Source: Allopontixanthobacter sediminis (lineage in GTDB: Bacteria > Pseudomonadota > Alphaproteobacteria > Sphingomonadales > Sphingomonadaceae). Taken from it: a stretch of DNA of 50,059 bases. The DNA lies in contig NZ_WTYL01000006.1 in NCBI RefSeq assembly GCF_009828115.1, forward strand, positions 1 through 50,059, given 5' to 3'. The position numbers and the translations under genes were made by a program. The notes under the pieces were generated by a model. That model saw only the letters and a list, made by a program, of their open reading frames with translations, made no database searches and was not told where the DNA came from. This document shows, one piece after another, positions 1 through 50,059 of this stretch (position 1 is the stretch's first letter; every line of letters starts with the position of its first letter).

Positions 1-327
1 CAGAAGCGGGTCAGTTTCTTCGGTGGCCGCGCAGCGACACCCGAATGGAGCCCGCGCGGTGACCAGATTGCCTTCACCCATATCGCCGGCGATTTCCGGA
101 TCGCAGTGATGAACCCGGGTGGAGGCGGCCTTCGGTTCCTGACCGATTCTTGGCAAGACGAGGCGCCGACATGGGCACCGAACGGGCGGATCATCCAGTT
201 TTTCCGTACGGAACGCAACTCGGGCCGGACATCCTTGTGGCAAGTCGACCTGACCGGCCGAAACGAACGCCGCCTCGAAACTCCGGTTGATGCTTCGGAC
301 CCCTCATGGGGACCCATTTTGCCCTAG
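1..327 (+). CDS. tolB: TolB, C-terminal fragment
   Basis: This is the 3' end of a gene cut by the window edge; the frame is open from base 1. The translation contains two beta-propeller blade signatures (TPEWSPRGDQIAFTH and APTWAPNGRIIQFFR) and ends in DPSWGPILP, as TolB proteins do. TolB is the periplasmic propeller of the Tol-Pal envelope complex and binds Pal. The next gene on the same strand is pal, 79 bases on, which is the usual tolB-pal order. The in-frame ATG at 106 is internal to the protein and is not a start. Confidence 0.93.
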   Translation, partial: QKRVSFFGGRAATPEWSPRGDQIAFTHIAGDFRIAVMNPGGGGLRFLTDSWQDEAPTWAPNGRIIQFFRTERNSGRTSLWQVDLTGRNERRLETPVDASDPSWGPILP

Positions 328-406
328 AGGCGTAGTGTTACCGGGAGAGCGGGCCGCGCTGACAGCTATTCGGCATTAGAATTACAATCAGACAAGGAGA
401 TGTCCT

Positions 407-925
407 ATGACGCGTAAAATCCTCATCACCGCATTACTTACCGGGACCATCGCTCTGGCGGGCTGCAAGACTGCCGCGCCGGAAGAATTGCCGCCGCAGC
501 AGTCAACTGTAATTCCGTCGGAGACTCCGGCCCCGGCGACGTCGCAAGCCGGATCCGGTCCGGGTACGCAGCAGCATTTCGTTGGTGCCGTTAACGGACA
601 GAACGTCGTCTATTTCGACACGGACCGTTATAACATCGATAGTGCGGACGCCGCGGCGCTGCAGACGCAGGCGCAGTATCTGATGCAGTATCCCAACCTT
701 ACCGTGACCGTCGAAGGCCATGCCGACGAACGCGGCACGCGTGACTATAACCTCGCGCTCGGCGAGCGCCGGGCCAATGCGGCGAAGAATTACCTCGTCG
801 GCCTAGGTGTTCCTGCGAACCGGATTGCCACCGTCAGCTATGGCAAGGAACGCCCGGTAGCGATGGGTTCGGACGCCAGTGCATGGGCGCAGAACCGGCG
901 CGCGGTAACTGTGGTGATCAGTTGA
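407..925 (+). CDS. pal: Peptidoglycan-associated lipoprotein Pal
   Basis: The product has 172 residues. It has a lipoprotein signal with lipobox LAGC, so Cys20 should be lipidated, then a Pro/Ala/Ser-rich linker to about residue 60. The OmpA-like peptidoglycan-binding domain (about 62-170) includes GHADERGTRDYNLALGERR. It anchors the outer membrane to peptidoglycan and is a TolB partner. The start is supported by AAGGAG about 7 bases before ATG. ybgF/cpoB, often next in the operon, is absent; a small opposite-strand gene abuts the stop codon instead. Confidence 0.97.
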   Translation: MTRKILITALLTGTIALAGCKTAAPEELPPQQSTVIPSETPAPATSQAGSGPGTQQHFVGAVNGQNVVYFDTDRYNIDSADAAALQTQAQYLMQYPNLTVTVEGHADERGTRDYNLALGERRANAAKNYLVGLGVPANRIATVSYGKERPVAMGSDASAWAQNRRAVTVVIS

Positions 926-1093
926 TCAGTTAGCCAATACTTTGAACAGGGACGGCGCGGCTGCTTCGGCAACTGCGCCGTTGCTGTATTCAGGGGACGG
1001 ATTCTGGACGCCGCTACGGTCAGACATCGACAGCGCGAACGCCGACATGGTCATGACCGAGAAGGCGATCGACAGGGCCAGTTGCTTGCTCAA
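926..1093 (-). CDS. Small exported protein (55 aa), unrecognised
   Basis: This short reading frame has no ATG at its start. Using TTG at 1093-1091, the product has 55 residues. It begins with Lys and a hydrophobic stretch ending in an Ala-rich site (SKQLALSIAF, then SVMTMSAFALS), as in a Sec signal peptide, and leaves a mature part of about 33 residues rich in Ala and Ser. GGAG sits 9 bases before this TTG. A GTG at 1099 would add two residues but lies too close to GGAG. Its TGA abuts the pal stop codon, the two forming TGATCA, so the genes converge with no gap. I do not recognise the family. The signal-like N-terminus and RBS make it more likely real than chance. Confidence 0.5.
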   Translation of the reverse strand: MSKQLALSIAFSVMTMSAFALSMSDRSGVQNPSPEYSNGAVAEAAAPSLFKVLAN

Positions 1094-1261
1094 GGTCACG
1101 AACTCCGATGGGTGTTTACGCCCGGCTCAATAGCGCGGCGATCAATGTTGCATTGCAGCATAATGCTTAACAGGACCTTTGTATCCCCTTCATAAACCAG
1201 CGGTGGCGATTTTTCGTCGAACGCTCTATATGGAGGGACATATGACACGAGAGATGAACTG

Positions 1262-1795
1262 ATGGTCGGTGCGCGCCGATCGAACGATTGGGGTTTTCCT
1301 CGCTGGCGCAGCTATGGCAGCGACCAGGCGGCGACCGCCCAGCGAACCTGCGACCGCCACCTGTGCGACGAACCGGGCCTGTGCCCCGCACCGAAGGCGT
1401 CTAACAGCCCGGACCGGTGGTATTTCTGCCAGAAGCACGCTGCGGAATACAATTCCAAATGGGATTACTTTGAGGGGCTCGACAAGGCCGAGGCAGAGGA
1501 GCGGGTCAAGAACGAGAACCGCGATAACGCCGGTTATGCCGAAGCCGCGCATTACGGTTGGGCAGGTTCGGGTGACGGTACCCGCAGCGGTGACGAAATG
1601 CGCGCGCTGGAAGCCCTCGAACTGGAAGCCGACGCGGATTTCGACGCGATCAAGAAGAGCTTCCGCGCCAAGGCCAAGGAAGTGCACCCCGATGTAAAGC
1701 CGGGAGACGCCGCCGCCGCGCAGGAATTCCAGAAGATCCAGGTCGCCTACGAGGTCCTCAAACAGGCCGAGGAACGGCGAGAATGGAAGGGTTGA
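1262..1795 (+). CDS. J-domain protein with Cys/His N-terminal region
   Basis: The product has 177 residues. A J domain fills the C-terminus (about 113-172) with the HPD motif at 142-144, which stimulates DnaK ATPase in this family. The N-terminal half carries Cys30, His33, Cys35, Cys41, Cys56 and His59, which could bind a metal; this is inference. J domains usually lie N-terminal, so the C-terminal placement is notable, though I believe it is common for this group in sphingomonads. The start is uncertain: a strong GGAGGGA lies at 1232-1238, better spaced for an ATG at 1242 that encodes only six residues and stops at TGA 1260-1262, sharing one base with this ATG. Translation by coupling from that mini-ORF is possible. 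The client is unknown. Confidence 0.85.
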   Translation: MVGARRSNDWGFPRWRSYGSDQAATAQRTCDRHLCDEPGLCPAPKASNSPDRWYFCQKHAAEYNSKWDYFEGLDKAEAEERVKNENRDNAGYAEAAHYGWAGSGDGTRSGDEMRALEALELEADADFDAIKKSFRAKAKEVHPDVKPGDAAAAQEFQKIQVAYEVLKQAEERREWKG

Positions 1796-1820
1796 GGCGC
1801 GCGCCGACCCTTTGCGACCG

Positions 1821-1866
1821 ATAAACAGAAGCGGCGCGGTCCCGGGACCGCGCCGCTTCTGTTTAT
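1821..1866. terminator. Bidirectional terminator, perfect 46-nt palindrome
   Basis: A perfect palindrome with 23-nt arms, running from ATAAACAGAAGCGG outward to its exact complement and centred on CCCGGG. It lies between the convergent J-domain gene (ends 1795) and TonB receptor gene (ends 1894). A/T-rich ends on both strands fit an intrinsic terminator working in both directions. Confidence 0.85.
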
Positions 1867-1893
1867 GCCAGCGTTACGATATGCCGATACCGA

Positions 1894-4494
1894 TCAGAAG
1901 TTCACTGCCACCCGTCCGTAGAGGAAGCGTCCGCTGAACCCGAAGGGGGACTGCGAGGAATACGGCAGGAACGAGTTGTTCAAACCGAAATTGACGCCGT
2001 CCACCGTGCCGAACGGCAGACGGTCGGGATATACATCGAACAAATTGTTCGCCCCGAATGCCAGTTCCAGCGCCTCGGACGGCTTTATCCTCAATTCCAG
2101 GTCGGTGACCCACTTCGGCGACAGGAAGATATCGCCGGGCGCATCGCCGGGCGCTACGGTAATGTCGTCGCGTTGCGGCGAGGATACGCCCGAGGGCAGA
2201 AACACTTCGCCGAAACGGTTGGTCCGGGCCGTAAGGCCGAATATACCGTAATCCCAGTCGAGCCCGATGTTCAGTTTGTTCTTCGGCTGTCCGTCCGTCA
2301 GGCGGAAGGATTCCTGCCGCGCAAATAGGCGCTGGGCCGTGAAACCCGAAAAGACTCTGCGGTCCGTAATCTCGGTGTCCGAAATGTTGTAACCAACCGT
2401 CAGGCGGATGTCGCCCATCCCGAAATCCGGAACGCGGTAACTGCCGACAATGTCCAGGCCCTGGGTTTTGGTGTCGATCCCGTTGATGAAGAAGCGGGCC
2501 GAAGTCACCCCGGTGATCCCGGCAGTGGTCAGGATGGTAACCACGTCGCCGCCCTGGAGGTTTTCCGTCAGCGTGATGCGGTCCCTGATCTTGATGTTGT
2601 AGTAGTCCGCGGTCAGGCTGAGGCCCTCGATCAGATTGATCGCGATGCCGCCGCCGAAGTTGAGGGATTTTTCGGCATCGAGTGGCTGCGAGCCAAGCGC
2701 TACGGCTACCGGAGACGCAACCGGGAAGGTGCCGACCTCGATTAGTTGCCCCCCTACGTTGTTGGTCGACGTGGTCGAGAAGAACTGCTGCGCCAGGCCC
2801 GGCGCTCGGAAGCCGGTAGACACCGAGCCGCGAAGCGCAATCCCCTCGATCGGTTCAAACCGGGCAGCGAGCTTGCCGTTTACTGTATCCCCAAAATCGG
2901 AGAAACTTTCATAACGGCCAGCGGCCTGCAGGTTCAGTGCATCGGAGATGTCCACGTCAAGTTCGACATAGCCGGCGATGCTGTCACGCGAGGCATCGAT
3001 AGCGTTGTTCGGCCGGAAGCCGGGGAACACCTGCGCGCCGCCGGGGGCGCCATTGGTGAAGGAAAACGGCCCGTTGATGTAGCTTTGAACCTCGCCCGGG
3101 ATGATCTTGTAGTTTTCATCCCGGTATTCCCCGCCAAACGCGAGCGAAACACTTTGGGCAAAGCCTAGCTCGATGTTCTTTTGCAGGTCGAGATTGATGG
3201 ACGTTTGGCCGGACCGGAGACCGCCCGCGTCGAACCTGCGTTGGCTCACTAGTCCGCCGAGCGAGGTGTTGAAGCTGTTTTCGACATCGTAGTTGAGGCG
3301 GTTGGTACCATACACCACCGACAGGTCGGTGTTGAACCCGGCAACATCGCCCCGTACGCCGACCGCGCCGGAAATATCGCGAATTTCGCTGACGATGATC
3401 GGCAGGAACCCGTCGGGATAGAACGGCTGGCCTCCATTCGCGTAATCGGCGTTGCGAGCGTCCAGCGAGCGGCGATAGAACCCCGCTCCGTTGGCATCAC
3501 GGACGCCGTAAGTCCCGAAGTAATAGAGTTCGAAATCACCGATGTCGGTTCCGGCGTTGACAACGAAGTTGAAATCCTTGGACTCGCCGTCACCAAACCG
3601 GTGATTATAGCGGGTAAGGGTGGTTTCACGGGGATCGCCAAGGCCGCTGTATTGCCGCCGAGGATCAGGGCCGGAACGGTTGGTCGGCGAACGGTCCTTG
3701 TATTCGGCGGTGAAGTTGAGATAGCCGCTATCGCCTACGGGCAGTCCGATATTGGTGGCGATAGTATAAGTCTCGCCGTCGTTGCGTTCGCGATCTTCAC
3801 CGGTGAAGGTAATCACCGGGCTGTCCGATGCGCCGGTAGTCGGAGCAACGCTGGCGACCTGGTCGACTCCGCGCAAAGTAGTGATGTATTTGCCGTAGCT
3901 CGCCACCGCACGGCCGCCCTGGCGCTTCTTGAGCTGCACGTTGATCACGCCGGCTATGGCGTCCGAACCATACAGCGACGAGGCACCGTCCCGCAGCACT
4001 TCGATCTGTTCGATAGCGATGGATGGCAGCGTGTTGAGATCGACCGCCGCCGAACCGCGGCCGATCGAACCGTTTAAGTTGAGCAGGGAGGACATGTGGC
4101 GGCGCTTGCCGTTCACCAGCACCAACACCTGGTCCGGCGAAAGGCCGCGCAAGGTTGCTGGGCGCAGCGAATCCGTTCCGTCGGTCAGCGACGGCTGGGG
4201 GAAGTTGAACGATGGCACCAGATTGTTGAGCAACCGGTTGGTCTCTGTCGCGCCGCTGTTCTGCAAGGCTTCGCTGCCGATGACGTCGATCGGGATGGGG
4301 CTGTCGGCAATCGTCCGGTCCGGGCGGCGCGAACCAAGCACGATTATGGTGTCGGCGTAATCGACCTCGACCGCCTCGACCGGTGGCAGTTCCGCGCCGG
4401 CAGAACTGTCCTGAGCGCTGGCGCAGGAAGCCCATGCCAGACTGCCGACAGAGGCCGACACGGCGAAAGTGCGGAATAGATGAGACTGGAGCAT
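1894..4494 (-). CDS. TonB-dependent outer-membrane receptor
   Basis: The product has 866 residues from the chosen start. It has a signal peptide ending near ASAQDSS, a TonB-box-like DTIIVLGS, and a plug domain with LRGLSPDQVLVLVNGKRR and the typical IEVLRDGASSLYGSDAIAGV. The long beta-barrel ends in Phe (YGRVAVNF). It should take up a substrate across the outer membrane using TonB energy; the substrate cannot be read from sequence. An upstream in-frame ATG at 4521 exists, but GGGGGA 7 bases before ATG 4494 and the signal peptide favour 4494. It lies 149 bases downstream of the PLP-enzyme gene on the same strand, with its own likely promoter in the AT-rich gap. Confidence 0.92.
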   Translation of the reverse strand: MLQSHLFRTFAVSASVGSLAWASCASAQDSSAGAELPPVEAVEVDYADTIIVLGSRRPDRTIADSPIPIDVIGSEALQNSGATETNRLLNNLVPSFNFPQPSLTDGTDSLRPATLRGLSPDQVLVLVNGKRRHMSSLLNLNGSIGRGSAAVDLNTLPSIAIEQIEVLRDGASSLYGSDAIAGVINVQLKKRQGGRAVASYGKYITTLRGVDQVASVAPTTGASDSPVITFTGEDRERNDGETYTIATNIGLPVGDSGYLNFTAEYKDRSPTNRSGPDPRRQYSGLGDPRETTLTRYNHRFGDGESKDFNFVVNAGTDIGDFELYYFGTYGVRDANGAGFYRRSLDARNADYANGGQPFYPDGFLPIIVSEIRDISGAVGVRGDVAGFNTDLSVVYGTNRLNYDVENSFNTSLGGLVSQRRFDAGGLRSGQTSINLDLQKNIELGFAQSVSLAFGGEYRDENYKIIPGEVQSYINGPFSFTNGAPGGAQVFPGFRPNNAIDASRDSIAGYVELDVDISDALNLQAAGRYESFSDFGDTVNGKLAARFEPIEGIALRGSVSTGFRAPGLAQQFFSTTSTNNVGGQLIEVGTFPVASPVAVALGSQPLDAEKSLNFGGGIAINLIEGLSLTADYYNIKIRDRITLTENLQGGDVVTILTTAGITGVTSARFFINGIDTKTQGLDIVGSYRVPDFGMGDIRLTVGYNISDTEITDRRVFSGFTAQRLFARQESFRLTDGQPKNKLNIGLDWDYGIFGLTARTNRFGEVFLPSGVSSPQRDDITVAPGDAPGDIFLSPKWVTDLELRIKPSEALELAFGANNLFDVYPDRLPFGTVDGVNFGLNNSFLPYSSQSPFGFSGRFLYGRVAVNF

Positions 4495-4562
4495 GATGCG
4501 TTCCCCCTTTGGAAGCATCATGCTTAACCCAGCTCCGTAACATGCAAACTCAGATTATCCGA

Positions 4563-4602
4563 TTACTGTAATATTATTGCAGTAATGCAATCATTGGTTG
4601 CA
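4563..4602. promoter_or_regulatory. Two dyads upstream of the TonB receptor gene
   Basis: The unusually AT-rich gap holds TTACTG/CAGTAA (4563-4568 and 4580-4585) followed at once by TGCAA/TTGCA (4586-4590 and 4598-4602). They lie about 70-110 bases before the receptor start, where an operator or promoter would sit. No cognate regulator is identifiable. Confidence 0.35.
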
Positions 4603-4643
4603 CTATTATCACATTTTTCTCGATTTTCGGTTGTTTCCGGACG

Positions 4644-5963
4644 TCAAACTTTCGCCAGCGCTTGGTCGAAGTCGGCAATCAGGTCATCCGGATCCTCGAT
4701 ACCGATGGAGATGCGAACCAGGTTGTCGGTGATTCCAAGCTGTGCCTTGCGCTCGTCGGGGACCGACAAATGGGTCATCGCAGCCGGCAGGCTGGCGAGT
4801 GTTTCGGTACCGCCGAGACTTACTGCCAGCTTGGCAATGGTCATGCTGTCGAGGAAGCGGAAGGCTTCCGCCTCACCGCCCTTGATGAACAGGCTGAACG
4901 TGCTGCCCGCACCCAGGCAGTGCCGGTTGTAGATATCCTGCTGACGCGGGTCGCTGATGAAACCAAGATAGCCGAGCCCCTCCACCTTCGGGTGATCGCG
5001 GAGGAAGGCGCAGACCTTTGCTGCGTTCTCGCCCGCGCGCTGCATCCGCAATTCGACCGTTTCCAGACTGCGCAGCAGCATCCAGGCGGTGTTCGGATCG
5101 CAGATGCCGCCCATGGTGTTGCGCAACGCACGCACCGGATCCATCCACTTCTTCGCCCCGGCAATACTGCCTGCAACGAGGTCCGAATGGCCGCCGACAT
5201 ATTTGGTCAGCGAATAGACAACGATGTCCGCGCCCTGGTCCAGCGGGCGCTGCCACAGGGGGCCGAGGAATGTGTTGTCGATGGCGATCGGCGGACCGTC
5301 GGCATCGAACGCGGCGTCGCGGGCGGCAGACATCGCTTCAACGTCCACCAGAGCATTGGTTGGATTTGCCGGGCTCTCGAGGTAGATCATTGCCACCTTT
5401 CCGCCGTGTTCATCCGCCTGGCTCTTGGCCTTGGCCAGCACCGCATCCATTTCCTCGCGGGTCGCACCGGCGGGAAAATCGACATAGGTGATCCCGAATT
5501 TCGACAGCACCTTGGCCACGAAGCCTTCCGTCGCGGCGTATAGCGGTCCGGAGTGCACGATGACATCGCCGGCGTTGCAATAGGCCAGCATCATCACGGT
5601 AATCGCGGTCATGCCGCTTGAGAATGACAGCGCGTCTTCCGCCCCGTCCCAGATGCTCAGCCGGTCTTCGAGGATTTCCTGGTTCGGCCCGTTGAAGCGG
5701 GAATAGACAAGGCCTTCCGCGCCGCCGGGGCGCTTGCCGGTAATCCCTTCGAAATGGCGCTTGCCTGCGGCGGCATTTTCGAACGCGAAGGTGCTGGTGA
5801 GGAAAATCGGCGCCTTGAGCGAACCTTCGGACAAGGCCGGATCATATCCATGGCCCATCATCAGGGTGGACGGCTTCAGCGGCCGACCACCGATAGTGGT
5901 AATCTCCGGCTTAGGCTTGCGGCGAGGGGTGGGGGTGGTGACGGCATCGGTGGCATCGGTCAT
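4644..5963 (-). CDS. Cystathionine gamma-synthase family PLP enzyme
   Basis: The product has 439 residues of the Cys/Met-metabolism PLP-dependent family (fold type I), which performs gamma-synthase, gamma-lyase or sulfhydrylase reactions on sulfur amino acids. Visible features are YSRFNGPN (about 87-94), SGMTAI, the cofactor-phosphate Asp in AIDNTF (Asp229) and the Schiff-base Lys in SLTKYVGGHSD (Lys254). The family's members are too alike to separate synthase from lyase by eye. An N-terminal extension of about 30 residues is rich in Thr, Pro and Lys. AGGAAGA precedes the ATG. It is followed by the TonB receptor gene and preceded by an SLC13 carrier gene, all on the minus strand, but with gaps over 140 bases, so an operon is not certain. 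Confidence 0.9.
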   Translation of the reverse strand: MTDATDAVTTPTPRRKPKPEITTIGGRPLKPSTLMMGHGYDPALSEGSLKAPIFLTSTFAFENAAAGKRHFEGITGKRPGGAEGLVYSRFNGPNQEILEDRLSIWDGAEDALSFSSGMTAITVMMLAYCNAGDVIVHSGPLYAATEGFVAKVLSKFGITYVDFPAGATREEMDAVLAKAKSQADEHGGKVAMIYLESPANPTNALVDVEAMSAARDAAFDADGPPIAIDNTFLGPLWQRPLDQGADIVVYSLTKYVGGHSDLVAGSIAGAKKWMDPVRALRNTMGGICDPNTAWMLLRSLETVELRMQRAGENAAKVCAFLRDHPKVEGLGYLGFISDPRQQDIYNRHCLGAGSTFSLFIKGGEAEAFRFLDSMTIAKLAVSLGGTETLASLPAAMTHLSVPDERKAQLGITDNLVRISIGIEDPDDLIADFDQALAKV

Positions 5964-6104
5964 GACGCGTTCTTCCTAATCAAACGCTCCCAGGAAGGCA
6001 GGAGCTGCTCGGATATCGGCGACCAGGGCCCCTAACCTCCGCAGGAACGCATCTTCGCTCGATGTCAAAATGTTCGGGAATGGTAACAACTGAAACGAAA
6101 TCGA

Positions 6105-7517
6105 TCAACCGGCGATTGCCGCAATGGTCCAAACGATCACCACGATCATGACGATCCCGAGCAAATCGAGTAGCAAACCAGCGCCGACCATTCTCGGCAG
6201 CCTGATACGTCCCGTCGACCAGGCGATCGCGTTCGGCCCGGTTCCGGCGGGCAGCATGAAGCCCCAGCTAGCTGCCAGCGCGGCTGGCATGGCGAGCAGC
6301 ACCGGATCGACGCCCATTGCCACCGTCAGGCTGGCGACAACGGGGATGATGGCGCTGGCGGTAGCGACATTGCTGGCGAATTCGGTGATCAGCACGACCA
6401 TCCCGACAAGCGCGATCGCGACCAGGATGAGCGGCACTGCGCTCAGCGGCAGCAGCGCGGAGCCAAGCCAGTCCGCCAGTCCGGAAGCGCCCATCCCAGC
6501 AGCCAGCGCCAACCCGCCGCCAAACATCAGGATAACGCCCCACGGCGCCCGGTCAGCTTCCTTCCAGACCAGCAGCGGCCGCCCGGTGCCATCGGGCAGG
6601 ATAAACAGCGCGAGCCCAGCAGCCACGGCGATGGTCCCGTCGGTCAGTGACCCCTGCGGAACGTAATCCTGAAGCAGCGGCACCAGCATCCACAGCAAGA
6701 AGGTAACCGCGATGATCGGCACCAGGCGCTTTTCCGGCAGGGTCCACGCGGCATGGCTGTCGATGGCAGCGCGCGCGGCGGCGACGTCGAACGGGTGCCG
6801 CGACACTTTCTGCACCCGCGCGATGATCAGCGCTGCCGCGGGCACTCCGGCGATAACGATGGGCAAGCCGAAGGCTGTCCACTGGGCGAAACTGATCTTC
6901 AATCCGATCATGCTGTCCAGCAGCGCGACCGCGATTCCGTTGGTCGGCGAGCCGACGATGGTCCCCAGACCGCCGATGGTCGCGGCGAACGCGATGCCCA
7001 TCGGCAGGGCGCCAGCCAGCCCTTCCTGCTGTTCCGCATCAACCCCGCCGCCCGCCAGCACGGCTAGCGCCATCGGCATCATGATCAAGGCGGTGGAGGT
7101 GTTGGAGATCAGCATCGACAGGATCGCTGCGGATACCATGAACGCCAGCAGCAAGCGCGAAGGGCCGCCCGCGTCACCGATCGATTTGAGTATCGCAAGC
7201 GACAACCGGCGGTGAAGACCGGTCCGCTCGATAGCAAGGGCTAGGAAGGCGCCGCCAAGGATCAGGAACAGGATCGGTTCGTAATAGGCGCTGGCTGTAT
7301 CCTTCGCATTCAGGACTCCGGCGAAGGGCAGCACCAGGAAGGGGAGCAGGGCGGTGGCGGTCAGCGGAATGGCTTCGGTCATCCACCATGCGGCCATCCA
7401 CACCACCAGCCCGGCGACCAGCCAGGCCTCGCGCGGCATCCCCGCGGGGGCGGGTAGTAATGCTGTCAGGGCGAAGGCGGTTAGCCCGACGACAAAGCCG
7501 ATGCGTTGCGCAGTCAT
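6105..7517 (-). CDS. SLC13/DASS family anion transporter
   Basis: The product has 470 residues and many hydrophobic segments. Family signatures are the early WWMTEAIPLTATALLP segment, the repeated-motif region GSPTNGIAV, and near the C-terminus the substrate- and sodium-site segment MLPAGTGPNAIAWSTG. Relatives are Na+-coupled di/tricarboxylate or sulfate carriers of the inner membrane; which anion is moved here cannot be told. GGGGAG lies about 10 bases before the ATG. The gene stands alone between infC and the PLP enzyme. Sulfate would fit the sulfur-amino-acid neighbour, but this is only suggestive. Confidence 0.88.
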   Translation of the reverse strand: MTAQRIGFVVGLTAFALTALLPAPAGMPREAWLVAGLVVWMAAWWMTEAIPLTATALLPFLVLPFAGVLNAKDTASAYYEPILFLILGGAFLALAIERTGLHRRLSLAILKSIGDAGGPSRLLLAFMVSAAILSMLISNTSTALIMMPMALAVLAGGGVDAEQQEGLAGALPMGIAFAATIGGLGTIVGSPTNGIAVALLDSMIGLKISFAQWTAFGLPIVIAGVPAAALIIARVQKVSRHPFDVAAARAAIDSHAAWTLPEKRLVPIIAVTFLLWMLVPLLQDYVPQGSLTDGTIAVAAGLALFILPDGTGRPLLVWKEADRAPWGVILMFGGGLALAAGMGASGLADWLGSALLPLSAVPLILVAIALVGMVVLITEFASNVATASAIIPVVASLTVAMGVDPVLLAMPAALAASWGFMLPAGTGPNAIAWSTGRIRLPRMVGAGLLLDLLGIVMIVVIVWTIAAIAG

Positions 7518-7619
7518 GTCGTGCCTCTCCCCAAACCCGTCCTGCGCCTAACAGGCTGAAGAATCGCGGCCAAGCACCGAAACGCGGCAAGGGGGGCGGA
7601 TGATGCGCGGTCCACCACG

Positions 7620-7646
7620 AAAAAGGGCGCGCCTTGCGGCGCGCCC
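7620..7646 (-). terminator. Rho-independent terminator of infC
   Basis: Read on the minus strand, GGGCGCGCC, a 4-base loop GCAA, then GGCGCGCCC is followed by five T. The 9-bp perfect GC stem plus T-run lies about 30 bases after the infC stop codon. Confidence 0.92.
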
Positions 7647-7675
7647 TGTTCGATTACCGGCCAACGCCTGACAAC

Positions 7676-8218
7676 TTACTTCGGCGACAGCACCATGAGC
7701 ATCTGCCGGCCTTCAAGACGGGGGAAGGCCTCGATCTTGGCGACTTCGGCAGTGTCATCCTGGACCCGCTTGAGCAGGTTCATGCCCAGTTCCTGGTGGG
7801 CCATTTCGCGCCCGCGGAAACGGAGGGTGATCTTCACCTTGTCGCCATGTTCGATGAATTTGTTCACGTTGCGCATCTTCACGTCATAATCATGCGTGTC
7901 GATATTCGGACGCATTTTGACTTCTTTAATGTCCTGCGTCTTCTGCGTCTTGCGCGCGGCGTTGGCTTTTTTCTGCGCTTCGAAGCGATGCTTGCCGACG
8001 TCGAGATATTTACACACAGGTGGATCGGCGTTCGGCGATACTTCGACCAGATTCAGGCCGAGCAAGGCTGCCGCTTCGATCGCTTCCTTGGTATACATGA
8101 CACCGACATTCTCGCCGGTTTCGTCAATGACGCGGACCTTGTCCGATTGGATCATGTTGTCGTAGCGCGGGCCGCTCTTGATGGGCGGGCTATTCGTGCG
8201 CCGGGGTGGACGAGTTAT
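7676..8218 (-). CDS. infC: Translation initiation factor IF-3, ATA start
   Basis: IF-3 binds the 30S subunit and proofreads initiator tRNA and start codon choice. The first ATG (8155) would remove about 21 conserved N-terminal residues. Reading upstream, an in-frame ATA at 8218-8216 follows AAGGAG by 8 bases and gives 180 residues, the usual IF-3 length, beginning (M)TRPPRRTNSPP. The N-domain spans about 22-90 and includes VRVIDETGENVGVM and PPVCKYLDVGKHRFE; the C-domain includes KMRPNIDTHDYDVK and LRFRGREMAHQELG. Rare start codons on infC are known in other bacteria (AUU in E. coli) and allow IF-3 to repress its own translation, so the same control is likely here. Confidence 0.95.
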   Translation of the reverse strand: MTRPPRRTNSPPIKSGPRYDNMIQSDKVRVIDETGENVGVMYTKEAIEAAALLGLNLVEVSPNADPPVCKYLDVGKHRFEAQKKANAARKTQKTQDIKEVKMRPNIDTHDYDVKMRNVNKFIEHGDKVKITLRFRGREMAHQELGMNLLKRVQDDTAEVAKIEAFPRLEGRQMLMVLSPK

Positions 8219-8226
8219 GGGTTGGT

Positions 8227-8232
8227 CTCCTT
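8227..8232 (-). promoter_or_regulatory. Ribosome binding site that fixes the infC ATA start
   Basis: AAGGAG on the minus strand, 8 bases before ATA 8218. No comparable site precedes the downstream ATG at 8155, so this site decides the start. Confidence 0.85.
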
Positions 8233-8290
8233 GAGATTGCTTCGGGTCAAAGTTTTACGCGGCCTACTTAATGCGGAATGCGGCAAGTTG

Positions 8291-9010
8291 CTAGGGGTGT
8301 GTTGGATTCCCGGCCTGCCACAGCGCGAATTTCACCAACCTGCCACCAGCGGGCAACAGGGCATGGATTGAGTGCGCGGGCTGCATCGCGGACAGGATCA
8401 CCGGATCGGCGGCGTTCATGCCCCCGGTCAGGGCGCCGAACGCGGGAAGGATCATCCGGCCTGACCCGGCGGCATCGCGGCTGACCACGGCACAGGGACG
8501 GCGGATGCGCCGTTGCCGCACCGTAATCTGCAGGCGCGGGTGGTAATGGCCGGAAAACTCGGGCCGGATTTCCCCGGGCATTGCCTGATGCCGCAGGATC
8601 ATCCCCGCCACTTCCAGTTCTTCCGCGATGGTCCCGCCGGCCGGTGTCTGCGCACGTTCGTTCCGCTTGGGCGCATCATGGTTCCCGGTGATCCAGACCC
8701 AGTCCGTCGCCCGCGTCAGCGCTGCCAGCATGCCCGCCGCATGAGGCTCGAGCCGCGCGGCACCGCCTGCGTCGTGGAAATTATCTCCCAGCGTGAACAC
8801 CCGCCGTGCGCCGGTCTCGCGAATCGCCACTGCCAGCCGTTCCAGCGTCTCGCGGCTGTCATACGGTGGCAGCATCTGACCGTGCTTTGCGAAAAAGCTC
8901 GCTTTTTCGAGATGCAGGTCGGCCACCAACAGCGCGTTCTCACGCGGCCAGAACAGCGCGCCGCTGTCGGTCAGGAAGAATTCCTGGTTGGCGAACGAAA
9001 GGGGAACCAT
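8291..9010 (-). CDS. pdeM: Metallophosphoesterase, PdeM-like
   Basis: The product has 239 residues of the calcineurin-like phosphoesterase fold. Metal-binding motifs appear in order: DLHLEKASFF, GDNFHDAGG, GNHD and SGHYHPR. This pattern matches PdeM, the ligase-associated DNA-damage-response endonuclease. PdeM usually sits with an Lhr helicase and an ATP-dependent ligase; neither is here, so a role in repair is by family only. The reading frame runs on to 9556, but the upstream part is antisense to hemF. ATG 9010, giving MVPLSFANQEFFLTDSG, matches where such proteins begin. It is divergent from hemF, with 46 bases between starts. Confidence 0.85.
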   Translation of the reverse strand: MVPLSFANQEFFLTDSGALFWPRENALLVADLHLEKASFFAKHGQMLPPYDSRETLERLAVAIRETGARRVFTLGDNFHDAGGAARLEPHAAGMLAALTRATDWVWITGNHDAPKRNERAQTPAGGTIAEELEVAGMILRHQAMPGEIRPEFSGHYHPRLQITVRQRRIRRPCAVVSRDAAGSGRMILPAFGALTGGMNAADPVILSAMQPAHSIHALLPAGGRLVKFALWQAGNPTHP

Positions 9011-9056
9011 TGCTTGCCCTTGCCCCAGCGCTCGCGGGATGGCAAGCCTGTTCGCG

Positions 9057-9926
9057 ATGACCGAAACGACTCTGTCCCCTGCCGACCGCACTGCTCTTGC
9101 CAAGGATTGGTTCGAGGACCTGCGCACCCGTATTTGCGGAGAATTCGAGGCGATTGAACGCGAAGCTGGCAGCGATGCTGCTTTCGTGTTTACCCCCTGG
9201 GAACGCGAGGAAGAAGGCAATCCAGACCCCGGCGGCGGTGTGCAGGGCCTGATGAAGGGCAAGGTGTTCGAAAAGGTCGGCGTCAATGTGTCGACCGTGC
9301 GGGGCAATTTTTCGCCCGAATTCGCCGCCAGTGTTAACGGAGCGAGCGCCGACAACCCCGGCTTTTCGGCGACGGGCATCAGCCTGGTCGCACATATGGC
9401 CAATCCGCATGTCCCCGCGGTGCACATGAACACCCGCTTCCTGACTACCGGCAAGGCATGGTTCGGCGGCGGTGCCGATCTCAACCCGCCGATCCCGTAT
9501 GACGAGGACACGGCAGAATTCCATGCTTGTTTCCGCGCCACCTGTTCGCGGCACAATCCGACCTATTACGACCGGTTCAAAAAGTGGGCGGACGACTATT
9601 TCTACATCCCGCACCGCCAATGCCACCGCGGCGTAGGGGGAATTTTCTACGACCACATGGAAGTGGCCGAAGAGGGCGCGTTCGACCGTAACTTCTCGTT
9701 CACGAGGGATGTGGGTGAGACCTTCCTCGACATCTACCCCAGGCTGGTTCGCCGCCGAATGAATGCGGAGTTCACCGATGCTGACAAATTACAGCAGCTT
9801 GAATGGCGCGGTCGCTACGCGGAATTCAACCTGGTTTATGATCGCGGTACCCTGTTCGGCCTCAAGACCGGCGGCAATATCGATGCTATCCTCATGAGCT
9901 TGCCGCCCGAAGCCGTCTGGACGTGA
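9057..9926 (+). CDS. hemF: Oxygen-dependent coproporphyrinogen III oxidase
   Basis: HemF oxidatively decarboxylates coproporphyrinogen III to protoporphyrinogen IX in haem synthesis. The product has 289 residues, the normal size. Conserved stretches are NPHVPAVHMNTRFL, FGGGADLNPPIPYDEDT, FYIPHRQCHRGVGGIFYD and, near the C-terminus, RGRYAEFNLVYDRGTLFGL. Residues further upstream (ATGs at 8988 and 9039) lack family similarity, so ATG 9057 was chosen; its RBS is weak. The short divergent gap to pdeM must carry promoters for both. Confidence 0.95.
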   Translation: MTETTLSPADRTALAKDWFEDLRTRICGEFEAIEREAGSDAAFVFTPWEREEEGNPDPGGGVQGLMKGKVFEKVGVNVSTVRGNFSPEFAASVNGASADNPGFSATGISLVAHMANPHVPAVHMNTRFLTTGKAWFGGGADLNPPIPYDEDTAEFHACFRATCSRHNPTYYDRFKKWADDYFYIPHRQCHRGVGGIFYDHMEVAEEGAFDRNFSFTRDVGETFLDIYPRLVRRRMNAEFTDADKLQQLEWRGRYAEFNLVYDRGTLFGLKTGGNIDAILMSLPPEAVWT

Positions 9927-10004
9927 ACAGGTCGGAACCATTGTCCGGCGGCAATCGTATGATGTTAATACCTTTCAAGAATTCGGATCAAGGGAGACTG
10001 TAAA

Positions 10005-10262
10005 ATGGCCGAGCCGCAAAAAAAGACGAACTTGCTCTGGATCCTGGTGATCGCCCTGTTGGGTGTCCTGGTAGTGATCTGGTTCCTGTCACCCGCGACT
10101 GACGATGATTTCATCGAACCCACCGGTACCGAAACGGCCGCTCCCGATGCGATGCTGACAACTGCTCCCGATGGCGGCGTGCCTGTCGAGCTCCCCGATG
10201 CGCCCATGACCAATGTTCCCGAAGATCAGCCTAGCCCGGCTCCACTTGAAGTACCGGAATAG
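10005..10262 (+). CDS. Small single-pass membrane protein, unrecognised
   Basis: The product has 85 residues: a short Lys-containing start (MAEPQKKTN), one strong transmembrane helix at about 9-29, then an acidic, Pro/Ala/Thr-rich tail with no Cys. The tail should lie in the periplasm by the positive-inside rule. GGGAG stands about 9 bases before ATG. No family is recognised. It lies 78 bases after hemF and 88 before the peptidase gene on the same strand. The RBS, the helix and codon use like the neighbours support it being a gene. Confidence 0.7.
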   Translation: MAEPQKKTNLLWILVIALLGVLVVIWFLSPATDDDFIEPTGTETAAPDAMLTTAPDGGVPVELPDAPMTNVPEDQPSPAPLEVPE

Positions 10263-10350
10263 TATTTTCGACAGGAAGTCCTGACCAGATCGTTGTGGCC
10301 GGTACAGCCTTGCAGTGTTACCGCGTCTTTTTGAATTCGCGGAGTAACTG

Positions 10351-12252
10351 ATGCATTTGCTGGCCAAAATTTCCCTTGTCTTTGGCTTGGCCGCGCTTGG
10401 CGCCTGTTCGGTGCCGGACGGGCCGACTGGCGGTGCTGCGGTGCCGATGGTTTCCCCAATTTTGACTACCGACGACGCGAAGGACCGGTTTTCCTTCGCC
10501 CAGCCCGAAATGGCGCGTGTAACCCATGTCGCGCTTAATCTTGCGCTGGATTTCGATGCCAAGTCTGTCGCCGGATCCGCAACCCTTGATATCCAGGCGG
10601 CGGACGGTGCGGATACCGTGGTCCTCGATAGCAAGGGCCTGGAAATTTCGAGCGTCATCGACGAGACCGGCGAACCACTGCCGTTCACGGTAGGCGAAAC
10701 TGTTGCCGACATGGGCGCACCGGTCACGGTCACCATCGGCGATTCCCGGCAGATCACAGTCATCTATTCTGCCGCTGACGCCGAAGCGCTGCAGTGGCTG
10801 TCTCCGGAGCAAACCGCTGGCGGCGAGCATCCTTATCTTCTGAGCCAAGGGCAGCCGACCCTGAATCGCACTTGGATCCCGACGCAGGACAGCCCGGGTA
10901 TCCGGCAGACATGGGAAGCGCGGATTGTGGCGCCGGAACCGCTGACGGTGGTGATGTCCGGCCTCACCAGCGGCGAGCCGGAACCCGCCGGCGAGGGCAA
11001 GCGCGCCTTCACTTTCACCATGGATAAACCTGTCGCCCCGTATCTGATCGCGATCGCGGCGGGGGATATCGTGTTCCAGGAATTGGGGCCCCGTTCGGGC
11101 GTGTGGACGGAACCGGTCATGCTCGAGCGTGCCGCTGCGGAACTCGCCGACACGGAAAAGATGATCGACGCGGCAGAGAAGCTCTACGGCCCTTATCGCT
11201 GGGGCCGGTACGACATGATCGTGCTGCCGCCCGCTTTTCCCTACGGCGGGATGGAAAACCCGGTAATGACCTTCCTGACGCCGACCTTCATTGCCGGTGA
11301 CAAGAGCCTGACGGGGCTCGTCGCGCATGAACTGGCGCACAGCTGGTCGGGCAATCTGGTGACCAACGCCAACTGGGCAGACAGCTGGCTTAACGAAGGC
11401 ACCACCAGCTATTTCGAAAACCGCATCATCGAGGAGCTTTACGGCACCCGCCGCGCGAACCAGGAAGCTGCGTTGAGCTTTGCCGACATGGAGGAAGCGC
11501 TGGCTGAAAACGGGATGGATGCGCCCATTACCACGCTGCATCTGGCCGATGCCGAGGCCGTTCCGGATGGCGGCGCGACCGGGGTGATCTATGACAAGGG
11601 CGCTGTATTCCTGCGGACAGTCGAAACCATCGCCGGGCGCGAGAAGTTCGACACCTGGCTGGAAAGCTGGTTCGACCGGCACGCCTTCGAACCGGCGACC
11701 TCGGCGATGTTCCTTGCCGATATGCGCGAAAATCTGGTCAGGGGCGATGCGGAACTGGAAGCTAAGCTGATGCTGGACGAATGGGTCTATCAGCCGGGTC
11801 TGCCAAGCAATGCGGTGCGGCCCGATCCTGCCGCGTTTGCCGAAGTCGATGCAGCGGCGAAAACCTATGCGGATGCCCGCAAGGTCGATTCTGCAGCCTG
11901 GGAGAAATGGACCGCCGCCGAACGACAGCGGTTCCTTGGCAAACTTCCTCGCGAACTCAGCGATGCCCAGCTGGCCGCGCTCGACCGTGATCTTGGACTG
12001 TCCGGAACCGGGAACAACGAAGTGCTGTTCCTGTGGCTCGAACTGGCGCTCGAGAACCGTTACGATCCTGCGGTCCCGGCAGCGGAGAAATTCCTCGCAA
12101 CAGTGGGTCGGCGCAAGTTCGTTTCGCCCCTGTTCGAAGCGCTGATGGAGCAAGGCAACTGGGGCCAGCCGATCGCGAGAAGGATATACGCCAAAACCCG
12201 GCCGACCTATCATGCGATAACGCAGGGGACGGTCGACAAACTAATGCAGTGA
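10351..12252 (+). CDS. M1 family zinc aminopeptidase lipoprotein
   Basis: The product has 633 residues. The N-terminus MHLLAKISLVFGLAALGACS is a lipoprotein signal with lipobox LGAC. The M1 catalytic domain has the substrate-anchoring GGMENP, the zinc site HELAHSWSGN (His326, Glu327, His330) and the third ligand Glu349 in NEGTTSY, exactly 18 residues on. The C-terminal helical part resembles the leukotriene A4 hydrolase-type domain. It should remove N-terminal residues from peptides, probably attached to a membrane facing the periplasm. It is followed by the (p)ppGpp enzyme gene 106 bases on. Confidence 0.92.
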   Translation: MHLLAKISLVFGLAALGACSVPDGPTGGAAVPMVSPILTTDDAKDRFSFAQPEMARVTHVALNLALDFDAKSVAGSATLDIQAADGADTVVLDSKGLEISSVIDETGEPLPFTVGETVADMGAPVTVTIGDSRQITVIYSAADAEALQWLSPEQTAGGEHPYLLSQGQPTLNRTWIPTQDSPGIRQTWEARIVAPEPLTVVMSGLTSGEPEPAGEGKRAFTFTMDKPVAPYLIAIAAGDIVFQELGPRSGVWTEPVMLERAAAELADTEKMIDAAEKLYGPYRWGRYDMIVLPPAFPYGGMENPVMTFLTPTFIAGDKSLTGLVAHELAHSWSGNLVTNANWADSWLNEGTTSYFENRIIEELYGTRRANQEAALSFADMEEALAENGMDAPITTLHLADAEAVPDGGATGVIYDKGAVFLRTVETIAGREKFDTWLESWFDRHAFEPATSAMFLADMRENLVRGDAELEAKLMLDEWVYQPGLPSNAVRPDPAAFAEVDAAAKTYADARKVDSAAWEKWTAAERQRFLGKLPRELSDAQLAALDRDLGLSGTGNNEVLFLWLELALENRYDPAVPAAEKFLATVGRRKFVSPLFEALMEQGNWGQPIARRIYAKTRPTYHAITQGTVDKLMQ

Positions 12253-12358
12253 CGGGAGCAGGCTCCGAGTGGAACCACGCCCGTATCTCACGGGCAAAAT
12301 CCGGCAGCCTGTCCTTTCCGCTTGCCCTTCGCAGACGCACACCGCACATCTGATCCCT

Positions 12359-14449
12359 ATGCTGCGCCAGTATGAACTTGTGGAACGGGTCAAAGCCTAC
12401 GATCCGGACGCCGACGAGGCGCTGCTGAACCGCGCCTACGTCTATACTGTACAGAAACATGGCACCCAGAAGCGTGCAAGCGGAGACCCCTACTTCAGCC
12501 ATCCGGTAGAAGTGGCGGGGCTGATGACCGACCTGAAACTCGATCAGGAAACGATCATGACCGCGCTGCTCCACGATACGGTGGAAGACACGCTGGCTAC
12601 GATCGAGGATATCGAGGCGAATTTCGGGCCGGAAGTGGCGCGGCTGGTCGACGGCGTGACCAAGCTCAGCAAGATCGAAGCCATGCCCGAGGACGAGCGG
12701 GCGGCGGAAAACCTCCGCAAGTTCTTCCTCGCCATGTCGGAAGACATTCGCGTCCTGTTGGTCAAACTGGCCGACCGGCTGCACAACATGCGCACGCTGC
12801 ATTTCATCAAATCTCCGGAAAAGCGGGCCCGGATCGCCCGCGAAACCATGGATATCTACGCCCCGCTCGCCGAGCGGGTCGGCATGTACGAATACATGCG
12901 CGAAATGCAGCTGCTGGCTTTTGAACAGGTCGAGCCTGAAGCTTATCAGACAATCACCGGGCGGCTGGAACAGATCCGCAAACAGGACGGGGGGCAGGTC
13001 GATGCGATCGCCTTGGGGATCAAGCAGGCGCTGGCCGAAGCGGGCCTTGCGGTGAAAGTCTGGGGCCGCGAAAAGCACCCTTATTCGATCTGGAAGAAGA
13101 TGGCCGAACGCCATGTCAGCTTCGAACAGGTGACCGACATCATGGCGTTCCGCGTGATCGTGGAAAACGAAGCGGAATGTTACCAGGCGATGGGGATCCT
13201 CCACACCACCTGGCAATGCATCCCGGGCAAGTTCAAGGATTACATCTCCACTCCCAAGAACAACGGTTACCGGTCCCTGCACACCTCGCTGATTTACGAG
13301 AACTCGATGCGGGTCGAGGTGCAGATACGCACTCGCGAAATGCACAGAACCAACGAATTCGGGCTCGCTGCGCATTGGGCCTACAAGCAAGGCGACCGGC
13401 CCGACGGAGCAGTTGGCTGGCTGCGCGACCTGATCGAAATCGTCGATGCCAGCCATGATCCGGAAGAATTGCTCGAACATACCAGGCTGGCGATTTATCA
13501 GGACCGCATTTTCGCCTTCACCCCCAAGGGCGCGCTGCACCAGCTGCCCAAGGGTTCGACCCCGGTGGACTTTGCATTCGCGGTTCACACGGATCTCGGT
13601 GCGCAGACCGTCGGCGCCAAGATCAACGGACGTCACATGCCGCTGCGTACGCCGCTGGAAAACGGTGACGTGGTCGAACTGATCAAGGGCAAGACGGCGG
13701 AACCTCAGCTGTCATGGCTCGGATTTGTCGTCACCGGCAAGGCGCGGGCAGCGATACGGCGCGCCGTACGGCTCAAGGAACGTTCCGAAGTGGCGATGAT
13801 CGGCCGCAAGATGTTTGAGGAAGTTGCCTCCCGCCTGCCTGCCAAGATCGGCAAGAAGGCCATCCGCGAGGCGGTCAAGCGGCTTGAGTTGGAGGACGAG
13901 GAAGCGCTGATGTACGCCGTCGGTGCGGCCAAGTTGACCGACCGCGACCTGATGGAGGCGCTCGTCCCCGGAAGCACCTCCGCCCTGCCGGACGAGGAAT
14001 CCTGGCCGCGGCAGGAAAAGGCGATTTCCGTACGCGGCCTCACCCCCGGGGTCGCGTTCCAGCTCGCCGAATGCTGCCACCCGGTTCCCGGCGACCGGAT
14101 TGTCGGCCTGCGCAAGATGGGCGAGGGGGTGGAGGTGCACTCTATTTCCTGCCTCACGCTCGCGAGCGGGATCGATGCCGATTGGCTCGACCTGTCATGG
14201 GGCCAGCATTCGCAGGGGGCCGTTGGGCGTCTGCGGGCGATCCTTTACGACCGGCCCGGAACTCTGGCGGAAATGGCGGGAACGTTCGCCAAGAATGTCG
14301 CCAATGTGGTGACGCTGGAACAGACGCAGCGCGACACTCCGTTTCACACATATGAAGTCGATCTGGAAGTGCAGGACCTTGCGCACCTGACGCGGATCAT
14401 CAGCGCGCTGCGCGCCAGCGACGCCGTCGCGCAGGTAGACAGGATTTAA
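12359..14449 (+). CDS. Bifunctional (p)ppGpp synthetase/hydrolase (Rsh)
   Basis: The product has 696 residues. The HD hydrolase domain has intact metal residues (His48 in YFSHPVEVAG and His72-Asp73 in LLHDTVEDT). The synthetase domain contains FKDYISTPKNNGYRSLHTS, followed by a TGS domain (RIFAFTPKGALHQLPKGST), a conserved helical and Cys-containing region (AECCHPVPGD) and a C-terminal ACT domain. It makes and degrades the stringent-response alarmone; most Alphaproteobacteria have one such protein (called Rsh, RelA or SpoT). The frame extends to 12269, but ATG 12359 (MLRQYELVERV) matches the family start. Confidence 0.95.
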   Translation: MLRQYELVERVKAYDPDADEALLNRAYVYTVQKHGTQKRASGDPYFSHPVEVAGLMTDLKLDQETIMTALLHDTVEDTLATIEDIEANFGPEVARLVDGVTKLSKIEAMPEDERAAENLRKFFLAMSEDIRVLLVKLADRLHNMRTLHFIKSPEKRARIARETMDIYAPLAERVGMYEYMREMQLLAFEQVEPEAYQTITGRLEQIRKQDGGQVDAIALGIKQALAEAGLAVKVWGREKHPYSIWKKMAERHVSFEQVTDIMAFRVIVENEAECYQAMGILHTTWQCIPGKFKDYISTPKNNGYRSLHTSLIYENSMRVEVQIRTREMHRTNEFGLAAHWAYKQGDRPDGAVGWLRDLIEIVDASHDPEELLEHTRLAIYQDRIFAFTPKGALHQLPKGSTPVDFAFAVHTDLGAQTVGAKINGRHMPLRTPLENGDVVELIKGKTAEPQLSWLGFVVTGKARAAIRRAVRLKERSEVAMIGRKMFEEVASRLPAKIGKKAIREAVKRLELEDEEALMYAVGAAKLTDRDLMEALVPGSTSALPDEESWPRQEKAISVRGLTPGVAFQLAECCHPVPGDRIVGLRKMGEGVEVHSISCLTLASGIDADWLDLSWGQHSQGAVGRLRAILYDRPGTLAEMAGTFAKNVANVVTLEQTQRDTPFHTYEVDLEVQDLAHLTRIISALRASDAVAQVDRI

Positions 14450-14452
14450 GAC

Positions 14453-14815
14453 ATGACCATTCTCGGGATCGATCACGTGCAACTGGCAATGCCGGTGGGG
14501 GCTGAGGATACCGCGCGGGAGTTCTATCACGGGGTGCTTGGGCTGGCAGAGACCGCGAAGCCTGCCGACCTAGCGCAGCGGGGGGGATGCTGGTTCGTCG
14601 GCGGGAACGCACATATCCATCTGGGGGCAGAACAGGATTTCAGCCCAGCGAGCAAAGCGCATCCGGCCCTGCTGGTGGAGGACTTCGACGCTTTCGCAGA
14701 GCGGCTGGCAAAGCATGGCTGCGACATCACGCCGGGCAAGCCGCTCGCCGGATACAAGCGCGGCGATATCGTCGATCCGTTCGGAAACCGGATCGAATTG
14801 ATGCAGCGGGTCTAG
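14453..14815 (+). CDS. VOC/glyoxalase-fold protein
   Basis: The product has 120 residues with one vicinal-oxygen-chelate domain: an N-terminal strand with GIDHVQLAMPVG and a C-terminal RGDIVDPFGNRIELMQ, the usual metal-site strands. Members are metal-dependent lyases, dioxygenases or drug-binding proteins; nothing points to one. It begins 3 bases after the rsh stop, so it is probably cotranscribed. Its stop overlaps the stop of the convergent DUF1905 gene by 4 bases. Confidence 0.85.
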   Translation: MTILGIDHVQLAMPVGAEDTAREFYHGVLGLAETAKPADLAQRGGCWFVGGNAHIHLGAEQDFSPASKAHPALLVEDFDAFAERLAKHGCDITPGKPLAGYKRGDIVDPFGNRIELMQRV

Positions 14816-15129
14816 AGCAGCTCCAGTTCTGCGGCTATTGGGTCGCCTTCGTACAGGTCCTCGGCCCGCATCACTTTCTTGGCTATCAACAGGACCCATT
14901 CCGACTGCTTCTGCTGCGGAAATACCGAGCTGCTCCAACTGGTGCCGCCGATCCGCGCCGTGACCTTGACCGAACCGAAACCGCGCCGCTTGCCGAACTC
15001 AAGCCGGTGAAGCCGTGCATGCATCGCGATCTGCTTCGCCGCTTCGCCAGAGATTACGACCAGATGATAGGTGCCGCGATCCCCCTGCCAGCGGGTCAGC
15101 GGCGCGGTGAAGGTGAGCGTCTCGTTCAA
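14812..15129 (-). CDS. DUF1905-domain protein
   Basis: The product has 105 residues and matches the DUF1905 pattern, a small beta-barrel-like domain of unknown role: an early TAPLTRWQGDRGTYHLV, central RGFGSVKVTARIGGTSW and VLLIAKKVM near the C-terminus. Its ATG overlaps the stop of the cyclophilin gene (4 bases), so the two are translationally coupled. No catalytic residues can be assigned. Confidence 0.8.
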   Translation of the reverse strand: MNETLTFTAPLTRWQGDRGTYHLVVISGEAAKQIAMHARLHRLEFGKRRGFGSVKVTARIGGTSWSSSVFPQQKQSEWVLLIAKKVMRAEDLYEGDPIAAELELL

Positions 15130-16151
15130 TCGGCCGCCGCGCGCCGCACCGGCACGGGTATGTTGCAGATATCCGCGCCGCCGGCCGGGACGATGAAGAA
15201 CGGATCGCGGCGGTTGGCGCGAGCGTCCGCGTATTCGGCGAAGGTCTCGCTCTCGGTAGACAAATATTCAAAGCCCGGCTGCTGGGCGGCGGGCAGGTCG
15301 GTAGCGACACGGACCGACAGGATCGGGGTGCGCTTGTCAATTTCGTCGGCCGCATAGAAGCCCAGTTCACCCTTGCCGCGCGGTAAGCTGGAGAAATGCT
15401 CCATCCCCTCGATCACCCGGCCGACCAGCGCAATATTACGGTCCAGATGGCGCGGCGCATGGCCGATCACGGTGTAGAGTTCGGCGCCAGAGCCGGTGTC
15501 GGGAGAGTAGTTCCGCCCCACGCCGACCATGCCGTAGCAGTGGGTGGGCCAAGCCTCCCACTCTCGGTCGTTCGATCGCTGCGACATGGCTAACTGCCAG
15601 CCACTCCAGTGGAATGTCCACACCGCATAAGGGTCGCGCCCGTTTGCTACGTCGTCATCCAAATCTTCAGCGACGGCAGAAAGTCCCTCCATCGGGTCGA
15701 AACGTGAGGGGTTGCATTGGGTGGGGACTTGGCTGACGGCAAAGCACTCTTCCGTCATAACCTTCAGCCCTTGCGGAAGCGGCTTGGGCTTACCCTTCGC
15801 TTCCGGATTGTCGTAATTGGGGTCGCCCCACTGGACCACGTAATTGTCCTGCACCCGGTTGACGCTGATATTGTCATACCACCCGGCGCGGGCGAAGGTG
15901 CGGATGTTCTCGACCCAGCCTTGGGAAAACGGCGGCGGCATCAGTTGGATCACCACCTGCCGCGCGGCGCCATCGACATCAGGGGCGAGAGTCATTACCA
16001 GCACGTTCTCAGACGGGATCGGCACCCAGTCGCCGGCCGCAGCCTCCGCAACGATCTCGCCGGGCGAGGGCGCTCCCTGCGGTTCCTCCTGGGCGAAGAC
16101 GGGGGTGATGAGCGACAGCGCGGCGAGGGCGCCAAACAGGGTCCGGTTCAT
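15126..16151 (-). CDS. Exported cyclophilin-type peptidyl-prolyl isomerase
   Basis: The product has 341 residues with a Sec signal peptide (MNRTLFGALAALSLITPVFA). The cyclophilin domain spans about 50-270, recognisable from FARAGWYDNISVNRVQDNYVVQWGDP and GMVGVGRNYSPDTGSG, with the typical inserted loops and a C-terminal extension. The usual active-site Arg/Phe positions are hard to match by eye, so it could be a periplasmic chaperone-like member with reduced activity. It lies between a zincin gene (gap 38 bases) and DUF1905 (overlap), all on the minus strand. Confidence 0.85.
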   Translation of the reverse strand: MNRTLFGALAALSLITPVFAQEEPQGAPSPGEIVAEAAAGDWVPIPSENVLVMTLAPDVDGAARQVVIQLMPPPFSQGWVENIRTFARAGWYDNISVNRVQDNYVVQWGDPNYDNPEAKGKPKPLPQGLKVMTEECFAVSQVPTQCNPSRFDPMEGLSAVAEDLDDDVANGRDPYAVWTFHWSGWQLAMSQRSNDREWEAWPTHCYGMVGVGRNYSPDTGSGAELYTVIGHAPRHLDRNIALVGRVIEGMEHFSSLPRGKGELGFYAADEIDKRTPILSVRVATDLPAAQQPGFEYLSTESETFAEYADARANRRDPFFIVPAGGADICNIPVPVRRAAAD

Positions 16152-16189
16152 GCCCGCTATCCTGCCACCGCTGCGGCCAGCGTCAAATC

Positions 16190-16594
16190 TTATTCCGCAG
16201 CGTCTTCCAGCCCGTGCATGTCGTCATCCGATAGACCGAAATGATGACCGACCTCGTGGATGGTCACATGGGCGACTAGCCGTTCCAGCGAAATATCGCC
16301 GCGTTCGCGCCATTCCATCAGGATCGGCCCGCGAAAAAGCCGGATGCGGTCGGGCATGGTGCCCGATTGGTCGATGCTCTTGAGATGCAGGGGAATGCCT
16401 TCGTATATCCCCGAAAGTTCGGTCGGATGGTCGAGGTCGACTGCTGCCAAAGTCTCGTCGTCGGCAAAATCCTCGATCTGCAGCAGGATGTCGCCCAGAT
16501 GCTCCGCAAAATGGAGCGGCAACCCGTCTAGGGTCCTGCGCGCAATCGCCTCGATTTCCGCGGCACTCGCGCCGGTAATGTTTCGCCAGTTCAT
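16190..16594 (-). CDS. Minimal zincin metallopeptidase-like protein
   Basis: The product has 134 residues. The C-terminal part carries the extended zinc motif HEVGHHFGLSDDD (HExxHxxGxxD), seen in the small DUF1025-type zincin-like family. The rest is acidic, with no signal peptide, so it should be cytoplasmic. Substrates of this family are not established. It is the first gene of the minus-strand run with the cyclophilin and DUF1905 genes. Confidence 0.88.
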   Translation of the reverse strand: MNWRNITGASAAEIEAIARRTLDGLPLHFAEHLGDILLQIEDFADDETLAAVDLDHPTELSGIYEGIPLHLKSIDQSGTMPDRIRLFRGPILMEWRERGDISLERLVAHVTIHEVGHHFGLSDDDMHGLEDAAE

Positions 16595-16709
16595 GTTGAC
16601 AATCTAGGAACGGGAGCAGGTGCAAACAATGGAGCGCATCCGCTTGCCAAGCCCTCGCGCAAAAGCTAGGGCGCCCCTCTTGCGGACGCTCCGAGCGAGC
16701 ATCGCATGC

Positions 16710-16799
16710 GGAGACGTGGCCGAGTGGTCGAAGGCGCACGCCTGGAAAGTGTGTATAGGGGTAACTCTATCGTGGGTTCGAATCCCACCGTCTCCGCCA
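16710..16799 (+). tRNA. tRNA-Ser (anticodon GGA)
   Basis: The 90-base gene is class II. The acceptor stem GGAGACG pairs with CGTCTCC, then G and encoded CCA. The D arm contains GGCCGAGTGGTCGAAGGCG, and the anticodon loop CCTGGAAAG gives GGA. The long variable arm is TATAGGGGTAACTCTAT and the T arm has GGTTCGAATCC. It closely matches known bacterial tRNA-Ser(GGA). I saw no second copy of its 3' end nearby, so there is no clear sign of integration at this tRNA. Confidence 0.97.
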
Positions 16800-16855
16800 C
16801 CTACCCGTCCAACCCTAATTAAACCTGTCCACAAGCCCTGGGAAATATTGACTTT

Positions 16856-16972
16856 TCAAGTCCCAAGTCTCGATCCGTGTCTAACCGTGACCATACCTAG
16901 CCAGCTCAACATCGGGGTATTGCGCATGACAACGTCACCCCGGGTTTTCTTGGGTAAGCCCGAATGCTTCAT
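16856..16972 (-). CDS. Doubtful 38-aa ORF downstream of a CGTCAG pair
   Basis: ATG to TGA gives 38 codons beginning MKHSGLPKKTRGDVVMR. Its start is 45 bases beyond the CGTCAG pair at 17017-17033, which faces this way. There is no Shine-Dalgarno site and no recognisable family, so it may be chance. An inverted repeat CGAATGC/GCATTCG (16961-16980) overlaps its start. It is the only candidate target found for that array in the 250-base gap between the tRNA and the kinase gene. Confidence 0.15.
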   Translation of the reverse strand: MKHSGLPKKTRGDVVMRNTPMLSWLGMVTVRHGSRLGT

Positions 16973-17016
16973 TGCATTCGTGCGACACCAGTTCGAGGAT
17001 ACCGTCGCGACAACTT

Positions 17017-17055
17017 CTGACGGAAACCTGACGAACTCGCTAAGTCGCGTCAGGT
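17017..17055 (-). promoter_or_regulatory. CGTCAG half-site array at the end of the kinase gene
   Basis: CTGACG at 17017 and again at 17028 (11-bp period), followed by inverted CGTCAG at 17048 that overlaps the kinase stop codon. This is the same unit found in the promoter region at 20012-20090. ACCTGACG/CGTCAGGT (17026-17033 and 17048-17055) can also fold into a stem with a 14-base loop, so a terminator role is an alternative. Confidence 0.45.
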
Positions 17056-18375
17056 AAATTGGGGAAAGCTCACCGTAAAAATGGCACCGCCGTCAGGAGC
17101 GTTTTCCGCAATGACAGTGCCGCCATGTGCCTGGGCGAGTCGCTGGACGATGCCGAGACCTAATCCAGCTCCTACAGAATCTTGCCGGTTCTTGCGCCAG
17201 AAACGATCGAATATTTGGGGAATGTCTTCTGCTGCTATGCCTGGGCCATGATCCCGAACACATAATTGCGGTCCTGGACCTGCAGAGACTTCAACCAGCG
17301 TTCCATCTGGAGCATGGACCAGCGCGTTATCGATCAGGTTACGATAGATGCGAAAAATTGCTTCTTCATGGCCCTTCGTCACTGCCTCGCCAAAATCTGC
17401 GAAAGAAAGCTCTGAGCCAGCATTAAAAGCAACAGATGCTAGCTGCGCCACTGCCTTGCGGCCTACGTCTGCAAGATCGACCCTCGCACCGGTCTCAAAC
17501 GCCTTGGCATCGGCTTGTGCCAGATCGAGCATCTGATTCACCAGCCGCGTCATCTGTCGGTTATCGGCCAGAAGCTCCTCGCGCTGCCGGCCGCTAGGCA
17601 GTTCGTCGAGCGCGAGTTGCATGATTGATAACGGCGTCCGCAGTTCATGGGCAGCATTGGCAGTAAACGAGCGTAAGATGCCCATCGATTCTTCAAGTCG
17701 CTCGAGTGCGCGGTTGACGGCCCGCACCAGGGTGGCAACCTCTCTGGGTTCGGTCGGCTCGGATATTCGCAGCGCCATGTTTTCCGGGTCAAGCCGGTCA
17801 ACGTCAGCCTCGGCTCGCCGGAGCGGATTGAGGACGCGCCTGACAGCAAGAATATTGAAGAGCAGCATCAAAACCGAAAGCGGTACCAATGGCAATGCAA
17901 CGTGTTGCAGGAGTTCATTCGCGATCACCGGCACATATGGCCGGATGCCTCTCCCTTCAAATTGCATGAACAGCCACCGGCGATCGCCTCCGACCACGAC
18001 CGATCGCACGCCGGAGATACGAAACCCTTGCGCCAGTTCCTCGCGCCGCGTCCAGTCCATCAAGGTGCCCGCGTTGGGCGATGGTTGCCGCAACGTTCCG
18101 TTCTCGGAACTGGACGCATCGCCATCGACGTAACTTGCAAACCATCGACTAGCGCCCGGAGGACCCGCAAATTGCTCTGCTTCAGCAACTTGCCTGCTCT
18201 CGATCTTCTCCGCTTCCATCGTCAGCAATTCCTCTGCGAGGGATTGCGGCTGCTGACTGTAGGTGAAGATGACAATCCCAATGTCGAGCAGGGCAAAAAA
18301 CAAAGTAAAAATAGCGAGGCGCGAAGCGATCTGGCGAAAAAGCGTCGGACTTTGTCTCGTTTCCAGAGGCCTCAT
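17050..18375 (-). CDS. Sensor histidine kinase
   Basis: The product has 441 residues from ATG 18375. Transmembrane helices lie near 20-40 and 165-185 and enclose a periplasmic sensor of about 125 residues with no known domain. A HAMP-like linker follows, then HisKA with the phosphorylated His in NAAHELRTPLS. The ATPase domain shows N (RNLIDNALVHA), G1 (DHGPGIA), F and G2 (GAGLGLGIV) boxes. It should phosphorylate the response regulator just upstream. The regulator's stop and this ATG are separated by one base (TGAAATG). The longer frame to 18591 is antisense-like and overlaps the regulator gene, so it was not used. Confidence 0.92.
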   Translation of the reverse strand: MRPLETRQSPTLFRQIASRLAIFTLFFALLDIGIVIFTYSQQPQSLAEELLTMEAEKIESRQVAEAEQFAGPPGASRWFASYVDGDASSSENGTLRQPSPNAGTLMDWTRREELAQGFRISGVRSVVVGGDRRWLFMQFEGRGIRPYVPVIANELLQHVALPLVPLSVLMLLFNILAVRRVLNPLRRAEADVDRLDPENMALRISEPTEPREVATLVRAVNRALERLEESMGILRSFTANAAHELRTPLSIMQLALDELPSGRQREELLADNRQMTRLVNQMLDLAQADAKAFETGARVDLADVGRKAVAQLASVAFNAGSELSFADFGEAVTKGHEEAIFRIYRNLIDNALVHAPDGTLVEVSAGPGPQLCVRDHGPGIAAEDIPQIFDRFWRKNRQDSVGAGLGLGIVQRLAQAHGGTVIAENAPDGGAIFTVSFPQFT

Positions 18376-18376
18376 T

Positions 18377-19063
18377 TCATTTTGCAACAGATTTGGGTTC
18401 ATAGAGCGCATAGCCAACCCCATGGACCGTCTTGATTTCGATATTGGCTGATGCAGAGAACAAGCGCTTCCTGAGTCGCGAGATTGAAGCCTCCATGGCA
18501 TTGGGGGTGATCTCGGCATCCATCGAATATATCGCATTTTCAATTGACTGTTTTGCCACGACATGGCCGGTTCTGCGTAGCAATACCTCAAGCAAATCCA
18601 CTTCGCGCGGCGCGGTTTCGGTTGGATTACCCGCTATATGCACGGTTCGTTCGGCAAGGTTCAAGGATACATTGCCTGCCTGCAACACCGCTTCGAGCGC
18701 ATTTCCGGGGCGGCGTAAGAGTGCCCTGCACCGCGCTGCCAGCTCAGGAATTTCAAGCGGCTTGACCACATAATCATCGGCTCCAGCATCCAGCCCAAGA
18801 ACCCTGTCGTCTAAACCGCCCCTGGCTGTCATGACCAGGATTGGCGTGTGGTCCTTCTTACGTTTAAGTTGGGCGACCAGTTCCAGACCATCTCCGTCAG
18901 GCAAACCGAGATCGAGAAGTACCAAGTCGTAGTGGTTCATCTTGACCGCGTCCTGGGCGCCCTCAATTGTCTCGTACCAGTCAATCGCGAAGCCCTGCCG
19001 CTGTAGGCCGTCACGTATCAGGGATGCCAGCCGGGCATTATCTTCAACGAGTAGCAGGCGCAT
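18377..19063 (-). CDS. OmpR/PhoB-family response regulator
   Basis: The product has 228 residues. The receiver domain begins MRLLLVEDNA; the phosphoacceptor is Asp51 in LLDLGLPDGDG, with Thr79 and Lys101 (VVKPLEIPE) conserved. The C-terminal winged helix contains TAPREVDLLEVLLRR and SRLRKRLF and ends with VHGVGYALYEP. It binds DNA as a dimer on direct repeats. The 11-bp-period CGTCAG pairs beside this operon are the natural candidate sites (inference). The gene overlaps the cytochrome b gene by 20 bases. ATG 19072 is an alternative start, adding three residues. Confidence 0.93.
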   Translation of the reverse strand: MRLLLVEDNARLASLIRDGLQRQGFAIDWYETIEGAQDAVKMNHYDLVLLDLGLPDGDGLELVAQLKRKKDHTPILVMTARGGLDDRVLGLDAGADDYVVKPLEIPELAARCRALLRRPGNALEAVLQAGNVSLNLAERTVHIAGNPTETAPREVDLLEVLLRRTGHVVAKQSIENAIYSMDAEITPNAMEASISRLRKRLFSASANIEIKTVHGVGYALYEPKSVAK

Positions 19064-19664
19064 TATCAACATCCGATCCAGAAGCAGTCCGCTTATAGCC
19101 TGTAACCATGGACCATGGCATGTTTTCCTTGTGGCGGACACTTTCGACCACGGCCGCCAGAACATGGAGAACAGCTGCGCCAATGATGATGTTGGCCAGA
19201 GTTTCGTGTAGCTCCTCGACCCAGGGTTCGCCCCAGAACTGATCGCTCCCCATCATCCAGCCGGTAATGCCCAAGCCAGCAATGAGGATCATCAGAATGA
19301 CCATCATCACGGCACCTGCCGGATTGTGGCCGACATAGCGCGGCTCTTGCCGGCGGACGAGCGCAGATGCGTACTGAACGAGGGTCTTTGGACCGGGAAC
19401 GAACGCAGAAAAGCGCGCATGTCCCTTGCCGACGAAACCCCAGATGAGGCGAACGGTCAGCGCGCCGACCATGGCATACCCCAGATAGATGTGCGGATCC
19501 TCAACATGACGCAGCACCGTAAGGTTGGCGATCGTGCCAAGCGCAATCGTCCAGTGAAAGATGCGCACCAACGGATCCCATACCTTGATCCGCTGGTGCG
19601 CTTTGTCGGCCGTTCCGAACTCAATGGCCTGAGGTCCGCCGCTCGAATGTTTCGGATGATCCAT
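19044..19664 (-). CDS. Cytochrome b561-type membrane protein
   Basis: The product has 206 residues with four to five hydrophobic helices. It matches the cytochrome b/b6 domain: KVWDPLVRIFHWTIALGT carries the first haem-ligand His, with further candidates in HIYLGYAMVG and in ELHETLANIIIGAAVLH. Such proteins hold two b haems in the inner membrane and pass electrons between the quinone pool and periplasmic acceptors. The gene is flanked by an exported PepSY gene (3-base gap) and the response regulator (overlap). The electron acceptor is unknown; the exported rubrerythrin encoded divergently is an attractive possibility (inference). Confidence 0.9.
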   Translation of the reverse strand: MDHPKHSSGGPQAIEFGTADKAHQRIKVWDPLVRIFHWTIALGTIANLTVLRHVEDPHIYLGYAMVGALTVRLIWGFVGKGHARFSAFVPGPKTLVQYASALVRRQEPRYVGHNPAGAVMMVILMILIAGLGITGWMMGSDQFWGEPWVEELHETLANIIIGAAVLHVLAAVVESVRHKENMPWSMVTGYKRTASGSDVDNAPATR

Positions 19665-19667
19665 CGA

Positions 19668-19949
19668 TCAATCGATGTTGTTTTGGACGACGGCGCCCGT
19701 AACAGGGTTGAAGTAGACTTCAGCACGCCGGCCATCTTTGTTGATGGCGTAGATTTCATAGCAGCTTCCAGACGTCTGAAACACCTTGATGGATTTAAAA
19801 CCCATCTTCGCGATTTTCGCTTTCATCTTTGCAGGGGACATCCATTTGCTTTGCGGCTGCGCAGTGCAAACCGGGCTGGCAAAGGCAGCAGGTGAGAACG
19901 TCATCTTGGCAATCGCGGCAGCAACTGAAATCAATAGTCTGTTCTTCAT
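19668..19949 (-). CDS. Exported PepSY-domain protein
   Basis: The product has 93 residues with a signal peptide (MKNRLLISVAAAIAKMTFSPAAFA). The mature part is a small PepSY-type domain (MKAKIAKMGFKSIKVFQTSGSCYEIYAINKDGRRAEVYFNPVTG read in pieces), with Cys30 and Cys63 or thereabouts. GGAG 8 bases before ATG 19949 favours this start over GTG 19958. It is the first gene of the operon PepSY, cytochrome b, regulator, kinase. PepSY proteins often act as inhibitors or sensors in the envelope; here it may tune the kinase or cytochrome (inference). Confidence 0.85.
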   Translation of the reverse strand: MKNRLLISVAAAIAKMTFSPAAFASPVCTAQPQSKWMSPAKMKAKIAKMGFKSIKVFQTSGSCYEIYAINKDGRRAEVYFNPVTGAVVQNNID

Positions 19950-20011
19950 AATCGTCACTCCAGTTCCATGGCCACGGGATCGGGCCGGTCACTGCGATCT
20001 GATGGAGAATG

Positions 20012-20090
20012 CTGACGAACTGCTGACGCCCTCGTCAGAATTCTGTTGTGCTATGAATTATACTTTTGAACCCCGTCAGGCCGCCGTCAG
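20012..20090. promoter_or_regulatory. Divergent promoter with paired CGTCAG repeats
   Basis: Half-sites are CTGACG at 20012 and 20023 and CGTCAG at 20033, 20074 and 20085. The outer pairs each have an 11-bp period and a 5-base gap. Relative to their own genes, both read CGTCAG-N5-CGTCAG and end about 60 bases before the ATG of the PepSY gene (minus) and of rubrerythrin (plus). After each pair a related GATC-N2-AGTG element follows (GATCTGAGTG and GATCGCAGTG). The geometry fits OmpR-family binding just upstream of a promoter. A direct test would be footprinting with the adjacent regulator. Confidence 0.65.
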
Positions 20091-20149
20091 TTTTTCGGCT
20101 GATCTGAGTGGGGCAGCAGAGATGCGCAAAACCAGTTTGGAGAAACCCC

Positions 20150-20629
20150 ATGAAGAAGATTTTTACAGTTGGCGCCGCCGTTTTTACTCTAACCATTGCA
20201 GGTGCCGCTGCGCTTGCCGCTCAAGGCGGCCCAGTCAAGGATCTGGCCCCTCAGACAAAGGCAAATCTCGAAGCAGCCATGCATGGAGAGGCCTTCGCCA
20301 ATCTCAAATATCTTCGTTACGCCGAGCAAGCCGATGCGGCGGGCAAAAAGGAACTCGCGCAATTGTTTCGAGAGTCAGCGAATATTGAGGCAAATGAGCA
20401 TTTCGACCGTGAAGCAGAAGCGCTTCGGTTGGGAAGCTCAAACGCGACCAATCTCGAAGATGCAATGGCCGGCGAGCATTATGAAAACACCAAGATTTAC
20501 GTTGAATTTGCGGACCAGGCGGAAGCAGCGGGCGACCCGAAAGTCGCCGCTATGTTCCGTCAGATCGCAGTGGATGAAGGTGTGCACTACGACGCATACA
20601 AGGCAGCGCTTTCAAAAATTAAGTCATAG
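20150..20629 (+). CDS. Exported rubrerythrin-like ferritin-fold protein
   Basis: The product has 159 residues. An N-terminal signal peptide (MKKIFTVGAAVFTLTIAGAA, cut near ALAAQGG) precedes a four-helix rubrerythrin domain with two ExxH-type di-iron motifs: HGEAFANLKYLRYAEQA with EANEHFDRE, and AGEHYENTKIYVEFADQA with VDEGVHYDAY. The C-terminal Cys4 rubredoxin domain of classical rubrerythrins is absent, so electrons must come from another protein. Rubrerythrins reduce peroxide and are usually cytoplasmic; export is unusual. GGAG lies 8 bases before ATG. It is divergent from the PepSY/cytochrome/two-component operon and shares its repeat elements. Confidence 0.9.
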   Translation: MKKIFTVGAAVFTLTIAGAAALAAQGGPVKDLAPQTKANLEAAMHGEAFANLKYLRYAEQADAAGKKELAQLFRESANIEANEHFDREAEALRLGSSNATNLEDAMAGEHYENTKIYVEFADQAEAAGDPKVAAMFRQIAVDEGVHYDAYKAALSKIKS

Positions 20630-20641
20630 GACCAGCGCCCG

Positions 20642-20698
20642 TACCGGCCAGGTGTTCCCCCTGCGTCTGGCCGGTATAAAGCGCGACTGTCGCGCTTT
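20642..20698 (+). terminator. Tandem stem-loops after rubrerythrin
   Basis: TACCGGCCAG and CTGGCCGGTA (20642-20651, 20667-20676) form a 10-bp stem with a 15-base loop. A second stem follows, AAAGCGCGA-CTG-TCGCGCTTT (20678-20698). They start 13 bases after the stop codon. The T-run is short, so termination may be partial. Confidence 0.6.
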
Positions 20699-20946
20699 GA
20701 GCTTATCAGTCTTACAGACGCTGAAATTCTCTGCCAAATCATGAAGAATAGGCATCACGATTGTGGCCCATCGAGCCTTATTCCGTGCCAAGATCTGCCA
20801 CACATTTTGTAAATCTCCGCAACAAGGGATTTCGCTCAACATACGCCCAATGCTGAATGTGCGCCCGTCAGCTATTTATACTTTCCATTCCATAAGCGGG
20901 CTCGAAGCAATCCACGTCACTCCTGCCTTCGATCGTCCATTTGCAG

Positions 20947-21045
20947 CCCTAAAAGCTGCCGGTTTGAGGCCCTAGACGAAACCTGAACGTAGGGCGGCTT
21001 TCAGGGAAAAAGAATGACCTCCGAAACGGCAGCTATGTCGGCGGA
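20947..21045 (+). repeat. Direct repeat, copy 1 (about 99 bp)
   Basis: About 80% identical by eye to 22827-22924. Shared blocks are CCCTAAAAGCTGCCGGTT, ACGAAACCTGAACG, AGCTTTCAG-like and AACGGCAGCTATGTCGG. The unit is also bounded by inverted AGCTGCCG (20954-20961) and CGGCAGCT (21027-21034), so it may fold or be a small non-coding repeat element. The copies flank the DUF1593 gene on both sides. The rest of the 546-base gap (20699-20946 and 21046-21175) shows no gene that I can support. Confidence 0.8.
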
Positions 21046-21175
21046 TGTAGTCATAGTGCCAGCGACCAGGTCTGACGGCAGCTATTCCCCACTTTCGAAC
21101 AAAACCTGCTGTTCTGAAGACGACCCATCGCGGACATTCAGAGGCGCTGGGAGCCTACTCTCCACATCATCTTCC

Positions 21176-22642
21176 TCAAGAGCCTTTAGGCAGGATTGTC
21201 ACCACCACGCGCCGATAGCGTGTAAGGGCCGGGGTACCCTTATCCGTCACCTTGAGGATGAAGTGAGCCTCGGAGGGTCGGTCAACGACTGGAGCGGTGA
21301 AGCCCCGCGCATAGAGGTTCTCTGCGCCCCACATCTCGATGGTCTTCGGGTAGGTTCCGGCCTCTGGATACTGGAACCATTGATAGCTAAGGCTGTCCCC
21401 ATCCGGATCGGTAGTGCCAAGAGCGCTGAGCGGAACCGTGTCGCCGGATCGAACGGTTACTCTGTCAGGGTGAGCAAGTCGGACGACGGGCGGATGATTG
21501 GCGTCGGCGGGGGTCTTGACCGTCCAATCCATGCGGGCTGCAAAGTCGTTTTGGAACTCGTCGCGCCAGCGCCAAAGTGTCTCGCGGAAGCCGGTGAATG
21601 TGCGGTCCAATTGCCCTATCGCGCGTCCATAAGGCTTGGCGACATAAGGCTTGAAGCTATCCACCGCATTGGTCCAGATTGGCCGTGTTTCCGCAGGAAC
21701 AGGAACGCCGCCATTGAATCCATCGGGATTTGTGGTCGAGCGTTCAGGCGTGCGAAGTTCATAGCGTCCACCCCAGCCGCCCCAGTCTGGGCGCTCAGGC
21801 ACGTTGAGGCCGTTGGGAATAAGGCCAAGGAAAGAAGGTGTGTCGCCTTCAACACCGTAGGCGGTGTCTGGATAGGCAGCGCCGAGCGGGCCGTGTCCCT
21901 GCTGAATGTGCTCAGCGAACCATCCGTTTGAGATTGCCGTGTTGTCGATGCCCTCGACCACAGAGTTGATTGCCGTCCAAGTCGCGGCACCATAGCCGCC
22001 CGGACTGACGACGTAGAAAAGCTGCGGAAACTCCTTACGCATCCACGGTCCGCTGTCGTCCTGATCCGAGATGGTATAGACCCGTAGCTTCGAGATCAGC
22101 CGCTTCGCTGCCTCCGGACTGCGGGTCGCGCGAATGTCGTGGAGTGCTTGCGCAAGGGTGTTAGGACCACCCCAGCCAGCTACCCAAAGGGGCCGAGGAT
22201 CAGGCCGCTCCAGCGCTGCGATGAGCCGCCGCGACCCATCCGTGGACTTACCTGAGCCGACGCCAGCCGTGCCATAGACCGGCTGTCCGGACCCGACGAG
22301 CCGGTAGAGCGCAGCAGCCTGAGGAAAGGCGGTGTCGTGGCGCGCAAGATTGCCGCGCACTTTCGCATATTCGGCGATCACCCGTCGGATAGACTCTGGG
22401 GCGATCCTGTTCTTCTGGTGCACAGACGTGGTAGCGACGAGACCTTCAAGATCGATCTCGTTTGCATATAGCAGGAGCCGGATCAGCGACTGTGTGTCGT
22501 CCGGATCGGCCTCAATGTCTGTTAGTATGAAGAGCCTTGGCTTCGTGACCGAGGAGACAGGTGCCGCAACCTGACCCGCTGCCGCTGCCGGGATGCTCAC
22601 TATCAACGCGGCCACTAAAGCTGGCCTAAGCCAAAAACCCAT
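21176..22642 (-). CDS. Exported DUF1593 nucleoside-hydrolase-like protein
   Basis: The product has 488 residues with a signal peptide (MGFWLRPALVAALIVSIPAA, then AAAGQ). The N-terminal domain resembles inosine-uridine nucleoside hydrolase, with the Asp-rich metal site ILTDIEADPDDTQSL (about 39-53). It continues with LWVAGWGGPNTLAQAL and ISDQDDSGPWMRKEFP. The C-terminal Ig-like region (about 390-488) includes DPDGDSLSYQWFQYPEAGTY. This is the architecture of DUF1593 proteins, linked in the family to carbohydrate use (Sde182-like), but the reaction is not established. AGGAGGGA precedes ATG 22642. It stands alone behind a LacI-type operator, between direct repeats, as an acquired single-gene cassette might. 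Confidence 0.88.
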   Translation of the reverse strand: MGFWLRPALVAALIVSIPAAAAGQVAAPVSSVTKPRLFILTDIEADPDDTQSLIRLLLYANEIDLEGLVATTSVHQKNRIAPESIRRVIAEYAKVRGNLARHDTAFPQAAALYRLVGSGQPVYGTAGVGSGKSTDGSRRLIAALERPDPRPLWVAGWGGPNTLAQALHDIRATRSPEAAKRLISKLRVYTISDQDDSGPWMRKEFPQLFYVVSPGGYGAATWTAINSVVEGIDNTAISNGWFAEHIQQGHGPLGAAYPDTAYGVEGDTPSFLGLIPNGLNVPERPDWGGWGGRYELRTPERSTTNPDGFNGGVPVPAETRPIWTNAVDSFKPYVAKPYGRAIGQLDRTFTGFRETLWRWRDEFQNDFAARMDWTVKTPADANHPPVVRLAHPDRVTVRSGDTVPLSALGTTDPDGDSLSYQWFQYPEAGTYPKTIEMWGAENLYARGFTAPVVDRPSEAHFILKVTDKGTPALTRYRRVVVTILPKGS

Positions 22643-22653
22643 CGCCGTCCCTC

Positions 22654-22669
22654 CTGTTAGCGCTAACAG
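22654..22669. promoter_or_regulatory. LacI-family-type operator, perfect 16-bp palindrome
   Basis: CTGTTAGCGCTAACAG is a perfect palindrome ending 11 bases before the DUF1593 start codon, just ahead of its RBS. The TTAGCGCTAA core is typical of LacI/GalR-family operators for sugar genes in Gram-negative bacteria. A repressor bound here would block transcription. No LacI-family gene is in the window, so the regulator would lie elsewhere. Confidence 0.7.
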
Positions 22670-22826
22670 TATCGCGATTTGGGAAGGTGAGGTCAATCGT
22701 CGTTGACGGCCAACGAATGTCCGCGTTCCACCTTAGTTCTTGCCTTTCCAGCCGTCTAAAGCCGCACCTAAAAGCGGACCGGCAGAAAGCCACTACATTT
22801 CGGCCATGCAAAACCGATTTGTGTAA

Positions 22827-22924
22827 CCCTAAAAGCTGCCGGTTGGGGCCCTCAACGAAACCTGAACGAAGGACAGCTTTCAGAGGAGGCAAATTAGCCT
22901 GGGAACGGCAGCTATGTCGGCCGA
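22827..22924 (+). repeat. Direct repeat, copy 2 (about 98 bp)
   Basis: Partner of the repeat at 20947-21045, in the same orientation, starting 185 bases upstream of the DUF1593 start codon. The resemblance continues more weakly for about 60 bases past each copy (GGCAGCT.AT then a C-rich segment). The following stretch, 22925-23126, has more AGCTGCC/GGCAGCT motifs (near 22966, 22995 and 23010) but no gene that I can support. Confidence 0.8.
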
Positions 22925-23126
22925 AGCCGTCGCGCTGCCCTCGGCCGGGCCTATAGGCAGCTTATCGCCAACTTCCTCTAAAGCTTGCCGGTCAGCTGCC
23001 AGCTAAGGAGCTGCCGGGCGCAAACGAACCCTAACTCTCGCTATTAGCGAACCTGCGCCTGCTAAACGAATGCGGCCATTCTATTGACATTCAAGTCATC
23101 ACAGCTTCTCAGCTTCGTGCCTGTCT

Positions 23127-23810
23127 TTAGCCGATCCGTTCTGGCAGATCGAAAAGTGTCGTGAACCGCCGAGCGACCTCGTGGTCGCCCGTCACCTCCA
23201 CGCCCATGTCCGCCGCGGGCAAGCTGAGATAGACCATGGCGGCGAGCGGTGAGGCTTGCGGCGCGCCGAACGTTGCGTCGCATTCCTCCAATTCCCCCAG
23301 AGTCACGCTGAATGCCCCGTCCGCCACCGTGCCGGTGAAGAATGTGTCTGGAAAGCGGACGCCGATGCGCGCGCGCCAGTCGCCCGCCTTCGCAGGGTCG
23401 AACATGGTTCGCAGCGACAACATGAAACTCACCGGCGACAGCGGCAGCTTGGGATCGTGCCCCTCCGACATCGCGGCCCAGCGCCCTAGTTCCTGGATCA
23501 GCGGCTCCGTCCGGTAGCCCCACCGCGTCAGTTCGTAGACCTGCACGGCGCCGGGCGGGGGCAACTTACGCCGCACCAGCACGCCCGCCTCGGCGAGGCC
23601 CGCCAGCCGCTCGGTCAGCACTTTCGCCGAAATGCCGGGCAGGCTGGCGAACAGGTCGGAAAAGCGGCGCGGCCCGAAGATAAGCTCGCGCACAATTAGC
23701 AGCGCCCAACGCTCGCCCAGCAATTCCATCGCGAAGGCGGTTCCGCAGGCATCGCCATACCACCTGCCGTGAGTTGCACGCGGCGGGTTGGTTACCTTTA
23801 GAAAGTTCAT
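23127..23810 (-). CDS. HxlR-family winged-helix regulator
   Basis: The product has 227 residues. The HxlR DNA-binding domain occupies about 15-110: single Cys22 in YGDACGTAF, then MELLGERWALLIVRELIFGP, RRFSDL and LTERLAGLAEAGVLVRR. The second half (about 130-225) resembles an SCP2-type ligand pocket. Such regulators commonly sense electrophiles or oxidants and repress a divergent enzyme gene. Here the divergent gene encodes a VOC protein. There is no Shine-Dalgarno site before the ATG, so the message may be leaderless. Confidence 0.88.
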   Translation of the reverse strand: MNFLKVTNPPRATHGRWYGDACGTAFAMELLGERWALLIVRELIFGPRRFSDLFASLPGISAKVLTERLAGLAEAGVLVRRKLPPPGAVQVYELTRWGYRTEPLIQELGRWAAMSEGHDPKLPLSPVSFMLSLRTMFDPAKAGDWRARIGVRFPDTFFTGTVADGAFSVTLGELEECDATFGAPQASPLAAMVYLSLPAADMGVEVTGDHEVARRFTTLFDLPERIG

Positions 23811-23827
23811 AGTTGCATTAAGTAACT
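23811..23827. promoter_or_regulatory. Candidate HxlR operator in the divergent gap
   Basis: AGTTGCATTAAGTAACT is an imperfect dyad (AGTT...AACT) directly against the hxlR start codon and about 60 bases before the VOC gene. AGTTAC/GTAACT-like dyads are common HxlR-family sites. Binding here would control both genes. Confidence 0.4.
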
Positions 23828-23885
23828 AGATAAGTCAGTCTTGGCAAGGTCGACTCGTTGGATCGACCCTGAATTGGAGAGTGCC

Positions 23886-24299
23886 ATGACCAAAACGATC
23901 TTCGTGAACCTGCCTGTCGCCGACGTCGCCAAATCGTCCGCTTTCTACGAAGCGCTCGGCTTCGCGAAGAACGATGCCTTTTCGAACGAGCAGGCGAGCG
24001 CGATGGTCTGGTCCGACGCCATCAGCGTTATGCTGCTGGATCATGCGTTTTATTCGACCTTCACCGAAAAGCCTATTGCCGACACCCGCGCTACCAGCGC
24101 CGTGCTCAACTGCCTGTCGTTCGACGACAAACCGGCGGTCGATGCCTTCCACGCTTCCGCGAAGAGCGCCGGCGGCAGCGAACCGCGCGCGATCGAGGAC
24201 CAGGGCTTCATGTACGGCGGCGCGATCGAGGACCCGGACGGTCACACTTGGGAAACGATGTGGATGGATCAGGACTGGACGCCGCCCACGGACACATGA
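23886..24299 (+). CDS. VOC-family glyoxalase-like protein
   Basis: The product has 137 residues with two beta-alpha-beta modules: KTIFVNLPVADVAKSSAFYEALGF at the start and GGAIEDPDGHTWETMWMD at the end, as in the group often annotated glyoxalase or bleomycin-resistance protein. GGAGAG precedes ATG 23886; the frame upstream of it lies in the intergenic gap. It probably forms a small operon with the DUF1428 gene 29 bases on and the following VOC remnant, under the divergent HxlR regulator. Confidence 0.88.
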   Translation: MTKTIFVNLPVADVAKSSAFYEALGFAKNDAFSNEQASAMVWSDAISVMLLDHAFYSTFTEKPIADTRATSAVLNCLSFDDKPAVDAFHASAKSAGGSEPRAIEDQGFMYGGAIEDPDGHTWETMWMDQDWTPPTDT

Positions 24300-24328
24300 T
24301 CGATCAGCTGAAAGAGAGGAGAAGACCC

Positions 24329-24685
24329 ATGACCTATGTAAACGGATTTGTTCTGGCTGTGCCGGAAGACAGCAAGCAGGCTTACATCGAGACTGCCGAG
24401 AAGTTCTGGACCCTAGCCAGCGAATTCGGCGCGCTCAGCCAGGTGGAGTGCTGGGAGGCCGACGTGAAGGACGGCCACACCACCGATTTCCGTAGGGCAA
24501 CGAAAGCACAGGAGGGCGAGAAGATCGTCTTTAGCTGGGTCACTTGGCCCGACAAGGAAACTGCCGAGGCGGCCGAGAAGAAGATGATGGAAGATCCGCG
24601 CAGGGAGGAGTTCGGCGAAATGCCGTTCGACGGCAAGCGAATGATCTACGGCGGCTTCGAGCCCGTAGTTCACAAGGGGGCCTGA
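24329..24685 (+). CDS. DUF1428 (YbaA-like) protein
   Basis: The product has 118 residues and matches the DUF1428 family, a ferredoxin-like-fold dimer of unknown function: MTYVNGFVLAVP, then ECWEADVKDGHTTDFRRA, VFSWVTWPDKETAEAAEKK and MPFDGKRMIYGGFEP. AGAGGAGA lies 6 to 8 bases before ATG 24329. The longer frame from 24248 overlaps the VOC gene in another phase. DUF1428 genes often neighbour VOC genes in this kind of cassette. Confidence 0.9.
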   Translation: MTYVNGFVLAVPEDSKQAYIETAEKFWTLASEFGALSQVECWEADVKDGHTTDFRRATKAQEGEKIVFSWVTWPDKETAEAAEKKMMEDPRREEFGEMPFDGKRMIYGGFEPVVHKGA

Positions 24686-24687
24686 CG

Positions 24688-24884
24688 TTGGGGGTCGCCA
24701 ACGTCTTCGTTTCGATCGGAGTCGCGGACCATCCGGCGGGCTGCACCTGGTTGAGCAGCGTATTGGTGCAGCTTGGCATGAAGGGTTGTTGTTCAGTTGG
24801 ACAATCAAGCTGATCCGGTTGGTAACGACCATGGCTCTAATTACGATACCGGTGACTGGAAGGCGGACGTGGTGGAGGTCTAGA
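24688..24884 (+). pseudogene. VOC-family gene remnant
   Basis: Directly after DUF1428, the frame starting TTG 24688 reads ANVFVSIGVADHPAGCTWL then SSVLVQLGMKG, the first module of a VOC protein. It then hits a stop at 24811-24813. A different frame further on reads HGSNYDTGDWKADVVEV and stops at TAG 24882-24884, matching the family's last strand (usually NYY.AF..DPDGH..E.V). The middle of the gene, some 50-60 codons, is missing and the frame is broken. The following bases to 25052 hold nothing that I can support. Confidence 0.6.
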
Positions 24885-25052
24885 TGATCAGGACGTTTAG
24901 CGAATGAATGAATGACCAATATGAGTTCAAAGCGGGCGTCAAATCATCCACATACGGACTTCGCTTTTGGGTCTGGGAGCGGACTGACTTCTTCTGAGAT
25001 GCTCACTCACAATAACTGACTCGACAAGTTGCTGGAGTCAGAAACTTAGAAA

Positions 25053-25952
25053 TCAACTCTGTTGCGCTAGGCGAACAATCTTCTCTCGAAGCCAGCTAAG
25101 TCCGGTGTCACGCGTCTTGGAAATGTGGTGCTGCATCATCTCACGCATCAATGGCAGTTCATAGGGAACTTCAACGACCGCAAGATCGAAGATTGGTTGG
25201 GTGACTTTGGCGAGGCGCTCATGCATCACTGCCAGCCTGTTTGTTCCGCGAAGGAGCCATGGGACCTGAATAAACGATTGAGCTGCTACTTCGATGCGCC
25301 GTTCGGGTGCTAGCTTTTTCAAAATAGTTTCGACGAAGGTATCCTGATTTGAAATCCGCACGGCAACGTGACCACATTTGAGGAACCTTTCGATAGACAT
25401 CGGACCGCTAAGGGCGGGGTTTCCCTTCGAACCCACCACGACATGCTTCTCTTCGAACAGCAATTCCGTCGGGTGATCAGAATCAAGAAATTCGTCCGGA
25501 GTTAAGAGCAGGTCGGTCTCCCCAGCCTCCAATCTTGCGGCGCTCTGGCTGCTTGGTAGAGACAGATTGAGCCGCACCCCGGGTGCCTCGACCTGCAGAT
25601 GCTCGATCAGCGGCACTAGCAAAACAGTGGTAATGTAGTCCGAGGCATTGATCTGGAACCGCCTTTTGGAAGTTGCCGGATCGAACCCAGTGCCAGTGGC
25701 AATGAGAGTCTTTAGCCGCATCAGTGTTATACTGACTTCGGGCGCCAGAGTGAGTGCGTGCTGGGTCGGGATCATCTTCTTGCCATGGAGGATCAGGATT
25801 TCGTCCTGAAAGCTCCCACGTAATCGCTTGAGCGAAGCGCTCATCGCTGATTGCGTAACGTTTAGTCGTTGGGCAGCGCGCGTCACACTGCGCTCTTCGA
25901 GCAAAACTTCGAAGGCAACTAACAGGTTAAGGTCGAAATTATCCAGCCGCAT
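25053..25952 (-). CDS. LysR-type regulator of the upper catabolic operon
   Basis: The product has 299 residues. An N-terminal winged HTH (about 6-65) contains FDLNLLVAFEVLLEERSVTRAAQRL and TQSAMSASLKRLR; the effector domain follows (about 90-295). The DLNLL start is typical of the NodD/NahR/LinR branch, whose members respond to aromatic inducers. It is divergent from the TonB receptor at 26064, separated by 111 bases, so it most likely controls that operon and itself. The frame extends to 26129, but this overlaps the receptor gene; ATG 25952 fits the family start. Confidence 0.92.
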   Translation of the reverse strand: MRLDNFDLNLLVAFEVLLEERSVTRAAQRLNVTQSAMSASLKRLRGSFQDEILILHGKKMIPTQHALTLAPEVSITLMRLKTLIATGTGFDPATSKRRFQINASDYITTVLLVPLIEHLQVEAPGVRLNLSLPSSQSAARLEAGETDLLLTPDEFLDSDHPTELLFEEKHVVVGSKGNPALSGPMSIERFLKCGHVAVRISNQDTFVETILKKLAPERRIEVAAQSFIQVPWLLRGTNRLAVMHERLAKVTQPIFDLAVVEVPYELPLMREMMQHHISKTRDTGLSWLREKIVRLAQQS

Positions 25953-25966
25953 TATGTATCGATAGC

Positions 25967-25979
25967 ATTTGTGGTAAAT
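25967..25979. promoter_or_regulatory. Possible LysR-binding dyad
   Basis: ATTTGTGGTAAAT is a short AT-rich dyad in the 111-base gap between the LysR gene and the TonB receptor gene, close to the LysR start. It fits autoregulation, but short dyads arise by chance in AT-rich DNA. Confidence 0.3.
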
Positions 25980-26063
25980 CAGAAAAACAAAAAATTGGAC
26001 TACTGGATGTGATAGGCGCATTTTCCTCCCAAGATAAGAACAACCTTTTTGGGAGATTTGGGG

Positions 26064-28646
26064 ATGCGTAAGAATTTTCTGATCGGAAGCGCCGTAAGCG
26101 CGATTGTAGCGATGACCGCTAGCAGCCATGCGATGGCGCAGGATAGTGAAACGCGGACGGAAAGCGAACGCGATGCTGCGCTCACCGAAACCGCCGGCGT
26201 CTCGGGCGGCCTGAACGAAATCATCGTTACCGCTCAGCGCAAGTCCGAATCCTTGCAGGACGCAGCAATTCCTATAAACGCTGCCACCGGCGAAGATCTC
26301 GCTCGTGCAGGCGTAGCCGATGCAACTACTCTCAACGCCATAGCGCCGGCACTTTATGTGACAGCAGGTGGCGGGGCCAACGCCGGATATTTTGTCCGCG
26401 GCGTGGGTAATTTCACCAATAATGGCTATACCAGCCCAGCAGTGGCCTTCAATGTTGACGGGGTATATATCGGCCGCCCGTCGTCAACCATCGCATCGTT
26501 TCTAGACGTTGCGGTAGTGGAGGTGCTGAAGGGGCCGCAGGGAACCTTGTACGGGCGGAACGCAACCGGCGGCGCCATCAACGTGATCCCGACCAAACCG
26601 GTACCAGGCGAGACCAGCGGCTTTGTCTCCGGTTCCTATGGGAATTATGATGCTATCGGCGTCGAAGGCGCCTTGAATCTGGCTGTAGGCGAGGATGGTG
26701 CGATCCGGCTCTCCGCAGCGATCAATGATCACGATGGCTACAATCTTGATGGAACATTCGACGCCAAGGATTTTGCATTTCGGGGGCAATTCTACGCCGA
26801 GCCGACCAACGGGTTCGATATCCGTTTCTCCGTCGACTACTCGACCCAGAAGGGTGTCGGGCCCGGGACGGACGTTTTCGGTGCCTATCAACTGGTGCCC
26901 CCATTCGTGCCTGGCCGGAACGATCTCCCGGTTCCTGGATGGGAATTTCAACCGGCTCCTCCGGCAGTGGCAGAACCCTTTACCGGACTTCATACACCGG
27001 AAGCGCTGGCATATCTGGGCACCATTTCGACTGCACCCTTGTTTTCGCCATTCCAGGGCTTCGCCTATCCGTCGCGCGACGATGAATATCTCGGGGTGAA
27101 CGCGGAAGTTAACCTAGAGCTCGGAGATATCGATCTAGTCATAATCCCCGCCTATCGTCGTTCCGAATTAGACAATGTATTCAACGGGCCTCCGTTTAAA
27201 GCTGCAATCAATCAGGATACAGCGGAACAGTGGAGTATCGAGGCGCGTCTTTCAGGATCTTCTGGGCCAATCGACTGGATCGCGGGCACTTATTATTTCG
27301 ACGAGCGCGTCGAGGGGGTGAACGCCTTTAATCAATTCGGTACTGTCTCTAACAATGCATTCGATTCAAAGTCGGAATCACTGGCATTCTTTGGCCGTGC
27401 GACATTCAATATTTCGGACAGCCTTCGCCTTGTGGGCGGCCTACGTTACACTGACGAAAAGCGGTCGATTGATGCATTCGCTACCGCGACAGCCGGCGTT
27501 TGCTTGGAAGATCCTGTCGGTCGGGCACCTTTCTGCCCCCAGGTGCCAACCTTGCCGGTCGGCCTCACACTTCAGGATGTGTTAGGCGGCCTAAATCCCG
27601 CCCTGTTTCCGGTGCCCGGCAGGAACCCGCAAACTGCCTTCAATCCCAACGGAATGGATGGCGTGGGCCAAGTGTTTCCATATGGGCCAATCAACTTCTT
27701 CGCACCGGCGCAATTCGGGCCGGGCGCTCTGTTGATCATTACGCCGAACACCATCCAGCGTTCGGATAGCGACAACCAGCTCACTTATCGTGCGGCTGTC
27801 GAGTTTGATATCACTCCCGACAATTTGCTCTATGCCAGTTTCGAAAACGGCTTCCGCGCAGGCGGGTTCAATCTGGCACGCGGCCGGGAAACCTACGAAC
27901 CTGAATTCATCGATGCTTTCACTATTGGCTCGAAAAACCGGTTCTTCGACAACCGCTTCGAGCTGAATGCGGAGCTTTTCTACTGGAAATACAAAGGACA
28001 GCAGCTCGCTGCGCTTGGCGTAGATATCGATGGCAACAATGCGTTTTACACCCGCAACGTCGGGAAATCCTCGATCAAGGGCGTCGATATCGACTTCCAG
28101 TTCCTTGCCACAGAAACGACCCGCCTTCGTGGCGGCGTGCAATTCCTTGATGCCAAATATGACAATTACTCGTTTGATCAGGTCGATCTCGCTGATCCTG
28201 GTGATCCGCCCAACTTCTTGCGTCCAGTCACGTCTTGCGAAACGACGCAGCAGCCAATTGATCCAGCGACCGGCAAGGGATCCTATATCGTTGACTGTTC
28301 CGGCAAGCAGGCCCTCAATTCTCCGAAATGGTCGGCCAATGCGGGGATCGAGCAGACGATCGAATTAGGAGACCTGAAACTAGTAGGCACCTTCGATGGC
28401 CGCTATCGCGGTAGCCGCGAAGTGGGATTCAATTATATCCCGCAGAGTCGGGTGGGGAGCGATCTGACGCTTGATGCCTCACTCACTCTGGCCGAATTTG
28501 ATGATAAATGGTCGCTGACTGCCTTCGTCCGTAATATCACGGATGAAGCCGTTCCCACGACCGTACAACTGGGCTCAGGTAATATTGTCGGGGGGACATT
28601 TCAGCCGCCGCGGACCTATGGTGTTCGTGCACGGTTCAACTTCTGA
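26064..28646 (+). CDS. TonB-dependent receptor, first gene of the catabolic operon
   Basis: The product has 860 residues: a signal peptide ending near SHAMAQDSE, TonB-box-like LNEIIVTAQRKSESLQD, a plug with VEVLKGPQGTLYGRNATGGAIN, and a beta-barrel ending in YGVRARFNF. This EIIVTAQ/LYGRNATGG pattern is the large sphingomonad group, some of which import lignin-derived aromatics such as DDVA. GGGAGA precedes ATG 26064. The exported hydrolase gene follows in 13 bases, so it is the entry point of the operon; the probable cargo is the aromatic substrate of the downstream enzymes (inference). Confidence 0.93.
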   Translation: MRKNFLIGSAVSAIVAMTASSHAMAQDSETRTESERDAALTETAGVSGGLNEIIVTAQRKSESLQDAAIPINAATGEDLARAGVADATTLNAIAPALYVTAGGGANAGYFVRGVGNFTNNGYTSPAVAFNVDGVYIGRPSSTIASFLDVAVVEVLKGPQGTLYGRNATGGAINVIPTKPVPGETSGFVSGSYGNYDAIGVEGALNLAVGEDGAIRLSAAINDHDGYNLDGTFDAKDFAFRGQFYAEPTNGFDIRFSVDYSTQKGVGPGTDVFGAYQLVPPFVPGRNDLPVPGWEFQPAPPAVAEPFTGLHTPEALAYLGTISTAPLFSPFQGFAYPSRDDEYLGVNAEVNLELGDIDLVIIPAYRRSELDNVFNGPPFKAAINQDTAEQWSIEARLSGSSGPIDWIAGTYYFDERVEGVNAFNQFGTVSNNAFDSKSESLAFFGRATFNISDSLRLVGGLRYTDEKRSIDAFATATAGVCLEDPVGRAPFCPQVPTLPVGLTLQDVLGGLNPALFPVPGRNPQTAFNPNGMDGVGQVFPYGPINFFAPAQFGPGALLIITPNTIQRSDSDNQLTYRAAVEFDITPDNLLYASFENGFRAGGFNLARGRETYEPEFIDAFTIGSKNRFFDNRFELNAELFYWKYKGQQLAALGVDIDGNNAFYTRNVGKSSIKGVDIDFQFLATETTRLRGGVQFLDAKYDNYSFDQVDLADPGDPPNFLRPVTSCETTQQPIDPATGKGSYIVDCSGKQALNSPKWSANAGIEQTIELGDLKLVGTFDGRYRGSREVGFNYIPQSRVGSDLTLDASLTLAEFDDKWSLTAFVRNITDEAVPTTVQLGSGNIVGGTFQPPRTYGVRARFNF

Positions 28647-28659
28647 TTGGAGGGGTAGA

Positions 28660-29658
28660 ATGCGTGTTTTTCAACTGGGCCTGCTGAGTGCCTTGGCACT
28701 GGCCAGCGTGCCCGCCCAGGCAGACCATCACCAGGAAGCGTCCAGTCAGCAGGCTGAACACCTTGATGCGGGCCGTTGGGTAACTTTGGGTACCCGCGCC
28801 GGTCCGGTGACAAGCGCGACCCGGTCGCAGCCAGCAAACCTGCTGGTGGCCGGGGACCAGAACATTCTGGTCGACGTGGGAGACGGAACTGCAGGTCAGC
28901 TTGCGCATCTTGGAATACAGACTGCGGGCATCGATGCTGTATTTATCAGTCATTTGCACTGGGACCATACCGGAGGATTGGCCGCAATCCTCGGACTTCG
29001 TGCACAGACTAATGCACCGCCACGTCTGAAGATATACGGCCCTCCCGGCACGGCGGAATTGGTTTCCGGATTGCTCGCCTCAATGGTTCCGGGCGCCACG
29101 GCCGGTTATGGAGTGCCCGGCGCTCCGCGCGCAGATATACAGCAGATGACAGAAGTCGTGGAACTTCGCGATAATGCCAGCGTGGAACTCGCCGGCATGA
29201 CGGTGACGGTTCGCAACAATACCCATTACAGCTTTGCTGCAGACAGTGATCTTGCCAGACGTTTCGAATCGCTTTCTTTCCGGTTCGATCTGCCGGGGCG
29301 CTCGATCGTCTATACTGGCGACACTGGGCCGAGTGCAGCGGTCGAAGATCTCGCCAAAGGCGCTGACCTGCTCGTGGCTGAAATGATGGACGTCGACGAC
29401 ACCATCGCAATGGTCCGGCGCAATAATCCGAATATGCCGCCACAAGTGGCGGCAGGTATGGAACGTCATCTTCGCGAACACCATCTGCTCCCGAAAGACG
29501 TGGGCGAGCTGGCCGCTCGCGCAAAAGTCGGTGCGGTTGTCGTGACCCATTTCGCCGGTCGTGAAGTCGGCGATCCGGCACACCTCGAGTATTTGCGCGA
29601 GATCGCCACGAATTACGATGGTCCGGTGGTTATCGCCGACGACTTGGATGTATTCTGA
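28660..29658 (+). CDS. Exported metallo-beta-lactamase-fold hydrolase
   Basis: The product has 332 residues with a signal peptide (MRVFQLGLLSALALASVPAQA). The metal site ISHLHWDHTGG gives His98, His100, Asp102 and His103. Further ligands are likely in NNTHYSF, TGDTGPS and VTHFAG. It resembles the arylsulfatase/RNase Z-like branch, whose members cut esters, lactones or phospho/sulfo esters. In the periplasm it could trim the substrate before uptake (inference). GGAGGGG lies 5 to 7 bases before ATG, and the next gene begins 2 bases after its stop. Confidence 0.87.
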   Translation: MRVFQLGLLSALALASVPAQADHHQEASSQQAEHLDAGRWVTLGTRAGPVTSATRSQPANLLVAGDQNILVDVGDGTAGQLAHLGIQTAGIDAVFISHLHWDHTGGLAAILGLRAQTNAPPRLKIYGPPGTAELVSGLLASMVPGATAGYGVPGAPRADIQQMTEVVELRDNASVELAGMTVTVRNNTHYSFAADSDLARRFESLSFRFDLPGRSIVYTGDTGPSAAVEDLAKGADLLVAEMMDVDDTIAMVRRNNPNMPPQVAAGMERHLREHHLLPKDVGELAARAKVGAVVVTHFAGREVGDPAHLEYLREIATNYDGPVVIADDLDVF

Positions 29659-29660
29659 TC

Positions 29661-30776
29661 ATGGACAAGCAGCGCATCCTCATAATCGGTGGCGGTATTG
29701 GCGGACTCACCTCGGCGATTTCCCTGAGTCGCCACGGTCATGACGTTACCGTCATCGAAAAAGATCCCGACTGGTCGGTTTACGGCGTTGGCATCATCCA
29801 GCAATCCAATGTCATACGGGCAATGGCGGAACTGGATTTACTCGACGATTACCTCGCGGCGGGTGTGACGTTTGACAATATTGCAATCCACACTCCCGAT
29901 GGGACAAAGGTCGCAGAGATTCCCGCACCTCGCCTGACCGAAAACTACCCGGCCAATGTCGGGATTGGTCGGCCAGCCTTACACAAGGTGCTGGGCGACC
30001 GCACGATCGCATCGGGCGCCGAGGTCAGACTGGGTGTAACCGCGCAAACGATTAATGATCACGGTGATAGTGTGCACGTCGAATTTTCGAACGGGAAGGC
30101 CGAGGAATATGACTTCGTCGTGGGCGCAGACGGCGTCTATTCGGATACCCGGCAGAAGATCATGCCCGGTGCAGAGCAACCGGAATTCACGGGGCAGTCG
30201 GTCTGGCGCTACAATTTTAAGCGGCCTTCCGACCTTAATGCCCTGCACGTCTACAATGGCCCGACCGGCATCGGCCTCGTACCTATCAGCGAAGAGCTGA
30301 TGTACATGTATGTGACGACGCCGGAGCCAGACAAACCGCACTATCCCAGAGAAGGATGTGCCGAAGCCATGCGCAAGAAGCTGGCCAAGGCACCTCCACA
30401 AATCCAGAAACTGGCGCAAGAAATCACCGATGACGATGGTGTCGTCTACCGCCCGCTCGAGCAGATGATGCTTTACGGCGATTGGCACAAGGGCAGGGTA
30501 GTCCTGCTGGGCGACGCCGTCCATGCCACAACCCCGCATCTGGGTCAGGGCGCTGGCATGGCCATTGAGGACAGCCTCGTGCTCGCGGACGAGATAAAGA
30601 AGCACGACACGCCAGAGGCTGCCTTCGAAGCATACCGCGACCGCAGATTCGAGCGCTGCAAATATATCGTCGAAAAGTCGCTGGCGATTTGCAACGGTCA
30701 GCTCGGCAAGGGGCCTCCAGTCGACAATGCTGCCGCCACCCATGAAATGTTCGCGATCGTCGCGATGCCTATTTAG
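29661..30776 (+). CDS. FAD-dependent aromatic monooxygenase
   Basis: The product has 371 residues, class A flavoprotein hydroxylase. Features are the Rossmann GxGxxG (IIGGGIGGLTSAI, residues 8-20), the DG motif (FVVGADGVYSDTR) and the GD motif (VLLGDAVHATTPHLGQGAGM, from about residue 276). Length and motifs resemble salicylate-, 3-hydroxybenzoate- and hydroxypyridine-type hydroxylases, which add a ring OH using NAD(P)H and O2. It is followed by an extradiol dioxygenase, so its product may be a catechol (inference). It starts 2 bases after the preceding gene. Confidence 0.92.
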   Translation: MDKQRILIIGGGIGGLTSAISLSRHGHDVTVIEKDPDWSVYGVGIIQQSNVIRAMAELDLLDDYLAAGVTFDNIAIHTPDGTKVAEIPAPRLTENYPANVGIGRPALHKVLGDRTIASGAEVRLGVTAQTINDHGDSVHVEFSNGKAEEYDFVVGADGVYSDTRQKIMPGAEQPEFTGQSVWRYNFKRPSDLNALHVYNGPTGIGLVPISEELMYMYVTTPEPDKPHYPREGCAEAMRKKLAKAPPQIQKLAQEITDDDGVVYRPLEQMMLYGDWHKGRVVLLGDAVHATTPHLGQGAGMAIEDSLVLADEIKKHDTPEAAFEAYRDRRFERCKYIVEKSLAICNGQLGKGPPVDNAAATHEMFAIVAMPI

Positions 30777-30798
30777 ATTCAAGTTCAAGGATTTACAA

Positions 30799-31701
30799 AT
30801 GAACCGAGTGACCGAAATTCGCTATGTCGGATACGGCGTCGAAGACTTCGATACCGAGCGCAAGTTTTACGCTGACGATTGGGGACTGGTCGAAGTCGAC
30901 GCAACAGAGGATATGGCCTGGTTCAAGACTCACGGCCACGATGAGCACCACGTCGTCCGCCTCCACAAGCGTGACAGCAACTGTGTCGAGGTGATCGCGC
31001 TAGCGGCGGAAAGCCGCGAAGATGTCGAAGCGTTGCGAACCAAGGTTGGCGATGCAGGATGCAAGATCATCCACGAGCCTCGCGAACTTGATGCACCGGG
31101 CGGTGGATATGGTTTCCGCTTTTTTTCGCCCGATGGTCTGCCGTTCGAAATTTCTTCGGACGTAGAGCGCGGCGATCATCGCGCGATGGAGCGCTGGGAA
31201 GGGATGCCACTCAAGATCAGCCATATCGTTCTGCATTCGCCGGACCACCAAGAGGCGGTGAAGTTCTTTACCGATGTGCTTGGTTTCAAGGTTAGCGACT
31301 GGCTGGGTGACTTCATGTGCTTCCTGCGCTGCAACGAGGCGCACCATCGAATTGCACTGCTACCGGGGCCGCCGTGCCTGAACCACGTTGCCTACGATAT
31401 GCTGACAGTGGATGACATGATGCGCGGGGCGAGCCGCCTCAAGAAGCGCGATTGCGATATCCGTTGGGGTCCGGGTCGCCATACGGCGGGCAACAACACT
31501 TTCAGTTATTTCTGCACGCCATCTGGTTTTGCAGTCGAATATACTTCCGAACTGGACGAGGTGGATTTCGACTTTCACGAGGCAAAAGTGCACGAACCCG
31601 GTCCGCAGGTCATGGACCAATGGGGTGTCGGCGCCGGCGGTCCGCAGACCATGCCAAAACCTGCGCCCGATCCCTGCCTATTCCAGCCTGCGGAGGTCTG
31701 A
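30799..31701 (+). CDS. Type I extradiol ring-cleavage dioxygenase
   Basis: The product has 300 residues with two VOC modules (about 1-130 and 135-260), as in 2,3-dihydroxybiphenyl dioxygenase. The Fe(II) facial triad is intact: His142 (KISHIVLHSPD), His196 (CLNHVAYDM) and Glu247 (GFAVEYTSE). His228 may be the conserved acid/base residue. It should open a catechol next to its hydroxyls. The substrate is unknown. A C-terminal extension (after about 265) is Pro-rich. It sits 22 bases after the FAD monooxygenase gene and 4 before the hydrolase gene, supporting successive hydroxylation, cleavage and hydrolysis. Confidence 0.92.
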   Translation: MNRVTEIRYVGYGVEDFDTERKFYADDWGLVEVDATEDMAWFKTHGHDEHHVVRLHKRDSNCVEVIALAAESREDVEALRTKVGDAGCKIIHEPRELDAPGGGYGFRFFSPDGLPFEISSDVERGDHRAMERWEGMPLKISHIVLHSPDHQEAVKFFTDVLGFKVSDWLGDFMCFLRCNEAHHRIALLPGPPCLNHVAYDMLTVDDMMRGASRLKKRDCDIRWGPGRHTAGNNTFSYFCTPSGFAVEYTSELDEVDFDFHEAKVHEPGPQVMDQWGVGAGGPQTMPKPAPDPCLFQPAEV

Positions 31702-31705
31702 GACC

Positions 31706-32863
31706 ATGGCCCTATTTGAATTCTTTCCAAACTATATCTGGAATCTCTCGGTCGCGATCGCGATGGAAAGCGGCGGCAAGATCGGTGAGATCATCGATAT
31801 ATGCCAGCCGATCAAGGATGCCGCTGATGACGGCGCCGATGCCGGCACTCCGCAATATATGAAGCAGTGGGTTGCTATGGCCGACAAGCTGATCGAGCTG
31901 GCAGCTGAAGATGAGGCCAAGGGACGGAATTTCTCCGCTTCGAACAAGCTTGAGCGTGCTTCGCTCTATATGTTTACTGGCGAGCGCATGCAGGGCCATG
32001 GCCATCCGGGGCGCACGGAAACTTTCGCAAAAGCCCGCGACGCTTTTGATCGATCAACGCAGCTCGGACAAATTAACCGCGAGAGAATGGAAATCCCGCT
32101 GGACAACGGTACCATGCCCGCAATCTGGACCAAGGCACCGGGCGATGGCCCCAAGCCGGCGGTCGTGTTCTGCAACGGCCTCGATAGCAATAAGGAGCTT
32201 CTCTATTGGACGCGGCTGCCTGAAGAACTGGCGCGGCGCGGTATTTCGACGCTGTGTGTGGATCAGCCGGGCTCGGGAGAGGCCTTGCGTCTGCAAAATC
32301 TGCCCGTCGACCCGCATAGCGAAAGTTGGGCCTCCAAGGCAGTCGACTGGTTGGAGACTCAGGAGAATGTCGATGCCAGCAAGATTGGCATGACCGGTAT
32401 TTCGCTTGGCGGTCATTTTGCTCCGCGAGCAGTCGCCTATGAACCGCGTTTTGCAAGTGGTGCAGTTTGGGGAGCAAACCACAATTGGCGCGAAGTTCAG
32501 GATCAGCGGATGGCCCGCGAGGGGCAGAATCCGATTCCGCATTATTGGGCGCATGTTCATTGGGCGTTTGGGGCCGAGGACCAAGAAGACTTCCTCAAGA
32601 AGTCAGAGGACATGAACCTCAACGGGCACATGGATCGGATCAAGGTGCCTTTCTTGGTCACGCACGGTGCCAACGATCGGCAGATCAGCCCGAGCTACGC
32701 TGACGATCTTTATGATCAGCTGATCAATTCGCCGCGCCGTGAGAAGGTCGTGTTTACGCCCCGCGAAGGCGGTGTCGAACACGTTGGGGCGGACAACATG
32801 GCCTATGGCCTTGATCTGCTGTCGGACTGGTTTGCCGAAACGTTGGGAGGGCACGCCGGATGA
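31706..32863 (+). CDS. Alpha/beta hydrolase, C-C hydrolase-like (DHPON hydrolase type)
   Basis: The product has 385 residues. An N-terminal helical cap (about 1-125) precedes an alpha/beta core with PAVVFCNGLDSNKE, the nucleophile elbow GISLGG (Ser233), and probable Asp324 (THGANDRQIS) and His359 (GGVEHVG). Size and layout match the 2,6-dihydroxypseudooxynicotine hydrolase group of C-C hydrolases, larger than BphD-type hydrolases. It probably breaks a C-C bond in the ring-cleavage product or an aryl ketone, releasing a smaller acid (inference). Its stop overlaps the DUF2218 start (ATGA). Confidence 0.85.
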   Translation: MALFEFFPNYIWNLSVAIAMESGGKIGEIIDICQPIKDAADDGADAGTPQYMKQWVAMADKLIELAAEDEAKGRNFSASNKLERASLYMFTGERMQGHGHPGRTETFAKARDAFDRSTQLGQINRERMEIPLDNGTMPAIWTKAPGDGPKPAVVFCNGLDSNKELLYWTRLPEELARRGISTLCVDQPGSGEALRLQNLPVDPHSESWASKAVDWLETQENVDASKIGMTGISLGGHFAPRAVAYEPRFASGAVWGANHNWREVQDQRMAREGQNPIPHYWAHVHWAFGAEDQEDFLKKSEDMNLNGHMDRIKVPFLVTHGANDRQISPSYADDLYDQLINSPRREKVVFTPREGGVEHVGADNMAYGLDLLSDWFAETLGGHAG

Positions 32864-33186
32864 CTTATGCTGCCGAGGCCATTGTCCAGACAGAGAACGC
32901 GCAAAAGTACGCCACCCAGCTAGGAAAGCACTGGTCGCACAATCTGAAAGTCAGCGAGCACGGCGAAGACGTCCATATCGTCTTCCCAAAGAACGCGCGC
33001 GGAGCTGACTGGCCCGGCGATGCTCTTGTCGTGCTGGCACCGCAGGAGGGTGCATTGCGCTGCAGAATTGAAGCCAGTGCCGAAGGACAGCGAGACGGCC
33101 TCAAAGGCGCTGTTGAGCGTCATGTTGACCGTTTCGCGTTTCGCGAAGGGGCGTTGAATTACGCGTGGCAGGATAGCGTTAACTAA
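32860..33186 (+). CDS. DUF2218-domain protein
   Basis: The product has 108 residues and matches DUF2218 throughout: ENAQKYATQLGKHWSHNLKV, HIVFPKNARG and VERHVDRFAFREGALNYAW. The domain's role is not established. It overlaps the hydrolase gene by 4 bases and precedes the transporter gene by 16, so it is made with the pathway enzymes. Confidence 0.88.
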   Translation: MTYAAEAIVQTENAQKYATQLGKHWSHNLKVSEHGEDVHIVFPKNARGADWPGDALVVLAPQEGALRCRIEASAEGQRDGLKGAVERHVDRFAFREGALNYAWQDSVN

Positions 33187-33202
33187 CAACAGGACGACGC
33201 AG

Positions 33203-34396
33203 ATGACCGCAAGTACTGCTGAAACAGGCCGAATAGCAGGCACGAGGCAAGGGATTGTGCTTCTCCTTGTTTCGGTCATGCCAATGATGGCGATCATTTC
33301 GCTTGTTCCGGTTCTGCCGCTGTTGATGCGCGAGTTTGGCGATGTTGGCGGGGCCGAGTTCCTGGTGCCGATGGCGCTCACGATTCCGGCCTTGTGCGTG
33401 GCATTGCTTTCCCCGGCCGCCGGGTGGCTATCGGACCGCATCGGTCGCAAAGTCTTATTGGTCACCGCGCTCATTTTCTATGCAGCTTTTGGTATCATCC
33501 CTTGGTTCCTCGAAGATCTGTTTCAGATCATCGGCGCGCGTGTTGCCTTGGGGGCAACCGAAGCAATCATTATGACCGTGGCGACAACACTTATCGGGGA
33601 CTATTTCGAAGGTGAACGCCGTGAGAAATGGATCGCCCTTCAGGTCGCAATAGTCAGTCTCGCGGCCATCGTCCTCATTGCCATTGGCGGAGGGCTTGGA
33701 GAGGCGTTCGGATCGCGCGGTCCATTCCTGCTTTACCTGCTTGCTATCCCCGTCGCTTTTGTCGCAGTGGCGGTCTTGTTCGAGCCGCAAGTCAGCAAAG
33801 CGCAAACTGATAGCAGCACCGCTTTTCCTTATCGCGCGGTCCTTCCTCTGGTTGCCATTACCCTTGGCGTCGGAATCGTGTTTTACACCGTGATCGTGCA
33901 ACTCGGCCCTATCCTCGGGCTGTCGGGGGCCGTTTCGCCCGGGATGATCGGGGCGATCGGAGCCGCAGCGAATATTTGCGTTGGCCTGGGAACGCTCATC
34001 TTTAGTCGCCTCAAATCGAACGCGGGGTGGCCACTGCTCTCACTTGGTTTGTTCATCGCAACCATCGGTTATGCAGGCATGGCACTTTCGACAGGCCTTG
34101 CTCCCATCGCCATGTTCGCATGCCTGGCCTGTGTCGGTAACGGCGTCATGCTTCCCAATATGCTTGCATGGGTCATGCGCCGCCTGCCTTCAGAAATGCG
34201 TGGGCGCGGTACAGGAATGTGGACCGGCGCATTTTTCCTCGGACAGTTTCTGGCACCGCTGGTTACCGCCGCCGTCATTGGAGCGACCTCGGGCCTTGCG
34301 AATGCGCTGCTCGCCTATGCGGCAGTCATCGGGGTTGGTGCGATCGCCACGATGACATTCTTTTCACGAAAATCGCATACGCGGCACACTGCATGA
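33203..34396 (+). CDS. MFS transporter
   Basis: The product has 397 residues and about 12 hydrophobic helices, with the loop 2-3 motif GWLSDRIGRKVLL, and EGERREKWIALQ in a cytoplasmic loop. Its place in the operon suggests inner-membrane uptake of the aromatic substrate or export of a product. It lacks an obvious aromatic-acid symporter (AAHS) signature, so the cargo is not assigned. Its TGA overlaps the P450 ATG (ATGA). Confidence 0.9.
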   Translation: MTASTAETGRIAGTRQGIVLLLVSVMPMMAIISLVPVLPLLMREFGDVGGAEFLVPMALTIPALCVALLSPAAGWLSDRIGRKVLLVTALIFYAAFGIIPWFLEDLFQIIGARVALGATEAIIMTVATTLIGDYFEGERREKWIALQVAIVSLAAIVLIAIGGGLGEAFGSRGPFLLYLLAIPVAFVAVAVLFEPQVSKAQTDSSTAFPYRAVLPLVAITLGVGIVFYTVIVQLGPILGLSGAVSPGMIGAIGAAANICVGLGTLIFSRLKSNAGWPLLSLGLFIATIGYAGMALSTGLAPIAMFACLACVGNGVMLPNMLAWVMRRLPSEMRGRGTGMWTGAFFLGQFLAPLVTAAVIGATSGLANALLAYAAVIGVGAIATMTFFSRKSHTRHTA

Positions 34397-35586
34397 CATC
34401 GAACCAATTTCCGGTCCTCGATATCGACCCCTTCGACGAGGCATTCCTGTGCGATCCCTATACGCATCATGCCGCGCTGCGCGACGCGGCGCCGGTGGTC
34501 TGGCTGGACGCGATTGGCGCCTACGGGATGGCGCGCTTTGAAGAGGTTCAAAGCGCGCTTCGTGATCATGGGACGTATTGCTCAGGTCGCGGTGTTGGAC
34601 TGGCAGATTTTTCCAAGGAAGAACCATTCCGTCCGCCATCTCTGTTGCTGGAAGCGGATCCTCCGCTGCACGACCGCACGCGCGGCTTGATGAACAAAAT
34701 TGTTTCTTTGAAAGCCCTCAAGCAGTTGCGCCCGCAATGGCAGGTGAAGGCGGAGCGCTTGATCGAAAGCCTTGTCGAAAAAGGCAGCTTCGACGCTGTG
34801 CCTGAGCTTTCAGAGGCGTTTCCGATGATAATCTTCCCAGACACGATCGGACTGGCCGACGAAGGGCGCGAGCATCTCATCGACTATGCGACCATCGTGT
34901 TCAACGCCTTTGGCCCGCGCAACCGGGTGTTTGAAGAGGGCAATGCTGGCAAAGAAGCTGCCATCGAATGGGTGGCCTGGGCCTGCGAGCGGGAAAACCT
35001 TAAGCCAGGTGGTTGGGGAATGGCGCTTTATGAAGCGGCCGATCGCGGTGAATGCACGTCGGACGAAGCGGCGCGTATGGTTCGCTCCTTTCTCTCAGCC
35101 GGTGTCGACACGACGGTGAACGGTATCGGCCACATGGTCCTGGCCCTTGCGAAGCATCCGGCGCAGTTCGCCAAGCTACGCGAGAATCCGAAACTTGCCC
35201 CGCGCGCCTTTGAGGAAAGCCTGCGCTGGGATTCAACGGTGCAAACCTTCTTCAGGACGACGACCGGAGATGTGGAGGTCGAAGGTGGCACGATCCCGGA
35301 AGGATCCAAGGTTCTGTTATTCCTCGCGTCGGCTAATCGCGATCCGCGGAAATGGGACGATGCAGACGATTTCCAAGTTGATCGGAATGTCAGCGGGCAT
35401 GTGGGTTTCGGCTTTGGAATACATCAATGTCTCGGCCAAATGGTCGCACGCCTTGAAGGCGAGTTGATTGGAACAGCGTTAGCCAATCAGGTCGCATCAA
35501 TTCGGCTGACTGGGGAACCGGTGCGGAGGCTGAATAACACATTGCATGCTTTGGGATCACTGCCAATTGAGCTTGAGGCCGCGTGA
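34393..35586 (+). CDS. CYP199-like cytochrome P450 (4-methoxybenzoate O-demethylase type)
   Basis: The product has 397 residues. The I-helix is SFLSAGVDTTVNG (Ala236-Thr241), the ExxR segment is FEESLRW, and the haem loop is HVGFGFGIHQCLG (Cys346). Segments such as YCSGRGVGLADF, VFNAFGP, VQTFFRTTTGDVE and LASANRDPRKWDD closely resemble CYP199A proteins as I remember them; those demethylate 4-methoxybenzoate to 4-hydroxybenzoate with release of formaldehyde. PobA, which uses 4-hydroxybenzoate, lies in the same operon. No ferredoxin or ferredoxin reductase gene is in the window, so partners must be encoded elsewhere. GST begins inside its stop (GTGA). Confidence 0.88.
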   Translation: MTSNQFPVLDIDPFDEAFLCDPYTHHAALRDAAPVVWLDAIGAYGMARFEEVQSALRDHGTYCSGRGVGLADFSKEEPFRPPSLLLEADPPLHDRTRGLMNKIVSLKALKQLRPQWQVKAERLIESLVEKGSFDAVPELSEAFPMIIFPDTIGLADEGREHLIDYATIVFNAFGPRNRVFEEGNAGKEAAIEWVAWACERENLKPGGWGMALYEAADRGECTSDEAARMVRSFLSAGVDTTVNGIGHMVLALAKHPAQFAKLRENPKLAPRAFEESLRWDSTVQTFFRTTTGDVEVEGGTIPEGSKVLLFLASANRDPRKWDDADDFQVDRNVSGHVGFGFGIHQCLGQMVARLEGELIGTALANQVASIRLTGEPVRRLNNTLHALGSLPIELEAA

Positions 35587-36281
35587 CCCAGTCACCGCCA
35601 ATACTCTATTTTGCCCCATCCACCTGCGCGCGAGTGACGTTGACAGCGCTTGAGGAGATTGGGGAGCCATTCGAAACGCGACTTATCGCCTTCATGGCGG
35701 GTGAACATCGCCGGCCCGCTTATCTCGCAGTTAACCCTTCGGGCAAGGTCCCAGCTCTCGACACTGGCAGCGGGGTGGTCACGCAGAACGGGTCAATCCT
35801 GTTATACCTTGCGCGGACAAGGCCGGATGCCGGGTTGCTTCCGCTGACTGGCGAGCCATTGCAGGAATCGGCAATTGTTTCTGCTCTTTTTCGTTTTTCG
35901 AGTGATCTGCATCCGCTCGTCACGCGCTTCGTACTCCCGGGCATGATGCTGTGTTCAAACGATGCTGCGCCCCAGGTGCGCGAAAAGGCCGAGGAACTGC
36001 TTTTGCAGCAGTTGCATCCGATTGACGCGCAACTGGACGCTCAGCCGTGGGTACTCGGGGGAAATTGGTCGATCCTCGACAGCTATCTGGCTTGGATTTG
36101 GTTTCGCATCACCGGCGCAGGTTTCGATCACGGCATTTTTCCGGCAATCGCAACCCATTACGAACGCGCAGGCGAGCGGCCTTCGGCGAGAGCCGCGCTG
36201 GCGCATGAGAAACGCGCGATGGCAGAACTCGTACGGCGCGGTCTGTCATTTACTCCACCGCGCCTGAAAACTGAGAACTAA
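35583..36281 (+). CDS. Glutathione S-transferase family protein
   Basis: The product has 232 residues, starting with GTG that overlaps the P450 stop. The thioredoxin-like N-domain (1-80) has PSTCARVTLTALEEIGEPFE, VNPSGKVPAL (cis-Pro) and a NGSILLYLAR glutathione-binding segment. The helical C-domain follows. Catalytic Ser/Cys13-15 region is plausible. Related enzymes act as ether-cleaving enzymes (LigE/F type), dehalogenases or isomerases in aromatic catabolism. Which applies here is not clear. Confidence 0.85.
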   Translation: MTQSPPILYFAPSTCARVTLTALEEIGEPFETRLIAFMAGEHRRPAYLAVNPSGKVPALDTGSGVVTQNGSILLYLARTRPDAGLLPLTGEPLQESAIVSALFRFSSDLHPLVTRFVLPGMMLCSNDAAPQVREKAEELLLQQLHPIDAQLDAQPWVLGGNWSILDSYLAWIWFRITGAGFDHGIFPAIATHYERAGERPSARAALAHEKRAMAELVRRGLSFTPPRLKTEN

Positions 36282-36292
36282 AAGAGGAAGCC

Positions 36293-36862
36293 ATGTCAAA
36301 AAATCCAATCCGCAGGGTGGTTACTGGTCACGATTCGTCAGGGAAAGCAATCATACAGGACGACGGGATTGTCCCGCGTATCCAGCGCATCGGAGGTGAT
36401 ACAGGGCCGCTGTTCTACGAGGTCTGGAACACCCGAGCGACGCCTGCCCCTATCGATCCGGCTTCGGGGGAGCCGCCGGAAGAGGGCATAATTTTGGCCC
36501 CGCCGAAGAACGGCACACGCATCCGCGTTCTCGACATCCCGCCCGATGATCCGTCTTTGGCCGAAATGACCCCGGAGGAAGCCCGGGCGCACTTTGCCGA
36601 GATCGGAGCAGCAGACGCTTCATCCTTCGAGGGCAAGGAATCCCGCCATGCTCATATGCATCGCACTGAAACCATTGACTACGGCATCGTCCTAGAAGGC
36701 GAGATCGTTCTGATCATGGATGAAGGGGAGACGACTGTGCGAGCAGGTGACATCGTCGTCCAGCGAGGCACCAACCACGGCTGGGCCAACCGGACGGATA
36801 AGAATTGCCGCATCGCGTTCATTCTGATCGACGGTGAATTCAGCCAAGAATTGAAGGGTTGA
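36293..36862 (+). CDS. Cupin-domain protein
   Basis: The product has 189 residues. Cupin motif 1 contains RHAHMHRTETIDYGIVLEGE (His119, His121 or His123, and Glu126), and motif 2 RAGDIVVQRGTNHGW adds His162, giving a metal site. It has one cupin domain at the C-terminal half, unlike bicupin gentisate dioxygenases. Candidate roles are a ring-cleaving or C-C-cleaving enzyme or an isomerase. It lies 11 bases after the GST gene and ends 1 base before the FAH gene. Confidence 0.85.
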   Translation: MSKNPIRRVVTGHDSSGKAIIQDDGIVPRIQRIGGDTGPLFYEVWNTRATPAPIDPASGEPPEEGIILAPPKNGTRIRVLDIPPDDPSLAEMTPEEARAHFAEIGAADASSFEGKESRHAHMHRTETIDYGIVLEGEIVLIMDEGETTVRAGDIVVQRGTNHGWANRTDKNCRIAFILIDGEFSQELKG

Positions 36863-36863
36863 T

Positions 36864-37832
36864 ATGCGGCTGGCAACTTTGAAATCGAGCTCAGCTGACG
36901 GGCAGTTGGTGGCGGTATCTCGTGACGGCTCACGCTATTTGGCAATTGGCCACGACACCCCCAATATGCTGGCGGCAATCGAGCGGTGGGACTCGATCGG
37001 GTCGGTTCTTGCTCAGTTGGGGGATCGCCTCGATCAGGGCGAGGGAGAGCCGTTTGACGCATCGAATTGCGCCGCGCCGCTGCCGCGTAGCTGGCAATGG
37101 CTCGACGGGTCCGCTTTTTCTACACATGGCGAATTGATGCAGATCGCTTTCGGTCTCGACCCGATCGAGTCGGAGAAGCCACTGATGTATCAAGGGATGT
37201 CGGATCGCTTCCACGGTCCGACCGACAATGTGCCCTTGCCCAGCATGGAGCACGGAATAGATTTTGAGGGCGAGTTCGGCGTGATTGTCGATCATGTTCC
37301 CATGGGCACCAGCGCCGCAGACGCCATGAAGCACATCAAGTTGATCGTACAGATCAACGACTGGTCACTGCGTGCCATCGCTCCGGTCGAAATGAAGACG
37401 GGCTTTGGTTGGGTGCAGGCAAAACCCGCCTGTTCGATGGCGCCCTTTGCAGTGACGCCTGATGAGCTCGGCGAAGGATGGAAAAATGGACGTGTCTGTC
37501 TCGATCTGGAGATCGACTGGAATGGCGACCGCTTCGGCGCAGCCAATGGCCGGCAGATGGACGTCGGTTTTCATGATCTCGTGGCCCATGCAGCCTATAC
37601 ACGCGACCTCGTCGCCGGGACGGTGATCGGCTCTGGGACCGTCTCCAACGCCAATTATGCCGAAGTCGGCTCCAGCTGTATCTCGGAGATTCGCGCGATC
37701 GAAATGATCCGCGACAAGGGACCCGCCAGCACTCCGTTTATGGTATTCGGAGATACCATCCGCATGGAAGGGCGCGGGCTGAACGGCGGATCACCGTTCG
37801 GCGTCATCGAACAGCGGGTCGTCGAGGCTTGA
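36864..37832 (+). CDS. Fumarylacetoacetate hydrolase family enzyme
   Basis: The product has 322 residues. An N-terminal domain (1-95) precedes the FAH core. Metal ligands are in IDFEGEFGVIVDHVP (Glu/Glu pair) and the following QINDWSLR region; SSCISEIR lies near the end. Relatives hydrolyse C-C bonds of ring-cleavage acids, or decarboxylate or hydrate them. A cupin, a GST and an FAH enzyme in sequence recall gentisate/homogentisate-type routes, but the cupin is single-domain, so this is only analogy. Its TGA overlaps the pobA TTG. Confidence 0.9.
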   Translation: MRLATLKSSSADGQLVAVSRDGSRYLAIGHDTPNMLAAIERWDSIGSVLAQLGDRLDQGEGEPFDASNCAAPLPRSWQWLDGSAFSTHGELMQIAFGLDPIESEKPLMYQGMSDRFHGPTDNVPLPSMEHGIDFEGEFGVIVDHVPMGTSAADAMKHIKLIVQINDWSLRAIAPVEMKTGFGWVQAKPACSMAPFAVTPDELGEGWKNGRVCLDLEIDWNGDRFGAANGRQMDVGFHDLVAHAAYTRDLVAGTVIGSGTVSNANYAEVGSSCISEIRAIEMIRDKGPASTPFMVFGDTIRMEGRGLNGGSPFGVIEQRVVEA

Positions 37833-38998
37833 GGGTTCCGGTCTGCATTATCGGTGCAGGCCCCGCCGGATTGTTTCTCGGGCACCTGCTGAGTGCTGAG
37901 GGCATCGAATCTGTTGTGCTTGAGCGGCAGTCGCCCGAGTACGTGCGTGGACGCATCCGCGCCGGCGTCCTAGAAAATATCACCGTCGGTTTGCTGGAGC
38001 GCCTCGGGCTAGATGCGCGGATGAAGGGCGAAGGCCTGCCGCATGATGGCTTCAACCTTGCCGATGGCGAGCGGCTGATCCGGATCGACATAAAGGAACT
38101 GACCGGTCAAGAAGTCATGGTCTATGGCCAGACCGAGGTCACACGGGATCTGATGGAGGCGTGTGAAGAGCGCGCCCTACAAGTTTTGTACGAGGTCGGC
38201 GATGTCACGCTCCACGATATCGAAAGCGATAGGCCATCGGTGACCTACAAAAAAGGTGGGATCGAGCACCGGATCGATTGTCGTATTATCGTTGGATGCG
38301 ACGGATTCCACGGGCCAAGCCGGAAAGCGATCCCCTCTGATGCCGGCAAGGAATATGAACGCATATACCCATTCGGCTGGCTCGGAATCCTAGCCGATGT
38401 TCCGCCGTGTAATCATGAACTTATTTACGCCAATCACGAGCGCGGCTTCGCGCTTGCCTCGATGCGTTCGAATACGCGCAGCCGTTACTATGTCGACGTA
38501 CCGGTTAACGATAAGGTCGAGGATTGGATCGATGAGCGTGTTTGGGATGAGCTGTCTCTTCGCCTAGGTCCGGAGGCAGCGGCAAATATCACGCGAGGAC
38601 CATCGCTTGAAAAAAGCATTGTCCCGCTGCGGTCCTACGTGTTCGCGCCAATGCGCCATGGCTCGCTTATGCTTTGTGGGGACGCAGCGCATATCGTCCC
38701 GCCGACAGGAGCGAAAGGGCTAAACTTGGCAGCCAGTGACGTACATTACGCGGCAGATGCATTGATCCGCTACTTCAACCAAAGTGAGCCCGACGCAATT
38801 GCCGGATATTCGGACAGAGCGCTTGCACGAGTGTGGAAGGCTGAACGATTCAGCTGGTCACTTACCCGCCTGATGCACCGTTTCCTCGATGACGGCCCTT
38901 TCGAGCGGGCGATGCAGATGGCCGAACTCGATTACATTGCGACCAGCCGTGCCGCACAAACCGCCATCGCTGAGAATTACGTCGGGCTTCCCGTCTAG
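37829..38998 (+). CDS. pobA: 4-hydroxybenzoate 3-monooxygenase
   Basis: PobA hydroxylates 4-hydroxybenzoate to protocatechuate using NAD(P)H and O2. The product has 389 residues, the family length, starting at TTG 37829-37831, which overlaps the FAH stop. It has VCIIGAGPAGLFLGHLL (FAD), a DG motif (IIVGCDGFHGPSR) and LCGDAAHIVPPTGAKGLNLAA (GD motif), plus PobA-like VLERQSPEYVRGRIRAG. It ends the plus-strand operon and links it to the lig genes on the other side. It converges on the PepSY gene at 39009 with no clear terminator between. Confidence 0.93.
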   Translation: MRVPVCIIGAGPAGLFLGHLLSAEGIESVVLERQSPEYVRGRIRAGVLENITVGLLERLGLDARMKGEGLPHDGFNLADGERLIRIDIKELTGQEVMVYGQTEVTRDLMEACEERALQVLYEVGDVTLHDIESDRPSVTYKKGGIEHRIDCRIIVGCDGFHGPSRKAIPSDAGKEYERIYPFGWLGILADVPPCNHELIYANHERGFALASMRSNTRSRYYVDVPVNDKVEDWIDERVWDELSLRLGPEAAANITRGPSLEKSIVPLRSYVFAPMRHGSLMLCGDAAHIVPPTGAKGLNLAASDVHYAADALIRYFNQSEPDAIAGYSDRALARVWKAERFSWSLTRLMHRFLDDGPFERAMQMAELDYIATSRAAQTAIAENYVGLPV

Positions 38999-39008
38999 AA
39001 TCACAAAA

Positions 39009-39560
39009 TCAGTGCCAGAACAGCTTGCGACGGCCACGGTTCTTACGGTTGGCCCACATCTGATAGTACAGCACCAGTCCAGATACCGCGAGAAACATCA
39101 GTGCGAGGCTGGTGACCAGCATGATCAAGATTCCGAGCGGACCGGCCAGCGTGCCGGTATGGAGGCGGATAAACCAGACGTGCATTGGGACCGCCGGGTT
39201 CATATTAGCGTCCGTTTCTCCAGATGCGCGATCTACAGTCACGTATGGGCCACCACGTGGTTGCACTGCAAGACGCGTAAATTCTCGCCCCGGCGTGATG
39301 TCGAGTTCAATGCGAGTAGCACGAAAATCTGGTTGTTGCTCCTTGCTCTTGGAAAGAGCTTCGCCAACCATAGTTCGTATTTCAGCATCGGTCAGGCGTT
39401 CGACAGGCGGAGCGGTTTGAGAGGCAACCGGCGAACTCTCCTCTCCCCCCTCAAAGATTCCAATGGTTTCCTCGACCTGCAGGGCAACGCCAGACAAGAG
39501 GACCAATACGACAAAAAGGCACAGCGGCAGGCTGAACCAACGGTGGAGTTTGCGGAACAT
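39009..39560 (-). CDS. PepSY-associated membrane protein
   Basis: The product has 183 residues: a first helix (KLHRWFSLPLCLFVVLVLLSG), a periplasmic PepSY-like part (about 55-125), a second helix (about 140-165) and a positive C-terminus (YYQMWANRKNRGRR). MHVWFIRLHTGTLAG carries His residues like those of the PepSY_TM iron-reductase group. Such proteins often accompany TonB systems and iron uptake. It is the last gene of the lig operon, 23 bases after the aldo/keto reductase gene. A role in iron supply for the dioxygenases would be speculation. Confidence 0.82.
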   Translation of the reverse strand: MFRKLHRWFSLPLCLFVVLVLLSGVALQVEETIGIFEGGEESSPVASQTAPPVERLTDAEIRTMVGEALSKSKEQQPDFRATRIELDITPGREFTRLAVQPRGGPYVTVDRASGETDANMNPAVPMHVWFIRLHTGTLAGPLGILIMLVTSLALMFLAVSGLVLYYQMWANRKNRGRRKLFWH

Positions 39561-39583
39561 GATAATTTCTCTACTTGGACGGA

Positions 39584-40567
39584 TCAGTAGTCTTCGGTGT
39601 CGATCGTGCCTCGCATTACCTCGGGATAGCGATGACCGGCCACGGTCAGCTGATTGATAAGCTGTCCTGCGGTGTCGAGCACTTCGTTGGCAATTGCGAG
39701 ATCGGCTGCAGCGATGTTCTCGTGTAGGTGCGCGATGCTGGTTGTTCCCGGGATTGTATGAACGTGATCGCTCTGTGCGAGTAGCCAGGCCAGAGCGAGC
39801 TGTGCCGGTGCGACGCCATTTTCCTTTGCCAGTTCGTCGAACTGATCGATCATTTCCAGATTGCGCGGCCAGTTTTCCTCACTGAAACGTGGATGAGAGC
39901 GTCGTAAATCCTTCTCGCTCAAAGCAGCAATGTCCTTCAAAACGCCGCCGAGCGCCCCGCGTGCGACAGGGGAGAAAGCGACGAGCGCGATGCCAAGCTC
40001 CCGCGTTGTGTCCAATACGCCCAGCTCGACATTGCGGGTCCAAAGCGAAAACTCGGTTTGCACGGCCGCCATCGGTTGAACGGCATGGGCTTCGCGGATA
40101 TGCTCTGACGACCATTCGGACACGCCATAAGCCCCGATTTTGCCCGTTTCGATGGCAAGCACCATCGCGCCGACACTGTCCGCGATCGGCACCTTTGGGT
40201 CGAAGCGATGCATGTAGAACAAATCGATATGATCGGTTCCGAGACGTTCCAGACTCGCATCAAGCGAAGCCGTGATTGCGCTTGGCGAGCTGTCGATGCC
40301 GCGTTTCGGCCCATCGACGATGATGCCTGTCTTGCTCGCCAGCAGGAACTCGTCGCGGCGGTGCATCACCGCTTCGCCCAGCAACTCCTCATTCGCTCCA
40401 TTGCCATAGATGTTCGCGGTGTCGAGATGGTTATAGCCAAGATCAAGCGCTTCGTTGAGCAGGCGTACCTTTTCGTCATGCGGCGGGGGATCGCCGTAAG
40501 CCCAGGACAGGTTCATGCAGCCCAGGCCGATCGGCCGGACCAATTTCCCGCAAAGCTCTCGCTGCAT
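39584..40567 (-). CDS. Aldo/keto reductase
   Basis: The product has 327 residues, a TIM-barrel NADPH-dependent oxidoreductase. Signatures are GLGCMNLSWAYG, the catalytic Asp/Tyr in NHLDTANIYGNGANEELLG, Lys in ASKTGI, and IDLFYMHRFD with His. The C-terminal NADP region (IPGTTSIAHLHENI) is intact. It may reduce an aldehyde or ketone of the pathway, or a toxic aldehyde. Its ATG overlaps the ligC stop (TGATG), so they are coupled. Confidence 0.9.
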   Translation of the reverse strand: MQRELCGKLVRPIGLGCMNLSWAYGDPPPHDEKVRLLNEALDLGYNHLDTANIYGNGANEELLGEAVMHRRDEFLLASKTGIIVDGPKRGIDSSPSAITASLDASLERLGTDHIDLFYMHRFDPKVPIADSVGAMVLAIETGKIGAYGVSEWSSEHIREAHAVQPMAAVQTEFSLWTRNVELGVLDTTRELGIALVAFSPVARGALGGVLKDIAALSEKDLRRSHPRFSEENWPRNLEMIDQFDELAKENGVAPAQLALAWLLAQSDHVHTIPGTTSIAHLHENIAAADLAIANEVLDTAGQLINQLTVAGHRYPEVMRGTIDTEDY

Positions 40568-41529
40568 CAGCTCCAGCCGTCCTGCGTTTTAAGGCTCTCG
40601 GCTAATTGTCCGATGACGCGGTAGCAATCGAGCACGGATGCGATCGAGGAGTTCGGCTCGCGGCCTTCCTTGATTGCGGAGACGAACTCGCGGTCCTGCA
40701 ACTCGATGCCATTCATGCAAACGTCCACCTTGGACACATCGATTGGTTCTTCACGTCCGTTCATCAGATCGTCGTAGCGCGCGATATAGGTGCCGGTGTC
40801 ACCAATGTAGCGGAAGAACGTGCCAAACGGGCCATCGTTGTTGAATGACAGCGCGAGCGTGAGGATTTGGCCCTGATCGGTCTTCATCTGGATCGACTGG
40901 TCCATGGCGATGCCAAGCTCGGGATGCCTTGGGCCTTGCAGAATGTTTGCCTGCACCACGTTGGCGCCCGTCATATACTGGAAGATGTCGATCGTGTGAG
41001 CCGAATGGTGCCACAGGAGGTGGTCGGTCCAGCTGCGCGGCTCGCCGTTCGCATTGGTGTTCGTGCGCCGGAAGAAAAAGGTCTCGACATCCATCGCCTG
41101 AATAGTGAGTTCGCCTGCATCGATCCGGTTCTTCACCCACTGGTGGCTTGGATTGAAGCGGCGGGTATGCCCGACCATGCAAGTGAGGCCTGTCTCTTGC
41201 TGCTTGGCGTAAACTGCTTGCGCACCGGCCCAACTGTCCGCCACCGGAATTTCGACCTCGACGTGCTTTCCGGCCTCCATCGCCTGGATCGCCTGTGCAG
41301 CATGCATGGGCGTTGGCGTCGACAGGATAACAGCATCGATATCGTCACGTAGAAGGGTCGCTTCATAGCTGTCCGAGACATCGGAAACACCGTGAGATTC
41401 GGCAAGCTTTCGCGACTCTTCTTCCGAAGCGCTCACCACCGTGACCACTTCGGCATCAGAAATGTTCTTGAGGCCGACGAGATGCTTTTCACCAAAAGCG
41501 CCAGCGCCCACAAGGGCGATACGGATCAT
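40567..41529 (-). CDS. ligC: 4-carboxy-2-hydroxymuconate-6-semialdehyde dehydrogenase
   Basis: LigC oxidises the ring-cleavage product (as its hemiacetal) to 2-pyrone-4,6-dicarboxylate with NADP+. The product has 320 residues of the Gfo/Idh/MocA fold: IRIALVGAGAFGEKHLVGL (NADP), AGKHVEVEIPVADSW and MVGHTRRFNPSHQW. SWTDHLLWHHSAHTID and SFNNDGPFGTFFRYIGDTGT closely match SYK-6 LigC as I recall it. It lies 16 bases after ligB in the order ligA-ligB-ligC. Confidence 0.95.
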   Translation of the reverse strand: MIRIALVGAGAFGEKHLVGLKNISDAEVVTVVSASEEESRKLAESHGVSDVSDSYEATLLRDDIDAVILSTPTPMHAAQAIQAMEAGKHVEVEIPVADSWAGAQAVYAKQQETGLTCMVGHTRRFNPSHQWVKNRIDAGELTIQAMDVETFFFRRTNTNANGEPRSWTDHLLWHHSAHTIDIFQYMTGANVVQANILQGPRHPELGIAMDQSIQMKTDQGQILTLALSFNNDGPFGTFFRYIGDTGTYIARYDDLMNGREEPIDVSKVDVCMNGIELQDREFVSAIKEGREPNSSIASVLDCYRVIGQLAESLKTQDGWS

Positions 41530-41545
41530 GGAATTCTCCTGAAAA

Positions 41546-42848
<1,303 letters not shown>

Positions 42849-42852
<4 letters not shown>

Positions 42853-43007
42853 TCCGTCGAACCCCACTTTACCAGATCGCGGAGTTGGGTAACCAGATCT
42901 TTTCCCTTGGTTTTGGGGCAAGAATCTACTGTTTCCACGTAGATCAAGGCATAGCCGACCTGGAACGCCTTCGTTTGCTTTGCAAATTTCAAGCCTGCTT
43001 CCGTCAT
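42849..43007 (-). CDS. Unrecognised 52-aa protein coupled to ligA
   Basis: An uninterrupted ATG-to-TGA frame of 52 codons exactly fills the gap between the Rieske gene and ligA. Its ATG overlaps the Rieske stop by 4 bases (ATGA) and its TGA overlaps the ligA ATG by 4 bases. The product begins MTEAGLKFAKQTKAFQVGYA, has LIYVETVDSCPKTKGKDLV and ends KWGSTE; it has one Cys and is soluble and slightly basic. I recognise no family. Double overlap is strong evidence for translation. A subunit or assembly role for LigAB or the Rieske enzyme is possible (inference). Confidence 0.7.
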
Positions 43008-44038
43008 TCTGGATTTCCTCCTTGCGCCGTCATCTTCCGGTTGATGATCTGACGCGCCCGTACGCCGCCCTGATCAATCGAATACGCATTTAGCTTCAGC
43101 CCCGGATTGGCCGCTATCGCTTGCTGCTGAGCCTCTAAAATAACCTTGTCTTCCGCAAACACTCCGCCCTGCTGTGTCTTAAAGCGAGCCGTGAAGCCGG
43201 GATCGTCGATATCAAAATTGCGCGCCATGCCCCAAAAGTAGTGATGGTTGTGTTCGTCTTCCGGTGTCATGCAGTCGATGACCATTCCCCGCACCCCCTG
43301 ATCGTGATCTTCAAGAGTGGCTCCCGCATCGACCGGGGCGACGCCGACATCGATCATCACGCTGGAGGGCAGCAGGAACTGGCAAACCTGCCAGCGGTCC
43401 ACTGGTCCGTCCTTTTTCAAGGCGCTCCGCCAGAATGGCGGCGCGTCGATGCCCGGCATCCAGCGCCACAGGCGAACCGTATCGCCTTCGACCTCACATT
43501 CAAGCGGTGCTTCCATGAGTTCGGGTTGGCCGATCGAACCTGAATGGACATAGGTCTCGTGCGTAAGGTCCATAAGATTGTCGATCATCAATCGGTAATC
43601 GCATTCGACGTGATAATATCCGCCATCAAACGTCCAGCTAACTTCCGAGCACGGCCAAAGGTCCGGAATAAGCGTCGGGTCGGCCTTTGCCTTCTCACCG
43701 ATCCATACCCAGATGAACCGGTGGCGTTCATACACGACAAAGGTTTCGGCACAGACACGGGTATTCACCTTGTCGCTCTTCAATGGCATTTCTTGCGCCA
43801 CGCCGTCGGGCCCGAGTTTCAGACCGTGGTATTTGCAGCGGATGGAATCACCTTCCTTGATCCCCATCGACAACGGCAACATGCGATGAGGGCAGGCGTC
43901 CCGCATCGCCACCACGGTACGGTCCAGCTTGCGATAGAACATCATCGGTACGCCGCAGATTGTCCGCGCCATTGGAGTGGCGTCGATCTCTGCATCCCAG
44001 CCAGCGACATACCAGGCATTTTCGACCCAGGTTTTCAT
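43004..44038 (-). CDS. VanA-like Rieske oxygenase (O-demethylase family)
   Basis: The product has 344 residues. The Rieske 2Fe-2S site is Cys49, His51, Cys68 and His71 (ACPHRMLPLS and RCKYHGLKLG). The catalytic iron region reads CDYRLMIDNLMDLTHETYVH. VDRWQVCQF and YFWGMARNF also fit vanillate O-demethylase VanA as I remember it. This enzyme converts vanillate to protocatechuate and formaldehyde; related aromatic ethers are possible. The reductase partner VanB is not in the window. Its placement between ligJ and ligA ties it to protocatechuate supply. Confidence 0.88.
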   Translation of the reverse strand: MKTWVENAWYVAGWDAEIDATPMARTICGVPMMFYRKLDRTVVAMRDACPHRMLPLSMGIKEGDSIRCKYHGLKLGPDGVAQEMPLKSDKVNTRVCAETFVVYERHRFIWVWIGEKAKADPTLIPDLWPCSEVSWTFDGGYYHVECDYRLMIDNLMDLTHETYVHSGSIGQPELMEAPLECEVEGDTVRLWRWMPGIDAPPFWRSALKKDGPVDRWQVCQFLLPSSVMIDVGVAPVDAGATLEDHDQGVRGMVIDCMTPEDEHNHHYFWGMARNFDIDDPGFTARFKTQQGGVFAEDKVILEAQQQAIAANPGLKLNAYSIDQGGVRARQIINRKMTAQGGNPE

Positions 44039-45060
44039 AGCCCGCGCTTCTTCAGCTGCGCATCGAGGCGTGGAAACACCCGCCGTGCATTGCTTTCAAA
44101 AATCGCTTTTCGGTCGGCATCGGAGATATCGAGAGCGTCGACATACCGTTTGGTGTCGTCAAAATAGTGCCCGGTCTCCGGATCTATGCCGCGCACTGCG
44201 CCGACCATCTCGCTCCCAAACAGGATGTTCTTATTGGCAATAACATCGGCCAATAGATCGATACCAGGTTGGTGATAGACGCAAGTGTCGAAGAACACAT
44301 TGTTCATCAGGTGCGTTTCGATATCGGGCTGCTTGAGCATATCGGCCAAGCCCCGATAACGTCCCCAATGATAGGGAACCGCACCCCCGCCATGCGGGAT
44401 GATGAAGCGCAACCTTGGGAATTTGGCAAACAGATCGCCCTGCAGCAATTGCATGAATGCGACAGTATCTGCTGCGAGGTAAAATCCGCCGGTTGCATGC
44501 ATCGCCGGATTGCAGCTGCCCGACACGTGGATCATGGCAGGTACGTCTAGTTCGCACATTGCCTCATAAAGTGGGAACCAGAACTCGTCGGTCAGTGGGG
44601 GATGCTGAAAATGACCTCCCCCTGGGTCTGGATTGAGATTGCAGCCTATGAAGCCCAATTCGCCTGCACAGCGACGCAGTTCGGCGATGCTCTCGGTTAG
44701 GTCCGCCTCGGGGCTTTGCGGTAGCATGCAGACGCCCACAAAGACCTCAGGATAAAGTTTGGTCACCCGGTAGATCAGATTGTTGCAATGGCGCGCCCAT
44801 TCGGCGCTGACTGCTTGATCGCCGATGTGGTGAGCCATCGCCGAAGCACGCGGGCTGAAGATCGTCAGATCGGCCCCGCGTTCTTTAATCAGTTTGAGCT
44901 GGTTGTCCTCGATAGTCTGACGTATTTCTTCATCGCTGATGTCGGGATAGAGTGGGGGCGTCCCGCCATGCTCGAATGCTGCTATCTGGGCCTCGCGCCA
45001 TGCGTCATGCGCTTTCGGCAGGACGGTATAATGACCGTGGCAATCGATGATCATGCTCAT
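44035..45060 (-). CDS. ligJ: 4-oxalomesaconate hydratase
   Basis: LigJ hydrates 4-oxalomesaconate to 4-carboxy-4-hydroxy-2-oxoadipate. The product has 341 residues of the amidohydrolase fold. The metal motif is DCHGHY (His8, His10), with FSPRASAMAHHIGD, GCNLNPDPGGGHF, FIIPHGGGAVPYHWGRYRG and FGSEMVGAVRGIDPETGHYF closely matching known LigJ. The start overlaps the DUF1932 gene by 4 bases (ATGA), and its stop overlaps the Rieske gene ATG. Confidence 0.95.
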   Translation of the reverse strand: MSMIIDCHGHYTVLPKAHDAWREAQIAAFEHGGTPPLYPDISDEEIRQTIEDNQLKLIKERGADLTIFSPRASAMAHHIGDQAVSAEWARHCNNLIYRVTKLYPEVFVGVCMLPQSPEADLTESIAELRRCAGELGFIGCNLNPDPGGGHFQHPPLTDEFWFPLYEAMCELDVPAMIHVSGSCNPAMHATGGFYLAADTVAFMQLLQGDLFAKFPRLRFIIPHGGGAVPYHWGRYRGLADMLKQPDIETHLMNNVFFDTCVYHQPGIDLLADVIANKNILFGSEMVGAVRGIDPETGHYFDDTKRYVDALDISDADRKAIFESNARRVFPRLDAQLKKRGL

Positions 45061-45866
45061 GCTATATCTCTTGGTTCTTTGCTGCTTTCGGCGGCGCCAC
45101 GCTGCCGCACCACAGTTCCGCGTGTCATGATCGGATCAACGCCAAGAGCGGCCAGCGTCTTGACAGATTCTTCCATCTCAGAGGCGCGGCGCGTTCCGTG
45201 AGTTTTCATTCGCTCGATGTTGTATGCAGCACGTTCAGCCCAGAGTTGGCTTGGATCGCTGCGATCAAGTGAGCCGAGTACCTCGTCTCTTACCCCGGCT
45301 GCATCAGCGGCAGCGATCATTTCGTCCGTCAGTGCTTCGACACCCTTCACCATAACAGAGCGGATCATCTTGATAGATGACGCCTTTCCGACATCGTCGC
45401 CAACCATCCTGACATGCTCGAAGCCGCAATCCACCAGCGCGGTGCACGCATCAAATGATGCCGCACCAGAGAGCAGCAGAGGGACTTTCATGCCGGATGG
45501 GTAGACCGGTGCGAGTACGGCCACATCGACATATCGGCCGCCTGCCGCATCAATTGCATGAGCTGCGTCACGCTTCGTTGTTGGCGCGACAGAATTCATA
45601 TCGCACCAAATCGCGCCTTTTTCGAGTAGAGGGGCGTATGCCTTCGCTGCAGCGAGGGCCTGATCAGCCGTAACAAGCGATAAGATCAACTCGGCGTCCG
45701 CAAGGGCAGCCTGGGCGTGATCCGAAACTTTTACTCCGGCCTCCACCATCGCTGGCTTTCGTAGAGGGTCGATATCGAAAGCCGATGCCAGCTCAAGCCA
45801 ATGGCCGGCCACTGCGAATGCCGCTGCGGCTTCCCCAAATCCGATCAAGGCTATACGTCTGTCCAT
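45057..45866 (-). CDS. NAD-binding dehydrogenase-like DUF1932 protein
   Basis: The product has 269 residues. The N-terminal Rossmann part reads RRIALIGFGEAAAAF and the helical DUF1932 domain (about 190-260) follows, the 6-phosphogluconate / 3-hydroxyisobutyrate dehydrogenase-like layout. GDDVGKASSIKMIRSVMVKG has the conserved Lys position of this superfamily. The reaction is not established. TTG 45902 would extend it by 12 residues, but ATG 45866 starts at the Rossmann strand. It is the first gene of the lig operon, 64 bases after the LysR gene. Confidence 0.85.
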   Translation of the reverse strand: MDRRIALIGFGEAAAAFAVAGHWLELASAFDIDPLRKPAMVEAGVKVSDHAQAALADAELILSLVTADQALAAAKAYAPLLEKGAIWCDMNSVAPTTKRDAAHAIDAAGGRYVDVAVLAPVYPSGMKVPLLLSGAASFDACTALVDCGFEHVRMVGDDVGKASSIKMIRSVMVKGVEALTDEMIAAADAAGVRDEVLGSLDRSDPSQLWAERAAYNIERMKTHGTRRASEMEESVKTLAALGVDPIMTRGTVVRQRGAAESSKEPRDIA

Positions 45867-45906
45867 CGATGGGAAGTTGGCGGAAGGACGGTGAGCGCTC
45901 AAATGA

Positions 45907-45919
45907 ATAGCGTGACTAT
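45907..45919. promoter_or_regulatory. Dyad before the DUF1932-lig operon
   Basis: ATAGCGTGACTAT forms an ATAG/CTAT dyad in the 64-base gap between LysR and DUF1932, with a -10-like TATAGT overlapping it on the minus strand and a palindrome GAGCGCTC just downstream (45893-45900). It is a candidate operator or promoter for the operon. Confidence 0.35.
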
Positions 45920-45930
45920 ACCATAACTTT

Positions 45931-47082
45931 TTACGAAATCTGTGGAGCGGTCTCGCGCAGGATGGTCAATATTGCACGTTGCTGCGCTGTCGGATGCCAG
46001 TCCCGCCGGGTAGTGATACCGATCACACGCTTAACCGGGGCGGGGGGCTTAAGTACGGTCAATAGGCCTGCCTCTATTTCCACCCGAAGCTGATCTGGCG
46101 AGAGCAGAGTAAGCATATCTGTTTCGAGCAGGATTTCTCTGATGGTCAAAACAGAGCCGCATTCGATTGCCACTCTTGGCGGCGAGCAACCCGCGTAGGC
46201 CAACATTTCTTCCCAATAGCTGCGCAGCGGCGTCAGCGAAGAAGGCATTATCCATTGGTATTGCGTAAGTTGGGCCGCGGTTAGTGTGGTGCCCCGGGAA
46301 AGCGCGTGGCCGGCGCGCATAATGATTTGCGGACGATCTTCAAAAATTGGCTCTTGTTCGAGATCGTCGAGCTCTTCCTCAGACCGAAGTGCGCCAAGCA
46401 AGAAGTCGATCTCTCCATTGCGTAGCGGATGTGCCAATTCTGCATGGCTTCCCTCCACAACTGCCAAGTCAATCGAAGGAAATTGGGCTCTAAATCTTAA
46501 GATCGCGCGCGGTAGCCAGCGCGCCCGAGAGAGAGGCATTGCCCCTATTACGATCCTGCCGCCAGCCTTGCCGAGCCACGCAGCAACCTCGGCAAAGCCG
46601 CTACGAAGATCTGCTATGGCGAGACCGAGGCCGCGCGCACGGGCTTCACCCTTGCGGGTTAATGTCAGGTGGCGTCCGCGCCGCTCAACCAGTCGCTCTC
46701 CCACTGCATACGAAAGATCGGCTACCGCGCGGTGTAGTGATGCAGGGCTAAGGCCGGTTGTTTCCGCTGCGGACGCATAGGATCCGGCGCGGGCCAAAGC
46801 CAGGAATGCGCGCAACTGTGTCGCCGTTGCGCGAGACGAGCCAATCTTTTCGATTGCCGATTTTACCCGCGGGACGAGAAGAATGGCAGGCTGTGTTGGA
46901 CGCATCCCTGTCGGCTCGCGCTCGAACAGCTGGCAGTCAAGCTCGCGTTCGAGGCCCGCAATAGCTTGTGTCAGAGCCGGCTGTGTAAGATTGACGGCCT
47001 CGGCCGCGCGCGTGACTGAACCATGCTCCACCGTGGCAGCAAATGCGGCCAGATGGCGGATATTGGGAATAAGGTCATCCAT
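45931..47082 (-). CDS. LysR-type regulator with tandem HTH domains
   Basis: The product has 383 residues, about 80 more than usual. Two LysR-type HTH modules lie in tandem. The first (8-65) reads RHLAAFAATVEHGSVTRAAE and TQPALTQAIAGLERELDCQL. The second (89-147) reads QLRAFLALARAGSYASAAE and SPASLHRAVADLSYAVG. The effector domain (about 175-380) contains RIVIGAMPLSRARWLP. It sits between ligJ-A-B-C and ligK-U-I and is divergent from ligK. It is the probable pathway regulator. Both HTHs could contact DNA, or one could be a dimerisation remnant (inference). Confidence 0.88.
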   Translation of the reverse strand: MDDLIPNIRHLAAFAATVEHGSVTRAAEAVNLTQPALTQAIAGLERELDCQLFEREPTGMRPTQPAILLVPRVKSAIEKIGSSRATATQLRAFLALARAGSYASAAETTGLSPASLHRAVADLSYAVGERLVERRGRHLTLTRKGEARARGLGLAIADLRSGFAEVAAWLGKAGGRIVIGAMPLSRARWLPRAILRFRAQFPSIDLAVVEGSHAELAHPLRNGEIDFLLGALRSEEELDDLEQEPIFEDRPQIIMRAGHALSRGTTLTAAQLTQYQWIMPSSLTPLRSYWEEMLAYAGCSPPRVAIECGSVLTIREILLETDMLTLLSPDQLRVEIEAGLLTVLKPPAPVKRVIGITTRRDWHPTAQQRAILTILRETAPQIS

Positions 47083-47150
47083 GATTATGGATTAGCAATT
47101 ATTTATGGCTCGGCAAAGCTTCGGATTTGAGCAATTCAAGCGACGTCTGC

Positions 47151-47163
47151 ATGACCGGTTCAT
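47151..47163. promoter_or_regulatory. Dyad in the ligR-ligK divergent gap
   Basis: ATGACCGGTTCAT (ATGA/TCAT arms) lies 30 bases before ligK in the 110-base gap, which is otherwise AT-rich near the LysR start. It is a candidate binding site for the tandem-HTH regulator. Confidence 0.3.
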
Positions 47164-47192
47164 AACAATCCAACTAACCTAGGAGACCCCGC

Positions 47193-47863
47193 ATGCCAGT
47201 CGTCGTTCAGAATATCGAGCGTGCTGATGCGGCAGTCATCGATGGTTTGGCCAAATGCGGGGTGGCAACAGTCCACGAAGCGCAGGGGCGTATCGGCTTG
47301 TTAGCGAGCTACATGCGCCCGATTTATCCCGGCGCTCGCATTGCCGGGAGTGCGTTGACGATCAGTGCCGCTCCAGGTGACAATTGGATGATCCATGTTG
47401 CGATCGAGCAATTGCGCGAGGGAGACGTCCTCCTTCTTGCTCCCACGTCGCCTTGCGAGGATGGCTATTTCGGTGACCTCCTTGCCACCAGTGCCCAGGC
47501 CCGCGGATGCAGAGGACTCATTATCGATGCCGGTGTTCGCGATGTACGCGACCTTACCGAAATGCAATTTCCGGTCTGGTCGAAGGCCGTATTCGCTCAA
47601 GGCACCGTCAAGAACACGCTCGGCAGTGTCAACGTGCCGGTAGTGTGCGGCGGCGCATATATTGAAGCGGGCGATGTGCTCGTAGCGGACGATGATGGGG
47701 TTTGCGTGGTGAAGCGGGCCGATGCCGATCTGGTGCTGGAAGCCGCGCAGGTCCGCGAGGCCATGGAGCAGAAAAAGCGCGATTCCCTAGCTTCGGGCAT
47801 CCTTGGCCTCGACATGTACAACATGCGCGAGCGGCTTGAGGCTGAGGGATTGAAGTACATTTA

Positions 47864-47864
<1 letters not shown>
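47193..47864 (+). CDS. ligK: 4-carboxy-4-hydroxy-2-oxoadipate aldolase
   Basis: LigK splits 4-carboxy-4-hydroxy-2-oxoadipate to pyruvate and oxaloacetate. The product has 223 residues of the class II RraA-like aldolase fold: [34 protein letters not shown], and the Arg-Asp motif [19 protein letters not shown] lies 9 bases before ATG. ligU begins at its last base, so the genes are coupled. Confidence 0.94.
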
Positions 47865-49805
<1,941 letters not shown>

Positions 49806-49993
49806 AATTAGGCCGAGTTCGAGAAAAACTTCCGCGAGTTGGCCTGTCGTAGGGCGCCGTTTGGCCATTAATTTTCTGTGAAAGCAGCGCCAACTTATCA
49901 AAGTGGATCAACGCTTGAAGCTGACGGGCTCTCTCGCAAAGTGACTGCGGAAAACAGCGAAGATTCTATCATTAACAGAGGAAATCCTGCCCC

Positions 49994-50059
49994 ATGAAGA
50001 CCCGCGCCGCCGTTGCCTTCGAAGCGAAGAAGCCGCTCGAGATAGTCGAACTCGATCTC
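49994..50059 (+). CDS. Class III alcohol / S-(hydroxymethyl)glutathione dehydrogenase, start
   Basis: Only the first 22 residues are in the window: MKTRAAVAFEAKKPLEIVE followed by LDL. This matches the N-terminus of class III alcohol dehydrogenase (FrmA/AdhC), which oxidises glutathione-bound formaldehyde. AGAGGAA lies 10 bases before ATG. The 188-base gap after ligI holds no other gene that I can support. Formaldehyde removal would fit a VanA-like and a CYP199-like demethylase upstream. Confidence 0.8.
   Translation, partial: MKTRAAVAFEAKKPLEIVELDL

Follow-up and report, generated by a model that had tools for sequence, protein, structure and literature searches.

The window analysed here is a 50,059-nucleotide stretch of Allopontixanthobacter sediminis DNA that makes up one entire contig. 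It was rejected as a circular plasmid because its ends lack a terminal overlap. Between positions 26064 and 38998, twelve genes lie on the same strand with intergenic gaps of only -4 to +22 bases, confirming the 12-gene operon of the original prediction. They encode, in order, a TonB-dependent receptor, a metallo-beta-lactamase-fold hydrolase (MBL), a FAD monooxygenase (FMO), a VOC dioxygenase, an alpha/beta hydrolase (ABH), a DUF2218 protein, an MFS transporter, a cytochrome P450 (CYP), a glutathione S-transferase (GST), a cupin, a FAH-family hydrolase and PobA (Table 1). The original prediction named eleven functions; the twelfth gene is that for the DUF2218 protein. The divergent LysR-type regulator is possibly a flavonoid sensor. 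Consensus scans do not help to define the operon limits: they return 4 promoter-like sites versus 6.7 +/- 2.9 in shuffled sequences, and 21 terminator-like sites, mostly intragenic, versus 12.9 +/- 3.6. Adjacent to the operon, Lig-type genes span positions 40567-49805.

Table 1. Genes of the operon and its surroundings, in window coordinates
Feature	Coordinates	Strand	Domains, models and remarks
LysR-type regulator	25053..25952	-	HTH_1 + LysR_substrate (Pfam); divergent to operon
TonB-dependent receptor, outer-membrane import	26064..28646	+	PF00593, PF07715
Metallo-beta-lactamase-fold hydrolase (MBL)	28660..29658	+	PF12706; apparent signal peptide (judged by eye)
Group A FAD monooxygenase (FMO), predicted flavonoid 8-hydroxylase	29661..30776	+	NF005313/PRK06847
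VOC extradiol dioxygenase, predicted A-ring cleavage	30799..31701	+	PDB 3b59 match
Alpha/beta hydrolase (ABH), predicted C-C hydrolase removing A-ring remnant	31706..32863	+	2jbw match
DUF2218 protein	32860..33186	+	PF09981
MFS transporter	33203..34396	+	PF07690
CYP199A-type cytochrome P450, predicted 4-methoxybenzoate O-demethylase	34393..35586	+	CYP199A4 likeness
Glutathione S-transferase (GST)	35583..36281	+	PF13409, PF02798
Cupin, predicted pyranone-opening enzyme (IfcD role)	36293..36862	+	PF07883 (Cupin_2)
FAH-family hydrolase, predicted aroylacetoacetate hydrolase	36864..37832	+	PF01557, PF18288
PobA, 4-hydroxybenzoate 3-monooxygenase	37829..38998	+	TIGR02360
Putative LigC-type dehydrogenase (Gfo/Idh/MocA)	40567..41529	-	PF19858, PF01408; adjoins ligAB, as in locus L017
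LigB, protocatechuate 4,5-dioxygenase beta	41546..42451	-	PF02900; NF009903 523.3 bits, cutoff 317
LigA, protocatechuate 4,5-dioxygenase alpha	42451..42921	-	TIGR02792 179.7 bits, cutoff 108.6
VanA-type Rieske oxygenase, probable O-demethylase	43004..44038	-	PF19112, PF00355
Putative LigI-type amidohydrolase (named from position)	44035..45060	-	PF04909
Putative LigK-type (RraA-like), LigU-type (PrpF) and LigJ-type (amidohydrolase) genes	47193..49805	+	PF03737, PF04303, PF04909

The FMO matches model NF005313/PRK06847 with 471.6 bits (cutoff 372), and its GD motif residues D285, H288 and P292 are kept in 127/127 homologues of at least 35% identity. It is predicted to fill the role of FdeE and IfcA, that of a flavonoid 8-hydroxylase, and its gene adjoins that of the extradiol VOC enzyme as in the fde and ifc clusters. 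The VOC enzyme matches PDB 3b59 (E=1.9e-154), and residues H142, H196 and E247 are present in 69/69 homologues with 30% identity or more. Its identity to the FdeC-like query VOC is about 27%, which places it outside the FdeC/IfcB subfamily. The FdeC/IfcB role would be filled by a member of a different VOC subfamily. No homologue of the Rieske protein FdeD was found in the window or in 52 sphingomonad loci (see below), so that the gene set is not an fde operon in the strict sense.

The ABH belongs to the group of 2,6-dihydroxypseudooxynicotine hydrolase, Ayg1 and AntI. Its top match is 2jbw by both phmmer and Foldseek; the matches of its model that follow are Wdyg1p, AntI and Ayg1p, which act in polyketide shortening, with acylaminoacyl peptidase 3fnb among them. 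The triad S233, D324 and H359 is kept in 138/138 homologues. Two neighbours are less informative. The DUF2218 model (pLDDT 89.4) has 2jpi (PA4090) as its nearest fold, which says nothing of function, and the GST matches the maiA model below cutoff, with isomerase or quinone scavenger as candidate roles.

The P450 shares 202 of 391 aligned residues (51.7%) with CYP199A4, bearing out the earlier label 'CYP199-like'; the CYP199A naming rule asks for more than 40% identity. All 11 CYP199A4 residues compared are present, namely the carboxylate-binding pocket R92, S95, R243, S244, F182 and F185 together with L98, A248, D251, T252 and F298 (F331 and G248 were left out because their names do not fit the chain). 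Since the pocket is kept, the enzyme is likely, on sequence grounds, a 4-methoxybenzoate O-demethylase. No ferredoxin gene was found in the operon, and five Fer2-domain matches occur elsewhere in the genome. PobA scores 612.6 bits against the equivalog model TIGR02360 (cutoff 538.7).

The cupin is a protein of 189 aa whose PDB matches at E<=0.01 are just 3es1 (113 bits) and 8x0u. H123 and H162 are kept in 62/62 homologues and H119 in 60/62. The FAH-family hydrolase, a member of the FAH superfamily, retains E135, E137, D166 and K187 in 105/105 homologues; these are presumably the acidic metal ligands and the catalytic lysine of the FAH site. Its strongest PDB match, 3lzk, names no substrate, and the weaker 8gsr is a diketo-acid hydrolase. 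A gentisate-type reading of GST, cupin and FAH was rejected as the main one, given the size and sparse matches of the cupin and the substrate-less match of the FAH enzyme. The original prediction had also suggested that the cupin and FAH enzyme might deal with the other fragment, here that of the A ring. The published IfcD, a cupin, acts on a pyranone still bearing the B ring (PMC11069340), which rejects this placement and moves both enzymes to the B-ring side, where they would carry out benzoate-releasing steps.

The core of the operon recurs widely. ABH homologues (E<=1e-100) are found in 62 of 397 sampled family genomes, and 50 of the 62, including that of the window, reach at least 64% identity. 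Among 52 fetched sphingomonad loci, chosen by ABH of at least 64% identity, homologues of VOC (47), FAH (46) and FMO (41) are common. LysR (33), a variable TonB-dependent receptor (31; 25-61% identity) and MBL (20) are less frequent, and DUF2218 and GST occur in 12 loci each. PobA or lig genes lie inside the fetched stretch in seven loci and CYP199 in four, not counting a LigI match of 24% in L158 and a CYP match of 28% in L144. Cupin (25 loci) and a Cyclase-family gene (22) are mutually exclusive, with both in none and neither in five, when matches below 60% identity are not taken as operon genes. One locus of another genus (L111, genome G476) has LysR, TonB-dependent receptor, MBL, FMO, VOC, ABH, DUF2218, MFS, CYP, GST, cupin and FAH followed by lig genes. 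Its receptor is merely 37% identical and PobA has no match, but an order so nearly the same in another genus argues that the arrangement is not due to chance.

A further 85 loci comprise the best 80 of 396 retrieved with an FdeC-like VOC query and five picked plasmid loci, two of which were chosen by their ABH. In tblastn searches, these contain homologues of ABH (75), FMO (74), LysR (64), FAH (51) and the cupin (36, with 31-49% identity); the cupin is likened to IfcD by published description. The name Herbaspirillum seropedicae does not occur in the best 80 of 396. No sphingomonad flavonoid operon was found in the open-licence literature searched, and IfcA homologues in Sphingopyxis are mentioned in PMC11069340.

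The gene core is also linked to C-glycoside deglycosidase genes. The beta subunit family PF19906 is present in 23/397 family genomes, and 23/23 of these also have the ABH (p=5e-21, with genomes of the same genus not being independent); in 10 of the 23, the two genes lie within 20 kb. A control family, PF00866 (102/397 genomes), is mildly enriched too, with an odds ratio of 2.9 (p=2e-4 when all genomes with the ABH are taken, p=0.057 with close ABH). Substrates of characterised C-glycoside deglycosidases include C6- or C8-glycosylated flavonoids, among others. No PF19906 gene was found in the window's own genome, so for this genome the link is not direct.

These observations of gene content, catalytic residue conservation, family assignment and genomic linkage make a strong case for a flavonoid as the substrate class. 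The operon probably encodes a sphingomonad form of the pathway by which bacteria cleave the A ring of flavonoids, with a 5,7-dihydroxyflavone as its most likely substrate. The original prediction had already mentioned flavonoids as fitting, and its two-ring logic, in which one ring is hydroxylated, opened and cut off and a 4-methoxybenzoate-type acid passes via protocatechuate to the Lig enzymes, is supported. Its view that the substrate is undescribed and that nothing identifies it gives way to the fde/ifc enzyme kinds in the core and the link to C-glycoside deglycosidase genes. Very probably, the gene block degrades plant flavonoids in such a way that one ring and the linker end up as ordinary metabolites and the other ring as a simple benzoic acid.

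In the proposed route, a flavone whose B ring is oxygenated at the 4' position (including 4'-methoxy) would be imported via the TonB receptor, and the FMO would add a hydroxyl at C8. Next, the VOC dioxygenase would open the A ring beside the ring oxygen. The ABH would cut the C4a-C5 bond, much as 2,6-dihydroxypseudooxynicotine hydrolase detaches the acyl arm of its ring. If the A ring is 5-hydroxylated, the arm released would be the four-carbon remnant oxaloacetate, leaving a 6-aryl-4-hydroxy-pyranone. The cupin would open this to an aroylacetoacetate, and the FAH enzyme would split the latter, in the manner known for fumarylacetoacetate, to give acetoacetate plus 4-methoxy- or 4-hydroxybenzoate. 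Demethylation by CYP199 and hydroxylation by PobA would give protocatechuate for breakdown by the adjacent Lig genes. The carbon balance is C15 = C4 + C4 + C7.

Of these steps, 8-hydroxylation, the involvement of a VOC enzyme, the pyranone intermediate and a cupin acting on it are known from relatives. The published pyranone X3 (m/z 203.0353; PMC11069340) has lost four A-ring carbons by our count, in favour of the proposed route. More tentative is the full scheme, in which an ABH releasing oxaloacetate from 5-hydroxylated (phloroglucinol-type) A rings and an aroylacetoacetate-cleaving FAH enzyme that works just as in tyrosine breakdown would split the flavone into oxaloacetate, acetoacetate and benzoate without CoA or side-chain oxidation, and a cupin or a Cyclase-family protein could serve equally well to open the pyrone. 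If true, this unreported complete route would explain why, in Variovorax, disruption of the ABH homologue left degradation of daidzein, which lacks the 5-hydroxyl, unaffected (PMC11069340). The oxaloacetate mechanism predicts this outcome, which redundancy can explain as well. MBL, GST and DUF2218 fall outside the proposed steps and count against the flavonoid reading, and comparable gene kinds serve other plant aromatics, such as hcdABC in 7-hydroxycoumarin breakdown.

It is unlikely, though conceivable, that the same A-ring pathway acts on a flavanone or isoflavone, with CYP199 and PobA merely co-regulated to serve a separate benzoate supply. Characterised relatives do act on naringenin and isoflavones, and the low counts of PobA/lig and CYP199 in the sphingomonad loci would make these genes accessories. 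However, by general chemistry the product expected from an isoflavone is of the arylacetate type and that from a flavanone has a C3 side chain in reduced form, neither requiring a benzoate demethylase in the operon, and CYP199 homologues of at least about 59% identity sit beside core pathway genes in 6/7 genomes outside the window. Furthermore, the window lacks a homologue of the SDR 'epimerase' gene that occurs in fde-like operons and in 13/52 sphingomonad loci.

It is distinctly improbable that the same logic serves to degrade a different bicyclic aromatic of plants, be it C-glycosylated or polyhydroxylated (a xanthone, anthraquinone, coumarin or dihydrochalcone). The anthraquinone 3'-oxo-carminic acid is a substrate of CarB/CarC, a characterised C-glycoside deglycosidase, a xanthonoid is among the substrates studied, and the ABH relatives AntI and Ayg1 work in polyketide shortening. 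Against this, an IfcD-kind cupin within a full FMO/VOC/ABH/cupin/FAH set indicates a chromone core, processing of a 4-oxygenated benzoate suits a flavonoid B ring, and the deglycosidase link is indirect here. It is barely credible that the operon serves a compound with a single ring, for instance 4-methoxybenzoate or a methoxyphenylpropanoid, and that its first genes have nothing to do with this substrate: CYP199 and PobA suffice to convert 4-methoxybenzoate to protocatechuate, but it is FMO, VOC, FAH and ABH (the last by selection) that make up the recurrent core, not CYP199.

Flavonoids are major root exudates. A flavonoid A-ring pathway in this operon would add a sphingomonad type to the fde and ifc clusters and link flavonoid breakdown with C-glycoside deglycosylation and a known P450; such operons are a likely natural setting of CYP199-type demethylases in sphingomonads. 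It also offers testable roles for the ABH and the X2 to X3 step, to which no role had been assigned in ifc, and for the FAH enzyme.

Several characterised systems resemble parts of the operon. CYP199A4 of Rhodopseudomonas palustris has the same substrate pocket as the window P450, which, unlike it, sits in a flavonoid-type operon that lacks a ferredoxin gene. 2,6-Dihydroxypseudooxynicotine hydrolase and the Ayg1/Wdyg1/AntI hydrolases act on electron-rich rings, which they relieve of an acyl arm. They have the fold and catalytic triad of the window ABH in common with it at about 20% identity, and their own substrates are nicotine catabolites and polyketides.

Two oxidative bacterial clusters described for growth on flavonoids are fde (naringenin) and ifc (isoflavones), and likeness of the window proteins to FdeE, FdeC and IfcA-D is judged from family, neighbourhood and published description. 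The fde cluster of Herbaspirillum seropedicae SmR1 combines an FdeE-type FMO with the glyoxalase-type FdeC, kinds present in the window, and follows the same logic of A-ring hydroxylation, then cleavage, with protocatechuate as the end (PMC8552027, PMC11303751, PMC11069340). It differs in the Rieske partner FdeD with which FdeE works and in its VOC subfamily, and the passages on fde in these sources do not mention CYP199. IfcB of Variovorax sp. V35 is 65.8% identical to FdeC, as against about 27% between the window VOC and an FdeC-like VOC, and V35 has two cupins, IfcD1 and IfcD2, where the window has one (PMC11069340). Compared with ifc as described there, the window adds a TonB receptor, MBL, FAH, CYP199, GST and PobA within one operon. 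Common to both are an FMO, a VOC enzyme, an ABH like 2,6-dihydroxypseudooxynicotine hydrolase and a cupin, and in ifc the A ring is attacked first to leave an aryl pyranone, as is proposed for the window (PMC11069340).

We predict with good confidence that the operon is dedicated to a flavonoid substrate. Its 12 plus-strand genes are separated by distances of only -4 to +22 bases, which upholds the operon of the original prediction, and domain searches matched the gene list proposed there with one extra gene, DUF2218. A group A FAD monooxygenase (FMO), an extradiol dioxygenase (VOC), an alpha/beta hydrolase (ABH) and a cupin are together in this single operon. To its right are VanA-, LigA-, LigB-, LigC-, LigI-, LigK-, LigU- and LigJ-type genes, several of them named from family and position. 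The window spans one entire contig (50,059 bases) out of the six that make up the genome, and terminal overlap is absent.

Coordinates of the operon, its neighbors and one related cluster
Feature	Position	Strand	Remark
LysR gene	25053-25952		divergent from operon
Operon	26064-38998	+	12 genes
VOC	30799-31701	+	solved close homologue 3b59
183-aa open frame	39009-39560	-	between pobA and aldo/keto reductase, on the opposite strand; looks by eye like a small membrane protein
VanA-type Rieske oxygenase	43004-44038	-	within lig group
NAD-binding/DUF1932 protein	45057-45902	-	in lig group; homologues adjoin lig-type genes in loci L136 and L167
Related cluster, N. aromaticivorans pNL2 (locus L028)	7903-13911		ABH 43%, FAH 62%, cupin 43%, FMO 41%; hisD-like gene

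Residues of the presumed active sites are invariant among homologues of these enzymes. The ABH triad S233, D324 and H359 is kept in 138/138. Likewise, VOC residues H142, H196 and E247, which we take to be ligands, are kept in 69/69, and the assumed site residues E135, E137, D166 and K187 of the FAH-family hydrolase (FAH) in 105/105. Cupin residues H123 and H162, presumably also site residues, are found in 62/62. The predicted ABH model (pLDDT 85.0) best matches 2,6-dihydroxypseudooxynicotine (DHPON) hydrolase, followed by Wdyg1p, an acylaminoacyl peptidase (3fnb), AntI and Ayg1p. The cupin has a solved relative, 3es1. This structure and that of the VOC homologue are named by family only, and the operon context suggests a function for both.

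Open-licence papers describe two oxidative pathways for flavonoids: the fde operon of Herbaspirillum seropedicae (naringenin) and the ifc cluster of Variovorax sp. V35 (isoflavones; ifcA/B/D1/D2 have accessions LC777269-LC777272). The ifc report states that the FMO hydroxylates daidzein at C8, that 8-hydroxydaidzein builds up in VOC-gene mutants, and that deletion of both cupins causes build-up of an aryl pyranone, X3, on which the purified cupins act (PMC11069340). The same report describes an alpha/beta hydrolase similar to 2,6-DHPON hydrolase in the cluster, and disruption of the ABH homologue leaves daidzein degradation unaffected (PMC11069340).

These observations can be joined in a candidate mechanism. 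Deduced from its name, X3 would be C11H8O4, and its pyranone positions imply loss of A-ring carbons C5-C8 with retention of C4a and C8a. Hydroxylation at C8 and then C8-C8a cleavage would give a pyranone bearing a C4 arm. Where a C5 hydroxyl is present, the arm would be an acylpyruvate attached via a ring-bound ketone; this bond would be of the type cut by DHPON hydrolase, and its hydrolysis would yield oxaloacetate. The null effect of ABH-homologue disruption on daidzein would follow from its absent 5-hydroxyl, although redundancy could also account for it. In the flavone case, the remaining 6-aryl-4-hydroxy-2-pyrone would open to 5-aryl-3,5-dioxopentanoate, the aroyl analogue of fumarylacetoacetate, which the FAH enzyme could split into acetoacetate and a benzoate (predicted carbon balance 4+4+7=15). 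Such a benzoate-releasing route would account for CYP199 (acting on 4-methoxybenzoate), PobA and Lig genes at one locus. From an isoflavone or flavanone, benzoate would not be a direct product of the same chemistry. We offer the preference for flavones, along with two new reaction roles, as proposals. The VanA-type oxygenase in the lig group may demethylate a 3'-methoxy B-ring product; other VanA-like genes lie between FMO and VOC in loci L113, L122 and L142.

Over 391 aligned residues, the window P450 (CYP) has 51.7% identity with CYP199A4, and it shares R92, S95, L98, F182, F185, R243, S244, A248, D251, T252 and F298. D251, T252 and F298 are pocket or catalytic residues of CYP199A4. PMC11854964 lists the first eight residues as touching the substrate and places R92, S95 and S244 (or R243) at its carboxylate. 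Eight of the 397 sampled genomes of the family, the window's counted, have a homologue at about 59% or above. Core genes adjoin the CYP in six of the seven others: with ABH in L111, L118, L124 and L150, with FMO, VOC and cyclase in L165, and with FAH, a cupin (38%) and an FMO (39%) in L163. They were not found beside the CYP homologue of L164.

The ABH itself is present in 62/397 genomes. We fetched every locus outside the window whose ABH shows at least 64% identity (close ABH): 52 loci in 49 genomes. These loci carry VOC (47), FAH (46), FMO (41), LysR (33) and a TonB-dependent receptor (TBDR; 31), and less frequently a metallo-beta-lactamase-fold hydrolase (MBL; 20), GST (12), DUF2218 (12) and CYP199 (4, leaving out a fifth match of 28% identity). 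The counts define a core of FMO-VOC-ABH-FAH plus one variable gene, which is a cupin in 25 loci, a Cyclase-family protein in 22, neither in 5 and never both (Fisher p=3e-10, inflated by kinship of the genomes). This exclusion suggests exchangeable enzymes for one step; however, an fde-like Burkholderia operon has both kinds. PobA or lig genes fall within the fetched stretch of only 7/52 loci. One carrier of the core is Novosphingobium pentaromativorans US6-1, on its plasmid pLA3. Three genomes hold two close-ABH loci with differing neighbors (L112 and L123 in G699, L116 and L117 in G431, L118 and L128 in G694), which suggests parallel versions serving different glycosides or decorations.

A link to C-glycosides bears on the substrate. 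Loci L013 and L023 have adjoining TIM-barrel and PF19906 genes (for the alpha and beta subunits of C-glycoside deglycosidase) together with oxidoreductases of the GMC and Gfo/Idh/MocA families, and PF19906 homologues lie inside the fetched stretch of 6/52 close-ABH loci. In the family, PF19906 occurs in 23/397 genomes of 14 genera, and all 23 have the ABH (p=5e-21); it is in 22/50 genomes with a close ABH versus 1/347 others. The two genes are at most 20 kb apart in 10/23 and at most 60 kb in 13/23, the remainder being farther away or on a different contig. The control family PF00866 (ring-hydroxylating dioxygenase beta; 102/397 genomes) is in 28/62 ABH genomes (odds ratio 2.9, p=2e-4) and 18/50 close-ABH genomes (odds ratio 1.76, p=0.057). 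No PF19906 gene was found in the window's own genome. According to PMC8563793, deglycosidases act on C6- or C8-glycosylated flavonoids, and the CarB/CarC substrate is an anthraquinone C-glycoside. The link thus favors a flavonoid without proving it alone.

For comparison with fde, loci were scanned with the VOC of a Massilia putida cluster, which we regard as FdeC-like because FMO and Rieske genes adjoin it. Among 85 loci (the best 80 of 396 plus five picked plasmid loci, of which L026 and L028 were picked by ABH), window-protein homologues numbered VOC 85, ABH 75, FMO 74, LysR 64, FAH 51, cupin 36, MFS 26, TBDR 7, MBL 2, PobA 2, CYP 1 and GST 1. A Burkholderia anthina cluster, taken for an fde operon by gene content, reads transporter-ABH-EthD-VOC-Rieske-FMO-MFS-cyclase-cupin-FAH-epimerase. 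The 'epimerase' (SDR) gene of such operons is possibly the oxidant for the flavanone case; no homologue was found in the window. In fde, as described in PMC8552027, the FMO FdeE is partnered by the Rieske protein FdeD. The window type differs in that its VOC belongs to a different subfamily and in that no FdeD homologue was found, either in the window or in the 52 close-ABH loci.
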